Shown: positions 1 through 64,000 of the stretch, piece after piece
How positions within the stretch are numbered: the stretch's first letter is position 1
How the letters are laid out: each line of letters opens with the position of its first letter
Source of the DNA: Neoarius graeffei
Taxonomy: Eukaryota; Chordata; Actinopteri; Siluriformes; Ariidae
Reading direction: 5' to 3'
Length of the DNA stretch: 64,000 nt
NCBI RefSeq assembly: GCF_027579695.1
Contig: NC_083582.1
Span: 2,628,378-2,692,377, forward strand
Program-made: the position numbers and the translations under genes
Notes under the pieces: generated by a model
Seen by the model: only the letters and a program-made list of their open reading frames with translations
What the model was told of the DNA's origin: nothing
The model's database searches: none

Positions 1-1212
1 ATATCCCGTTAGTGTTCTTATTAAAACCTGGCTGTTTCAGGGCTTTGTTTTAAAGGACGAGGAAACGGTCATGACGGGGAAGTGGAGGAAGTGACTTGAA
101 CACTAAATCAGTGCGTTAAAGCCCTTTGGCTGAGTTTGGATGGCTGGAGCAGAACATGTTGTGGTGAAAGTGCTGAGTGCGGTGATGGATTACGGTGTCG
201 TGTCGTTACTTTGCGCTGTAAACAGCCGTGTTAATGGATTTGAGACACGAGCAGGACGTTGGAGACTCTTTTGTTCTGCCTGGATTTTTTCCCAGTGACA
301 GACAATACAGCACTGTGGGTCGTGTCCCAAATGATTATTCTCCGCCTCCTCCCCCACCCTGTCCCGAGGCCTGTCCTCAAGTGTCCCTGGTGGTGTTTGG
401 TGAAGAAGAATTTCTCTGGAATGATGAAGGAGCGCCACAAAGTGATCAGTGTTGAATATTTCATTTATTCCACAGCGCTGCTGAGTTCTGGACTCTGATT
501 GGTCAGAAGAGAAGGTGTTGATTAATTCTCTCTAACAGCAGCTCTGACAGTAGCGCAGGTTTATATTAATGTTATCGTTTCTATAGTAACCGATCATTCA
601 CAGGGCCGTGTCCAGCAGACGCTCTACTGATGATAAACAGATTAAAAATGGTTGATATGGTGAAGTTTTCTAAGAGGAGAAGTGTGTGTGTGTGTGTGTG
701 TGTGTGTTGTCTCTGGAAGGAGTCTCCAGTCAGAAATAAAGCTGGAACTTGAGGTTTCTGACGTCTTCAGGACCGAGGAGGAGTTTACTCTTCTTTACGG
801 TTTCTCAGGAACACGGTGGAACAGGCTGTGATTATAATAATAATTCCACGTCGTGGGAAAACGGTGCCGCTTTCGCTGGCAGATTTACGGCGTTGTGTCT
901 ATTACACTGTCCGAGAAAGAAAACACCAGCTTATCTCCTGCTCCTCTCTGGTCAGAAGAACCTTTTTATGCTCCTGCAGAACCAGCTATGATGATGTGTT
1001 TATAAAACCCAGCGGATCAGGAAACCCTGACACTAACCCGGTAAAGTGGCTGCGGCTGGCCGGGTCGCTTCAGGGTTCTGTTTCACACCTCGCTTTACTC
1101 ACGGTTTATTCAGCAGGATTCACACGGAGAGGGAAAATCTGGACTCTGTCAGGAGATGATTTGTGCATGTTCTGTTCAATTAATTAAAGTGATTTATACT
1201 AACAATCAATAG
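1..1212. other. No gene recognised
   Basis: Non-repetitive sequence apart from a GT microsatellite (682-708). Short ORFs (75-123 codons) have no recognisable domains, no exon-like borders and no tweety N-terminal sequence, so the missing ttyh2 exons are not evident here. Confidence 0.5.
682..708. repeat. (GT)n microsatellite
   Basis: About 13 GT dinucleotides. Confidence 0.9.
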
Positions 1213-1430
1213 TATCACCAAAAGTATGTGCACCCCTGACGATCATACCCATGGCCTTGTTGAACGTATCGTTCCAGATTTATTCCCCTTTTCCTGTTAT
1301 AATGAGCTCCACTCTTCTGCGAAGTCTTTCCACTAGACTTTGGGGCGTGGCTGTGGGGATTTACATTCAGGAGTGAAATCAGACCCTGATCAGAGCTTTC
1401 CCTAAGGTGCGGATATGTGGCGCTTTGCCG
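1213..1430 (-). mobile_element. Tc1-like element relic or MITE
   Basis: Begins with CCAAAAGTATGTGCACCCC, close to the terminal sequence of a widespread fish Tc1-type family, and continues with the matching internal sequence (TTATTCCCCTTTTCCTGTTA). No transposase ORF and no second terminus were seen. Orientation is not secure. Confidence 0.5.
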
Positions 1431-1759
1431 CACTGTGCATCGTCAGGACCGCGCTGTCACTTGCACACCAAAAAAAAAAAATCCATACCATAAATTGAAG
1501 AATGCAGAGTACTTTCTGCACCTAAATGTCTCCTATTCCCCTCTGAAACCTATCGAAATAGGAAGATATTGTAATATATAGGTCTAGACCAGGGGTTCTC
1601 AACCTTTTGCAACCTGGGCCCCACCAAAGCCGGTTCATTGCAGTTGGGGGCCCCTCTTCTCGCCCCGCCCCCATCCCCCCCCAAACACACTCACCCGCAG
1701 TGACGCCACCCGACCTACAGCACCTTATATCGACCGATAGATAGATAGCCCTGGGCTAG

Positions 1760-2016
1760 ATTATTATTAGTAGTAGTAGCAGTAGCAGCAGTAGTAGCAT
1801 TATCCATTCCATAGAAATACATAGGCCTATTATCATTATTAGGCTATTGTTATAATTGGCAGTAGCACCACATTTCTAATCTGCTTTCGGGCATTATTAT
1901 AATTATTATAATTATTATTATTATTATTATTATTATTATGGCCTATTATCATTACTAAGCTGTTGGCAGTAGTACAAGACTTATGTTCTTTCAGGCATTA
2001 TTATTATTATTAGGCC

Positions 2017-2047
<31 letters not shown>

Positions 2048-2140
2048 GCTGTTGTTGGTTGTTGATATTATTATTATTATTATTATGCTATTATTAATAG
2101 GCATTATTATTTATTATTATTATTATTATTAGTGTTTTTA
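1760..2140. repeat. (ATT)n-rich tracts inside the hAT element
   Basis: Several interrupted runs of ATT/TTA between the hAT left terminus and the transposase stop codon. Confidence 0.85.
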
Positions 2141-2252
2141 TTAGGTATTTTATTAGGCTTATCATTAGCTGGCTATTGATATCATTGGGAATTGGGACCA
2201 GGCGTGAATTTAGGTTTTACTTTTTACTGTGCCTTTGTGATCTGCATTTGCA

Positions 2253-4067
2253 TTAATGCGAGACCTGAGCCTGCTTTGCCTTACAAAGATCCTCGATTCT
2301 TGGCGAAATGTTTGACAAGCACAGTCTCAAGTCATCCTCAATTTGCGCACGATTGCGATATTTCGTTTTGAGCGCAGTCATTTTTGAAAATCCTGCCTCA
2401 CACAAGTAGGTCGATGCGAATGGGATGAGCAGTTTCAAGGCTACGTCACACAGTTGCGGGTACTCCTGCATCAATGCTGCCCAGAATGTTGAAAGAGGGC
2501 ATGAGGTGAAGACTGCCTTAAGTCTACTGTCACTCTTCAGCTCAATAAGCTGTTCCTGCATGTCAACTGGAAGTTCGTCAGCAGTACACACAAATGGATC
2601 TCGAACCCACGCAAAAGAGCGATAATCCTCTGTGAAGTATGCCGCAAACTGTTTTCTCATTACCGACAGGTGCTCTGACGCTGCTTGAAAGACAGATGAG
2701 AAATCGTGGGAAGTGCCTGCATTACTGATAAAGTCTGCAAGGCTTGGGAACATATCACAGTTCCCCCGACTGATGCGGCCACACCAGAGGTCAAGTTTTT
2801 GCTTGAAGGCATCCACTTTCTCTGCGAGAAGCAAAATGTGAGTTTCTCGGCCTTGCAAAGACAGGTTCAAGCCATTCAAGCGGTCAAATATATCGACCAA
2901 ATAGGAGAGACACGCCAGCCACAAAGGGTCATCCAGATTTTTCGCCAGGTCTGAATTGATTTGTGTCAAAAACCGCTTCACCTCATCTCGCAGCTCATAC
3001 AAACGTTGTAACACCCGCCCCCTGGACAGCCAGCGAACCTCAGTGTGCAGAAGCAGCTGTTCGTGCTCTGACCCCATCTCCTGACAGAGGACCTCAAACA
3101 AGCGAGAGTTTAGCGGCCGTGACTTGATGAGGTTGATCATTTTTACTGATTGGTTCAGCACGGATTCCAACAGAGACGGCGTTTTTTTTGCAGCGAGTGC
3201 TTCGCGATGAACCATGCAATGGGTCCATTTTACAAGTGGAGCTACCTGCTTAACGCGAGCAGCTAGACCTTGCTCACGGCCCGTCATTGCTCGTGCGCCA
3301 TCCGTGCACAAGCCAACGCATCGGTCCCACGCCTTCCCATTCTCGCGAATAAATGAATCAAGGACATTGAAGATGGCCTCTCCAGTTGTGTGTGACTGAA
3401 GAGGGCGGCAAAAAAGGACATCCTCCTCAATTAATTTATCCCTGACATACCTGACATATGTAAGAAGCTGTGCCTGTCCAGCAATATCGGTAGACTCATC
3501 CAACTGCAAGGCATAGTATGGACTATTTTTAATAAACTGTATTAATTGCTCTCTGATATCATTGGACATATCAGCAATTCTCCGAGCAACTGTGTCATTT
3601 GAAAGTGGCACGGTGCCTAATTTGGCTGCTGCACCATCCCCGAAGAATATTCTGCACATGTCCTGCGCAGCTGGCAAAACGAATTTCTCGGCATCAGTGT
3701 GCGGTTTCCCTAGCTTACCTATTCTTTTTGCCACCACATATGATGCCTCCAGGCACTGCTTAGATACAGTGCTGTGCATGGAAATTGTTGCCTGTTGCTG
3801 ATGCAGGCCATCACGCTTTCTTTGAAAGTATTCAAGCGGTTTGTCCTTCAGGCCAGCATGCTTCGTTTCGAGGTGCCTTTTAAGTTTGCATGGCTTCATG
3901 CTTTCGTTTGCCAGCACCTCGGCACACACGACACACTGAGGACGAAGATCAGAGGTGACGGTAAAACCAAACTGCAGGTATGATTCATCGTACGTCCGAA
4001 GCTTTCTCGCAGCTGGTGGTAGACCTATGTCAGTTGTCTTGGGTTTTTTGACAAGAAATCTATCCAT
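2253..4067 (-). CDS. hAT transposase (BED finger, intact ORF)
   Basis: A 604-residue uninterrupted ORF. Order: BED-type zinc finger (C45, C48, H65, H70); RNase-H-like catalytic core with D190 (LQLDESTD) and D256 (LCTDGARAM); the C-x2-H pair C284/H287; and the C-terminal hAT dimerisation region with E557 in CEAGFSKM. Length and order match Charlie/ZBED-type hAT transposases, which cut and paste DNA and leave 8-bp duplications. An intact frame implies either recent activity or retention of the protein; a domesticated ZBED-type gene is possible but one terminus and a target site are still visible, which favours a transposon. No host exon structure was seen. Confidence 0.85.
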   Translation of the reverse strand: MDRFLVKKPKTTDIGLPPAARKLRTYDESYLQFGFTVTSDLRPQCVVCAEVLANESMKPCKLKRHLETKHAGLKDKPLEYFQRKRDGLHQQQATISMHSTVSKQCLEASYVVAKRIGKLGKPHTDAEKFVLPAAQDMCRIFFGDGAAAKLGTVPLSNDTVARRIADMSNDIREQLIQFIKNSPYYALQLDESTDIAGQAQLLTYVRYVRDKLIEEDVLFCRPLQSHTTGEAIFNVLDSFIRENGKAWDRCVGLCTDGARAMTGREQGLAARVKQVAPLVKWTHCMVHREALAAKKTPSLLESVLNQSVKMINLIKSRPLNSRLFEVLCQEMGSEHEQLLLHTEVRWLSRGRVLQRLYELRDEVKRFLTQINSDLAKNLDDPLWLACLSYLVDIFDRLNGLNLSLQGRETHILLLAEKVDAFKQKLDLWCGRISRGNCDMFPSLADFISNAGTSHDFSSVFQAASEHLSVMRKQFAAYFTEDYRSFAWVRDPFVCTADELPVDMQEQLIELKSDSRLKAVFTSCPLSTFWAALMQEYPQLCDVALKLLIPFASTYLCEAGFSKMTALKTKYRNRAQIEDDLRLCLSNISPRIEDLCKAKQAQVSH

Positions 4068-4260
4068 TTTGTTAAAGTATTTGTGAATAAACGTGTGTAA
4101 TAAAGTTGTAACGATAAGTCTGTAGTAGGCTAAGTCTGTAGTAGGCTAAGGGGGCTAACCAGAGGGAACGTATGGGGCTTATCAGTGAGAAACACGATCG
4201 ATATCTTTATTCGGGGATTTTATAGTTGCAAATTTTAACGAGGTGTGAATGGTGTACTTA

Positions 4261-4263
<3 letters not shown>

Positions 4264-4298
<35 letters not shown>
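4264..4298. repeat. (GT)n microsatellite
   Basis: About 17 GT units upstream of the hAT transposase start. Confidence 0.9.
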
Positions 4299-4300
<2 letters not shown>

Positions 4301-4821
4301 ACAGTTGGATTTTTCACACGCAGGGTGAAAAAGGCAAAGGGGTAGTAGACTAGCAGTAAGAAAACAACAAAAACAACAAATTATTTGGGTAGAGCTGAAA
4401 TGGGGAAAGCAAAAATACAGTGTGGGGTAGTAGTCTTTAAAAAGACTGTTTGGGTTTTGCGCTGTATCGATGGATTGATGATTGTAAACTAGCAAGAGTC
4501 GGTACGAGTTAACTCGGCAAGAAACCAGACTAGTGTGTGTGTGTGGCAAGCACTCGCACGGTGGCCACGGTATGCAGACTCACTCACGTGACGTTGCGTC
4601 ATGTTCGCGTCACGGGCTTAAAATAACCTACACACAAGATTTTATGATAGATTGATGATAGATTTTATAATAGTATTGATTTGTATGTAATAGTCCAATG
4701 TCCTGCATTTTGACATGGGTAAATGTGTTGCATCTGCTTAGCTACTATAGCCTGTTAGCCCCAGATTTTTTTTTTTTCCTCCATACATGAAGCCTACTCG
4801 CGACCCCCCTGGAGTACCTCC

Positions 4822-5172
4822 GGAAGGGTGACGAATTGGTGTAAACCAAACGGTGTGGAAAAGGCCGTTTTTTTCTTGGGATAGTGGAGTCAAGGGGATC
4901 TGCCAATATCCCTTCGTCAAATCCAGCGTTGAATAGAAGCGAGCAGTGCCGAGTCGATCGAGCAACTCATCAATACGAGGCATTGGGTACGCGTCAAATT
5001 TAGACACCGCGTTGACTTTTCTATAGTCCACACAGAACCGGACCGACCCGTCGGCCTTGGGTACCAAGACCACTGGGCTGCTCCAGTCACTGTGGGACTC
5101 CTTGACGATGCCCATTTCGAGCATGGTCTCAAGTTCTTCCTGAACCACCTTTTTTTTTTTTTGTGTGTTCAG
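4822..5172 (-). pseudogene. Reverse transcriptase N-terminal part of the Gmr1-type element
   Basis: Follows integrase directly, separated by a short A-run frameshift (5151-5162). RT motifs visible: SPVVLVPKADGSVRFCVDYR, then FYSTLDLTKGYWQIPL. Truncated at about 4822 before the catalytic YxDD, where hAT-like sequence begins; a frameshift also lies at about 4880. Confidence 0.85.
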
Positions 5173-5189
5173 GTAGCCTGTAAGGGCGG

Positions 5190-6630
5190 CTACGCACTAC
5201 CACCCCTGGGGGCGTCTCTAATGTGGTGCTCTGTGAGGGTAGTGCGACCGGGCAGGGGCGAGAACACATCCGAAAACTCGGTCTGCAACTGGGCGACCTC
5301 CGTGAGTTGGGTCAGGGAGAGGTGGTCTCCACAGGGGACCGGAGAGGTACGTGATGCCAATGCCCCTTTTTGAACCTCCGGCCCCAGCTCCGCCTTCTCC
5401 GAAACCACCAACGCCACGGGGACCTTCTCATTCCAGAGTTTAAGCAGATTGAGGTGGTAAATTTGTAGCGCCCCACCCTTGTCCGTTCGCCTCACCTCGT
5501 AGTCGACGTCCCCGACTCGCCGTGTGACCTCAAAGGGTCCTTGCCACTTGGCGATCAATTTGGAGCTCGATGTGGGCAGCAGTACGAGTACCTTATCTCC
5601 CGGTGTGAACTCCCTAAGACGCGTACCCTTGTTGTACAGGTGGGCTTGCCGTTCTTGGGCCTGCCGCAAATTCTCCTGAGTTAGGTGGGTGAGCGTGTGG
5701 AGTTTTGCGTGCAGGTCCATAACGTATTGAATTTCGTTCTTACTTTGTGAAGGTCCCTCCTCCCAATTTTCCCTCAGCACGTCTAGAATGCCGCGCAGCT
5801 TACGCCCATATAATAATTAGAACGGGGAGAACCCCGTGGAGGCTTGGGGGACCTCTCGCACTGAAAACAACAAGGGCTCAAGCCACTTATCCCAATTACG
5901 TGCGTCTTCACTTATGAATTTTTTTTATGATATTCTTGAGGGTGCGATTGAATCGTTCCACTAAACCGTCCGTTTGTGGGTGATGCACGCTGGTGCGGAT
6001 CGGCTTAATCCCCAATAACCCATACAGTTCGTGCAGTGTCCGTGACATAAATGTAGTGCCTTGATCAGTCAGAATCTCTTTCGGGATTCCAACTCGGGAA
6101 ATAACGCGGAAGAGTGCCCCCGCAATACTGCGTGCTGAGATATTGTGCAGAGGCACTGCTTCCGGGTATCGCGTTGCATAGTCCACCAGAACTAATATAA
6201 AGCGGTACCCTCGTGCTGACCGATCTAATGGCCCGACGAGATCCATCCCAATTCTTTCGAAGGGGGTCTCAATTAATGGAAGACGGCGCAAAGGTGCTTT
6301 TGGAATGGCCGCTGGATTCACTAACTGGCATTCGCGGCACGCCGTACACCACCTACGGACATCCCCGCGAATCCCCGGCCAATAGAATCGGGCCATTATT
6401 CGGGCTAGTGCCTTATCCTGCCCTAGGTGTCCAGCCATGGGATTAAAGTGCGTGACTCGCTCTTTAGTTTGAGTGTCCTGCGTCACTCGGTATAACCTAT
6501 CCTTCATAATAGAGAAATAGGGGAAGGACGGGGTGGCGTTCGGCGGGAGCGTTTGACCATCGATTACTCTCACTTGGTCAAACGCATGTCGCAGAGTCTC
6601 GTCTCGCGATTGTTCTAACGGGAAATCCAT
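5190..6630 (-). pseudogene. Integrase of the Gmr1-type element
   Basis: 6630-5908 has the HHCC zinc module (HFNPMAGH ... CTACRECQ) and the catalytic core with D in GMDLVGPL, D in ILTDQGTTF and E in DGLVERFNRT, 35 residues apart (DD35E). 5780-5190 continues into the C-terminal GPFEVTRRVG domain. The 5780-5908 gap has indels and stops. Integrase joins element DNA to the chromosome. Confidence 0.85.
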
Positions 6631-6699
6631 GAGGGATTCCCCGAGAGAGGAGGAGCCTGGGGCTCCTCACTCTGACGCGGAGATGACGTAGACGGCTCT

Positions 6700-7497
6700 G
6701 CTAAATGGCAGGACCCACTCTCTACTAAGCGTGTCATGAAATCCCGGCCAATCAGTCCCCAAAATTATAGAGTGGGTAAGGCGAGGATTAACCGCCGCCT
6801 TCACTATAAATTTTTCCCCTCAGAAAAAAATGTGGACTGACACCAAAGGGTAGCTGTGAACATCCCCGTGCACACACAACACCTTCACCCCCTGTGCTCC
6901 CCCCAGTGCCTCGTTTTGCACCAGGCTTTGGTGAATTGAGGTCTGATTACAACCAGAATCCACCAACGCCTGATATGTATCCCCTTGAATACTCACCGGT
7001 ATGCGACACACTCCGGCCCGATCGAGGGTGGCTTCTGGCGCGTCGGAGATCCGAACCACCGCGCCCACCTCCATTGCCGTGCACTGCTGTTGGAGGTGGC
7101 CCGGTTCCCCGCAGCACCAGCAAACCGGCCCGGGCTTCCTCTCTGCACCGGTGTTCTGGGGCTCACTCACCTGAGGGGGGGGAGAGAGAGACACAGAAGG
7201 GAGAAATGGGAGGGCACCGCAGGTGCGGCGGGCCGGCTGGGGTGGCGCCGGCCCCCGCCTCCGCGGTGGGGGAATGGGGCGAGGACGGGACACAGGAGGA
7301 GAGAGAGAGAGAAGAGGAGGGAAGAGAAGAGGCTGTCTGCTGTCCTGCCGCCGGAACAGCCGCCAAATGGTCCTCCGCCAGCTCGATGGCCTGATCCAGC
7401 GAAGCCGGGCGGTGGCACTGGACCCACTCCGTGGTTCCTGCTGGCAAGCGCGCGACAAACTGCTCCAGCACCACCTGATCGACGATCTCCTCGGCAT
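6700..7497 (-). pseudogene. Zinc knuckle and aspartic protease of the Gmr1-type element
   Basis: Contains a CCHC knuckle (CWCCGEPGHLQQQC, C-x2-C-x4-H-x4-C) and a retropepsin active site (ALVDSGC). The second protease landmark, ILGTDW, is found further on in a different frame (about 6750), so the protease is frameshifted near 6820. Confidence 0.7.
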
Positions 7498-7516
7498 CGC
7501 GGTTGTTGGCCCTCAG

Positions 7517-8037
7517 TCACCGCCAGCAGGCGTCCCGGAGTTGCTGGCCAAACGCGAACGGCCGGCCGACTTCCTCCAAGCGCAAGGCGCGGAAGCGCTG
7601 GTGCTGCTGTTCCGGGGTGCGCCCCACGCCCTGGAGGACGGCCCGGCGGAGGTCCGCGTAGGCCAGCTGGCGGTCGGCGGGGAGCTGTAGCGCGGCCAGC
7701 TGCGCCTCTCCCATTAGCAGAGGGAGGAGGCGCGCTGCTCCATCGGCCACCCCGAGGCCTCGGCGACTTGCTCGAAGAGCGTGATAAAAGCCTCGGGGTC
7801 ATCCTGCGGACCCATCTTGGTTACGGTGGGGGGGGGGGACGGGCCCACGGTGGGAGCGCTGGTGGACCCCGCCGACGCGAGGAGGTGCCGGAACACCTCC
7901 CGATCTTCGTGCTGGGCCAGCACCAGGGCCTCAAAGCGCCGTTCCTGTTCCTTGCAGAGGGTGACTAGCGCCTGGTGCTGGCTTTGCTGGGCCGTGGCGA
8001 GGGCGTGGACCAGGTCGGCGAACAGGGAGGACTCCAT
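7517..8037 (-). pseudogene. gag of the Gmr1-type element
   Basis: Starts at an ATG 30 bp after the primer binding site. The N-terminal part is helical with a PEAFITLFE motif typical of gypsy-type Gag, and continues in another frame from 7750 down to 7517. At least one frameshift lies near 7715-7750. Gag would form the virus-like particle. Confidence 0.65.
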
Positions 8038-8067
8038 GGGGCTGATCGGCTGCTGTACTCCACAATA

Positions 8068-8085
8068 TCCCGGGTTTCAGCACCA
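8068..8085 (-). other. Primer binding site of the LTR element
   Basis: TGGTGCTGAAACCCGGGA on the minus strand, one base inside the LTR end. It starts with TGG as expected for pairing with a tRNA 3' CCA; which tRNA is not determined. Confidence 0.6.
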
Positions 8086-8086
8086 C

Positions 8087-8361
8087 TGTAGCGGTTCAGT
8101 ACTGGTGGGTGGAGCACAGAGGACGGCAGGACAGAGATCAGGTTCAAAATAGCGTTTATTGCTACACTTTTCAGTTTAACAATTGTAACTTGAACAGACA
8201 CACACGACTGGCATCTTGTTCAGGGATGAGCTCCCCTCTGCTCTCAGCTTTCCCTCTTTAAATAGGGCGCGGTCACTGGGAAGACACACAAACACAGGTT
8301 AATTGCAGTCAGGTGTAGTGATTCTGCCACTTACCTTCCCTGACTCCGCCCTCCTGTCACA
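8087..8361 (-). repeat. 5' LTR of the Gmr1-type element
   Basis: Read on the minus strand it starts TGTGACAGGAGGGCGGAG and ends CTACA, about 275 bp. It contains a TATA-like ATTTAAA (near 8255-8263) and an AATAAA (near 8154-8160) at suitable spacing. Only one LTR was found. Confidence 0.7.
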
Positions 8362-8494
8362 GACCGGCGCTTGGCCACGCCCCCGCAAACCCCCGAAGAT
8401 AAGACAAGTAGGAAAAATAGAGAAAAAGGATCTGGAGCATTCGTTGCAGGCTGCATGCGAGCTGGCGCATGCCCACTTAGCAAGGCAAATTTGA

Positions 8495-8540
8495 ATTTCC
8501 CTCCGGGGATTAATAAAGTGATTCTAATTCATTCTGTAAA
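8495..8540 (+). mobile_element. LINE 3' tail fragment
   Basis: The phrase AATTTCCCTCCGGGGATTAA followed by TAAAGTGATTCTAATTCATTC resembles 3' ends of fish non-LTR elements (degenerate ATTC repeats). It lies just before ttyh2 window exon 1. No coding part is present. Confidence 0.4.
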
Positions 8541-8608
8541 GACATTAAAAACGTTTCTCAGCAGTGTGCGTGATGAAAAACTACGTTTCTGCTTCTTTTT
8601 TTTCGCAG

Positions 8609-8720
8609 TATCGCAGTTGGCGTGGGTTTCTATGGTAACAGTGAGACCAATGATGGAGTGTATCAGCTGACCTACTCCCTGTACAACACCAATCGCACAC
8701 TGGTGGGAGTGGAGAACCTG
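8609..8720 (+). CDS. ttyh2: ttyh2 window exon 1
   Basis: Acceptor tttcgcag before 8609 and donor gtgagg after 8720. The first base completes a codon begun in an upstream exon, so at least one coding exon lies further 5'. It encodes [19 protein letters not shown] and the sequon NRT, the start of the extracellular region after the second membrane span. A LINE-type 3' tail ends only ~70 bp upstream. Confidence 0.9.
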
Positions 8721-9102
8721 GTGAGGAAAAAATGCACGTCTGTTCTCCATCGCGCACACTGACGCTGTGTGATTAGCATTAGCAACACTCACTGTGGTGT
8801 CTATTACATAATTATCAGTAAGAACACGGTGTTGTGGAAATATGATTGGATGGGTCTTGGATCTTGTTCCTCTTGTGACAGCTTTCGTCTACTTTGGGCG
8901 GGATTCAGAGCGGGATGAAGGAACACTTGTCCCGATTGGACGAGATATTCGCCACGCGAGGTGACTTTGTTAAATCGCTGACGTTTGTGCAGCAGATGGC
9001 GGAGAACCTTATTAAACAGTTGTTGGGTTTGCCGGATTGGGACCGGGCCAAAGTGGATCTGACGCACATCGCTGACCGCACTGCGACTATTGAGTACTAC
9101 AG

Positions 9103-9139
<37 letters not shown>

Positions 9140-11393
9140 GTTCAGAGTCATTTATACACTACAGAGTCACTCAGCACGGACCTCGTTGATTCAGTGAATC
9201 AGTAGCAGATTGATGAAGTGAGTCAGTGCTTTAGTGATGCAGAGAATGAGTACGTGTTTAATTTAAGTGAGTCGGTATCTTTATTTGAGTCAGTCTGGCC
9301 ATTCTCTGTCTCCTGAGAGTCAGCAAGTTCGGCTTTGATTCAGTAATTAACTGAATTTGTTGCTGCAGTAAGTCAGTACGTTACTGATTCAGTGATTCAT
9401 TACTTTATTGATTCAGCAAGTTAATCTGTTTATTGATTCATTGAATCAGTAAGTTATTGCGTCATTGACTCAGGACAGTATTAGTGAGTTAGTGCCTTGT
9501 TGATAGTCAGTCAGTATCTCAGTGATTCAGTGAGTGTAAAACATTTGTAGGTTTCAGTAAAAATGCATCGCTGTTGTTTTAGTAAGGTGTGTGTGTGTGT
9601 GTGTGTGTGTAGGTGGCTGACATATCTGCTGATTCTGATCGTTGATCTGTTGATCTGTCTGTTGGCGTGTCTCGGTCTGGCCAAGAAATCACGCTGCCTT
9701 CTCACAACGTAATGTTTATCACATGCACGTACGCACTGTTTCATTCACACAGATTTCCTGCATAAATACCATCATCCTGCGCGCGCACACACACACACAC
9801 CGATTCCAAAAAAGTTGGGACAAAGTACAAATTGTAAATGAAAACGGAATGCAATAATTTACAAATTTAAAAAACTGATATTGTATTCACAATAGAACAT
9901 AGACAACATATCAAATGTCGAAAGTGAGACATTTTGAAATTTCATGTCAAATATTGGCTCATTTGAAATTTCATGACAGCAACACATCTCAAAAAAGTTG
10001 GGACAGGGGCAATAAGGGGCTGGAAAAGTTAAAGGTACAAAAAAGGAACAGCTGGAGGACCAAATTGCAACTCATTAGGTCAATTGGCAATAGGTCATTA
10101 ACATGACTGGGTATAAAAAGAGCATCTTGGAGTGGCAGCGGCTCTCAGAAGTAAAGATGGGAAGAGGATCACCAATCCCCCTAATTCTGCGCCGACAAAT
10201 AGTGGAGCAATATCAGAAAGGACTTCGACAGTGTAAAATTGCAAAGAGTTTGAACATATCATCTACAGTGCATAATATCATCAAAAGATTCAGAGAATCT
10301 GGAAGAATCTCTGTGCGTAAGGGTCAAGGCCGGAAAACCATACTGGGTGCCTGTGATCTTCGGGCCCTTAGACGGCACTGCATCACATACAGGCATGCTT
10401 CTGTATTGGAAATCACAAAATGGGCTCAGGAATATTTCCAGAGAACATTATCTGTGAACACAATTCACCGTGCCATCCGCCGTTGCCAGCTAAAACTCTA
10501 TAGTTCAAAGAAGAAGCCGTATCTAAACACGATCCAGAAGCGCAGACGTCTTCTCTGGGCCAAGGCTCATTTAAAATGGACTGTGGCAAAGTGGAAAACT
10601 GTTCTGTGGTCAGACGAATCAAAATGTGAAGTTCTTTATGGAAATCAGGGACGCCGTGTCATTCGGACTAAAGAGGAGAAGGACGACCCGAGTTGTTATC
10701 AGCGCTCAGTTCAGAAGCCTGCATCTCTGATGGTATGGGGTTGCATTAGTGCGTGTGGCATGGGCAGCTTACACATCTGGAAAGACACCATCAATGCTGA
10801 AAGGTATATCCAGGTTCTAGAGCAACATATGCTCCCATCCAGACGACGTCTCTTTCAGGGAAGACCTTGCATTTTCCAACATGACAATGCCAAACCACAT
10901 ACTGCATCAATTACAGCATCATGGCTGCGTAGAAGAAGGGTCCGGGTACTGAACTGGCCAGCCTGCAGTCCAGATCTTTCACCCATAGAAAACATTTGGC
11001 GCATCATAAAATGGAAGATACGACAAAAAAGACCTAAGACAGTTGAGCAACTAGAATCCTACATTAGACAAGAATGGGTTAACATTCCTCTCCCTAAACT
11101 TGAGCAACTTGCCTCCTCAGTCCCCAGACGTTTACAGACTGTTGTAAAGAGAAAAGGGGATGTCTCACAGGGGTAAACATGGCCTTGTCCCAACTTTTTT
11201 GAGATGTGTTGTTGTCATGAAATTTAAAATCACCTAATTTTTCTCTTTAAATGATACATTTTCTCAGTTTAAACATTTGATATGTCATCTATGTTCTATT
11301 CTGAATAAAATATGGAATTTTGAAACTTCCACATCATTGCATTCCGTTTTTATTTACAGTTTGTACTTTGTCCCAACTTTTTTGGAATCAGGG

Positions 11394-11424
<31 letters not shown>

Positions 11425-11425
11425 A

Positions 11426-11501
<76 letters not shown>

Positions 11502-11860
11502 AGTTGTGTCCATGAATGAATAATGATTTTATGTGTGTGTGTTGCAGGATGATGGTGTTTAGCATGCTAATTCTGATAGTGAGCTGGGCGTCTCTGGGAG
11601 TCGATATAGCAACAGCTGTGGTGAGTGTTAACACACTTCACAAACTAACTCCTGTGTTACTCAGTACACTGTGCAGTTTGGGACATGATGCCTGTTTATT
11701 TAAATCAGAGCAGGGATGTACATTTAGCCTTGTGTGTGTGTCTCTGTCTGTCTTTCAGGGCGTCAGTGATTTCTGTGTCTCTCCAGACAAATTCATCATG
11801 AATCAGACTAAAGACACAATCAGCTCAGGTCTGTGTCTCTCTCTCTCTCTCTCGCGCGCG

Positions 11861-11903
<43 letters not shown>

Positions 11904-12445
11904 GCCCCTACCTATAAACCTACATTCACAGTCGCATGTGACGAATTCCATCTTCAGTTTGTCTCTTGTGGGCGTGGCCTGTCCAGTTTTTGGGGTTTTT
12001 TTAGTTGTGATGAGACGCAGCAGTAGCTGTACTGTAAATACTGTACATCTTCTAATAACTGAAACACACATTAAATAACGCTGTAATCAGTGTGAAAATC
12101 AGTCGTGATTTATGTGCTACGTGCTCGGCTTCGTGCTCACTTCATTCTCGGATTAGATTAGCAAAGTGAGCTAACTGTCCTCGTGACGTACACTCACCAG
12201 AGACACCAGTGATCTCTGCTACTTCCTGCCAAGCTTTATTTTTATTCTTCCTAACGTCTGTGTCCACATTTAACGAGAGTTAATTACAGAAAGCTGAAGA
12301 AAATCCAGTTTAAACATCGCAGAACTCGAGGCTCCACTTCACACATGTATATAGAAACTGAACAGACGTTCATCACTTGGTCACTCGCTCGTGTGAACCG
12401 TGTTAGTGTTGATGTGTAAAGTACGAGTGTGTGTTACTGACCTGT

Positions 12446-12499
<54 letters not shown>

Positions 12500-15400
12500 A
12501 TGTTGTTCATTATTATCTGTACTGCAGTCAGACGCTTCCCAATCCGTTCCAGCAGGTCTGTATAATTCTCTCTCACTGTATTAATCATGTATCTCATTAG
12601 CGATGTGAGTAACGCACTTAACACTCCAAACATTTAACGAGTCTCTGATTCACTTCACTAGTAATCGGATTCACCGAGTCGTCCCAGTCTAACTCTCTCT
12701 CCAGTTACTATTTTATGATTCTGAATGTCACGAGATTAACAAGCATTAAGTTAGCTTTTTTTTTTTGTATTATGACCTCGAGAGGAAGTGACATCACTGT
12801 GACTGCCTGCTGATCCTGTATCAGTTTCTCCTGCAGTCTCTGACGATCGTCCAGAGATCTCTGACCGCCATGCAGATTCAGGTTCAGGGGTTATTACAGT
12901 TCGCCGTGCCGCTCTTCCCTACTGCTGAGGTACACGCACGCACGCGCACACACACTTTGATTCACATCAATTTACAAACAACCAAAATACTGACTCACTG
13001 ACGAAATAACATGTTGAGTCACATCTCAGTGACTCGGTACAGTACTGAATGATGAGATTCGGGTCGGTACTGATTCACTGACTTGTAGGTCAGTTAGGAA
13101 TGGCTCGGTATAGTACTGAGTCACTCACTTAACAAGGTACTAAACTGCTAATTCTCGGACTCCTTCAGTCCTGACTCGCTGAACAAAGTACTGTATTATG
13201 AATCACTGGCTTGAGAAGTGCTGATTTACTCTCTTAAGAAAGTAAGACATTACTGGCTCATTGACGATATTTATTGTACTGATTTATTGAATCAATGCGG
13301 GACTGAATTACTGGCCGAGAATCAGTACTGTATTGAATCAATACGGTACTGAATTACTGGCCGAGAATCAGTACTGTACTGAATCACGGACTTATTGAAT
13401 CAATACGGTACTGAATCAATACGGTACTGAATCACTGGCCAAGAATCAGTACTGTACTGAATCACACACTTATTGAATCAGTATGGTACTGAATCACAGA
13501 CTTATTGAATCAATACGGTACTGAATCACTGACAGAATCAGTACGGTACTGAATCACAGACTTATTGAATCAATATGGTACTGAATTACGGACTTATTGA
13601 ATCAATACGGTACTGAATTACTGGCCAAGAATCAGTACTGTACTGAATCACGGACTTATTGAATCAATACGGTACTGAATCACTGGCCAAGAATCAGTAC
13701 TGTACTGAATCACTGGCCAAGAATCAGTACTGTACTGAATCACTGACTTATTGAATCAATACGGTACTGAATTACTGGCCAAGAATCAGTACTGTACTGA
13801 ATCACGGACTTATTGAATCAATACGGTACTGAATCACTGGCCAAGAATCAGTACTGTACTGAATCACTGGCCAAGAATCAGTACTGTACTGAATCACAGA
13901 CTTATTGAATCAGTATGGTACTGAATCACGGACTTATTGAATCAATACGGTACTGAATCACTGACAGAATCAGTACGGTACTGAATCACAGACTTATTGA
14001 ATCAATACGGTACTGAATCACGGACTTATTGAATCAATACGGTACTGAATCAATACGGTACTGAATCACTGGCCAAGAATCAGTACTGTACTGAATCACA
14101 CACTTATTGAATCAGTATGGTACTGAATCACAGACTTATTGAATCAATACGGTACTGAATTACTGACAATCAGTACGGTACTGAATCACTGGCCAAGAAT
14201 CAGTACTGTACTGAATCACGGACTTATTGAATCAATACGGTACTGAATCACGGACTTATTGAATCAATACGGTACTGAATCAATACGGTACTGAGTCACT
14301 GACAGAATCAGTACTGTACTGAATCACGGACTTATTGAATCAATACGGTACTGAATCACGGACTTATTGAATCAATACGGTACTGAATCAATACGGTACT
14401 GAATCACTGGCCAAGAATCAGTACTGTACTGAATCACAGACTTATTGAATCAGTATGGTACTGAATCACGGACTTATTGAATCAATACGGTACTGAATCA
14501 CTGACAATCAATACGGTACTGAATCACGGACTTATTGAATCAATACGGTACTGAATCAATACGGTACTGAATCACTGGCCAAGAATCAGTACTGTATTGA
14601 ATCACACACTTATTGAATCAGTACAGTACTGAATCACGGACTTATTGAATCAATACGGTACTGAATCAATAAGGTACTGAATCACTGACAGAATCAGTAC
14701 GGTACTGAATCGCTGGCCAAGAATCAGTACTGTACTGAATCACAGACTTATTGAATCAGTATGGTACTGAATCACGGACTTATTGAATCAATACGGTACT
14801 GAATCACTGACAGAATCAATACGGTACTGAATCACGGACTTATTGAATCAATACGGTACTGAATCAATACGGTACTGAATCACTGGCCAAGAATCAGTAC
14901 TGTATTGAATCACACACTTATTGAATCAGTACAGTACTGAATCACGGACTTATTGAATCAATACGGTACTGAATCAATAAGGTACTGAATCACTGACAGA
15001 ATCAGTACGGTACTGAATCACTGGCCAAGAATCAGTACTGTACTGAATCACGGACTTATTGAATCAATACGGTACTGAATCACGGACTTATTGACTCAAT
15101 ACGGGACTAAATCAATACGGTACTGAATCACTGGCCAAGAATCACTACTGTACTAAATCAAAGACTTATTGAATCAGTATTGTATTGAATCACTGACTTA
15201 TTGAATCAGTACGTTACTGAATCACTGACAGAATCACTACAGTACTGAATCACTGGCCGAGAATCAGTACTGTACTGAGTCACGGACTTATTGAATCAGT
15301 ACGGTACTGAATCACAGACTTATTAAATCAAAATGGTACTGAATCAATACAGTACTGAATCACTGGCCAAGAATCAGTACTGTATTGAATCACAGACTTA

Positions 15401-18400
15401 TTGAATCAATATGGTACTGAATCACTGGCCAAGAATCAGTACGGTACTGAATCACTGGCCAAGAATCAGTACTGTACTGAATCACAGACTTATTGAATCA
15501 GTACTGTACTGAATCACGGGCTTATTGAATCAGTATAGTACTGAATCATGGACTTATTCAATCAATATGGTAACGAATCAATACGGTACTGAATCACTGA
15601 CAGAATCAGTACGGTACTGAATCACTGGCCAAGAATCAGTACTGTACTGAATCACGGACTTATTGAATCAATATGGTAATGAATCAATACGGTACTGAAT
15701 CACTGACAGAATCAGTACTGTACTGAATCACAGACTTATTAATTCAATACGGTACTGAATCAATACGGTACTGAATCACTGGCCAAGAATCAGTACTGTA
15801 CTTAATCACAGACTTATTGAATCAATATGGTACTGAATCACTGACATATTGAATCAATATGGTACTGAATCACTGACTTATTGAATCAATACAGTACTGA
15901 ATCACTGACAATCACTACGGTACTGAATCATGGACTTATTAAATCAGTATGGTACTGAATCACGGACTTATTGAATCAATACGGTACTGAATCAATACGG
16001 TACTGAATCACTGACAGAATCAATACGGTACTGAATCACTGGCCAAGAATCAGTACTGTACTGAATCACAGACTTATTGAATCAGTACGGTACTGAATCA
16101 CTGGCCAAGAATCAGTACTGTACTGAATCACGGGCTTATTGAATCAGTATGGTACTGAATCATGGACTTATTCAATCAATATGGTAACAAATCAATACGG
16201 TACTGAATCACTGGCCAAGAATCAGTACTGTACTGAATCACGGACTTATTGAATCAATACGGTAATGAATCAATACGGTACTGAATCACTGACAGAATCA
16301 GTACTGTACTGAATCACAGACTTATTGAATCAGTATGGTACTGAATCACGGACTTATTGAATCAATATGGCACTGAATCAATACTGTACTGAATCACTGG
16401 CCAAGAATCAGTACTGTACTGAATCACGGACTTATTGAATCAATACGGTAATGAATCAATACGGTACTGAATCACTGACAGAATCAGTACTGTACTGAAT
16501 CACAGACTTATTGAATCAGTATGGTACTGAATCACGGACTTATTGAATCAATATGGCACTGAATCAATACTGTACTGAATCACTGGCCAAGAATCAGTAC
16601 TGTACTGAATCACAGACTTATTGAATCAATATGGTACTGAATCACGGACTTATTGAATCAGTATGGTACTGAATCACGGACTTATTGAATCAATACGGCA
16701 CTGAATCAATACGGCACTGAATCACTGGCCAAGAATCAGTACTGTACTGAATCACAGACTTATTGAATCAATATGGTACTGAATCACGGACTTATTGAAT
16801 CAGTATTGTACTGAATCACGGACTTATTGAATCAATACGGCACTGAATCAATACGGCGCTGAATCACTGGCCAAGAATCAGTACTGTACTGAATCACAGA
16901 CTTATTGAGTCAATATGGTACTGAATCACGGACTTACTGAATCAGTTGATAAGATGTTGCAGACTGACATAGTTACAAAGCCTAAATAATCATCTTTGCA
17001 AGTCGTCATCAAGGACACACAAACATCTGACTTGCAGGCATCCCTCCCAACATTCAAGGACAGAAGACTCCACTTCTCCTCGGATGGATTTCCCAAATAG
17101 CATGAAAAAATTGCTCCCAATGGCTACACTCTCCTTTTTCCAGCCCAAATCTCTCGCGACAAGCAGTGTATCCAGTTCATCAAAATTGTGTTCGTCCAGG
17201 ACTTTCAGCTGGCTACAAATCTTTTTCACCATCCAAAAGATACATGTCATCTCCAATCCTTTCACCCTCAAACCAAATGGAACATTTAGAAAGGCTTGTT
17301 TGATGTACTCTGGGTCCCTGCAAATGGATGTAGTGTTGAAAACAAGCTGGGACCCGATGTTGACACTATTCCTGTGTTGATAAGAAACAGAAAACATAGA
17401 GCACATTTAACCCTGGGGGTGAACCAATCTAATCTCCTTCCTGTTTTAAAACAGCATCAGAGTGCACAACCAAATATTGCTTCTAAAATTTCTGCAACGC
17501 TAGCTCTTCTGAACATTAGATCACTTTTAAACAAGTCATTTTTAATTAATGATCTTATTTGTAAACACAGTCTTGATTTTTTGCTTCTAACTGAAACTTG
17601 GCTGGATCAAGCAAATAGTGCTACCACCCTGATTGAAGCAGCTCCCCCAAATTATAATTTTTTGAATGTTACCCGACAAGGGAAAGGTGGAGGGATCGCA
17701 AATATATTCAAAGTCTCTTTTCAATGTAAACAATCCTCACTTGGTGATTTTATGTCCTTTGAACACTTATGTGCACTTGTTACATGCTCTCCTAACATAT
17801 TATTAACTATTTACAGGCCTCCGAGACATTCAGCCAAAGTCTTTCTTGAAGAGTTTGGTGAACTGTTATCAGTCATTTGCTTAGAGTTTGATTGTCTTAT
17901 TATATCTGGGGATTTTAACTTGCATGTAGATAATACTGATAACATTTATGCCAAAGAACTATTTGCAATTATTGATAACTTTAACCTAGTACAACATGTT
18001 CAGGGGCCGACCCACTCTCGTGGTCATACTCTTGACCTCGTCATCACAAAGGGTCTTACTGTTTCTTATACTGTTGTTGACCTGGCCTTATCTGATCATT
18101 TCTGTGTTTTCTTTGAAGTTTCTATGTCTCCTCACATTCAGAACAGCTCAACGACTATGGGTAGGAGAGTTATAAAAGACAACACGTGCTGTTTTTGAGC
18201 AAGCTCTCTCTCAGATCTCAACCAAAATGTCAGACTCTGTAGATGATTTACTGGAAACTTTTAATTTAAATATGACCCAAATTATGGATGATATTGCTCC
18301 ATTCAAAATAAAAAGAGTCAATGATAAGTAGAAAGCACCATGGAAGCAGTACCCAGCTGTTAAACTGCTAAAGAGAGAATGTAGGAAGACTGAAAGAAAA

Positions 18401-21038
18401 TGGCGCAAATCTAAACTTCACATCCATTATCAAATCCATAAAGAGATGCTTTGTAATTATAATTATGAAATTCATAAAGCAAGACAGTCTTTTTTCTCCA
18501 ACATCAACAGGAATATGAACAATGCCCGTGTGCTATTTTCAACAGTAGAGAAGCTAACTAATCCCCCACCACAATTAGCACCTGAACTTCTCTCAGTTAA
18601 TAAATGCAATGAGTTTGCATCCTTCTTCAAAGGTAAAATTGATAAAATACGGCAGAATATTTCTCATAATATATCTCAGTTGCAAAAAATTGAAAAACTG
18701 CAATCACCAATGACACAGATAGATAACTTCAACACAATGTCAGAATTTTGTTTAATTGATTATGAGACTCTTAAAAAAACTGTACAAAATCTCAGTTCCT
18801 CAACATCTGAACTGGACATTCTGCCCACCAACTTTTTTAAGTCTGTTCTTCATCTTATAATTACAGATGTGCTTCAAATTATAAATACATCCTTGGAGAC
18901 TGGCATTGTTCCTGTGTCCCTAAAAAAAAACTGTTGTAAAGCCCCTTCTTAAAAAAAATAATCTGGATCCTTCAGTGTTAAATAATTACAGGCCAATATC
19001 AAATCTACCATTCATCGGGAAAATCCTGGAAAAAATTGTCTTCAATCAATTAACTGCCTTCTTGATATCAAACAGCCGTTTTGATAATTTTCAGTCAGAA
19101 TCTCGTGCCAATCACAGCACTGAAACAGCGCTGATTAAAGTTATAAATGACATGCATCTTAATACTGATGCAGGCAAAACATCGGTCCTGGTGTTACTGG
19201 ACCTCAGTGCAGCTTTTGATACTGTAGATCACAACATACTGCTATATCGACTTGAACACTGGGTTGGATTGACTGGTAAAGTTATCAATTGGTTAAAATC
19301 ATACTTAAAAGATAGAAGCTTCTTTGTTACCCTGGGAAATTGTTCCTCAACGTCAATGTCCTTGACCTGTGGTGTCCCCCAGGGGACGATCCTTGGACCA
19401 TTACTTTTCAACCTTTATATGCTCCCACTTGGGCAAATTATCAATAAAAATTCAATTTTGTATCACTGCTATGCAGATGATACCCAAATTTATTTTGCTC
19501 TATCACCTAATGATTATGCCCCCCTTGAATGTCTCTACCAGTGCATCGATCAAATCAATAGCTGGATGTCACAAAATTTTCTTCAGCTGAACTCAGATAA
19601 AACAGAAGTAATTCTATTTGGAAAAAAAGATGAAAGACTCAGGATTACCACTATTCTTGACACAAAAGGGATTAAAACTAAAGAAATGGTTAAAAATCTT
19701 GGTGTTTTCATTGACAGCGAGCTAAACTTTGACAGTCACATGAAAGCAATCACTAAAACGGCATTTTATCACCTAAAAAACATTTCCAAACTAAGAGGAC
19801 TTATGTCAAAACATGATCTGGAAAAACTAATACATGCCTTCATCTCTAGTAGGGTTGATTGCTGCAATGGCCTTTTCACAGGCCTGCCAAAAAAGACCAT
19901 CAAACGACTTCAGCTGGTTCAAAATGCAGCGGCGAGGGTTCTCACACGAACAAAAAGAACAGAGCACATTACTCCAATTCTAAGGTCCCTTCACTGGCTT
20001 CCAGTAAGCTACAGAATTGACTTTAAAGCATTGCTGCTGGTGTACAAATCTCTAAATGGTACAGGGCCCAGTTACCTCTCTGATATGTTGCAGTGGCCGA
20101 ACCCAATCAGATCTACCAGATCGCAACAGAAAAATTTACTATTAAAACCTGTTGTTAAAACAAAGTGTGGTGAAGCAGCTTTTAGCTACTATGCAGTACA
20201 GCTATGGAACCAACTGCCAGAGGACATCAAAAATGCTCCTGCTGTTGGCAGCTTCAAATCTAGACTAAAGACCAAGCTGTTCTCAGATGCTTTCTGTTAA
20301 ATAATTAATATTGTCTTCTTTACATTCTTTATAATCTTTACTTCTCTGCATGTTTTAAATTTTCTTTAACTTTATCCTATTTTATTCTTTATTCTATTCT
20401 ACTGGGGTTTTTTTTCTTCTTTCTTTCTCATCTTATTTGAACTACTACTTCATTTTATTGTTTTGTTTTTACTGTTTAATTCTTATTGTTTTCTTTTAAT
20501 TCTTTTAATTAATTGTTTTAGAATAAAAATTTATTTTATGTAGTTTTATTTCTCTATTGTTTACTGTTTTTGTTTTTACTTCTGTAAAGCACATTGAACT
20601 GCCATTGTGTATGAAATGTGCTATATAAATAAACTTGCCTTGCCTTATTGAATCAATACGGTACTGAATCACTGACTTATTGAATCAGTACGGTACTGAA
20701 TCATTGGCTGAGAATCAGTACTTTACTGAATCACGAACTTATTGAATCAGTCTGGTACTGAATCAATACAGTACTGAATCACTGGCCAAGAATCAGTATG
20801 GTACTGAATCAGTACAGTACTGAATCACTGGCCAAGAATCAGTATGGTACTGAATCAATACGGTACTGAATCACGGACTTATTGAATCTGTACGGTACTG
20901 AATCACGGACTTATTGAATCAGTACGTTATTGAATCAGTATGGTACTGAATCACAGACTTATTGAATCAGTACGGTACTGAATCAACAAATAACTACATC
21001 ACTGGGTCTGATGCCCTTGGTGTGTTTGACTTCTTAAG

Positions 21039-21093
<55 letters not shown>

Positions 21094-22607
21094 AAGGTTC
21101 TTTGTCATTTTTATGTTTCACATGTAAACAAAATTTGTGCCTCAGGGCCAGCAGTGTATATAAATAGAAAAATTAAAATAAATATAAAAATAGAATAGAT
21201 GGAAAAAAATAGTGCAGCCGTGATTTAAGAAGTGTTCAGTTGAAGAGTAAAAACTTCAGTATGTGCAAAAATGCAAAATGGGGGGAGTGGGGGGGCAGCA
21301 TCAGAGCTTAGGCATCGTATTCATTAGCCTCACAGCTTCTGGGAAGAAGCTGCGCTGGAGCCTTGGTGTTTTGGCCCTGATGCTGCAGAGTCTTTTTCCT
21401 GAGGGGAGGAGGCTGAATCGTCTGTGTGCTGGGTGGGTGGAGTCACCCATGATGCGGGCCGCTCTGCTCCTGCACCGGCTGTTGTAGATGTCTTCCATGG
21501 ACGGCAGGCTGCAGCGGGTGATGATCTGTGCTGTGTGCATACCAGGAGGTGATGGAGGAGGTCCGTGTGCTCTCCACCACACACCTGTAGAAGGCTCCCA
21601 GGACCGCAGGGCTCAGTCCGGCCCGCCTTAGGCTCCTCAAAAAGTAGAGGCGTTGGTGGGCCTTCTTGACCACGCTGGCTGTGTTCGTGGTCCATTTCAA
21701 GTTGCTAGAGATGTAGACCTCCAGGTACTTGATACTGTGGGCCATCTCTACAGCTTCTCCTCCAATGTAGAGGGGGAGGGGGCGTGGTCACCTCTCCTGA
21801 AGTCCACAACCCCCCCCCGATGCAGAGAGTGTTGTCCCTGCACCAGTCCACCAAGTCCTCCATCTCCTGGCTGACTCATCGCCATGGGATATCTGTCCCA
21901 CCACCGCCGTGTCGTCCGCGAAATTCACAATACGACTGCCCGGGTGTTTAGCGGAGCAGTCGTGTGTGAGCAGAGTGTAGAGCAGGCTAAGGACACAGCC
22001 CTGGGGGGAGCCGGCGTTGAGGATGATGGTAGAAGAAGAGATGCCGTGGATCTTCACTGTCTCTGTGTGTTTCTGTTTCAGATTGATCTCCTGGGTCTTA
22101 AGGTCGTGTTGAACCATTCTGAGGCACAGCTCCATCAGATGACTGCTCTACTCGACTGCAGAGGAATCAATAAGGTACTGATTCACTCAGGCACTGACTC
22201 TCAGAACTGGCTCGTACTGAATCGGTCTGGGCTGTGATGATGAATCAATAAGATTAATAGGATACTAACTCAAGTCGGTGCGTGTGTGTGTGTAGGACTA
22301 TCTGGACGCTCTGATGGGTGTGTGTTATGATGGTGTTGAGGGGTTGCTGTATCTCAGTCTTTTCTCTCTGCTGTCCGTCACTGCATTCTGCACCATGATG
22401 TGTGTGATTCCTCGAGCCTGGAGACAAATCAACAACCGGTACACACGCACACTAAATGCAGTTGATAAAGGTCAAAAGCAGTTTTATCCTCCGTTTTAGA
22501 ACAGAACTGTGATGTAATGACACGGTGAGAATAAACAGCTAATTCATGACTCTGTCAAATCCCAGCGAGATGAGGATTCAGCTAATAGTACAAGTATCAT
22601 ATCACTG

Positions 22608-22646
<39 letters not shown>

Positions 22647-25515
22647 TTAGAGAAGGGGATTATGGGGATTTTGATGACTCGGACCCTTTCAGCTCTCGAG
22701 CTCAGACTGAAAACTTGCACACTTTTTACAGCTACAGCAGCAGCCAGAACAGCCTTCACTCAGCACCGGCTCCGCCCTCCTCCAACATGTGAGAGAGACA
22801 CACACAGAGTATTAGTAAATAACCAAGGCATAAGATCCTCTGCTCAAAAGCTGGTAGATAAAGCAGGCTGGTAGAAAGGGGTGGGGCTCGTCACATGATC
22901 CACTGGGATGGAGGAGCTTCATCTGTTTCTGTCTCTCTCTCTCTCTCTCTGTCTGTCAGGAATCAGTCGTCAGTGTTTGGTGGACACGCCCGTTTTGAGG
23001 ATGCACCACTGATAAACAGAGGCTCTCCTCCTCCCTCAGTGAGTCACCATTTTACACACACACACACAGATGTTGTAAAAGTTTGTCTATTCATCAGTCC
23101 GTCTCTCTGTCTGTCTCTTTCCTCTTTATTTCAGCTAATTCTGTGTTTTTATATTTTTCTCTCTCTCTCTCTAAACTCTTGGCCGTGTAGAAACTGTGTA
23201 AGTTGTATTTCTCTCTCTCCCCATTTCCTCACTCTCTACCAAATCATTTCTAATCCCTTCTCACTTCCTTTTCCTGCTCATTCATTTATTTTTCCTCTGA
23301 ATTAAAACTCCCAGAGTCTTAACCTCATAACCTCACGTTAGTGTTTAACCAGTGCTGAATCCCTCACTGGGAAGAAAGACGTGCTCCTCGCTTTATTTCG
23401 TGAGCCTGAGTGCTAACATGCTAATCAGTGATCGATGCTAATGTGTTTGAAGTGTGGAAAAACGAAGTCACGATTTCAACCCTGTTTCTTTAACATGTGT
23501 AACTTTAGCATGAATAAGCTAAAGTAATGTTGAATAGATTATGGATTTTAAATTTCAGTAACATTTTTGCTTCCAGCAAACAAGATGTAGAAAAATTTGT
23601 TTATGAATATTAACATAGCTAACAAGCTTATATTAGTATTTTTATAAAAAGTTTAGTTTATGTGCAGATTTTGTTGAACAGCACTGCTAAAGACTGAATA
23701 AACACAGCAGTGAGTTTAACGAGCCAGTTGGGTAATTCACTAATTAACCGGGTAATTTTAGTGACTGATGGTGTAAAAGTTTAAGAACATTTTACTGAGT
23801 TTTCAATGATAAATCAATTTACTAATTAGGTGTTTAAGTATTTATTAAGCTTTAATTGATATTCATTAAACGCACTTGGAAAATGTGTATAATTTTATCT
23901 CATTCTCATCTCATTATCTCTCACCGCTTTATCCTGTTCTACAGGGTCACAGGCAAGCTGGAGCCTATCCCAGCTGACTACGGGCGAAAGGCGGGGTACA
24001 CCCTGGACAAGTCGCCAGGTCATCACAGGGCTGACACATAGACAACCATTCTATATTCCCATTTTTTTTGTTAGTTAAATCTGAACCCCAACAAACCAAA
24101 AGAGTAAATTAATAATTTAATGCTGTTTCAGAGTTTATAGCTGAGAGAATGTGGAACACAGAAACCACAGAGCGAGAGAAAGCACAGTCTCGAAGACAAA
24201 GTGGCGTTTAATCAGGAGGAAAAGAGACGAGCTTTTATTATTATTATTATTATTATTACACACTCTGTATTAGATGGTTAAAGTGTTTGAGTCGGAACGC
24301 AACAAATTCCTTCTTTCAGGAAATTCATTATACACCGTAAAAAAAAAAAAATTAGTCAAGCCAACTTAAAAATGTAACGCAACCTGCTGCCAAAGGATTT
24401 TGAGTAAACTCAACTCCGGGCCAAATAGTTGTTCTGAGTTGCTCTTTTAAGTCGACACAGTTGAGTATTTTATGTTGACCTTACTGTATTTAGCAAGTTC
24501 AGTGCATTCAAATTGTGATGTTGAAATAAATTGAAATAATCATTCCAATTAACTTGGAAAAGCCAGTTGGCACAAAAACATTGTTATCCTAAATTATTCT
24601 TTTTTTTAAAGATTTTTTTTGGGGGGGGGCCTTTTCCACCTTTATTGGATAGGACGGTGTAGAGACAGGAAATGAGCGGGAGAGAGACGGGGAGGGATCA
24701 GGAAATGAGCTTAGGTCAGACTCGAACCCGGGTCCCCGGATTTATGGTATGGCGCCTTATCCACCTGAACCGCAACACCCCGAAATAATAATGCCAATTA
24801 ACTTAGAAGAGCGAGTTGGCACATCATGGTTCTAAGTTGAGTTTACTCAAAATCCTTTGGCAGCAGGTTGCGTTACATTTTTAAGTTGGCTTGACTATTT
24901 TTTTTTTACAATGATTTAGTGTGCATTACATTTTTTAGTTAACACAAACCTCTCAACACTTAAGTTCTACTTCACTTTGCCTATTATTACACAAACAGAA
25001 ACAAATACCGACATACAAGGAGGGAATTCCCTGGCCTCTGTTGAGGAAAGCTTAGTCTAGACTCCTATACAACGTCTCGTGTCAGTTTCCACAGACTCTC
25101 ACTCCACCCGACTGTTGAAACTTTCGAACTTGTGAAGTGCACAGTGGCATCGGTTAAGGGGCGTCAATCAGCACTTGAATCTATAAGTTCACTTAACTTA
25201 ATTTTCCAATTCCTATGAACTTGTGGCGAAGGAAAGGCGTCTCAACTATTTTTTTTAGTTGAACAATTAGAAGGGAAATTTGTTCATTCAACTTAGAATC
25301 CTTTTTTCACTCAACAATTTTGCAAGTTATGTTTTTTACAGTGTACACTTTTTTTTTTTTTTAATTTCCAAATAGTATGTGTCCTATATGTGTATTGAAG
25401 TGTGTGTGTGTGTGTGTGTGTGTGTTCTCTGCAGTATTCTCCCACTATGCGAGCCAACTACCTCTCAATGACAGAAGATCAGATGAGACACTTTGGCGAC
25501 GACTTTAGGGCCTGA
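8609..25515 (+). CDS. ttyh2: Tweety family member 2 (C-terminal ~417 residues, 12 exons)
   Basis: Spliced gene: 8609-8720, 8882-9102, 9613-9708, 11548-11620, 11759-11828, 12500-12555, 12837-12929, 22082-22174, 22296-22438, 22651-22788, 22960-23038 and 25435-25515. All internal borders are GT/AG and all phases join. The product has the tweety features: [14 protein letters not shown] start of the extracellular region, an RGD tripeptide, three of the five membrane spans, conserved extracellular cysteines (DFC, YCSQ, DCR, VCYDG), N-glycosylation sequons (NRT, NQT, NHS) and a C-terminal PPSY motif. Tweety proteins are plasma-membrane dimers, proposed as calcium- or volume-regulated anion channels; published structures show no clear open pore, so the transport role is debated. 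TTYH2 rather than TTYH1/3 is chosen from the QFAVPLF stretch and the C-terminal tail. Human TTYH2 is about 534 residues, so roughly 115 N-terminal residues are missing here. Intron 7 is 9.2 kb and full of repeats. Confidence 0.93.
8882..9102 (+). CDS. ttyh2: ttyh2 window exon 2
   Basis: Acceptor tgtgacag, donor gtacac inside an AC microsatellite. Encodes the helical extracellular stretch with [15 protein letters not shown]; the RGD tripeptide is also present in mammalian tweety proteins. Ends in EYY plus two bases of an Arg codon finished by the next exon. Confidence 0.93.
9103..9136. repeat. (AC)n microsatellite
   Basis: AC run starting at the donor of ttyh2 window exon 2. Confidence 0.9.
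9175..9535. repeat. Degenerate GATTCAGT-type repeat in ttyh2 intron 2
   Basis: Irregular repeats built on gtcagt/gattcagt/gaatcagt. The word content resembles the large minisatellite in intron 7, but no regular period can be seen. Confidence 0.6.
9613..9708 (+). CDS. ttyh2: ttyh2 window exon 3 (membrane span)
   Basis: Acceptor gtgtgtag directly after a GT run, donor gtaatg. Encodes [20 protein letters not shown], a membrane span, then the basic loop AKKSRC. The acceptor lies in a GT microsatellite, so length changes there might affect splicing. Confidence 0.9.
9798..11395 (+). mobile_element. Tc1-like DNA transposon, copy 1 (ttyh2 intron 3)
   Basis: Terminal inverted repeats start CCGATTCCAAAAAAGTTGGG at the left and end in its complement (CCCAACTTTTTTGGAATC) at the right. 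About 1.6 kb with one transposase ORF. It lies in the same direction as ttyh2, flanked by an AC run and a GT run. Almost identical to the copy at 39458-41059. Confidence 0.92.
10103..11176 (+). CDS. Tc1-like transposase, copy 1
   Basis: 357-residue ORF; the start at 10157 (MGRGSPIPL) is the likelier true start by analogy with Tc1 proteins. N-terminal helix-turn-helix ([20 protein letters not shown]), then the DDE core: [15 protein letters not shown] and SPIENIW with 34 residues between the last two acids (DD34E). Versus the copy at 39763 it lacks one Ser codon in the helix-turn-helix (SS for SSS), has ESKCEV for ESKFEV, and ends earlier at VSQG. Cut-and-paste transposition at TA sites is the known family activity; whether this copy is active is unknown. 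Confidence 0.88.
11394..11498. repeat. (GT)n followed by (AT)n microsatellite
   Basis: GT run 11394-11420, a TTTA spacer, then about 30 AT units to 11498, directly after the Tc1 copy and 50 bp before ttyh2 window exon 4. Confidence 0.9.
11548..11620 (+). CDS. ttyh2: ttyh2 window exon 4 (membrane span)
   Basis: Acceptor gttgcag, donor gtgagt. Encodes [20 protein letters not shown], the next membrane span. The preceding intron contains a complete Tc1-like element and a long TA run ending about 50 bp before the exon. Confidence 0.9.
11759..11828 (+). CDS. ttyh2: ttyh2 window exon 5
   Basis: Acceptor tctttcag, donor gtctgt. Encodes [19 protein letters not shown]: a conserved extracellular cysteine and an N-glycosylation sequon (NQT). 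Confidence 0.88.
11835..11902. repeat. (CT)n/(CG)n/(AC)n compound microsatellite
   Basis: Starts just inside the intron after ttyh2 window exon 5. Confidence 0.9.
11940..12200 (+). repeat. Unnamed dispersed repeat, copy A
   Basis: Shares a stretch of roughly 200 bp with the minus strand of 26460-26720, including GGGCGTGGCCTGTCCAG and GATTAGATTAGCAAA. No ORF or RNA-gene head is visible; family not recognised. Confidence 0.5.
12449..12497. repeat. (GT)n microsatellite
   Basis: About 24 GT units running into the acceptor of ttyh2 window exon 6. Confidence 0.9.
12500..12555 (+). CDS. ttyh2: ttyh2 window exon 6
   Basis: Acceptor tgtgtgcag at the end of a ~48-bp GT run, donor gtctgt. Encodes [18 protein letters not shown], with the conserved YCSQ cysteine and the PFQQ end typical of the family. 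Confidence 0.88.
12837..12929 (+). CDS. ttyh2: ttyh2 window exon 7
   Basis: Acceptor tcctgcag, donor gtacac; exactly 31 codons. Encodes an amphipathic helix ending [11 protein letters not shown]. The FAVPLF stretch favours TTYH2 over TTYH3. Confidence 0.9.
12950..16942. repeat. Large 32-bp-based minisatellite in ttyh2 intron 7 (left part)
   Basis: About 4 kb of tandem repeats. The commonest unit is 32 bp (GAATCAATACGGTACTGAAT then CACGGACTTATT); variants include a GGCCAAGAATCAGTACTGTA block. The left 350 bp is degenerate and the centre is more uniform, with higher-order alternation of unit types. Each unit holds the dyad CAGTAC/GTACTG, so single strands could fold into hairpins. The same array resumes at 20643 after a LINE insertion. 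Confidence 0.95.
16990..17406 (-). other. Antisense ORF in the 5' region of the LINE
   Basis: 138 uninterrupted codons on the strand opposite to the LINE. Composition is protein-like (for example [32 protein letters not shown]) but no family is recognised. It may be a captured fragment of another transcript or chance. Confidence 0.3.
17296..20300 (+). pseudogene. LINE ORF2 (endonuclease plus reverse transcriptase), broken
   Basis: Three pieces. 17296-18198: endonuclease with [34 protein letters not shown] and SDHFC. 18446-18952 and 18975-20300: linker and reverse transcriptase with [43 protein letters not shown] and the catalytic YADD (codons at 19470-19481). A frameshift/stop lies near 18196-18350 and another in an A run near 18930. 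The family copies its own RNA into a nicked target; this copy cannot make a full protein. Confidence 0.88.
20643..20990. repeat. Minisatellite of ttyh2 intron 7 (right part)
   Basis: The 32-bp-type repeats resume immediately after the LINE tail (ATTGAATCAATACGGTACTG) and end near 20990. Same unit types as the left part. Confidence 0.92.
21041..21090. repeat. (GT)n microsatellite
   Basis: About 25 GT units. Confidence 0.9.
21190..22058 (-). mobile_element. Non-LTR retrotransposon 3' relic, antisense to ttyh2
   Basis: Minus-strand RT remains in several frames: [11 protein letters not shown] and [11 protein letters not shown] (RT motifs including xADD) at 22050-21800, then [20 protein letters not shown] and the C-terminal [10 protein letters not shown] and [10 protein letters not shown] stretches to about 21300. 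5'-truncated with several frameshifts. It belongs to a different LINE group from the L2-type copies in this window. It reaches to about 25 bp from the ttyh2 exon 8 acceptor. Confidence 0.75.
22082..22174 (+). CDS. ttyh2: ttyh2 window exon 8
   Basis: Acceptor tctgtttcag, donor gtactg; exactly 31 codons. Encodes [20 protein letters not shown] and then DCRGINK, with a sequon (NHS) and the conserved DCR. A minus-strand LINE relic ends within about 25 bp of the acceptor. Confidence 0.9.
22296..22438 (+). CDS. ttyh2: ttyh2 window exon 9 (last membrane span)
   Basis: Acceptor gtgtgtag, donor gtacac. Encodes [16 protein letters not shown], the family signature before the last span, then [20 protein letters not shown] and a basic juxtamembrane stretch ([10 protein letters not shown]). 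Confidence 0.93.
22611..22642. repeat. (CT)n microsatellite
   Basis: CT run serving as the pyrimidine tract before ttyh2 window exon 10. Confidence 0.9.
22651..22788 (+). CDS. ttyh2: ttyh2 window exon 10 (cytoplasmic tail)
   Basis: Acceptor tgtgtttag after a CT microsatellite, donor gtgaga. Encodes an acidic cluster ([12 protein letters not shown]) followed by a serine-rich tail with [15 protein letters not shown]. Confidence 0.88.
22960..23038 (+). CDS. ttyh2: ttyh2 window exon 11 (cytoplasmic tail)
   Basis: Acceptor ctgtcag, donor gtgagt. Encodes [20 protein letters not shown] and ends GSPPPS, the first part of a PPxY motif completed by the next exon. Confidence 0.9.
23898..24055 (-). mobile_element. 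tRNA-derived SINE, 3' part only
   Basis: Matches the 3' half of the SINE family seen complete at 32117, 35073, 51188 and 57271 (CCGCTTTATCCTGTTCTACA; CAGCTGACTACGGGCGAAAG). Head with A and B boxes missing. Confidence 0.85.
24331..25345. mobile_element. MITE nest in ttyh2 intron 11
   Basis: An ~80-bp inverted repeat pair at 24331-24414 and 24833-24912 (AGTCAAGCCAACTTAAAAAT then GTAACGCAACCTGCTGCCAA and complement). A further related terminus at about 25240-25345 ends TTTTTTACAGTGTA, complementary to the left TACACCGTAAAAAA. So either two related elements or one larger element with an internal copy. No transposase. A SINE sits between the arms. Confidence 0.65.
24598..24784 (-). mobile_element. 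Second tRNA-derived SINE family
   Basis: Read on the minus strand: A-box-like GGTTCAGGTGGATAAGGCG, then B box GGTTCGAGTCTGACC, a body and a T/A-rich end (AAGATTT runs). It lies within the MITE arms above, so it inserted later. Different from the SINE family at 32117. Confidence 0.65.
25407..25424. repeat. (GT)n microsatellite
   Basis: Precedes the ttyh2 last-exon acceptor. Confidence 0.85.
25435..25515 (+). CDS. ttyh2: ttyh2 window exon 12 (last coding exon)
   Basis: Acceptor ctctgcag after a GT run; stop TGA at 25513-25515. Encodes [16 protein letters not shown] and ends GDDFRA. The leading Tyr completes PPSY, a PPxY site; mammalian TTYH2 is known to bind the ubiquitin ligase NEDD4-2 through such a motif. 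Confidence 0.92.
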   Translation, partial: YSPTMRANYLSMTEDQMRHFGDDFRA

Positions 25516-25524
25516 ACTTCATTA

Positions 25525-25530
25525 CCCCCC

Positions 25531-25561
<31 letters not shown>

Positions 25562-25566
25562 ACACA
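25525..25566. repeat. Poly-C run and (AC)n
   Basis: 23 consecutive C then AC repeats, ten bases after the ttyh2 stop codon. Homopolymer length may be affected by sequencing error. Confidence 0.85.
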
Positions 25567-26285
25567 CTGAGAACTGTGTGTAGTGGTGACATGCATGCGT
25601 GTGTGTGTGTGTGTTATATTTTGTTGAGGACCAAAATGTCCCCATAAGGATCAGAATATCTGACAGTTTTGATATTGTTGGGACATTTTGTGGTTCTTCA
25701 CAATGAAACTTTTTTTCCTTTTTTTTTTTTAATCTGCAGCTTTTATTTAAAAAAAAAAACTAAAGCCGAAACGCTTCCTTTTGGTTACAGACGTTAAGGC
25801 TGGTTTTAGATTTGTCGTGTTAATGAGCTGCATTAATAATTATATCAGTAAAAATCCTCACAAAGACAGTAGAGGTGTGTGTGTGTGTGTGTGGTCGTCA
25901 CAATCTCAGGACTCTGCTGTAATGCATTTCAGTCCTATAACTACTGAATAATAAATTTATACATGTTTTAATGCAGCTGAATATTTTTACTAAAGTTACT
26001 GAATGTGATTTTTTTTAATTAATATTTCTTTCATTAATGTTGTGAAACATAAAAACACTAAACGCATAACTGTTTTGGATGAAAGAAGTTTAGTGAACTT
26101 AATAAACGTTAGTGCAGTTGGCCATCACACACTGAAGCCTGCGTTCACACTGGTGACGGAAAATCGTTCGTTTTCTCCATAAATCTCGAAACGATGTTTA
26201 AACAGCGATGCTCTCAGTTCTATGCAAATTAGTCACGACTCTGTAAAGCAGCAGATCCAAACAGAATGATTCCTCTGACTGATCC

Positions 26286-26289
<4 letters not shown>

Positions 26290-26334
<45 letters not shown>
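26290..26334. repeat. (GT)n microsatellite
   Basis: About 22 GT units. Confidence 0.9.
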
Positions 26335-26338
<4 letters not shown>

Positions 26339-26459
26339 AGACATTTTCTTCAGTTTGCTGCTCACAACTTTATTTCCTCCCCACAGTTCAAAAGAAAGAA
26401 TCTTCTGTCATATCCGAGCTCTTATTAAATGTGTGTAGAGATCATTAATCATTCGGAGG

Positions 26460-26720
26460 AGAAGTAAAGTCTGGAATGAAGTAGCGGAGATCGTTGGAGC
26501 GGCGGGTGAAGGTGCGTAGCTCGTCCAGTTAGCACACTTTTTGCTAATCTAATCTGAGAACAAAGTTGAGCGTGTAACACGTAAATCACAGAAGTGATTC
26601 CCACACGCATTAGAGCGTTATTTAATTTAACTACAATCGCTATGGCCACTGGACAGGCCACGCCTACTAGTGACATCACTAGCAGTCAATACACACCTAC
26701 AAGACACAAACTACAAGCAA
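26460..26720 (-). repeat. Unnamed dispersed repeat, copy B
   Basis: Reverse-oriented partner of 11940-12200, sharing the GATTAGATTAGCAAA and GGCGTGGCCTGTCCAG words. Function and family unknown. Confidence 0.5.
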
Positions 26721-28807
26721 CAATTTGCTCAACATGGGCGTGCCTTTATTGAGAGGCGCAGCTGTTTGTGGGAGAGGGCGGAGCTTAGGTTTCACCATGT
26801 GACCACAAGCCTTTATCACTTCCTCCTTTAGCTTGACGTGACGTGTAACACAAAATGTTGGTTTTACACCTCGCTAGCCAGCTAATGTTTATCGTTTTAG
26901 CCGTTAGCTTGCTAATTTTAACGCTGTCCTGCTGGAACTAGCGATCTGCTGTTGCGTAGCTAATCAACTGCGATGAGGTTATAATTATCTGAGATGATGT
27001 AGCTTCCACTCTACGCTCTTTACCTGTAAAAGCAGGATGTGCATTGCGACATTACTGAAGTAAAAGATGTGATGAAGCAGCACAGAAATGGCGTTCGGAA
27101 CAACGAATATAATCTTATTTCTCCATGGCTACGTCCTCAAACTGCACACTACTGTCCTACTGATGCCGTTTATCATACAGCCCTGACTGGGGGAAACTTT
27201 CTGGTGGCTGATAAACATTTAATTAGTATTTATCACCCCCTGGTGGTGGTGTATTTTAATACACTGAACTAGCGTATGTAATTTAGCTTCATTGTCGCTG
27301 CTAAACACTAATTACCTTGCCAAATGTTTCTCCAGGTAATATAATAATGGAATGTTTAAATACAACATTTTATTCAGGTTTTGGGGGAAAAAGTCTACTA
27401 TAAACTATTTTGTGCAGTTGGGTCGTAGCTACAACTGATAAAGCTTGCTAGCTGCTAAGTGTTTTGCTATCGAGCTAGCATTGGGTTCTAATTATTATGC
27501 AGCAGGGCTGGATCTTATTTATTGCCCTGTTTACTGTAGTCGTCATTAAGGACATCGTGAACATGTTGTGTGGCTCTCTGAGGATACGCTGTCAGAAATA
27601 AACGCTCTGTAGGAATCAGTCTCTTTTGTAGCTTTAAGCCTGGATTATAAGTGCGATTATTGATGTTTATGTAAACGTGAGGAGGCATTCGGGGTGTGGC
27701 TTGTACACATCCTCGGAAATTAGCGCTATATGTGACACAAAATCTTGAAAGTACAACCCAAACCACAATGAAAATATAGTTTGGTACCTTTTTATATCCT
27801 GGAGTGTAGCATCGTCACGGCACTTAGCTCGCTAGCTAACACAACACTGCTTCCTGAATTCACATAATCATGACTTACAGCCCCTCCCCCCCAATGTTTT
27901 TCCAGATTTTCACTTAACATTTACAAAATGTGACTAAAGAATTTTTGTGTTGAAACAATTCCATATTTTTAAATATTTTATTAACTTGTTACTAGCGTTT
28001 TGTAAATAACTTGTATAATAACGTGGTGTTTACTTTTTTTTACCTTCCTTCACAATGTGCCACAGTTGCTCAAAATGGAGCGACTCCAGTGTGTAGCCTT
28101 AGACTGAAATTAGTTGTGTAATAAAGTCCTGCTGAGGCACGTTAATCTGTTTCAAGGCGTGTTTCACTCAGACATGCTAACAAGGCTAAGTCTATTAACC
28201 GTTAGAATAGTTAGCATGAATGCTAAATTGTTGATTCCTTACGAGCCACATATCTCACATGGCTCAGTTAACGGCATTCGAACGATCTGCCGTGGACTTT
28301 AATTTACTGCTCACAACATTAACATTCCAGTTTAATGAGGAACATAAGTTAGCATGATGCTAAATCATTATTAATGATCGTTAACTCATTGCATCCAGCA
28401 ATAATATTTTTGTTACTAAAAGTAAAGATTGTGATTAAAATGAGATCATGTAATTTGTTACCATGACGTTCAAACATCAGTGACGTTTAATTCATTATTA
28501 ACCTTTTTTGAAGGTTTCTTTATTCCTTTTTAATTTCCTTTATTCCTCAGTCTAACAGGGTGCCAGGTGAATTGACCTTCCTAGCATGACGCTAACTAAC
28601 TCGTAGCGAACTACCGAGTCGGAATTAGTGTCTGAGTGAGAATTCCTTTCATCCGCCGCCGTCTTCCGGTTACAGAGTTTGTGCTGTTCCTCTCCATGAA
28701 ATGCCGAATGTTCGGTGAAACTTTTTTAAATGTTACTTGTACGTATGTTGTGTTTGTTTTTATTTAATAATGTTTTAATACATGTGTGTGTTTCCTGTGT
28801 CTGTTCA

Positions 28808-28813
28808 TAATAA
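28808..28813 (+). terminator. Candidate polyadenylation signal for ttyh2
   Basis: AATAAA in an AT-rich tract, followed by TTTGAACACAACTTC. It is the best-looking signal between the ttyh2 stop and the next inverted-repeat element; usage is inferred, not shown. Confidence 0.35.
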
Positions 28814-28871
28814 AACTGTTTGAACACAACTTCAGCTCGCAGTGATGAGTTTTTGTCCGTGTGGAGTCTGT

Positions 28872-28942
28872 GAGGGGCGGGGCGCCGGTGTGCAGGGGCG
28901 GGGCGCCGGTGTGCAGGGGCGGGGTGCCAGGGGGCGGGGCGC
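28872..28942. promoter_or_regulatory. GC-box-rich short tandem repeat
   Basis: Three to four imperfect copies of a ~20-bp unit containing GGGGCGGGG, the Sp1/KLF GC-box core, directly behind the ttyh2 3' end. No downstream gene start was found, so a promoter role is only a possibility. Confidence 0.3.
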
Positions 28943-29440
28943 ACTAATGTCTGTCTGAAACGTTAAACGCGGGTATTTCCCTCAGAGGCCAGTACACTCG
29001 CCGACTCAGTGCTGTAACGAGCTAAACCGGCTAATCATGTCTCAGTAACTTTAGCAATCACTGCGAGTTCATATTTCTGAAGATTTTCCTTGAGAGCAGA
29101 GCGAATACAGCATGAAGCCCGTCATTAAATAAAAACGCTGTCGAAAACTCTTTTTCCTCTTAGTTTGAGACGGAATTTCTTAAACTGCGTCACTGGGTAA
29201 AGAGGTTTTCCCGGTGGGAATTATTTTATTATAGTTCAGGAAAATTCCACAACACGTCACTTTGCTCAGGGGACCAGAGGAAACGCCATTGAGGGAAATT
29301 ATTCTTTTATTAATGTTTTAATAAAACAAATATTTTCAGTAAAACAAAATCCTGATGTGAATTGTATCATTACTCAGGTTTATTCTGACTTCCATTAAAA
29401 CTAGCGCTAATAGTTTGAGAAAACTGACATTTAATAAAGT
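28943..29440. other. No gene recognised
   Basis: AT-rich unique-looking sequence between the GC-rich repeat and the inverted-repeat element; no ORF, exon borders or repeats recognised. Confidence 0.4.
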
Positions 29441-31028
29441 TACAGGTAGTCCGGGAGCCATGGGGTCGGACCCGGAATTTTTGGTTAAAGTTTTTTTTTT
29501 TTGCTTTATCTTATAGGTTTGAGGTAGCTCTTCAAGATTTAAGAGGGTGCCCGGTGATATCCCTTGGGCAATTTAATATATTAACCCTTTAATGCCCTAT
29601 ATGCCCAAATAATGGAAGAAAATACAAAAAAAATAATATCAGTGTAAATACTGATATTAAATGCACCAAGTTGGCTGTATCTGATAGGTATTCACATTTT
29701 TCTCTATATTTGTCATTCAAATACATCAAATGTGGATTAATTAACCCTTTCATAACTTTTCCAAATTAGCGATTTTTATACAAGTATTACATAAACTCTA
29801 CAGTTAATACAAAATAATGATCAATATCTATGTAAGAACTATACAGCATGCAAAAGAACTATATACAGCATGCATATACACTCACACCAGTGATCCACTA
29901 TGTAAAACTACAGTATGCAATATATCAAGCATGCAAAATGGCATATACAGCATGCGCACACACACACAAGAATAGCAAAAGATACTGATTTTCAATTAAC
30001 CAAATTGGCTGTACAGTATTCACGCTTTACTGTCATTCAAATTAGTCAAACGTGTAATTGACCCTTTCACAAATTTGCAAAATTAACAATTTTGATACAA
30101 GAACAACAGTACATAAAGCATGTACGTGCATGCATGCATGCACACACACTAATGAGCAATAATTATGTAAAATAATTGCATACAGTATGCAAACACACAC
30201 ACAAAACACAAAAACTATTTAAGGAAAGAACTAAGAGTTCAGATGAAAAAAAAACCCTCTAAACCCTTTGCCATTGCTTAGTGTCTGTAAAAATATGCTT
30301 ATGTACTGGATGCCAGCTAGTACAGAGGAGAATGTTAAGTAAACCTTACTCCCCAACGTTTTAAAAGTCGTGCTAGTCAGTGGACTGGCTAGTGCACATG
30401 ACTCTCAGTCCACAAGCAGTGTGGTTTGGAGTGGGGGTGAGGGTAAGGTTAACAGACTTTTGAGATGATAATCGGGGACAATGCCCTGAATTTTACTAGG
30501 GAACCAGGGACATTACTATTTCAACAGTCAATATCGTTAAAATAAGCAATCTATTAGCTTAATGTATTAGCTTAAAAAAATCAGTGACTAGCATTTACTA
30601 GGTGAGAGTTGGGTGTGCTAGCCAGTGTTGTGAAACTATGGGTCTAGTTCACTGGTGAGCAGTGAGTACATGTCACTGCTCTTTCATGATTACAGTCAAA
30701 TAGTTTCTCTGCTTAGCTTATGTGTGCTGTGATCTTTTGGGGGCAGTGTGATTGACAGAGTTAGCAAGATAGCTACACAAGTTGGCTTGAATTAGCTAAT
30801 TGTGTCCCTCATATGCCCCTGCAGAAGTAAACACAAGGATGACAATGGAGTGTATGCCTAATAATTTAAGGCTCGCATTAACAACCAAAGTAATAGAGTA
30901 ATAAAGGGCTTTTTGGTATAAGCCCCGCCCCCAATTGCATGGCCACACCCCCAACCATGGCTGGAACCCCACCCCCAGGCCTTAAACTCATCCTATTATG
31001 TTAACAAACACAAAAATAAGTATGATAT

Positions 31029-32110
31029 TCAGGGCCCGTTTACACGAGGACGCTGTCGGGTAAAAACGACTAAATATTTTATCAGAAGTGCCTTTCGTTT
31101 ACACGAGGACGGCGTTTCCGAGGCTGAAAAACGGATAAAATTGAAAACGCCTTCCAGAGTGGATAAGTTAAAAACGGCCCCCGTTGCATATCCGTCTAAA
31201 CTACCCAATACGCGAAACTCTGCTCGGATCTGCTCACGTCGGGTACGCGTTTACGTCATACATATGTCATATACTGCACATGCCAGCCCGGGAAGTAAGA
31301 AAGTAAATAAAAAAGTAAGAGCATGTCTGATTACATCGATCCAACGGACCTTCAAGCTGCTCTGTGTTTTAATGCAGTAGATGTGTTTTCCTGCTCACCC
31401 GCCTGGCTGGAGCTCCTCAGTTTGGTATCGCCAAGTTACACACACACGCACGCGCACGCCGCCTATTCAAGCCGCTCGTGAAACCATAAACCCGAGACTG
31501 AAAACAAAACTAACAGCCGAACGGGTTTATTTTGCTGAGATGGACACTGCCTTTTCTCTTCTTCACCGAAACAAGAGTGAGTGTTACTTAATAAAGGCAG
31601 ATTAAAAGAGTTTCGGTTTGCTCCTGCTCCTCCCTCGAGCACTACAGTACCTCAGCCGGACCGGTGTTCTGTAAAGTTATCCTAGCAAGTTCTCATACAG
31701 ACCGTTTTATTATTCAAAACAAGTCATTACAAATTATTTGACTTGGCCAAAGACTCGACCAATACGCACAAAACATAAAAATCGGCAAATGCGTGAAATT
31801 CTCACCGATTTTCTTTCAGCCCAGCTGATCGGTGGGACAAAACCACTGTTGAATTTTCCCACCCTCCTGGATTTCGCGCATGCGTAGTAGGCTTGGTAGG
31901 ATAACTTGACAGAACAGCGGCGCAGATGTGCAGATCAGACAAGACAGAAGACGTTGCGCATGCGTGCAGACATAGCGGAGACATTTATGCGTCACCGTAT
32001 AGACGCAGATTTCCTCCTTGAAAATGGTCGTGTAGACGCAGAAAAAAGTGAGAACGAAAACGGACTTTTGCGTTTTTGTTTTATACCGTCCCCGTGTAAA
32101 GTGGGCCATA
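31029..32110. mobile_element. hAT-type non-autonomous element
   Basis: Left end GGGCCCGTTTACACGAGGACG and right end complementary in type (CGTCCCCGTGTAAAGTGGGCC), with further inner copies of TTTACACGAGGACG near 31098. A familiar layout of fish hAT MITEs. Target site duplication not resolved. Confidence 0.55.
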
Positions 32111-32116
32111 GACTTT

Positions 32117-32498
32117 TTCATTCATCTCATCTCATTATCTGTAGCCGCTTTATCCTGTTCCACAGGGTCGCAGGCAAGCTGGAGCCTATCCCAGCTGACT
32201 ACGGGCGAAAGGCGGGGTTCACCCTGGACAAGTCGCCAGGTCATCACAGGGCTGACACATAGACACAGACAACCATTCACACTCACATTCACACCTACGC
32301 TCAATTTAGAGTCACCAGTTAACCTAACCTGCATGTCTTTGGACTGTGGGGGAAACCGGAGCACCCGGAGGAAACCCACGCGGACACGGGGAGAACATGC
32401 AAACTCCGCACAGAAAGGCCCTCGCCGGCCACGGGGCTCGAACCCAGGACCTTCTTGCTGTGAGGCGACAGCGCTAACCACTACACCACCGTGCCGCC
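32117..32498 (-). mobile_element. tRNA-derived SINE, full length
   Basis: Minus strand. Head GGCGGCACGGTGGTGTAGTG with A box (TAGTGGTTAGCGC) and B box (GGTTCGAGCCC), a ~300-bp body and the 3' tail GAGATGAGATGA. Flanked by a perfect 13-bp duplication GGCCATAGACTTT (32104-32116 and 32499-32511), which shows LINE-type insertion. It sits at the right edge of the hAT MITE. Confidence 0.92.
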
Positions 32499-33175
32499 GG
32501 CCATAGACTTTGGTGAACATAAAGTGAAGAATGTCAAAATGTCAGAATTTAGGCTATGACTGCAGCACATCCAACAATAAAGGGCCAATATCCGGAATTG
32601 CCCAAGGGATATCACCGGGCACCCTCTCTTATCTTAATGAGTAGACCTTGGACAACAACAAACAGCAAAAAAAAAAAAACTTTAACCGACGAAGCCAGGT
32701 TCAGCCAAATTTGGGCCTTTGGCTCCCGGACTAAGGCGGATAAATTTGAGTCACTAAACTAATAAACGACTTTCTCAAGTAGAAAGTTTGGCTGTTGCTT
32801 GGATTTTATTGTGTGGCTAAATCCTGTCAGGTTGGTTAGCGTGTTAACGTGTTAGCATGTTAGCGTTAGAGCCACTTGAGCCTGTGTATTGTGCTAAAGC
32901 GAGTGTAAACTTCAACTCCACTGTAGTTCGCTTCATCCATCTCTCCTCAGTATGTGAGATTTCCCTGACGGAGGTGGCGGATTAAAAGGGATTGATCACA
33001 CGTTCACCATCTCTCTCACCAGACTTTGAAATTTAAAGCCTTTGAATTTTAGCACTAATTTTTCTGTAATTAAGTTATGTGAATTTTTTTGCCTCTGGAT
33101 TCCATGCAAGTTTTCAATATTTCATTTTCACTGATAGCGGAGCTCCACGAGCGGCGCCCCAAAGGCACAGAGTAC

Positions 33176-33830
33176 CAGTCACACACGCCGCCTTGTGGCC
33201 AGTGTTAGTAATTACAGTCATACACACCGCCTAGTGGCCAGTGTTAGTAATTAGTCATACACACCACCTAGTGGTCAGTGTTAGTAATTACCAGTCACAC
33301 ACACCACCTAGTGGTCAGTGTTAGTAATTACCAGTCACACACACCACCTAGTGGTCAGTGTTAGTAATTACCAGTCATACACACCGCCTAGTGGCCAGTG
33401 TTAGTAATTACCAGTCACACACACCGCCTAGTGGCCAGTGTTAGTAATTACCATTCATACACACCGCCTAGTGGCCAGTGTTAGTAATTAGTCATACACA
33501 CCACCTAGTGGTCAGTGTTAGTAATTACCAGTCATACACACCGCCTAGTGGTCAGTGTTAGTAATTACCAGTCACACACACCACCTAGTGGTCAGTGTAA
33601 GTAATTACCAGTCACACACACCGCCTAGTGGCCAGTGTTAGTAATTACCAGTCACACACACCGCCTAGTGGCCAGTGTTAGTAATTACCAGTCACACACC
33701 GCCTAGTGGCCAGTGTTAGTCATTACCAGTCACACACACCGCCTAGTGGTCAGTGTTAGTAATTACCAGTCATACACACCGCCTAGTGGTCAGTGTTAGT
33801 AATTACCAGTCACACACACCGCCTAGTGCC
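33176..33830. repeat. 40-bp minisatellite, about 16 copies
   Basis: Unit AGTCACACACACCGCCTAGT plus GGCCAGTGTTAGTAATTACC with few substitutions (CCACCTAGTGGTCAG variants) and occasional short deletions. Each unit includes CCTAGTGG, reminiscent of a CTCF-type core. Not coding. Confidence 0.93.
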
Positions 33831-33839
33831 AAATCTGCA

Positions 33840-34690
33840 ACATCTTTGTACAGCGAAGAACACTCCAAAAAGGAATAAGATTTTCAATTTAACTTCATAA
33901 TTTATTAATATTTTCACTTATCCTTGTTTACATAATATACTTGATGTGGTTCAGCCATCTTTAGTTGGATTGAACACCGCTTGTGGCATCAACACTTTTT
34001 ATTTTCTCAAATGGAACTTTTACTAACCTTCATTTCCTGTTTGACATGATTATATATAATTTATTACATGTAACCTACTATTTTAATTAACATACCGACT
34101 TAGTACTGCTGTTATATTTCCAGTAATTCTCTTTGGTGGAATGTAATATTGTCGGTGATGCCAACACTTGTCAAATAGAACTTTGTGTAATTTTTATGAA
34201 CTATTTAATATTAATACATTTTATTTGCAAAATTTACATCAATAATTCTGGTATTACTGATACAATGTATATTAAATAATTAAGTTTATAGTTCAATCAT
34301 TCTCTTTAGTAGATAATTGTTTACTTGACTGGACATATAGTCCTTTTTAATTCAGTTGTTTTCTCTGGGATCTAAAATCTCTTTTTATTCAGGACATGCT
34401 TATTTGATCCCTTTAACTTGATGCTGTGCGATAAATATGCCTATTACAATAGGAGTGTATAATGTGGAATAAAACAATCATTGCTTTGGGTTATATATTG
34501 GAATTTTTTCTCATGTATAAGGGCTCATGGGTGAATGTAAGGGAAAAGTACAGATTTTGTAAGGGCATGGGGAACTAAAGGGTGACATGTATGCAGATGG
34601 GAGCTCTGCTTTTAGGCAGTGCCTAAATCTATACATTATTTTGCAATGTTCACAAACATTATGACCACTGACAGGTGACAGGTGTACAGA
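33840..34690. other. No gene recognised
   Basis: AT-rich sequence without long ORFs or repeats that I can name. Confidence 0.4.
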
Positions 34691-34699
34691 GGATGTTAC

Positions 34700-35640
34700 A
34701 CAGTGGTGTGATATGAAGTTTATCGTCGAGTGGTGAGTGTATATATCACGAGTAAGTGAAGTGAGTTAGTGAAAATATTTTTCAACACAAGATAAACTTC
34801 ATATCTGCGCACCATGGTGTAATGTTCTTTATATTATATTATATGGACACATCCACACAAAAAAACACAAGTTAATCAAAAGAATTTTAATGTTGAACCA
34901 GTTCGCCATTTTGATGGCGCGTGTCTCGTCAGCGGGAAAACACTGGGAGTGACATAATCGGAGTGAAATATTGGGAAATATGTCACTCAGACCCGCAATG
35001 TATTTCATATGAAAAATGCGAGTTTTTCAACATGAGAAGATAAACTTCATATCTTCAACCCAATGTGTGACTCATCTCATCTCATTATCTGTAGCCGCTT
35101 TATCCTGTTCTACAGGGTCGCAGGCGAGCTGGATCCTATCCCAGCTGACTACGGGCGAAAGGCGGGGTACACCCTGGACAAGTCGCCAGGTCATCACAGG
35201 GCTGACACATAGACACAGACAACCATTCACACTCACATTCACACCTACGCTCAATTTAGAGTCACCAGTTAACCTAACCTGCATGTCTTTGGACTGTGGG
35301 GGAAACCGGAGCACCCGGAGGAAACCCACGCGGACACGGGGAGAACATGCAAACTCCACACAGAAAGGCCCTCGCCGGCCCCGGGGCTCGAACCCAGGAC
35401 CTTCTTGCTGTGAGGCGACAGCGCTAACCACTACACCACCGTGCCGCCCCCAATGTGTGACTTTTCTTTTTATTATATTGATACATTCACAAACAAAAAG
35501 TCCCCAAATTTATCAAAACAATTCACTGTTTTCCTCACGAGTGACAGATAAAGATTTATGTCCTGGTTTTGATTCTCCACATCCCGGATGGAGCTCAGAT
35601 GAAAAATACCTGTGGTCTATTTCACACTAAAACACTCGAG
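34700..35640. repeat. Dispersed repeat with internal duplication
   Basis: An ~85-bp segment at 34785-34865 (TCAACACAAGATAAACTTCA) reappears at 35023-35072 and 35463-35505, the second copy being split by a SINE. Family not recognised. Confidence 0.45.
35073..35448 (-). mobile_element. tRNA-derived SINE, full length
   Basis: Same family as 32117. Flanked by a 14-bp direct repeat CCCAATGTGTGACT (35059-35072 and 35449-35462). A and B boxes intact; tail GAGATGAGATGA. Confidence 0.92.
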
Positions 35641-36082
35641 TCTCATAATCATTGTGATATCATGTTATAGCATTGATTATTATACATACAGGACACTTTT
35701 TCTATGGAAAAAGTTCTATTCCCTTCTGGTGGGTTTATTGATGGCATGCAGTATTGTTATCATATCGCTTATTCTCCATGTATTACTCCATTCTCCCCAA
35801 TAGAGAATGAGCATGCAATATTGTTATAATATTGCACATTGTCAAGACAACACGATGTCACACATCGAAGCTCATGCGAAGATCCAATGACAACTTTTCT
35901 GTTGCGCATGTGCACAATCATTTTTTTGTTGGGCGGGAGAGAGAGAAGACGAGGTTAATCCAGTGCTAGGTTTAAGTACTAAATAAATAAACTGAAACTA
36001 AAGATGCGCTGAACACCTGAAAGGCTACCAAAACTTCCCTGGATATTCTCCACACACATTTACAAGAGAAAAACAGACCAAT

Positions 36083-36205
36083 GAACATCAAAAAACTGGA
36101 AAAGAGAGCAACAGAGGAAATATTGTCAAAGTTCTACTTAGAGGTGAAGAAAAGTGACGGAGACTTTTACAAGAGGACGTCACTCATGGACTTCACTCAA
36201 CAAAG
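36083..36205 (+). pseudogene. Possible Crypton-type (DUF3504) recombinase fragment
   Basis: About 40 codons read KRATEEILSKFYLEVKKSDG then DFYKRTSLMDF, which resembles the N-terminal part of Crypton-derived tyrosine-recombinase proteins in vertebrates. It breaks off after DFTQQ. No catalytic Arg/Tyr region was found. Tentative. Confidence 0.35.
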
Positions 36206-36635
36206 CCCTTTTGTTTTGAACAACTGCAATGTAACAATTAACTCTGACCAAAAGTAACTGTGAACTTGAACTGTCAGCCTGGATATAACTTGTATATAAG
36301 TCGGGTTGCTGTTCAGGCTTTTTGGACTTGGACCATTTTATTGTTAGAACTTTGACTTTGTACAGTACACTGGACTGACAGAACATTGAATTACATTTGA
36401 TCAGAATCAGCATTCAGTATTGGTATGTTCCCGCCTGTTCTTAACTTTTTGTAAAATCTATAATTGTTCCATTGAAGGTGTATGAATAATAATATTTGCT
36501 GGCTTTTTTTGTGGTCTATTAGATACGGTATATTCCCTTCAGCTACTCGTCTTGAACTCATTCAGTATCATGCTCGCTGAATGGAATCTATCTTATATAC
36601 CACTCAACGCCAGCCAATATTATTTGATTACCTAA

Positions 36636-37020
36636 TTACAGTGGCACCTGTCGAGGGTTGGGGTTTATTAGGCAGTGAGAGAACAGTCAGTTCTTGAAGT
36701 TGATGTGTTGGAAGCAGGAAAAATGGGCGAGTGTAAGGATCTGAGTGACTTTGACAAGGTCACATTGTGATGGTGAGATGACTGGGTCTGAACATCTCCA
36801 AAATGGCCCATCCTGTGGGGTGTTCCTGGTATGCAGGGGTTAGTACTGAACAAAAGTGGTCCAAGGAGCCAAAGGACAACTGGTGACAGGGTCATGGGTG
36901 TCAAAGGCTCACTAATTCACATGGGGCATGAAGGCTAGAACATATGGTCCAATCTCACAGAAGAGCTCCTGGAGCGCAAACTGCTGAAAAAGTTACTGCT
37001 GACACCTTTCTGTTTTAGGC
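36636..37020 (+). mobile_element. Tc1-like element relic (5' part)
   Basis: Contains CAGTGGCACCTGTCGAGGGT once, then GTTGATGTGTTGGAAGCAGG and the start of a Tc1-type transposase (MGECKDLSDFDK at 36724) that soon loses frame. Highly similar to 55165-55545, where the first segment has expanded into a tandem array. Confidence 0.7.
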
Positions 37021-37259
37021 AGAATTAACTTTTTCAGCAGTTTACTGACATAAACAGAAAGATGAGAGAGGAGTAATATTCTCAAGACTAGTCCTCAGAG
37101 GTGTGTGTCTAATTCAGATCTGAGAGGAGACTGTAAAGTGGATTTCAGTGTCACGTCAGGCCGCTGTGAATAATCAGTGATGTCGTACAGTGGCCTGGTC
37201 AACGCCCCTCTATATTCCAAACATTTGTAAATGTCATTATAATACTGGGCAGATTCATC

Positions 37260-38130
37260 ATCTCACACGGAGGTGATGTTCTTAGTCCAGTCCAGATCAC
37301 GAGAAGAACAAGTGAACAGTCAGAACACAATCATTAGAGATATTCCTGCAGAAACTAAACATTCCCTCAGTTCAGCTATCTTGGTGTTATGTTTGATCCA
37401 ACTCTCTCTTGGAATGACCCTATTGACCACATTTCCACCAAAACCTCATTTCACTCAGTTGTGTTACAGAAAGCCTGTAAGATCATCCATCATGAGGCTT
37501 GTGTCACTTTGTATAACACCGTGATCCTTCCCCTGTTTGATTACTGCTCAGCTGTCTGGGACGGTTATGGAAAAACTCATTGCGACTATTTTGAAAAACT
37601 TCCAAGGCATGTGGTCAGTATTACTGAGGGTTGCAAAATCCAACAGCATGAAATCAGTCGCGTTGTTAGTTGGTCATCGTTAAAATCTCGCAGGATGTAT
37701 CAAATTTGTAGGCAAATTTTCAAGTGCTGACATGGCCTTGCACCTGCTTATCTTTGACATGATTTTTGCTACTTACACGATTTCCTCCCACATAATACTC
37801 GAAATAAAGACCTTCTCCGCTTGCTCCTCACTAAAACTGCTAAGTGTCATCGTTCTTTTCGCTTAAATGGGGCTAAAGTGTGGAACGCACTTCCGAGGAG
37901 TTCGAGAAAGGAAGCATCTTTCCCTAAATTCAAGAAGAGTCTCAGACTTCATTTGTGAAGTGAGTTTGGATGTGTGTGTGTGTGTGTGTGTGTTCATAGC
38001 CTATATATTCACAGTTATAGACCTTTTTTCATGTGTTTGTATGTTATTTAGTTATATTACAGGCTTCCGTTTAAACCTGCCTTAGCTAAATTGGTCCGCC
38101 TGTTTAGATGTTGATAAATAAATAAATCGA
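37260..38130 (+). mobile_element. LINE 3' relic (reverse transcriptase C-terminus)
   Basis: 37389-37730 encodes the region after the RT catalytic core (LYNTVILPLFDYCSAVWDGY; GCKIQQHEISRV), followed in other frames by FRLNGAKVWNALP-type sequence and a poly(A)-like ATAAATAAATAAAT end near 38120. 5'-truncated, with several frameshifts. Group uncertain (CR1/L2/Rex-like). Confidence 0.65.
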
Positions 38131-38253
38131 AACTGATATCCAGGTGTCGATCTGTTGATCATCTGACCTTTACCACATGCATCCTTTGTGAGCGTTGCCT
38201 ATTCCCTGCTTGTTCACTCCTTAGGGCCCGAGCACTGAAGGAGCAGGAGCCGT

Positions 38254-38268
38254 CCACCAGAGGGCGCC
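38254..38268 (+). promoter_or_regulatory. CTCF-like motif
   Basis: CCACCAGAGGGCGCC matches the vertebrate CTCF core (CCAxxAGRGGGCGC). Sequence match only; occupancy unknown. Confidence 0.4.
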
Positions 38269-38289
38269 TGCACTGTCGGTGAAAGGCAT

Positions 38290-39455
38290 TATTGCTTTCA
38301 TAAGGATTTTTTTATGCTGCTGATGTTAAATTGTGAAGAGATGTTTGATATTTCACAGTGTTGAAATGATGACACGATGGCATTGTATGTCTCGCCACGC
38401 AAACAGGAAGTGCCTCGTAAATTAGATAAGACTCAGACTTCCTGGGTTATTGGTGATGATGGTTATGATGATATCCACATGCTCAGAGTGACACACCAGT
38501 ATTGCGCCACCATCTGGCATCAGAAAGAGTGGCTTTTTCACCCATCTCTGTTGAGTAAAAAAGAACTCTTTTACTGGTCCTGTGATCTTGCCGGAGGTGT
38601 GAGGGGCCCATCATCACCGCTTGTGGCTATATTTAATTCTTATTTCCATATGGAATATTTTGCTGCTGATTTTGCTATCAGCCCCCGCTCCACTCAGCTC
38701 TCGTTTCGGTGGAATCGGCTCGGTCGTTTACTTCCTGTTTATCATGTCACAGCTCATCATTTCTATCAGGAAATCGACCTGATGGTGTTGCAGCAACAGT
38801 TCATTATTTTTATCCGAGTGAGTTTAATAAAAATTGTGTGTGTGTGTGTGTTTGAAGTGATTCATTACATTCAGCTTTAAAGCCCAAAGTGAGTTACACT
38901 GAAGCTTCAGTCTGCTGCATTAACTAGGCCATGAAACCGATCCACTATTCTGACCAGTAATTTTTTTTAAGAATTCAAAGTCCTTTAAACTTATAACTTG
39001 CATTAAAGCAGGGAGCAAACCTGTTTGTTTGTTTGTTTATTTGTCTGTCTGTCCATCCTTTATTCCTATTTAATTTTCCTCATAAAATTCTGGATTGACT
39101 GAATAGAGGTTTTTGATTGGTCAGTTGTAGTACGTGGTTTATTTGTGAAAGCCTGCACCAGGTTTTATTTTAAAAACGATTTGAGACACTATTAATTATC
39201 TAACGGATTGCTGGAGTCAGAATAAACTGAAATATTCACAACAGTATGACTGTCCTGCAGTTTTCATGACATTTAACTGACCTTTAATTCACTCCGAGAC
39301 TCCAGATGTTCATCCCAGAGGCAGTTTTACTTCTGCACTGATTTTAGAACGAGTGAAATTATAATTACTCACTATTAATCTTTAAAGAGGTGTGTCCATG
39401 TACTGACCCAGGACCAGCTGCTAAAAGACAGACCGAGCTTGGAGACCATCTTTGC
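38290..39455. other. No gene recognised
   Basis: A 167-codon ORF at 38377-38880 has no recognisable domain and ends in GT-repeat-coded Val/Cys residues; treated as chance. The rest shows no features. Confidence 0.4.
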
Positions 39456-39457
39456 AA

Positions 39458-41059
39458 CCCCGATTCCAAAAAAGTTGTGACAAAGTACAAACTGTAAATG
39501 AAAACGGAATGCAATAATTTACAAATCTCAAAAACTGATATTGTATTCACAATAGAACATAGACAACATATCAAATGTCGAAAGTGAGACATTTTGAAAT
39601 TTCATGCCAAATATTGGCTCATTTGAAATTTCATGACAGCAACACATCTCAAAAAAGTTGGGACAGGGGCAATAAGAGGCTGGAAAAGTTAAAGGTACAA
39701 AAAAGGAACAGCTGGAGGACCAAACTGCAACTCATTAGGTCAATTGGCAATAGGTCATTAACATGACTGGGTATAAAAAGAGCATCTTGGAGTGGCAGCG
39801 GCTCTCAGAAGTAAAGATGGGAAGAGGATCACCAATCCCCCTAATTCTGCGCCGACAAATAGTGGAGCAATATCAGAAAGGAGTTCGACAGTGTAAAATT
39901 GCAAAGAGTTTGAACATATCATCATCTACAGTGCATAATATCATCAAAAGATTCAGAGAATCTGGAAGAATCTCTGTGCGTAAGGGTCAAGGCCGGAAAA
40001 CCATACTGGGTGCCCGTGATCTTCGGGCCCTTAGACGGCACTGCATCGCATACAGGCATGCTTCTGTATTGGAAATCACAAAATGGGCTCAGGAATATTT
40101 CCAGAGAACATTATCTGTGAACACAATTCACCGTGCCATCCACCGTCGCCAGCTAAAACTCTATAGTTCAAAGAAGAAGCCGTATCTAAACATGATCCAG
40201 AAGCGCAGACGTCTTCTCTGGGCCAAGGCTCATTTAAAATGGACTGTGGCAAAGTGGAAAACTGTTCTGTGGTCAGACGAATCAAAATTTGAAGTTCTTT
40301 ATGGAAATCAGGGACGCCGTGTCATTCGGACTAAAGAGGAGAAGGACGACCCGAGTTGTTATCGGCGCTCAGTTCAGAAGCCTGCATCTCTGATGGTATG
40401 GGGTTGCATTAGTGCGTGTGGCATGGGCAGCTTACACATCTGGAAAGACACCATCAATGCTGAAAGGTATATCCAGGTTCTAGAGCAACATATGCTCCCA
40501 TCCAGACGACGTCTCTTTCAGGGAAGACCTTGCGTTTTCCAACATGACAATGCCAAACCACATACTGCATCAATTACAGCATCATGGCTGCGTAGAAGAA
40601 GGGTCCGGGTACTGAACTGGCCAGCCTGCAGTCCAGATCTTTCACCCATAGAAAACATTTGGCGCATCATAAAACGAAAGATACGACAAAAAAGACCTAA
40701 GACAGTTGAGCAACTAGAATCCTACATTAGACAAGAATGGGTTAACATTCCTATCCCTAAACTTGAGCAACTTGTCTCCTCAGTCCCCAGACGTTTACAG
40801 ACTGTTGTAAAGAGAAAAGGGGATGTCTCACAGTGGGAAACATGGCCTTGTCCCAACTTTTTTGAGATGTGTTGTTGTCATGAAATTTAAAATCACCTAA
40901 TTTTTCTCTTTAAATGATACATTTTCTCAGTTTAAACATTTGATATGTCATCTATGTTCTATTCTGAATAAAATATGGAATTTTGAAACTTCCTCATCAT
41001 TGCATTCCATTTTTATTTACAATTTGTACTTTGTCCCAACTTTTTTGGAATCGGGGTTT
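39458..41059 (+). mobile_element. Tc1-like DNA transposon, copy 2
   Basis: Termini CCCCGATTCCAAAAAAGTTG and the complement ending CCAACTTTTTTGGAATCGGGG at about 41055. One transposase ORF. Nearly identical over its length to 9798-11395. The right flank shows TTA after the terminus, but a clear TA duplication is not seen at the left, where the flank reads GCAACCCC. Confidence 0.92.
39763..40890 (+). CDS. Tc1-like transposase, copy 2
   Basis: 375-residue ORF; likely start at 39817 (MGRGSPIPL). Same helix-turn-helix and DD34E core as copy 1: [24 protein letters not shown]. It reads through the site where copy 1 stops (W for a stop one codon on) into [15 protein letters not shown], ending in terminal-repeat sequence; copy 1 may therefore have the ancestral end and this one an extension, or the reverse. 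No internal stop, so possibly functional. Confidence 0.88.
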
Positions 41060-41243
41060 ATTTCCTGTGGGGTTATTTGTCACTTTGAAGCAGTTAAGGG
41101 TTTTAATGAGTGTTTAGTGTATTAATGAATCAAAAATCCAGCAGACTCGCAGTATAAAGCCACTGCTAACAGATTTTACCTTACATTACTCTGTTCACAC
41201 AAGCAATGTACAAACTGAGGTATGCTTTTGTTTACCTATATAT

Positions 41244-41247
<4 letters not shown>

Positions 41248-41288
<41 letters not shown>
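41248..41288. repeat. (GT)n microsatellite
   Basis: About 20 GT units. Confidence 0.9.
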
Positions 41289-41290
<2 letters not shown>

Positions 41291-41519
41291 TGAGTATACA
41301 CTAAGGTCATCTTAACTTCATTTTTTTCCTGTTTTGATCAAAACTGTAATATTTTGTAAAAATGGAAAGTGTTAGACTCTAATTGTAGATATTTACATGA
41401 CTAAGACGACTTCCTTTTGTTATTTATTTGTATTTTATACTAAAAAAATCCTCCCTCTTGTTTTGATAAACAAATGATTATGATGAATTCATGAATATGT
41501 AAATGAGTCTGCAGCACCA

Positions 41520-41703
41520 TAGAGACGTCTGTGTGGTGGACAGGAGGAAGATTTCCGGGTGAAGCAGCAGAACTCAGTACTGAGCTCCTCATCTCCACAC
41601 GCCTGGACCTCAGTGTGGGTTACAGCTGGAATTAAAGCTGCAGGCAGTTAAAGCTCGTTATTGTCTGTGAGGTGTTTCTCTGCGTTCTGCTTTAAAGCCT
41701 GAG
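41520..41703 (+). other. Probable 5' UTR exon of the zinc-finger gene
   Basis: Exon-like sequence ending GCCTGAG before a strong donor (gtaagat) at 41704, without a long ORF. It lies 2 kb upstream of the zinc-finger coding exon, which begins just after a good acceptor. The 5' limit is a guess. Confidence 0.4.
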
Positions 41704-41887
41704 GTAAGATACACTCACACTTCACTGACCACATCTTAAATACCTCCTCAGATATACATCAGGAACACTGTCCTCAACTCTACCTTCAACTAGAAGGACA
41801 TCATTCAGCACTTTGACCTGAAATTACAGCTGGTGTTGTCTTTACTGTAATACTGTAATACTGATGCTCATTATGCTCACTATATTA

Positions 41888-42110
41888 ACCCCATTTCCAG
41901 AAAAGTTGGGGTATTTTCCAAAATGCAATTTAAAGTAAAATGTGTGATGTGTTAATTCATGTGGACCTTTATTTACCTGACAAAAGTACAAAGAAAAGAT
42001 TTCAATAGTTTTATTGATCAACTTCATTGTATTTTGTAATATAAATGAAGTTAGAAGCTGACGCCTGAAACACACTCAGAAAAAAGTTGGGACATTGCAG
42101 CAAAACTGTT
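41888..42110. mobile_element. Tc1-type MITE relic
   Basis: Starts CCCATTTCCAGAAAAGTTGG and near 42085 has AGAAAAAAGTTGGGACATTG, Tc1-type terminal words, with only ~200 bp between. No transposase. Confidence 0.5.
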
Positions 42111-42285
42111 TGTATTAAGTGTCCAGAGCGTCTTCTAAGTGCGACTTTCAATTGTCCGTATGGGGTCGTTCTTGCAGGAGTGAAGTGATGAGAACCTCAG
42201 CCAGAAGTAGGGCATCAGGATGGATCAGGCAGGTCTGAGGAGCAGGAGAGGTTTAGCACCACTGGTGTCTCAGGAATGATATGTG

Positions 42286-42292
<7 letters not shown>

Positions 42293-42318
<26 letters not shown>
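42293..42318. repeat. (AG)n microsatellite
   Basis: AG run at the end of the L2 fragment below. Confidence 0.9.
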
Positions 42319-42320
<2 letters not shown>

Positions 42321-42324
42321 TGTT

Positions 42325-43165
42325 AGGTTTGTCCAATGTCACCTAATGGTTAAGAACAGTGTACATATTGCGCTGAGTACAAGCAGGGACTCCAGCGAGA
42401 CTAACTATGACAGCATAACTAAAAGGGGAGAGCCAGAAGGTAACACAGGCATGAGGGGCCCCGGGACATAAAGCAGCAGCCACTACACCGTCAACAAACT
42501 CGAGTGAGCAAGCGAGTGGGGACTGACAGCATCCATACATCCCAGTTTACCAAAACACTCTGTCTGAGGATCCTCCAGATCTCCTCCTTTACCTCATAAA
42601 CACCATTAACACAAGGCTTGACTAAACAGATCTGTTTTCAGCCGAGACTTAAACACTGAGACTGTGTCTGATTCCCGAACATTACTTGGAAGGCTGTTCC
42701 ATAACTATGGGGCTTTGTAAGAAAAGGCTCCGCCCCCTGATGTAGCCTCCACTATACGAGGTACCAGCAGATAGCCTGCACCTTTTGATCTAAGTAGGCG
42801 TGGCGGGTCATAGAGGAGCAGAAGTTCACTCAGGTACTGTGGTGCGAGACCATTTAGTGCTTTAAAGGTCAATAGTAGTATTTTATAATCAATATGAAAT
42901 TTGATTGGGAGCCAATGCAGTGTGGATAAGACAGGCGTGATGGGGTCATATTTTCTAGTTCTAGTAAGGACTCTTGCTGCTGCATTTTGAACTAACTGGA
43001 GCCTGTTTATTCTCCTACTGGAACATCCAGACAGTAAGGCATTACAATAATCCAACCTGGAGGGAACGAAGGCATGAACTAGTTTTTCCGCATCATGTAG
43101 TGACATTAAATTTCTTATTTTAGCAATATTTCTGAGATGAAAGAAAGCTATCCGGGTAATATTTC
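42325..43165 (-). mobile_element. L2-type LINE 3' fragment, minus strand
   Basis: Matches the plus strand of the full-length element at about 61800-62640: ITRIAFFHLRNIAKIRNLMS, LVHAFVPSRLDYCNALLSGC, then the same 3' UTR (for example CAAGCAGGGACTCC region). 5'-truncated, and the distal 3' UTR is also missing. Lies antisense in the zinc-finger gene intron. Confidence 0.88.
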
Positions 43166-43663
43166 TTTGTCTGTTAATCTCCGTTATTAGAAGGTTATGC
43201 AGCACTGATGCGTCTCAGTTGCCGAGCGACAGTGTTCCCATGGTGTGACTGCAAGTTAGCGTGTGGTTCACTAACTAGATGATAAAAATTCCTTCTATTG
43301 ATTTTTACTTGTATCCTGAACTGTGAGCAACTTTTTTGAAATGTGAAGACAGAAAAGCAAATGTTTACTTCACTGTGGCTTAAATGACAATTTTATGACT
43401 GAAATTTAAAAAAATAAATAAATGAATATGCTGTGGTCAAACATTTTTGTATGACGTTATGGCACAAGTGTGTTTAATGTTTTATGTGAATACATCAATT
43501 CTATAGATAAATGTTAATAAATGGCGGTTTTAGATACAGAGTGTCACTGCAACAAATAGTAGGCGATAACCCTTGTGCAGAATAAATGTTATCTTCATTT
43601 TACCTGAAATGGTCAGTTTCTAGCTGTAATGCCATCATTTTACATCTTGCTTCATTTCCAGAA

Positions 43664-44917
43664 ATGAATAACAGTTCATCGCAGGTCTTCACCTGCACCT
43701 TGTGTTCACTTTGCTATTCAGTTCAAATTTATCTCCACAAACACATGAAGAGATGCCACCGTGAGGAATATGTGAGACTGCAGAAATCAGGAGAAATGAA
43801 TCATCAAAAGGCCAAAAGACGCTCCAGCAAACAGCAAACGTCCTCAAGTCCTCTGGGCTCTAAGCCCTCGCATGGACAGAAGCGGAAGGAACTCCATAAC
43901 TGCTCAAAGTGTGGGAAAAATTTTAAGCTAAAAAGTTACCTGAAGCAGCACCAGCTCGTTCACACAGGGGAGAAACCACAGCAGTGCTTGCAGTGCGGTA
44001 AGAGTTTTACCCGACTGACTCATCTCCGACTCCACCAGCGCGTCCACACAGGAGAGAAGCCGTATCAGTGCTCACAGTGCGGGAGGAGCTTCACGGATCA
44101 TAGCGCCGCCCAGCGACACGAGCGCACACACACGGGAGAGAAACCGTTTCACTGCTCAGAGTGCGGAATGAACTTTACTCGACAAAGTAATCTGCAACGA
44201 CACCAGCGCATTCACACGGGGGTGAAGCCGTATCCCTGCCCTCACTGCGGGAAGAGTTTTACTGACCAGTCCATGCTCCGGGCTCATGGGCGGGTTCACA
44301 CAGGGGCGAGGCCGTATCCTTGCTTACAGTGCGGGTTGTCTTTCGGTCATCGGGGTACGCTCAAACAACACCAGCGCGTCCACACGGGGGAAAAGCCGTA
44401 TCCCTGCTCGCAGTGCGGAAAGAGCTTCACCCAAAATGGCCATCTGAAACGACACATGCGCATCCACACGGGAGAGAAACCGTATCCGTGCTCGGAGTGT
44501 GGAAAGAGCTTCGCCCAGAAGAATCATTTTGAAAGACACAAGAGCATTCACAAAGGAGAAAAGCCGTATCGCTGCTTACAATGTGGAAAGAATTTTACTC
44601 AGCAGACGACTCTCCGGCTCCACAGCCGCACCCACACCGGGGAGAAGCCGTATCGCTGCTCACAGTGCGGGAAGAGCTTCGCTCACCGCAGCACTTTCAC
44701 TATACACCGCCGCACTCACACGGGAGAGAGGCCGTATTTCTGCTCACACTGCAGTCACACTTTTATCAGCCAGGGTAGTCTTCAGCGCCACCAGCGTGTC
44801 CACACGGGAGAGAAACCGTATCAGTGCTCACAGTGTGGAGAGAGCTTTACTCAGAGCCGCCATCTTCAACACCACCAGCTCCGTCACACAGCAGACGAAT
44901 CACAGCACCGCTCATAA
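43664..44917 (+). CDS. C2H2 zinc-finger protein, 13 fingers
   Basis: One coding exon of 417 codons plus stop. The ATG at 43664 follows an acceptor (ttcatttccag, ending 43661); an in-frame ATG at 43586 lies in the intron and is rejected. Product: MNNSSSQVFTC, one atypical N-terminal finger (CTLC...HMKRCH), a basic Lys/Arg-rich linker, then twelve consecutive C2H2 fingers joined mostly by HTGEKPY linkers, and a short tail. Fingers are of the Krueppel type (YxCxxCGKSFxxxxxLxxHxxxH). No KRAB, SCAN or BTB domain is visible, as is usual for fish multi-finger genes. Inferred role: nuclear DNA binding, probably transcription control; no target can be given. Its intron contains a Tc1-type MITE and an L2 fragment. 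The gene cannot be assigned to a named orthologue. Confidence 0.85.
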   Translation: MNNSSSQVFTCTLCSLCYSVQIYLHKHMKRCHREEYVRLQKSGEMNHQKAKRRSSKQQTSSSPLGSKPSHGQKRKELHNCSKCGKNFKLKSYLKQHQLVHTGEKPQQCLQCGKSFTRLTHLRLHQRVHTGEKPYQCSQCGRSFTDHSAAQRHERTHTGEKPFHCSECGMNFTRQSNLQRHQRIHTGVKPYPCPHCGKSFTDQSMLRAHGRVHTGARPYPCLQCGLSFGHRGTLKQHQRVHTGEKPYPCSQCGKSFTQNGHLKRHMRIHTGEKPYPCSECGKSFAQKNHFERHKSIHKGEKPYRCLQCGKNFTQQTTLRLHSRTHTGEKPYRCSQCGKSFAHRSTFTIHRRTHTGERPYFCSHCSHTFISQGSLQRHQRVHTGEKPYQCSQCGESFTQSRHLQHHQLRHTADESQHRS

Positions 44918-45014
44918 GAAACGCTTTACTCCCAACTTTACTCTCCAAACATCCCTGTGTGCAACACTCACCTGTCTCCCAGCTGTTCTTCTACAGTTAA
45001 TCATTTATATACAC

Positions 45015-46100
45015 TAGACACACTCCCTGGCCACTTTAATAGGAACGTGTTGTTGATTCTAAGGCTAGCCACACACTACGCCGATCCACGCGGTACCGAA
45101 CCGACCCATTTCAGAGCCGACTCCCGACAGGGCACACACATATCCCCGACTAACTCACGACTGTTGACGAGTGCAGTCTTGATTGAAGCGACACCAAACG
45201 AGATTATAAATATCACGTGACAATAGCTTTGTGAGTGGAGATGTATTGTTATTCAACCAGAGCCAAACACAATAACGTGCTTTTATTTTTATAACTCGAG
45301 GGGCTAAAGCTGTTCAGCTGAGCAGCGGGGTTTTTTTTCTTCTCTAGTGTTTTCTAGCGGTTGGAGAAGCAGCTACTGGACGCGTTACCGCCACCACCTG
45401 GACTGGAGTTTCAGGGTGGAGGACGCCGATCCCAGTCCAAAGTTCCGCCATTTTTCAAAAAGATAGACGTCACATGATCACGAAATATCACGTGTTATAT
45501 GCGAAAGATATGATTGGCTATTGCTAGCGACTCTCGCCGAGCAGTCTGGCTCCCGATTAGTTTTTCAAATCGGCTGTGAGATGAGTCGGTACCATCGAAA
45601 ACTAGTCTTTACGCCTGACTTGCGACTTCAGTTGGCTCGGTATGCTGAAAATCGGCGTAGTGTGCGGCAGGCCTAAGATCGCTGTTCTTGGCTGCAGGAG
45701 TGGAACCCAATGTGTTCTTCTGTTCTGCTGTTGCATGCTGAGATGCTTTTCTGCTCACCACGGTTGTAAAGAGTGATTATATGAGTTACTATATCCTTCC
45801 TGGCAAAAAAGCTCAAACCAATCTGTCCATTTCCCTCTGACCCTCTCTTATCAACAAGGCGTTTGTTTCCACCCACAGAACTGTCGCTCACTCACTCAGT
45901 GTTTTTTGTTTTCCGCACCATTCTGTGTAAACTCTAGAGACTGTTGTGTGTGAAAACCCCAGGAGGAGATCAGCAGCTTCTGAAATACTCAAACCTCACA
46001 CTCATCTGGCTCAAACCACCAACACCCAGACCACAGTGAAGGTCTCAGAGATCTCACTCCCTGCTGAATGCGCTGATGAGGAGACGAGGTGTGTCTGCAC
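45015..46100 (-). mobile_element. Tc1/mariner-type relic interrupted by a MITE
   Basis: CCTGGCCACTTTAATAGGAAC near 45029 and, after the MITE, GTGTAAACTCTAGAGACTGT and CAGCAGCTTCTGAAATACTC (45925-45990) are words of a common fish Tc1-type family, minus orientation. Strongly decayed; no ORF. Confidence 0.5.
45057..45677. mobile_element. MITE with GCACACTACGCCGAT-type termini
   Basis: Left CTAAGGCTAGCCACACACTACGCC and right complement (ATCGGCGTAGTGTGCGGCAG then GCCTAAG). About 620 bp, no ORF. It splits the Tc1 relic, so it is younger. Confidence 0.6.
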
Positions 46101-46465
46101 TTCAGGAAACAAACTCAAGTGATGGTGGTTCAGAACCAGTTTAATCCTCTTTACTCTGGATATGATATTGTTTGTTTATTAAGGTATGATTGTGGCTTAT
46201 TTCCACTTGTGAGCCAATCACAACTTGGTATTCTAATCACGCTAAGAACTTAGATTCTTATAATCCATATTTTAAGAATGTATAGAAGTCTTTTGCTGAC
46301 AGTTTATCTGTTAATCATTTATTTGCTCTCGGATGTTGTGCTCAGTTTATCACAGGTTTCCTGTTGATTAGAGCTGCTCATTGTAGTTACACTTTATTTT
46401 ATTTGTTTTATTTTTATTTCATATTAATCTGTACTCGAACATTATATGCTGATTGCTTTATACTT

Positions 46466-46471
46466 TTAATA
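46466..46471 (+). terminator. Candidate polyadenylation signal downstream of the zinc-finger gene
   Basis: AATAAA in the context cttttaataaaccg, about 1.55 kb after the zinc-finger stop codon. The intervening 3' region is largely Tc1 and MITE sequence, so an earlier site is possible. Confidence 0.25.
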
Positions 46472-46479
46472 AACCGAAG

Positions 46480-47390
46480 CCCTTTAAGCGTGATTCATTA
46501 AAAGACAAAGCTTCGCATTTTGAGTCGATTATTTAATCTGAAGTCTTGAACCCATGGACATCTCTTCCAGGAAGTTCTGCACTCAGGTGAGAACATGTTT
46601 CCTGTTCGAGTGTCACTCTTTCAGGGATTGTCTCTTCTGGTTCGACTGAGCGTAATCTAATTTTACACTGAAAAGTTTATCTGGTATTACGAGACTTGAA
46701 CTTAATTAGCATTACAGCTGCATAGGTCTGTTTTATTTATATATACTGTGTATTTAATATCTACCTGTTGAATATTGATATTGAATATACTGTATACAAC
46801 TGCTTTAGCAGTATCAGGGTTTTTTTTATTTTATTTAATTGTTGTAAATTAGACAGAAAATCTGATCATGTCAGCAGAAAATGAACAGCTTTCCAGAAGT
46901 GTGCTCAGTGAGTTCATCAATAATCCAGCGTGGGGATTAACTGACGCTCTGCTCCTTTATTCATACTTATAAAAATGCTCCAATACCAACAGCTGATTCC
47001 AGATAATACTGCGTGGTGTAAGTCTGGTGGATGTAATCACACTAACAGACAACACGAAATGATGATTTTCTTTTCTAAAATGTTCTCCAATTCCCACCCA
47101 TTAGACAGCTCTCCCCATCACACAGCCAATCAGGATCAGAGCCAAAGACTCCCACAGCCACACCCTCCCTCACTGAGGGCGCAGGTCCGTTTTGCTCCCT
47201 TGAGCTCCCAGTCTCGGATGGCTGTGGTGTAATCAGGATTCGAACTCACAATCTCCAACACTTTTTTTCTGTTGCACCGATTGAGAGCTGTTTTTTCTCG
47301 TTTAATGGAAAAAGCAAAATAGATTGCAAACTACAGCAATAATTACAGCTGCAGTGACTGAATAGGTTCCTACAATTATAAGGAACCTGA
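46480..47390. other. No gene recognised; possible old SINE head
   Basis: At 47095-47275 a B-box-like word (GAGTTCGAATCC on the minus strand) and a CAGTCTCGGATGGCTGTGG body suggest an old tRNA-derived SINE; not secure. The rest is AT-rich without features. Confidence 0.3.
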
Positions 47391-47814
47391 CAAAACATTT
47401 CATTTCATTTTTCTATCCCATTTATCCACTGCAGGCACATCGAGTGAGAGGCAGGGTTCATCCTGGACGGGTCACCAATCCATCACAGGGCCAACACGGG
47501 GAAAAAAATGCTCACATTGATGTGAAATTTGGAATAGGGACTTGAACTAATCTGCATGTCTTTGGAATGTGGGAGGAAACCCACCCTTATGAAAATATCC
47601 TATAGTTATACTATGGTATAACTATAGTTTTTATAGAATCACTATAGTATTACTATAACAACAATAGTAAAACTATAGTTTTCTAGAAATACTATATTAT
47701 TTACTATAGGATTACTATAGTTTTACTGTCAGCACAGTGGTATTATCATTAAAACTATAGTAATACTATGGTTATACAAAAATACTATAGTAGTAGCTAT
47801 AGGATTACTATAGT

Positions 47815-48405
47815 CTGGTGAACTATAGCATTTCTATAGTCTGGCGAACTATAGCATTACTATAGTCTGGCGAACTATAACGTTACTATAGTCTGGCGAA
47901 CTATAGCATTACGAACTATAGCATTACTATAGTCTGGCGAACTATAGCGTTACTATAGTCTGGCGAACTATAGCGTTACTATAGTCTGGCGAACTATAGC
48001 GTTACTATAGTCTGGCGAACTATAGCGTTACTATAGTCTGGCGAACTATAGCGTTACTATAGTCTGGCGAACTATAGCGTTACTGTCGTCTGGCGAACTA
48101 TAGCGTTACTGTCGTCTGGCGAACTATAGCGTTACTGTCATCTGGCGAACTATAGCGTTACTATAGTCTGGCGAACTATAGCGTTACTATAGTCTGGCGA
48201 ACTATAGCGTTACTATCATCTGGCGAACTATAGCGTTACTATAGTCTGGCGAACTATAGCGTTACTATAGTCTGGCAAACTATAACGTTACTATCGTCTG
48301 GTGAACTATAGCGTTACTATAGTCTGGCGAACTATAGCGTTACTATAGTCTGGCGAACTATAGCGTTACTATAGTCTGGCGAACTATAGCATTACTATAG
48401 TCTAG
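47815..48405. repeat. 26-bp minisatellite (about 22 copies)
   Basis: Unit ACTATAGCGTTACTATAGTC plus TGGCGA. Each unit contains ACTATAG facing CTATAGT, a short dyad. Variants have TGTCGTC or TATCATC. It is confined to the interior of the inverted-repeat element. Confidence 0.93.
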
Positions 48406-48546
48406 AGAACTATAGTTTCTAAAACTATAGTATAACTATAGTCTGTAATACTATAGTCTCCAGAACTATAGTATTACTATAGTATAGTCCTATAGTGACG
48501 AAAATACCATCAAAATACTATAGTCACGATGACTATAGTATAACTA

Positions 48547-50166
48547 CAGTGGCATGCAAAAGTTTGGGCACCCTTGCTGAAAATGTCTGTTACTGTGAAT
48601 AGTTAAGTGATCAGAAGATGAACTGATCACCAAAAGGCATAAAGGTAAAGATGACACATTTCTTTAATATTTTCCACAAGATTACATTTTTATTTCCATC
48701 ATTTACAGGTGTAAAATACCAAAAAATGAAAAGGACCTGAAGCAAAAGTTTGGGCACCTGACATGGTCAGTACTTAGTAACACCCCCTTTGGCAAGTATC
48801 ACAGCTTGTAAACACTTTTTGTAGCCAGCTAATAATCTTTCAGTTCTTACGTGGGGGATTTTCACGCATTCGTCCTTGCAAAAGGCTTCCAGTTCTACAA
48901 GTTTCTTGGGCTGTCTTGCATGCACTGCTCTTTTGAGATCTATCCACAGATTTTCACTGATGTTTAGGTCAGGGGACTGTGAGGGCCATGGCAAAACCTT
49001 CAGCTTGGGCCTCTTGAGGTATTCCGTTGTAGATTTTGAGGTGTGTTTTGGATCATTGTCTTATTGTAGGACCCTTCCTCTTTTTAACTTCAACTTTTTT
49101 ACAGATGGTGTGATGTTTGCTTCCAGAGTTTGCTGGTATTTATTCGAATCCATGCTTCCCTCGACCAATGAAATGTGCCCTGTGCCACTGGCTGCAACAC
49201 AACCCCGAAGCATGATCGATCCACACCCATGCTTCAGAGTCGGAGAGGTGTTCTTTTCCTGGAATTTGGCATCCTTTTTTCTCCAAACATACCTTTGCAC
49301 ATTGTGGCCAAAAAGTTCTATTTTGATTTCATCAGTTCACAGGACTTGTTTCCAAAATGCATCAGGCTTGCTTAGATGTTCATTTGCAAACTTCAGACGC
49401 TGAATTTTGTGGCTAGGACGCAGGAAAGGTTTCGTCTGATGACTCTTCCATGAAGGTCATATTTGTGCAGGTGTCGCTGCATAGTAGAACAGTGCACCAC
49501 CACTCCAGGGTCTGCTAGATCTTTCTGAAGGTCTTTTGCAGTCAAACAGGGGTTTTTATTTGCCTTTCTAGCAATCCAACGAGCAGTTCTTTCAGAAAGT
49601 TTTCTTCATCTTCCAGACCTCACCTTGATCTCCACTGTTTCTGTTAACTGCCATTCCTTAATAACATTACGATCTGAGGAAACAGCTACCTGAAAACACT
49701 TTGCTACGTTCTTGTAGCCTTCTCCTGCTTTGTGAGCATCAATTATTTTATTATTCAGAATGCGAGGGAGTTGCTTAGAGGAGCCCATGGCTGTTGATTT
49801 TAGGGACAAGTTTGAGGAGTCAGAGAATTTATACAGCTTTGAAATCTGCATCATCTGACCTTTCCTAATGAAGAATTTGAACAAGCCACAGCTCAGTAAG
49901 CTAATTAAGGTCTGGAACCTTGGTAAAAGTTACCTGAGAACTCAAATGTATTGGGGTGCCCAAACTTTCGCATGGTGTTCCTTTTCTTTTTTCACTCTCC
50001 AATTGTACAAAACAAAAATAATACGCAAATCCTGCATAAAACGCTGAAAAGAAATGTGTCATCTTTACGTTTATGCCTTTTGGTGATCAGTTCATCTTCT
50101 GCTCACTTAACTATTCACAGTAACAGACATTTTCAGCAAGGGTGCCCAAACTTTTTCACACCACTG
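48547..50166 (-). mobile_element. Tc1-like element with long IR/DR termini
   Basis: 1620 bp flanked by TA on both sides (48545-48546, 50167-50168). Starts CAGTGGCATGCAAAAGTTTG and ends with the complement of CAGTGGTGTGAAAAAGTTTG. Termini are about 110-200 bp long and each has an inner copy of AAGTTTGGGCACC, an IR/DR layout as in Sleeping Beauty-type elements. Inserted in the ACTATAG sequence. Confidence 0.85.
48767..49884 (-). pseudogene. Tc1-like transposase, decayed
   Basis: Pieces on the minus strand: helix-turn-helix part 49884-49606 (MGSSKQLPRILNNKIIDAHK), core 49300-49061 (GCGSIMLRGCVAASGTGHIS) and C-terminus 48994-48767 (PWPSQSPDLNISENLWIDLK, with the third catalytic acid in SENLW). 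Frameshifts and stops separate them, so it is not functional. Confidence 0.82.
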
Positions 50167-50280
50167 TATAGTATATAACTATAGGATTTTTTCATAAGGG
50201 CACACAGGCACGAGGAGCGAACATACACACTCCACACAGAAAGGCTGTGAGGTGATGGTGTGAACCCCTGCACCACCTCA

Positions 50281-50497
50281 AACTCAACTCCATCATTCAC
50301 AGTCAAAGCCATCTGGGAGAGAAGGAGCATCTACAGGCGACGCTGGGTCAAACAAAACTCAAAAACAAACCCATACACCATCCAAGCTAATTAATATAAT
50401 GAGTTAATGCATTTCACTTAAAAATCAACTCCCTAATGTTCTAAAAAGAAAATATTAGACTCCCTGAGTCTATGAGCCCTTTTTTTTCTTTAGAGTG

Positions 50498-50542
<45 letters not shown>

Positions 50543-50764
50543 TGAAAAGGGTAAATATGGTGAAATAAGATTTCATTATGTCCCAGATTGATTAAGTCGT
50601 GACTAAGTAGGTAATACATTTCCTATATTGGTATCAATGAGCACCAAAAAAACCCGTACTCCTACAGAACTTGGTCTGAAGAAAGGGCATCACTGCATCC
50701 CTTGTCCAAACGTTAAGGTTTATTGCACCGTTTTTAAAAAATGTACAGTAAATCTGAGCTTTCC

Positions 50765-50800
<36 letters not shown>

Positions 50801-51175
50801 GCGTAACCCATCATGCATCCATTTTCAAACTGTCCAATGTCCAATTCTGCATGGAGGCCACGCTATACGCTTGCGCTTGGAACCCTCAGTTATCAAAGCC
50901 ATCGTCAGCGCAGCCACAGAAGAGTCCCTGCAGCCCAAATAGGGAGTGATTTTAAATACAGATTAAACATCTGTTCTTTCTGCACCCTAATGATCTGTCA
51001 GCATCAGTTCGGTTCCTCATGGCCACCAACCACAGCCGTGAACTCAGTGCTAATACAGCAATCGCTCTCTGTGTGTCCCAGAAGATGCTTTCGTTTGTTT
51101 TTCAGTCATCTGTGCCCCAGTCAATAAAAACAATACGTCTCCAACACTAAGGTGACAACATTCAAAAACTAAAGT
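50281..51175. other. No gene recognised; two (ATT)n tracts
   Basis: ATT repeats at 50500-50541 and 50769-50801. ORFs here (up to 104 codons) partly encode the repeat and look like chance. Confidence 0.45.
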
Positions 51176-51187
51176 AATTTTGATCTG

Positions 51188-51551
51188 AGGGCGGCACGGT
51201 GGTGTAGTGGTTAGCGCTGTCGCCTCACAGCAAGAAGGTCCGGGTTCGAGCCCCGGGGCCGGCGAGGGCCTTTCTGTGTGGAGTTTGCATGTTCTCCCCG
51301 TGTCCGCGTGGGTTTCCTCCGGGTGCTCCGGTTTCCCCCACAGTCCAAAGACATGCAGGTTAGGTTAACTGGTGACTCTAAATTGAGCGTAGGTGTGAAT
51401 GTGAGTGTGAATGGTTGTCTGTGTCTATGTGTCAGCCCTGTGATGACCTGGCGACTTGTCCAGGGTGAACCCCACCTTTCGCCCGTAGTCAGCTGGGATA
51501 GGCTCCAGCTTGCGAACAGGATAAAGCGGCTACAGATAATGAGATGAGATG
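51188..51551 (+). mobile_element. tRNA-derived SINE, full length
   Basis: Plus strand copy of the main family: GGCGGCACGGTGGTGTAGTG head, B box GGTTCGAGCCC, tail GAGATGAGATGA. Flanked by a 12-bp direct repeat AATTTTGATCTG (51176-51187 and 51552-51563). A short deletion near its 3' end (GCTTGCGAACAGG) distinguishes it. Confidence 0.92.
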
Positions 51552-51703
51552 AATTTTGATCTGTGAATTCACAAACCTCTGAGCCAAAAGGAAGCAGGAA
51601 GGTGGGACTATGGACTGTTGGATCAGGAAAACAATTCAGGAGCTCATCCTACTATAAAAGCAATCGCATCTGACTTTTGTTTCACAGGAGCCCACATTCT
51701 CTC

Positions 51704-51865
51704 CGAAATCAAATCAAGTCAGTTTATTTGTATCGCGCATTATCGCAAAGCAGCTTTACAAAAAAAAAAACACTTTAAACATATGAGCTATTAATTTTAT
51801 CCCTCATAAATGTTTTTATCCCTAATGACCGAGCCTGAGACGACAGGGCTGAGGATCACAGTCCA
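51704..51865 (-). mobile_element. L2-type LINE 3' tail, minus strand
   Basis: Minus strand ends ATACAAATAAACTGACTTGA with GTAAAGCTGCTTTGCG before it, matching the 3' end of the full-length L2 element near 63430-63490. Only the tail is present. Confidence 0.65.
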
Positions 51866-52182
51866 TCAGACCTCAGACTGTATCACACGATCACTGAGTC
51901 GTCATGTGAGCAAAACAAGTCTGACCTGATCTGAGGGAGGAGAAGCTGTATGCAAAAAGGGGAATGTGTGGGGTTTTGTTGCTATGAAAAACCAGTACTT
52001 TGCATTTCTGAATCAATAGACGGGTTGTATAATAAAAAAGCACAGGGTTGGATGTGCTGTGTGTCACTGTTTCAGTACGTAGGCTTTTGTATAATTTTGT
52101 TGAATTAATACATGGCACATGTTGACTTGCCTGATCTCTGGTTTCCTTCCACCTCCCAAAAACAGGCCAGTCGGTGGATTAC

Positions 52183-53046
52183 AGCGCTGTAGTCGAGTCA
52201 CTGAACCTCGAGTCTGAGTCCAGTCTCGAGTCCCCAGTGTTCGAGTCCGAGTCATTAAAGAAAATTTCAAGTCGAGTCTGAGTCCAAGACTCCACCCGCA
52301 CCATGTGACGGTGTCTGTTTTAGCTCCATTAACATTAGTTTGTTCCTGAACATGGCGTATGAACAGGTGAATGTGCTTCTCTTTATCAGGGAGTGTGAAG
52401 TATTCTGTCAGAGATGGTTGGGAGACGGATGTAAGTGCAGAAGGTGTGTTTATTAATACAAGTGAAGACGGTAAATAATCCAGAACGGCAGGCAAAATCG
52501 TAAAACGGTGAAACAGGCGAAAGGTCGAACGAGGCACAAACAGGCTATCGTAGACTCGGCAAAATCAAAGACGAGAAACAGGAAATCAGGGATCAGGAAC
52601 CCAAACAAGGAAATAAGGCTCGGTAACATGTCAGCAACGCAACTCAATACTTCACAAAGTAAGTGTGTTTTCACAGTTTTTATATCGGTGCGCTGATTGC
52701 GCCTTAATCCTGTGCAGGTGCGAGTCGTTTATGGCGTGTGCGAGAGTCCGCTTGGTGCGCGTGCTGTACAGAGCGCACCCGAGAGTCTATCTGATGCATG
52801 CGCCAAGGGGCGCAGGTGTGACACTCTTACACGAAATTTGTTCAAAAATAATGTAGATACAAATATCTTATGCCAAATTATTATGTCATGTTACAAAAAA
52901 TAAAGAAAGAAAATCCAAGTCCATGTCTTCAATTTATGAGTCCAAATGCAGTTAATGCACGAGTCCGAGTCATCAGTACTCAAGTCCAAGTCAAGTCACA
53001 AGTCCTTAAAATTAGGGCACGAGTCGGACTCGAGTACTGCAAGCCT
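52183..53046. repeat. GAGTC-rich inverted element holding an LTR
   Basis: Ends are made of GAGTC/GACTC words: GTAGTCGAGTCACTGAACCT at the left and GAGTCGGACTCGAGTACTGC at the right, roughly inverted. The middle is a solo-LTR-like unit. Family unknown. Confidence 0.45.
52407..52822 (-). repeat. Solo-LTR-like unit
   Basis: On the minus strand it begins TGTCACACCTGCGCCCCTTG and ends CATCTCTGACA, ~416 bp. A TATA-like ATATAAAAA (about 52676-52684) and AATAAA (about 52449-52454) stand in LTR-like order. No internal coding region or clear target duplication. Confidence 0.5.
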
Positions 53047-53679
53047 GGTGGATTAGATGTGAAATTGCCCGTAGGTGTGAATAATGTGCAGATCCCTGTA
53101 ACCCTGAGCTGGATTACTGCTGACTGAAGATGGATGAATGAGGGAGGAATCAACAGTTCATATCTTTCACATTTTCTCTCTCTGCCTGCTCCGATTTTCT
53201 TGATAGCAACGTTAGCAGTTAAATATTCTGGAACCATGATTAGAAGGATAGGAAAATCATTCCCATAAATGAGATGTGAACTACATTAGTGAATGATCAA
53301 ACTTCGAGCGAGTATTTGGAGTTAAAATAAACAGAACATTTTCTGGCGATGTTGGAACAGTACTGCGGGCTGCGATTTAAATTGGCGTACAGAAATACCT
53401 GGTAGTGATGCCTGATTCGAACCCTGCTAATGCAGTCCCACTGACGCCATGAGAAAATCTAAATTTACAGAACAGAGGAAATCGTTTCTCTACTGGAGAA
53501 AAGAGAGAAAGCCTGACTGAAAAGGTTTATACAGATTGACTCCATCAATGAGCTCCTTGTTCCTGATCAGGATGAGACCGCAGGCGGAAGCTGAGGGACG
53601 TCTGGATACACACCGACCAGCATAACATTAAACCCACGGAGAGGTGAAGAAGTGAATATCATTGATTATCTCGTTACAG

Positions 53680-55165
53680 TGGCACCTGTCAGGGGGTGGG
53701 GTTTATCATCAGTGGCACCTGTCAGGGGGTGGGGTTTATCATCAGTGGCACCTGTCAGGGGGTGGGGTTTATCATCAGTGGCACCTGTCAGGGGGTGGGG
53801 TTTATTATCAGTGGCACCTGTCAGGGGGTGGGGTTTATCATCAGTGGTACCTGTCAGGGGGTGGGGTTTATCATCAGTGGAACCGGTCAAGGGGTGGGGT
53901 TTATTATCAGTGGCACCTGTCAGGGGGTGGGGTTTATCATCAGTGGAACTGGCCAAGGGGTGGGGTTTATTATCAGTGGCACCTGTCAGGGGGTGCGGTT
54001 TATCATCAGTGGCACCTGTCAGGGGGTGGGGTTTATCATCAGTGGAACCGGTCAAGGGGTGGGGTTTATTATCAGTGGCACCTGTCAGGGGGTGGGGTTT
54101 ATCATCAGTGGAACCGGTCAAGGAGTGGGGTTTATCATCAGTGGCACCTGTCAGGGGGTGGGGTTTATCATCAGTGGAACCGGTCAAGGGGTGGGGTTTA
54201 TCATCAGTGGCACCTGTCAGGGGGTGGGGTTTATCATCAGTGGAACCGGTCAAGGAGTGGGGTTTATCATCAGTGGCACCTGTCAGGGGGTGGGGTTTAT
54301 CATCAGTGGCACCTGTCAGGGGGTGGGGTTTATCATCAGTGGCACCTGTCAGGGGGTGGGGTTTATCATCAGTGGCACCTGTCAGGGGGTGGGGTTTATC
54401 ATCAGTGGCACCTGTCAGGGGGTGGGGTTTATTATCAGTGGCACCTGTCAGGGGGTGGGGTTTATTATCAGTGGAACTGGTCAAGGAGTGGGGTTTATTA
54501 TCAGTGGCACCTGTCAGGGGGTGGGGTTTATTATCAGTGGCACCTGTCAGGGGGTGGGGTTTATTATCAGTGGAACCGGTCAAGGAGTGGGGTTTATTAT
54601 CAGTGGCACCTGTCAGGGGGTGGGGTTTATTATCAGTGGCACCTGTCAGGGGGTGGGGTTTATTATCAGTGGAACCGGTCAAGGAGTGGGGTTTATTATC
54701 AGTGGCACCTGTCAGGGGGTGGGGTTTATCATCAGTGGCACCTGTCAGGGGGTGGGGTTTATCATCAGTGGCACCTGTCAAGGGGTGGGGATTATCATCA
54801 GTGGCACCTGTCAGGGGGTGGGGTTTATCATCAGTGGCACTTGTCAGGGGGTGGGGTTTATCATCAGTGGCACCTGTCAGGGGGTGGGGTTTATTATCAG
54901 TGGAACCAGTCAAGGGGTGGGGTTTATTATCAGTGGCACCTGTCAGGGGGTGGGGTTTATCATCAGTGGAACCGGTCAAGGAGTGGGGTTTATTATCAGT
55001 GGCACCTGTCAGGGGGTGGGGTTTATCATCAGTGGCACCTGTCAGGGGGTGGGGTTTATCATCAGTGGCACCTGTCAGGGGGTGGGGTTTATCATCAGTG
55101 GCACCTGTCAGGGGGTGGGGTTTATCATCAGTGGCACCTGTCAGGGGGTGGGGTTTATTATCAGT
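53680..55165. repeat. 33-bp minisatellite, 45 copies
   Basis: Unit CAGTGGCACCTGTCAGGGGG plus TGGGGTTTATCAT. Two main types (GGCACCTGTCAGG and GGAACCGGTCAAGG) are interspersed. 33 bp is a multiple of three, so several frames stay open for ~500 codons (11-residue peptide repeats); these are products of the array and not evidence of a gene. The array runs directly into the Tc1-like relic at 55165. Confidence 0.95.
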
Positions 55166-55545
55166 GAGAGAACAGTCAGTTGTTGAAGTTGATGTGTTGG
55201 AAGCAGGATAAATGGGCGAGTGTAAGGATCTGAGCGACTTTGACAAGGGCCACATTGTGATGGTGAGATGACTGGGTCTGAACATCTCCAAAATGGCCCA
55301 TCCTGTGGGGTGTTCCTGGTACGCAGGGGTTAGTACTGAACAAAAGTGGTCCAAGGATCCTAAGGACAACTGATGCAACGGCGACGGGGTCATGGGTGTT
55401 GAAGGCTCACTGATTCACATGGGGCACAAAGATGAGTCCATCTGGTCCAATCCCACAGAAGAGCTCCTGTAGCATAAACTGCTGAAAAAGTTAATGCTGA
55501 CACTTTTCTGTTCTAGCCAGCATTCACTTTTTTGTTTTGCTCAGA
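55165..55545 (+). mobile_element. Tc1-like element relic next to the array
   Basis: AGTTGATGTGTTGGAAGCAG then MGECKDLSDFDKG (from 55213) and the following N-terminal transposase sequence, decayed. Same family as 36636-37020. Ends near 55545 after GCTGAAAAAGTTAATGCTGA. Confidence 0.7.
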
Positions 55546-55780
55546 CACCGTCATCTCACCACAATTCGGCCCTTGTCAAAGTTTTCACCTTTTTGTGCCT
55601 TTATTTGTTTTGCTTTTGGATCATCAGCAGGTCGAGGTTCTGATGGAGAATAGAGATTTATTTTTATATTTTTGCAAACATCAGTGACTTAACCATCAGC
55701 TGACTCTCCCAGTGGTGACATCATCAACCTACCTGAGATGCAGCAGATAAGAGGGGCCAGGACTTGGCAGGAGAAGCCCA

Positions 55781-55830
55781 TCTTCTTCTTCTTCTTTTTC
55801 TTCTTCTTCTTCTTCTTCTTCTTCTTCTTT
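55781..55830. repeat. (CTT)n microsatellite
   Basis: About 15 CTT units followed by a T run. Confidence 0.9.
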
Positions 55831-55839
55831 TTTTAAAAT

Positions 55840-56880
55840 ATTTGTTTAGAAATGTTAGTTTATAAGAATACTGTAGGAGTGTTCTAACTGATATGACTGG
55901 AGGGTTAAAGACAGCACTGGTCACAGCCCTCAGTCATCAATGAGAATCGAGCAAAGACTTGAAGACCTTGTGGTAATAGAAGTAGGATCCAGCCAAGAGT
56001 CGGGGCTTGGAGAGCTCAGACAGGAGGAGGAACCTGTGGGCTGCAGGAGCTTGTGCACCTCAGGGTTGATACCACAGGAGAGAGGTGAGAAAGGGGAGCA
56101 CTGTCGAGTCTAGTGCAGAAATACTTAGAAAGGTTCGATCCAGCATTACAGAGACGCCGCCTGTACACACGCAATATAGAACCCAGTAGAACTTTCTAGT
56201 GGTTAATAATCATGGTCTGTGATGGTAGTTTAATCGAAGGTGTTGGTCCAAATGGTTCCTGATGCACTGCTCAGTTCTGGTGATGTTTAGCAAGAATCAA
56301 AATAATGAAAAACGATATTTATCTTCTTTCTTTCTTTTTATCTATTTTTTGCATGTTTGACCTGTAGTAAATAATATTTAGAGTCTAATAAATTGCTCAC
56401 TAGCTGTAGTAGGAGGTGTCTTGCCACTAGAGGGCGTCAGACTCCCACTCAGATCCTGTGGACAGGTTATTTATGATAAACACCTGTTGCTGTTTTCTCT
56501 CCCTGTGGATATAAACACCATCTGTGAGTCAGCACTAGGCATCTGGAATGATTCTAATTTAAGTTCCGTCCAGTTTTCTTTCTTCTCTTCTCTGTTGGAG
56601 TTTTTTCTTTCTTCTGATCGAGCTTCCTGTCTCACAGTGACGTTCCACAGAACCCTGAGGTTCTTACAGCTCTGTCGGAGGGGCGGGCGTGTTCATAAAC
56701 AGGGTTTATTTATGCAGGGAATTAATGCAGTAATCTGTTAATGTATTTAAAATGGAATTTTATTGTGTGTTCAGAAGTTGCTGGTTTTAAACCTCCTGAG
56801 TCTGTGTGTAGATCAAAGACTGTTGCAACGTCTGCGAACTCAAGCCCACTGTTAAGGACATGAACATACTGTAGAACTTT
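55840..56880. other. No gene recognised
   Basis: A 106-codon ORF at 56421-56741 lacks domains. The only notable site is a CTCF-like word at 56424. Confidence 0.4.
56424..56437 (+). promoter_or_regulatory. CTCF-like motif
   Basis: CCACTAGAGGGCGT fits the CTCF core. Sequence match only. Confidence 0.4.
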
Positions 56881-56885
56881 CTGCT

Positions 56886-57042
56886 GTCATAATTATTTTA
56901 GAATAAAGATAAAATTATTTTATGTAATTTTATTTCTCTATTGTTTACTGTTTTTGTTTTTACTTCTATAAAGCACATTGAACTGCCATTGTGTATGAAA
57001 TGTGCTATATAAATAAACTTGCCTTGCCTTGCCTTGTCATAA
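56886..57042 (+). mobile_element. L2/CR1-type LINE 3' end
   Basis: Matches the last ~130 bp of the LINE at 16943-20645 (AAAGCACATTGAACTGCCAT; AAATAAACTTGCCTTGCCTT). 5'-truncated insertion. Confidence 0.85.
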
Positions 57043-57270
57043 CTCAGAATATCAAACATTTATTCCTTGTTTTGTGGGCATTTACACTGTAGTTCGACGG
57101 GGATGTCTGGGGGGAACCTGCATTGTCAGAAACAGGGGCACAGTAGGAGTTCGTTTCTATTCCCCAAGGTCCAAGCTACACTAATGTACCTTCTAAGGCT
57201 CATTATTGGACCTCAGGGTAACTATGTGTATCTTTTTAGGGCCAAAAAAAGTACATATATGTTGCCAATC

Positions 57271-57658
57271 CGGCGGCACGGTGGTGTAGTGGTTAGCGCT
57301 GTCGCCTCACAGCAAGAAGGTCCTGGGTTCGAGCCCCGTGGCCGGCGAGGGCCTTTCTGTGCGGAGTTTGCATGTTCTCCCCGTGTCCGCGTGGGTTTCC
57401 TCCGGGTGCTCCGGTTTCCCCCACAGTCCAAAGACATGCAGGTTAGGTTAACTGGTGACTCTAAATTGAGCGTAGGTGTGAATGTGAGTGTGAATGGTTG
57501 TCTGTGTCTATGTGTCAGCCCTGTGATGACCTGGCGACTTGTCCAGGGTGTACCCCGCCTTTCACCCGTAGTCAGCTGGGATAGGCTCCAGCTCACCTGC
57601 GACCCTGTAGAACAGGATAAAGCGGCTACAGATAATGGATGGATGGATGGATGGATAG
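57271..57658 (+). mobile_element. tRNA-derived SINE, full length
   Basis: Main SINE family, plus strand, with A and B boxes. Its tail is (GGAT)n instead of GAGATGAGATGA. Flanked by GTTGCCAAT (57261-57269) and GTTTCCAAT (57661-57669), a likely target duplication with one change. Confidence 0.9.
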
Positions 57659-57869
57659 ATGTTTCCAATACGTATATAAAGGGTACAGATAAGTACCTTA
57701 GAGGGAACTGATCCAGTGACAATCCGATGTACCCCTAAAGGTACAATAATGTACTTTATTTTCTGAGGGTGTTTCTTGGAAACCTCTCAGAAACAGAGAC
57801 GTCCTGCTCCAAAAATCACAGCCTTCATGTTATGATCAGCTACTTACACTGACTGTGGAGCATCATTGT

Positions 57870-58040
57870 GTACAGAATCAGTCAAAAGTTTGTACCCTTC
57901 TAATTCAGTGTTTTTTCATTACTTTTATCAATTAAAAGACACTTCACATCTTAAAGTAATAATGGATGTCGTTTCTCTTTACTTAGTTGTTTGGTTCTTG
58001 ACATAATATGGATTACTGCAGTTGTGGTGTTGAATAGGGC
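57870..58040. mobile_element. Tc1-type terminal relic
   Basis: CAGTCAAAAGTTTGTACCCT and TAATTCAGTGTTTTTTCATT are terminal words of a common fish Tc1-type family. Only one end is seen before the L2 element. Confidence 0.45.
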
Positions 58041-58408
58041 TGTTTATTTATTTCCTGAGTTGTTCGCGCCCAGTCCTTTTTCCCGCGAGTGCTGGCGTTA
58101 ATTACTAATCCTTTTTTAACTTTTTTTCTATAAATAAATTTCCAGTATCCTCTTCATTTTTATTATACTGTCGCTTTCATTTTTGTACTTTTCACTTTCG
58201 CTTTCCTTTTTCCGTTTTTTTTCCTGTTTTTTTCTCTTTCTTTTTTCGGAAGAACGCCGAGACCAGAAGCTTTCTTTTTCTCTCCTCCTGTGTAAAGTCC
58301 ACAAGCGGAGGCCATCTGATCTGCTTTAATATCAACAGATCTTCATTTAAGGTACGTGAATCTTTTCATCATGCACACCTTCAGCCTGTTCAGTGTGCTG
58401 AGTGCAGG

Positions 58409-59284
58409 ATGTTTAGTCATTCTTCCTCCGTCACTAGCGATAGCTTTATTAGCTTTACTTGTGATAAGTGCAGATTAGTTAGCTCTCTGACGGAGAAGAT
58501 TACAGTGCTAGAAGCGCGTGTCCAGGCTTTAGAGCAGGTTAGTGAGCGTGAGAACAGTGTAGATTCTGTTAGGGAAAGTCTGGACGCCCTAGGTGGAGTT
58601 AGCAATCCTCCAACTCCGGCATTAGAGCCCTTACAGCGGGGCGAATGGGTGACGGCTCGGCGGCATAAGCGTAGAGCCAAAGCTACCGCAGAGGCTCGCC
58701 CACGGGAGCACCACTCCTCTCCGCATCACGTGTCGAACAGGTTTGCTCTCCTTAGTGATGCACCCACTGAGAAACCTGAAAGAGCTCTGGTTATAGGGGA
58801 CTCTATCATACGGCACGTGAAATTAGCTCAGCCTTTAGGGGCACCAGCAGCTTTAGTCAGGTGTATACCGGGAGCCAGGGTGCCGGACATAGCAGGTAAT
58901 CTTAGGGTCCTAGGCAAGCACAGGTTCTCAAAGATAGTTATCCATGCAGGAGCTAATGATATACGCCTTCGTCAGTCTGAGGTTACTAAGAATAACTTTG
59001 TAGAGGTGTTTAAATTAGCGAAGGCGATGTCCGATGCTGTAGTATGCTCTGGCCCCATCCCAATGCGGCGTGGCGATGTAGCTTACAGCAGGTTATGGTC
59101 GCTGAACTGCTGGCTGTCCAGGTGGTGCTCTGAAAACAGTGTGGGCTTTATAGATAATTGGGCTAATTTTGAGGGCACTGCTGGCCTGTTAGGGCGGGAC
59201 GGTATCCATCCCACTCGGGAAGGTGCTGCTCTCATTTCCTGTAGCATAGGTCATAGTCTCAGAACAGGCCTAGTTAATTTCTGA
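58409..59284 (+). CDS. L2 LINE ORF1 (SGNH esterase-like)
   Basis: 291-residue intact ORF. A C-x2-C pair (CDKC, residues 18-21) precedes a coiled-coil-like helix (about 22-50), a basic linker, and an SGNH hydrolase-type domain with GDS (130-132), GAND (181-184) and DGIHPT (264-269), the blocks that carry the catalytic Ser, Asn and Asp/His. Upstream in the same frame, before the ATG, lies QCAEC, a second C-x2-C, so the real protein may start further 5' and carry a zinc-binding head. L2/CR1-type ORF1 esterases are thought to aid lipid or membrane interaction and RNP function. It sits 97 bp before ORF2. Confidence 0.85.
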   Translation: MFSHSSSVTSDSFISFTCDKCRLVSSLTEKITVLEARVQALEQVSERENSVDSVRESLDALGGVSNPPTPALEPLQRGEWVTARRHKRRAKATAEARPREHHSSPHHVSNRFALLSDAPTEKPERALVIGDSIIRHVKLAQPLGAPAALVRCIPGARVPDIAGNLRVLGKHRFSKIVIHAGANDIRLRQSEVTKNNFVEVFKLAKAMSDAVVCSGPIPMRRGDVAYSRLWSLNCWLSRWCSENSVGFIDNWANFEGTAGLLGRDGIHPTREGAALISCSIGHSLRTGLVNF

Positions 59285-59380
59285 CAATCCAGAGCCAAGG
59301 CCAGGGAGCAGACGAACAGGCTAAACCGACTGTCTGCTAGCTGCACAGAGTCGTCACTCAGGGCCCACTACATCGAGACT

Positions 59381-62367
59381 GTGTCTGTTCCCCGAGCTCA
59401 ACAAAAAGGTAGAAATTTTCAGAGAGTTTGTTCCAGTAACCTAATCAATATAAAATTAGATCATACTGACTGTACAGCTGCTGCCAGCACCTTTGATCTA
59501 AAGGTGGGGCTATTAAATATTAGATCTCTTACATCTAAAGCGCTAATGGTTAATGAACTCATTACTGATCAGGAGTTTAATGTACTGTGTTTAACAGAAA
59601 CATGGATTAAGCCAAATGAATATATAGCATTAAATGAAGCGAGTCCTGGATACAGTTATATACACCAGCCTCGTCTAACTGGCAGAGGAGGAGGCGTCAC
59701 GGTTATTTATAACGATTATCTAGGTGTAACACACAAACCTGGTTATAAATTTAATACATTTGAAGTTCTTCATACTCATATAATGTATGTAGCCTCGAAA
59801 AATAAGTCTACCCAGTTAATTCCATTGCTTATTATTTACAGGCCCCCGGGGCCATATTCTGAGTTTCTTTCTGAATTTGCAGATTTTATCTCAGATCTGG
59901 TTATTTCCTTAGACAAAGCTTTAGTTGTCGGAGATTTTAATATTCACTTTGATAACCCAGAAGACCCTTTAAAAACAGCATTTGTGTCCATCTTAGATTC
60001 AGTCGGGATTAAGCAGAATGTCATAGGACCGACCCATAATGGTGGTCACACCCTCGATCTAATACTAACATTCAGATTAAACGTAGACAATATAGTCACA
60101 CTTCCACAGTCTGAAGTTATCTCAGATCATTGTCTCATCTCATTCAAAATATGTCTGAGTAATAATATATGCACCTCACCACACTACTGTATTAAACGTA
60201 CTTTCACATCAACTACTGCACAGAGCTTTATAAATGATCTCCCAGAGTTATCAACTTTGATTGGGTCACTGTCAGCCCCTGCAGAACTCGATCAGGCAAC
60301 TGAATGCTTAGAGTCAACATTCCGCCATACTTTAGATAATGTAGCTCCTCTAAAAAGGAAAATGGTCAGAGACAAAAAATTAGCACCCTGGTATAATGAT
60401 GACACTCGCACATTAAAACAGACCACTCGAAAATTGGAACGTAAATGGCGTCAAACAAAATTGGTAGTGTTCAAATTAGCGTGGAAGGAGAGCTTCCTGA
60501 AGTATAGAAAAGCTCTTAGTGCTGCGAGATCAACATATCTCTCCTCCCTAATAGAAGATAACAAAAATAATCCTAGATTCCTATTTAATACTGTAGCAAA
60601 ATTAACCAGGAATAAGTCCACTATAGACACATGCACACCTGCAGTATGTAGTAGCAGCGACCTCATGAATTTTTTTAATGACAAAATTGAGAATATCCGA
60701 CAAAAAATTCAAACTACTAATTTAAGGCCAGACAATGAAAGTGACCTTGTAGTTAACAATATAACTGTATCAGATCATCAGTTAGAATGTTTTACTCCCC
60801 TAAAAGAAACTGAATTACTTTCATTAATCTCTACATCAAAAGCCTCAACTTGCGTACTAGATCCCTTACCGACACATCTATTCAAACAGATAATGCCTGG
60901 AGTAATTGAACCGCTTCTAAAAATAATAAATTCTTCTCTTATGATTGGCTATGTACCCAAATCCTTTAAACTAGCAGTTATCAAACCCCTGATTAAAAAA
61001 CCTGACCTTGATCCCTGTCAGCTGTCCAATTATCGGCCAATATCAAACCTCCCCTTTATCTCCAAGATCCTTGAAAAAGCTGTGGCACAGCAGTTATGCT
61101 CATATTTACATAGGAATAACATCCATGAAATGTATCAGTCAGGATTTAGATCTCATCATAGCACAGAGACAGCACTGGTTAAAGTAGTAAACGACCTACT
61201 GTTGGCGTCTGATCAGGGCTGTGTCTCGCTACTTGTGTTGCTTGACCTTAGTGCAGCATTTGATACCATTGATCATTCCATTCTTCTGGATAGACTAGAA
61301 AATGTTGTGGGAGTTAAGGGAATGGCCCTCTCCTGGCTCAGGTCTTATCTAACGGATCGTTATCAGTATGTTGATATAAATGGTGATATTTCTAGACGTA
61401 CCGAGGTAAAGTTTGGTGTTCCACAAGGTTCTGTCTTGGGTCCACTGCTTTTTTCTCTATATACGTTCCCTCTGGGCGATATTATTCGTAAACATTGTAT
61501 TAGTTTCCACTGTTATGCTGATGACACACAGTTGTATGTCTCTGCAAAACCTGATGAGAGACACCAGCTTAATAGAATTGAGGAATGTGTTAAGGACATT
61601 AGACACTGGATGCTTATAAATTTCCTTCTGCTTAACTCTGACAAGACTGAAGTACTTACAGCTAGAAGTAAGAAGGACCACATACAGCTAGAAGTAAGTT
61701 TTCTGATTCCACAGTAACTCTGGATGGCCTTTCTGTTTCTTCACGTGCAGCAGTAAAAGACCTCGGAGTGATTATTGACCCCAGTCTTTCATTCGAAACT
61801 CACATTGATAACATCACCCGGATAGCTTTCTTTCATCTCAGAAATATTGCAAAGATAAGAAATTTAATGTCACTACATGATGCAGAAAAATTAGTCCATG
61901 CTTTCGTTACCTCCAGGTTGGATTATTGTAATGCTTTACTGTCTGGATGTTCCAATAAGTGCATAAACAAGCTCCAGTTAGTTCAAAATGCAGCAGCAAG
62001 AGTCCTTACTAGAACTAGAAAATATGACCCCATCACGCCTGTCTTATCCACACTGCATTGGCTCCCAATCAAATTTCATATTGATTATAAAATACTACTA
62101 TTGACCTTTAAAGCACTGAATGGTCTCGCACCACAGTACCTGAGTGAACTTCTGCTCCTCTATGACCCGCCACGCCTACTTAGATCAAAAGGTGCAGGCT
62201 ATCTGCTGGTACCTCGTATAGTGAAGGCTACATCAGGGGGCAGAGCCTTTTCTTACAAAGCCCCACAGTTATGGAACAGCCTTCCAAGTAGTGTTCGGGA
62301 ATCAGACACAGTCTCAGCATTTAAGTCTAGGCTGAAAACATATCTGTTTAGTCAAGCCTTTTGTTAA
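59381..62367 (+). pseudogene. L2 LINE ORF2 (endonuclease plus reverse transcriptase), one frameshift
   Basis: 59381-61717 is open for 778 codons: endonuclease ([48 protein letters not shown]), then reverse transcriptase ([46 protein letters not shown], catalytic YADD at residues 712-715). The C-terminal part continues in another frame to the stop at 62367. The break coincides with a 26-bp tandem duplication (ACAGCTAGAAGTAAG at 61658-61672 and 61684-61698). Without it the frames agree, giving about 986 residues, the expected size. No other break seen. Confidence 0.9.
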
Positions 62368-63519
62368 TGGTGTTTATGAGGAGTAGATCTGGAGGGTCCT
62401 CAGACATAGAGTGTTTTGGTAAACTGGGATGTATGGATGCTGTCAGTCCCCACTCGCTTGCTCACTCGAGTTTGTTGATGGTGTAGTGGCTGGCTGCTTT
62501 ATGTCCCGGGGCCCCTCATGCCTGTGTTACCTTCTGGCTCTCCCCTTTTAGTTATGCTGTCATAGTTAGTTGCCGGAGTCCCTGCTTGTACTCGGTGCAA
62601 TATGTATACTGTTCCTACTTATTCAGGTGACATTGGGCATACCTAACCACCTGTGTTTTCTTTCTCTCCCCCCCACCCCAAATCTGTCCCTCTGAGTTAC
62701 ATGGAGTCAACAGGAAATCTTTTGGTGGAGAGGGTGGAGACCTCGACTGGCTATCGTAGCCTGCAGGGAATCGGCCGTCAGACATTCTGTCACATGTCCC
62801 AGACCCGGTGAAATGTAACTGAATTGTCTTGGCCAGGCCTAAGGGTCCCATCTGCATCTCATCATTGCTGAGGAGTGTGCTCCCATCACCCAATCAAGCA
62901 TCCAGCCAGAGCAGGTCATGATATATTTTTTACCATATTAACATGCCATTGTTGTGTGTTATGCCTGATGTAAAGACTCTCGTCTCTGCGAGCCTACCAC
63001 ACAGATTTAATACTTGTCATTTTTAGGGCATACCTAACAACGTGTTTTCTTTCTCTCTCTCTCCCCCCCCCATCTGTCCCTCTGAATTACATGTTGATCC
63101 TGGGATTGAGATGCTGGCCTCTTCTGCCCCTCGGACCTGCTTGATCCATCCTGGTGCCCTGTGTCTGGTCGGAGTTTTATCGCCCCACTCCTGTGAAGGA
63201 CGGCCCCATGAGGACAGTTGAGGGTTATACCTGTTAAAACTGTTAATATTATAGTCAGGCTGTCTGTTGTTGCCCAAATGAGGATGGGTTCCCTTTTGAG
63301 TCTGGTTCCTCTCGAGGTTTCTTCCTCATGTCGTCTGAGGGAGTTTTTCCTTGCCACCGTCGCCACAGGCTTGCTCATTGGGGATAGATTAGGGATAAAG
63401 TTAGCTCATGTTTTAAGTTGTTCAAATTCTGTAAAGCTGCTTTTCGACAATGTTTATTGTTAAAAGCGCTGTACAAATAAACTTGATTTGATTTGATTTA
63501 TTTATAGAATTTTTATTAT

Positions 63520-64000
63520 TTACTGTTGTGGAGATGACAGTGGACTTTAGGAGGAGCCCCCCTGCTGCCCATCACCATCACCAACAACACTGTGACTGCT
63601 GTTGAAAGCTTCAGGTTTATGGGTTCCACAATCTCTCTCCCCTCAGGGAGGCGATATAGATCACTGTATGCAAAAACAACCAGACACAAGAATAGTTTCT
63701 TCCCTCAGGCTGTCTCTGTGATGAACAGCTAAAGTCCAGATTCATAATCAGTAATATCACTTGCAAAATATCTGCACACTCATACTGTCATTCTGTGCTC
63801 ACTGTTACTTATATTATATTTATACTTATTTAAATGTACTATTCATCTTTGCACTGTGCACCATATTGCACCAAAAGGGAAATCCTTTCTGTGATGAACA
63901 GCTAAAATCCAGATTCATATATCAGTAATATCACTTGCAAAATATCTGCACACTCATACTGTCATTCTGTGCTCACTGTATACTTTATATTTATCTATTT
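63520..64000 (+). mobile_element. LINE 3' relic with duplicated UTR segment
   Basis: DFRRSPPA-type and CKNNQTQ-type remains (63535-63690) recall the C-terminal end of a different fish LINE, then a 3' UTR-like segment (TCCAGATTCATAATCAGTAA) that is repeated about 175 bp further on (63716 and 63890). Runs off the window. Confidence 0.5.

Follow-up and report, generated by a model that had tools for sequence, protein, structure and literature searches.

When integrase is found upstream of reverse transcriptase (RT) in a decayed retrotransposon with Ty3/gypsy-type proteins, is the order original or the product of later damage, and to what kind of element does it belong? The question is raised by a locus in the window, as we call the whole 64,000-nucleotide stretch of DNA analysed here. 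From about 8393 to 4821 on the minus strand, domain scans and homology place most of one LTR retrotransposon, which, as judged from its sequence, is very probably a dead, 3'-truncated element of the Ty3/gypsy type and of the Gmr1 kind. Other copies of the element in the same genome are referred to below as sister copies.

Layout of the element

Read 5' to 3', the element consists of an LTR, a primer site, gag, a zinc knuckle, protease, integrase, the integrase C-terminus and the N-terminal half of RT. The original prediction had described this same order, and Pfam profiles and sequence motifs, among them the DSG of the protease, place it on the minus strand. Scanned as separate open pieces, the element gives, in its own order, the Pfam families SCAN, zf-CCHC, aspartic protease, Integrase_H2C2, rve, Integrase_p58_C and RVT_1. 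Coordinates are those of the window, and all parts of the element described in this section lie on its minus strand.

The sole LTR found, the 5' LTR, spans 8087-8393. Its inner end (...CTACA) is at 8087, and its outer end can be estimated from the sister copies: homology with their LTRs extends to window 8386, which is LTR position 8 in those copies, and thus the LTR probably starts near 8393. The original prediction had ended the element at 8361, about 32 bp short of that point. From 8386 inward, the LTR and primer site are 84% identical to the 5' LTR of sister copy L033 over 325 columns. Motifs in the LTR include TATTTAAA at 8264-8257 and AATAAA at 8160-8155. One base past the LTR is the 18-base primer binding site (8068-8085), in which 17 of the 18 bases would pair with the 3' end of animal tRNA-Phe.

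Gag (7200-8037, from the ORF list and homology to sister copies) is interrupted in three places: the frame shifts between 7714 and 7798, a stop lies in frame at 7517-7519, and the frame shifts again ahead of the zinc knuckle. Gag contains a SCAN-like domain (7364-7615) that an in-frame stop splits into two open pieces; one piece matches Pfam SCAN at 3.1e-11, and the preceding piece, with the rest of the domain, matches at 0.042, which is below the cut-off. The same domain is found in gag of sister copies L033 and L039 at 2.1e-21 each, and in a PDB sequence search a gag piece from the window hits zinc finger protein 24 in its SCAN domain (chain 3lhr, 1.7e-5). The CCHC zinc knuckle (7078-7125; zf-CCHC, 0.0047) and the aspartic protease with its DSG motif (6745-7002; Asp_protease_2, 0.0063, and three-frame view) score below the Pfam cut-offs in the window copy and above them in L033 and L039, where zf-CCHC reaches 2.9e-5. 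The protease tail carries an IILG motif, named by eye, and in the three-frame view the protease continues in one frame into integrase, across two stops, with no RT between.

The N-terminal zinc domain and catalytic core of integrase occupy 5908-6666 (Integrase_H2C2, 7.2e-16; rve, 3.7e-11). The core is of the DD35E type, with catalytic residues D142, D201 and E237 and 35 residues separating the last two; H73, H80, C110 and C113, assigned by eye, agree with the HHCC motif. By sequence, the best solved integrases are those of PFV (5.3e-24) and Ty3 (3.4e-19). The integrase C-terminal domain follows at 5439-5540 (Integrase_p58_C, 2e-9), then an RT leader at 5220-5315 and the N-terminal half of RT at 4821-5196. 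The latter is cut at 4821, covers positions 1-91 of the 205 in the RVT_1 profile (7.5e-8) and has Ty3 RT/RNase H (4ol8, 3.6e-24) as the best solved RT by sequence.

Comparison with elements of standard order

Several collections outside the genome were searched. There is no relative of the element in viral_contigs (queried with the integrase, RT and integrase-C/RT-leader pieces) or in genome_contigs (queried with integrase and RT), both of them mostly microbes and their viruses, and none among phages queried with integrase only. Plasmids gave six records for integrase and three for RT, with three records matching both. Two of these three served as comparators; NZ_CP065945.1 was dropped because its RT and integrase matches are about 16 kb apart. 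Comparator L001 is NZ_CP087956.1, a circular sequence of 5332 bp filed as a Wolbachia plasmid, with gypsy-type protease, RT and integrase; we infer that it resembles a retrotransposon of the Wolbachia's moth host. Comparator L002 is part of NZ_CP065944.1, a Bacillus licheniformis plasmid record with gypsy-type RT and integrase. With Ty3 chain 7q5b, this makes three comparators of standard order.

On the minus strand of the window, L001 integrase matches at 6459-5475 and L001 RT at 5157-4846. The integrase matches precede the RT match along that strand; therefore, the order in the window is permuted. With the same two queries, the RT match in 7q5b is at 601-704 and the integrase match at 1087-1283, and RT is likewise ahead of integrase in L001 and L002. 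The L001 protease ORF has no match in the window. The RT leader aligns with the stretch preceding RT in L001 at a score reached by none of 2000 shuffles, the stretch and frame having been picked after the frames were viewed. There is no such match with L002, whose alignment score is equalled by 1993 of 2000 shuffles, and the integrase-C/RT-leader piece, searched against the PDB, returned nothing at E up to 1.

Sister copies in the genome

The window's own genome (2.34 Gb, probably that of a fish), in which the window is C14:2628378-2692377, was searched with an integrase query. It contains at least 161 integrase matches, including the window's own, a lower bound in that 150 of 42,899 first-look candidates were scored. 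The copies listed besides the window are 93-96% identical, and many have open frames of 1000-1500 codons. The sister copies compared are the first 19 of the 160 other matches, a set biased to young, intact copies. All 19 have gag, protease, integrase and RT in that order, with integrase lying between protease and RT as in the window copy; these are closely related copies rather than independent tests of the order, and the scores of L033 and L039 are identical for most pieces. For L022, the comparison covers the five pieces other than the first gag piece.

Stretches of 7,983 bases around the 19 loci were examined for LTRs. In the 18 copies that could be paired automatically, the LTRs are 293-311 bp long and the elements 4911-5075 bp (median 4918). 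An identical 5-bp target duplication was measured in all 18, with LTR ends selected to favour matching duplications; at plain BLAST ends the duplications match in nine of the 18, and the other copies are shifted. The nineteenth copy, L029, is outside this tabulation because its automatic LTR pair was the wrong repeat; read separately, it has both LTRs, flanked at the usual positions by an identical duplication. Full-length copies with two LTRs, which the original prediction had proposed to look for, are thus at hand: a TG...CA two-LTR structure with a short target duplication is present in 19/19. In all 18 tabulated copies the 5' LTR is followed by a primer site, which has no mismatch to the tRNA-Phe site in 15 and one each in L027, L030 and L038, and all 18 have an identical G-rich stretch ahead of the 3' LTR.

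A single open frame of 1454-1539 codons runs from gag to the end of pol in 15 of the 19 sister copies; in the other four (L024, L025, L028 and L035) the frame is split. Since gag and pol form one continuous reading frame in those 15, RT and integrase belong together and do not come from two families. In L033 and L039, the two copies scanned by pieces, the remaining RT and then RNase H lie downstream, the L033 piece matching Ty3 RT/RNase H. RT-RNase H ahead of integrase, which by the original prediction's own account would have told against it, as would an origin from two families, was seen in none of the 19.

Alternative explanations

Rearrangement of a standard Ty3/gypsy element once it had inserted, or the nesting of two fragments, could in principle give a false order, and the window copy is indeed decayed, with a sharp end at 4821 and several frame changes. 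However, the ORF list has the integrase C-terminus and the RT leader in one common open frame, no LTR match was found between them, and the same order occurs in all 19 of the other copies compared, with two LTRs and target duplications. We consider such an origin extremely improbable, in agreement with the original prediction, and regard the integrase-first order as confirmed to be genuine. The prediction had further described the link between integrase and RT as continuous except for a single frame shift; the shared open frame bears out the continuity, but the shifts number two, near 5200-5215 and 5149-5161. The unusual trait of the family is that integrase is translated before RT.

Ty1/copia elements have integrase before RT, and domain order, taken by itself, would suit a member of that group. 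The proteins point elsewhere: RT matches RVT_1 and Ty3 RT, the integrase has Integrase_H2C2 and p58_C, the RNase H belongs to the RT_RNaseH type, and the Pfam hits include no family named after copia. Neither RT nor integrase is of copia type, and we give a Ty1/copia identity virtually no credence. Gmr1 membership is assigned to this family because of its domain order, its gag type and its single gag-pol frame, and the fact that clade membership rests on these features leaves some room for an independent Ty3/gypsy lineage that gained the integrase-first order separately from Gmr1. This is slightly less improbable than the two readings above and still very unlikely, since passages of PMC4592553 and PMC3424704 describe a SCAN-related gag for Gmr1-like elements, and part of PMC4746887 lists the Osvaldo/Gmr clade for four teleost genomes (61, 3, 22 and 1 families). 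The window copy is a decayed member of an already known kind; its placement in the Gmr1 group, as originally predicted, is supported by the order in 19/19 sister copies, the SCAN-type gag and the single gag-pol frame.

Decay and surroundings of the window copy

By the ORF list and frame views, stops interrupt the reading frame of the window copy at least four times, and the frame changes at least six times. An RT frame change is located near 4868-4874, and the integrase lacks about 51 bp that sister copies have. Mean divergence of the window copy from the 19 is 4.7-10%; among the 19, the mean is 0.5-1.1% in three pieces, with values up to 7.3%.

RT homology to L025, L033 and L041, the three copies tested, stops at window 4821. 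Nowhere in the window did searches turn up another LTR of this element or any more of its RT or RNase H. At this sharp end, RT adjoins an apparent hAT transposon remnant (1590-4820, unstranded), with a left terminal repeat seen by eye at 1590 and a presumed extent to 4820. A hAT-type transposase frame at 2253-4145 on the minus strand is uninterrupted for 630 aa, stop to stop, and matches Pfam Dimer_Tnp_hAT at 2.4e-4, slightly below the cut-off; repeat searches gave no convincing right terminal repeat. The simplest reading of the junction would be a deletion that brought RT up against the interior of the hAT element. According to the sister copies, about 1.24 kb is lost from the window copy, namely the remaining RT, RNase H and the 3' LTR; the proposed deletion, later than the insertion, may have removed about this last 1.24 kb in fusing RT to the hAT interior.

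On the plus strand adjoining the element, Pfam Tweety matches at about 8601-8741 and 8888-9109 cover profile positions 90-205. The element is antisense to these exons of a neighbouring tweety-family gene and probably sits in an intron of that gene.

Other repeats are present in the window. Two very similar Tc1/mariner-type transposase frames of 360 and 378 aa (by eye, stop to stop) lie at 10094-11176 and 39754-40890, both on the plus strand, and the former matches Pfam DDE_3 and HTH_Tnp_Tc3_2. Long frames at 17290-20300 (+), 58109-62367 (+) and 42705-43214 (-) resemble, by eye, the endonuclease and RT of non-LTR retrotransposons. Three copies of one interspersed repeat, whose open stretches are alike and about 100 aa long, were recognized by eye at 32036-32506 (+), 35013-35630 (+) and 57222-57734 (-), and an uninterrupted 443-aa frame at 43586-44917 (+) has many C2H2 zinc fingers, also by eye. 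Large tandem arrays, with GAATCAGTACGGTACT-type, 26-bp and 33-bp units, are found at 13319-16946, 20645-21002, 47797-48487 and 53677-55166. A lone tRNA-Ala call at 48239-48312, inside the 26-bp array, is probably spurious, and Rfam has no match on the whole window at gathering score.

Probable life cycle and activity of the family

Intact relatives would most likely follow the usual LTR-retrotransposon cycle. The LTR would drive transcription of the element, and the one frame would be translated into a gag-pol polyprotein, of which the SCAN-like gag may assemble the particle. Presumably, tRNA-Phe would prime reverse transcription and RT-RNase H would carry it out; the DDE integrase would then insert the element, making the 5-bp target duplication.

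The 19 sister copies appear to be young. Their LTR pairs are near-identical: among the 18 pairs tabulated, 12 are free of substitutions (gap columns occur in two of them) and the others have one to four. Near-identical LTR pairs are compatible with present-day insertion, and we put the chances at about even that the family is still inserting today in this species, with insertions polymorphic among individuals. If so, this would be a Gmr1-type element of high copy number, integrase-first and with one uninterrupted gag-pol frame, that is still inserting. An integrase-first Ty3/gypsy family appears to be both abundant and recently active in this genome.

Comparison with known elements

The clade, its domain order and the link between gag and SCAN are already in print, and the interest of the family is modest in those respects; what is of most interest is its apparent youth and high copy number in this genome. 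In the portions consulted, Gmr1 elements are described as usually having integrase upstream of RT (PMC8220671), the lineage as having a Ty1/copia-like integrase order (PMC2774666) and the SCAN domain as derived from Gmr1-like gag (PMC4592553, PMC3424704). The gag of the present family illustrates that published link with the SCAN domain of vertebrate transcription factors. About 200 Gmr1-like copies are mentioned for a frog in a passage of PMC4131045.

The family shares with the Gmr1 clade integrase ahead of RT (PMC8220671), Ty3/gypsy-type proteins, a SCAN-related gag and one gag-pol frame (PMC11117352); in both copies scanned here (L033 and L039), pol ends with RNase H, downstream of RT. Unlike the clade, the window copy is truncated. 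For Gmr1-4 of tetraodontiform fish, sections of PMC11117352 give one gag-pol frame of 1506-1634 aa; in the present family, the frame of the 15 single-frame copies measures 1454-1539 aa from stop to stop. The Gmr1-4 consensus is longer, at 6058-6465 bp with LTRs of 337-518 bp in the same sections, whereas the present copies are mostly about 4.92 kb with LTRs of about 303 bp. Five ERV-like elements of zebrafish, according to part of PMC8672886, similarly have a SCAN-domain protein between the 5' LTR and pol.

Ty3 and the standard Ty3/gypsy comparators (7q5b, L001 and L002) have related RT and integrase, and for Ty3 also RNase H, but they place RT ahead of integrase. With Ty1/copia, the likeness is in the order of integrase and RT only, as outlined in passages of PMC8220671, whereas the protein domain types differ.
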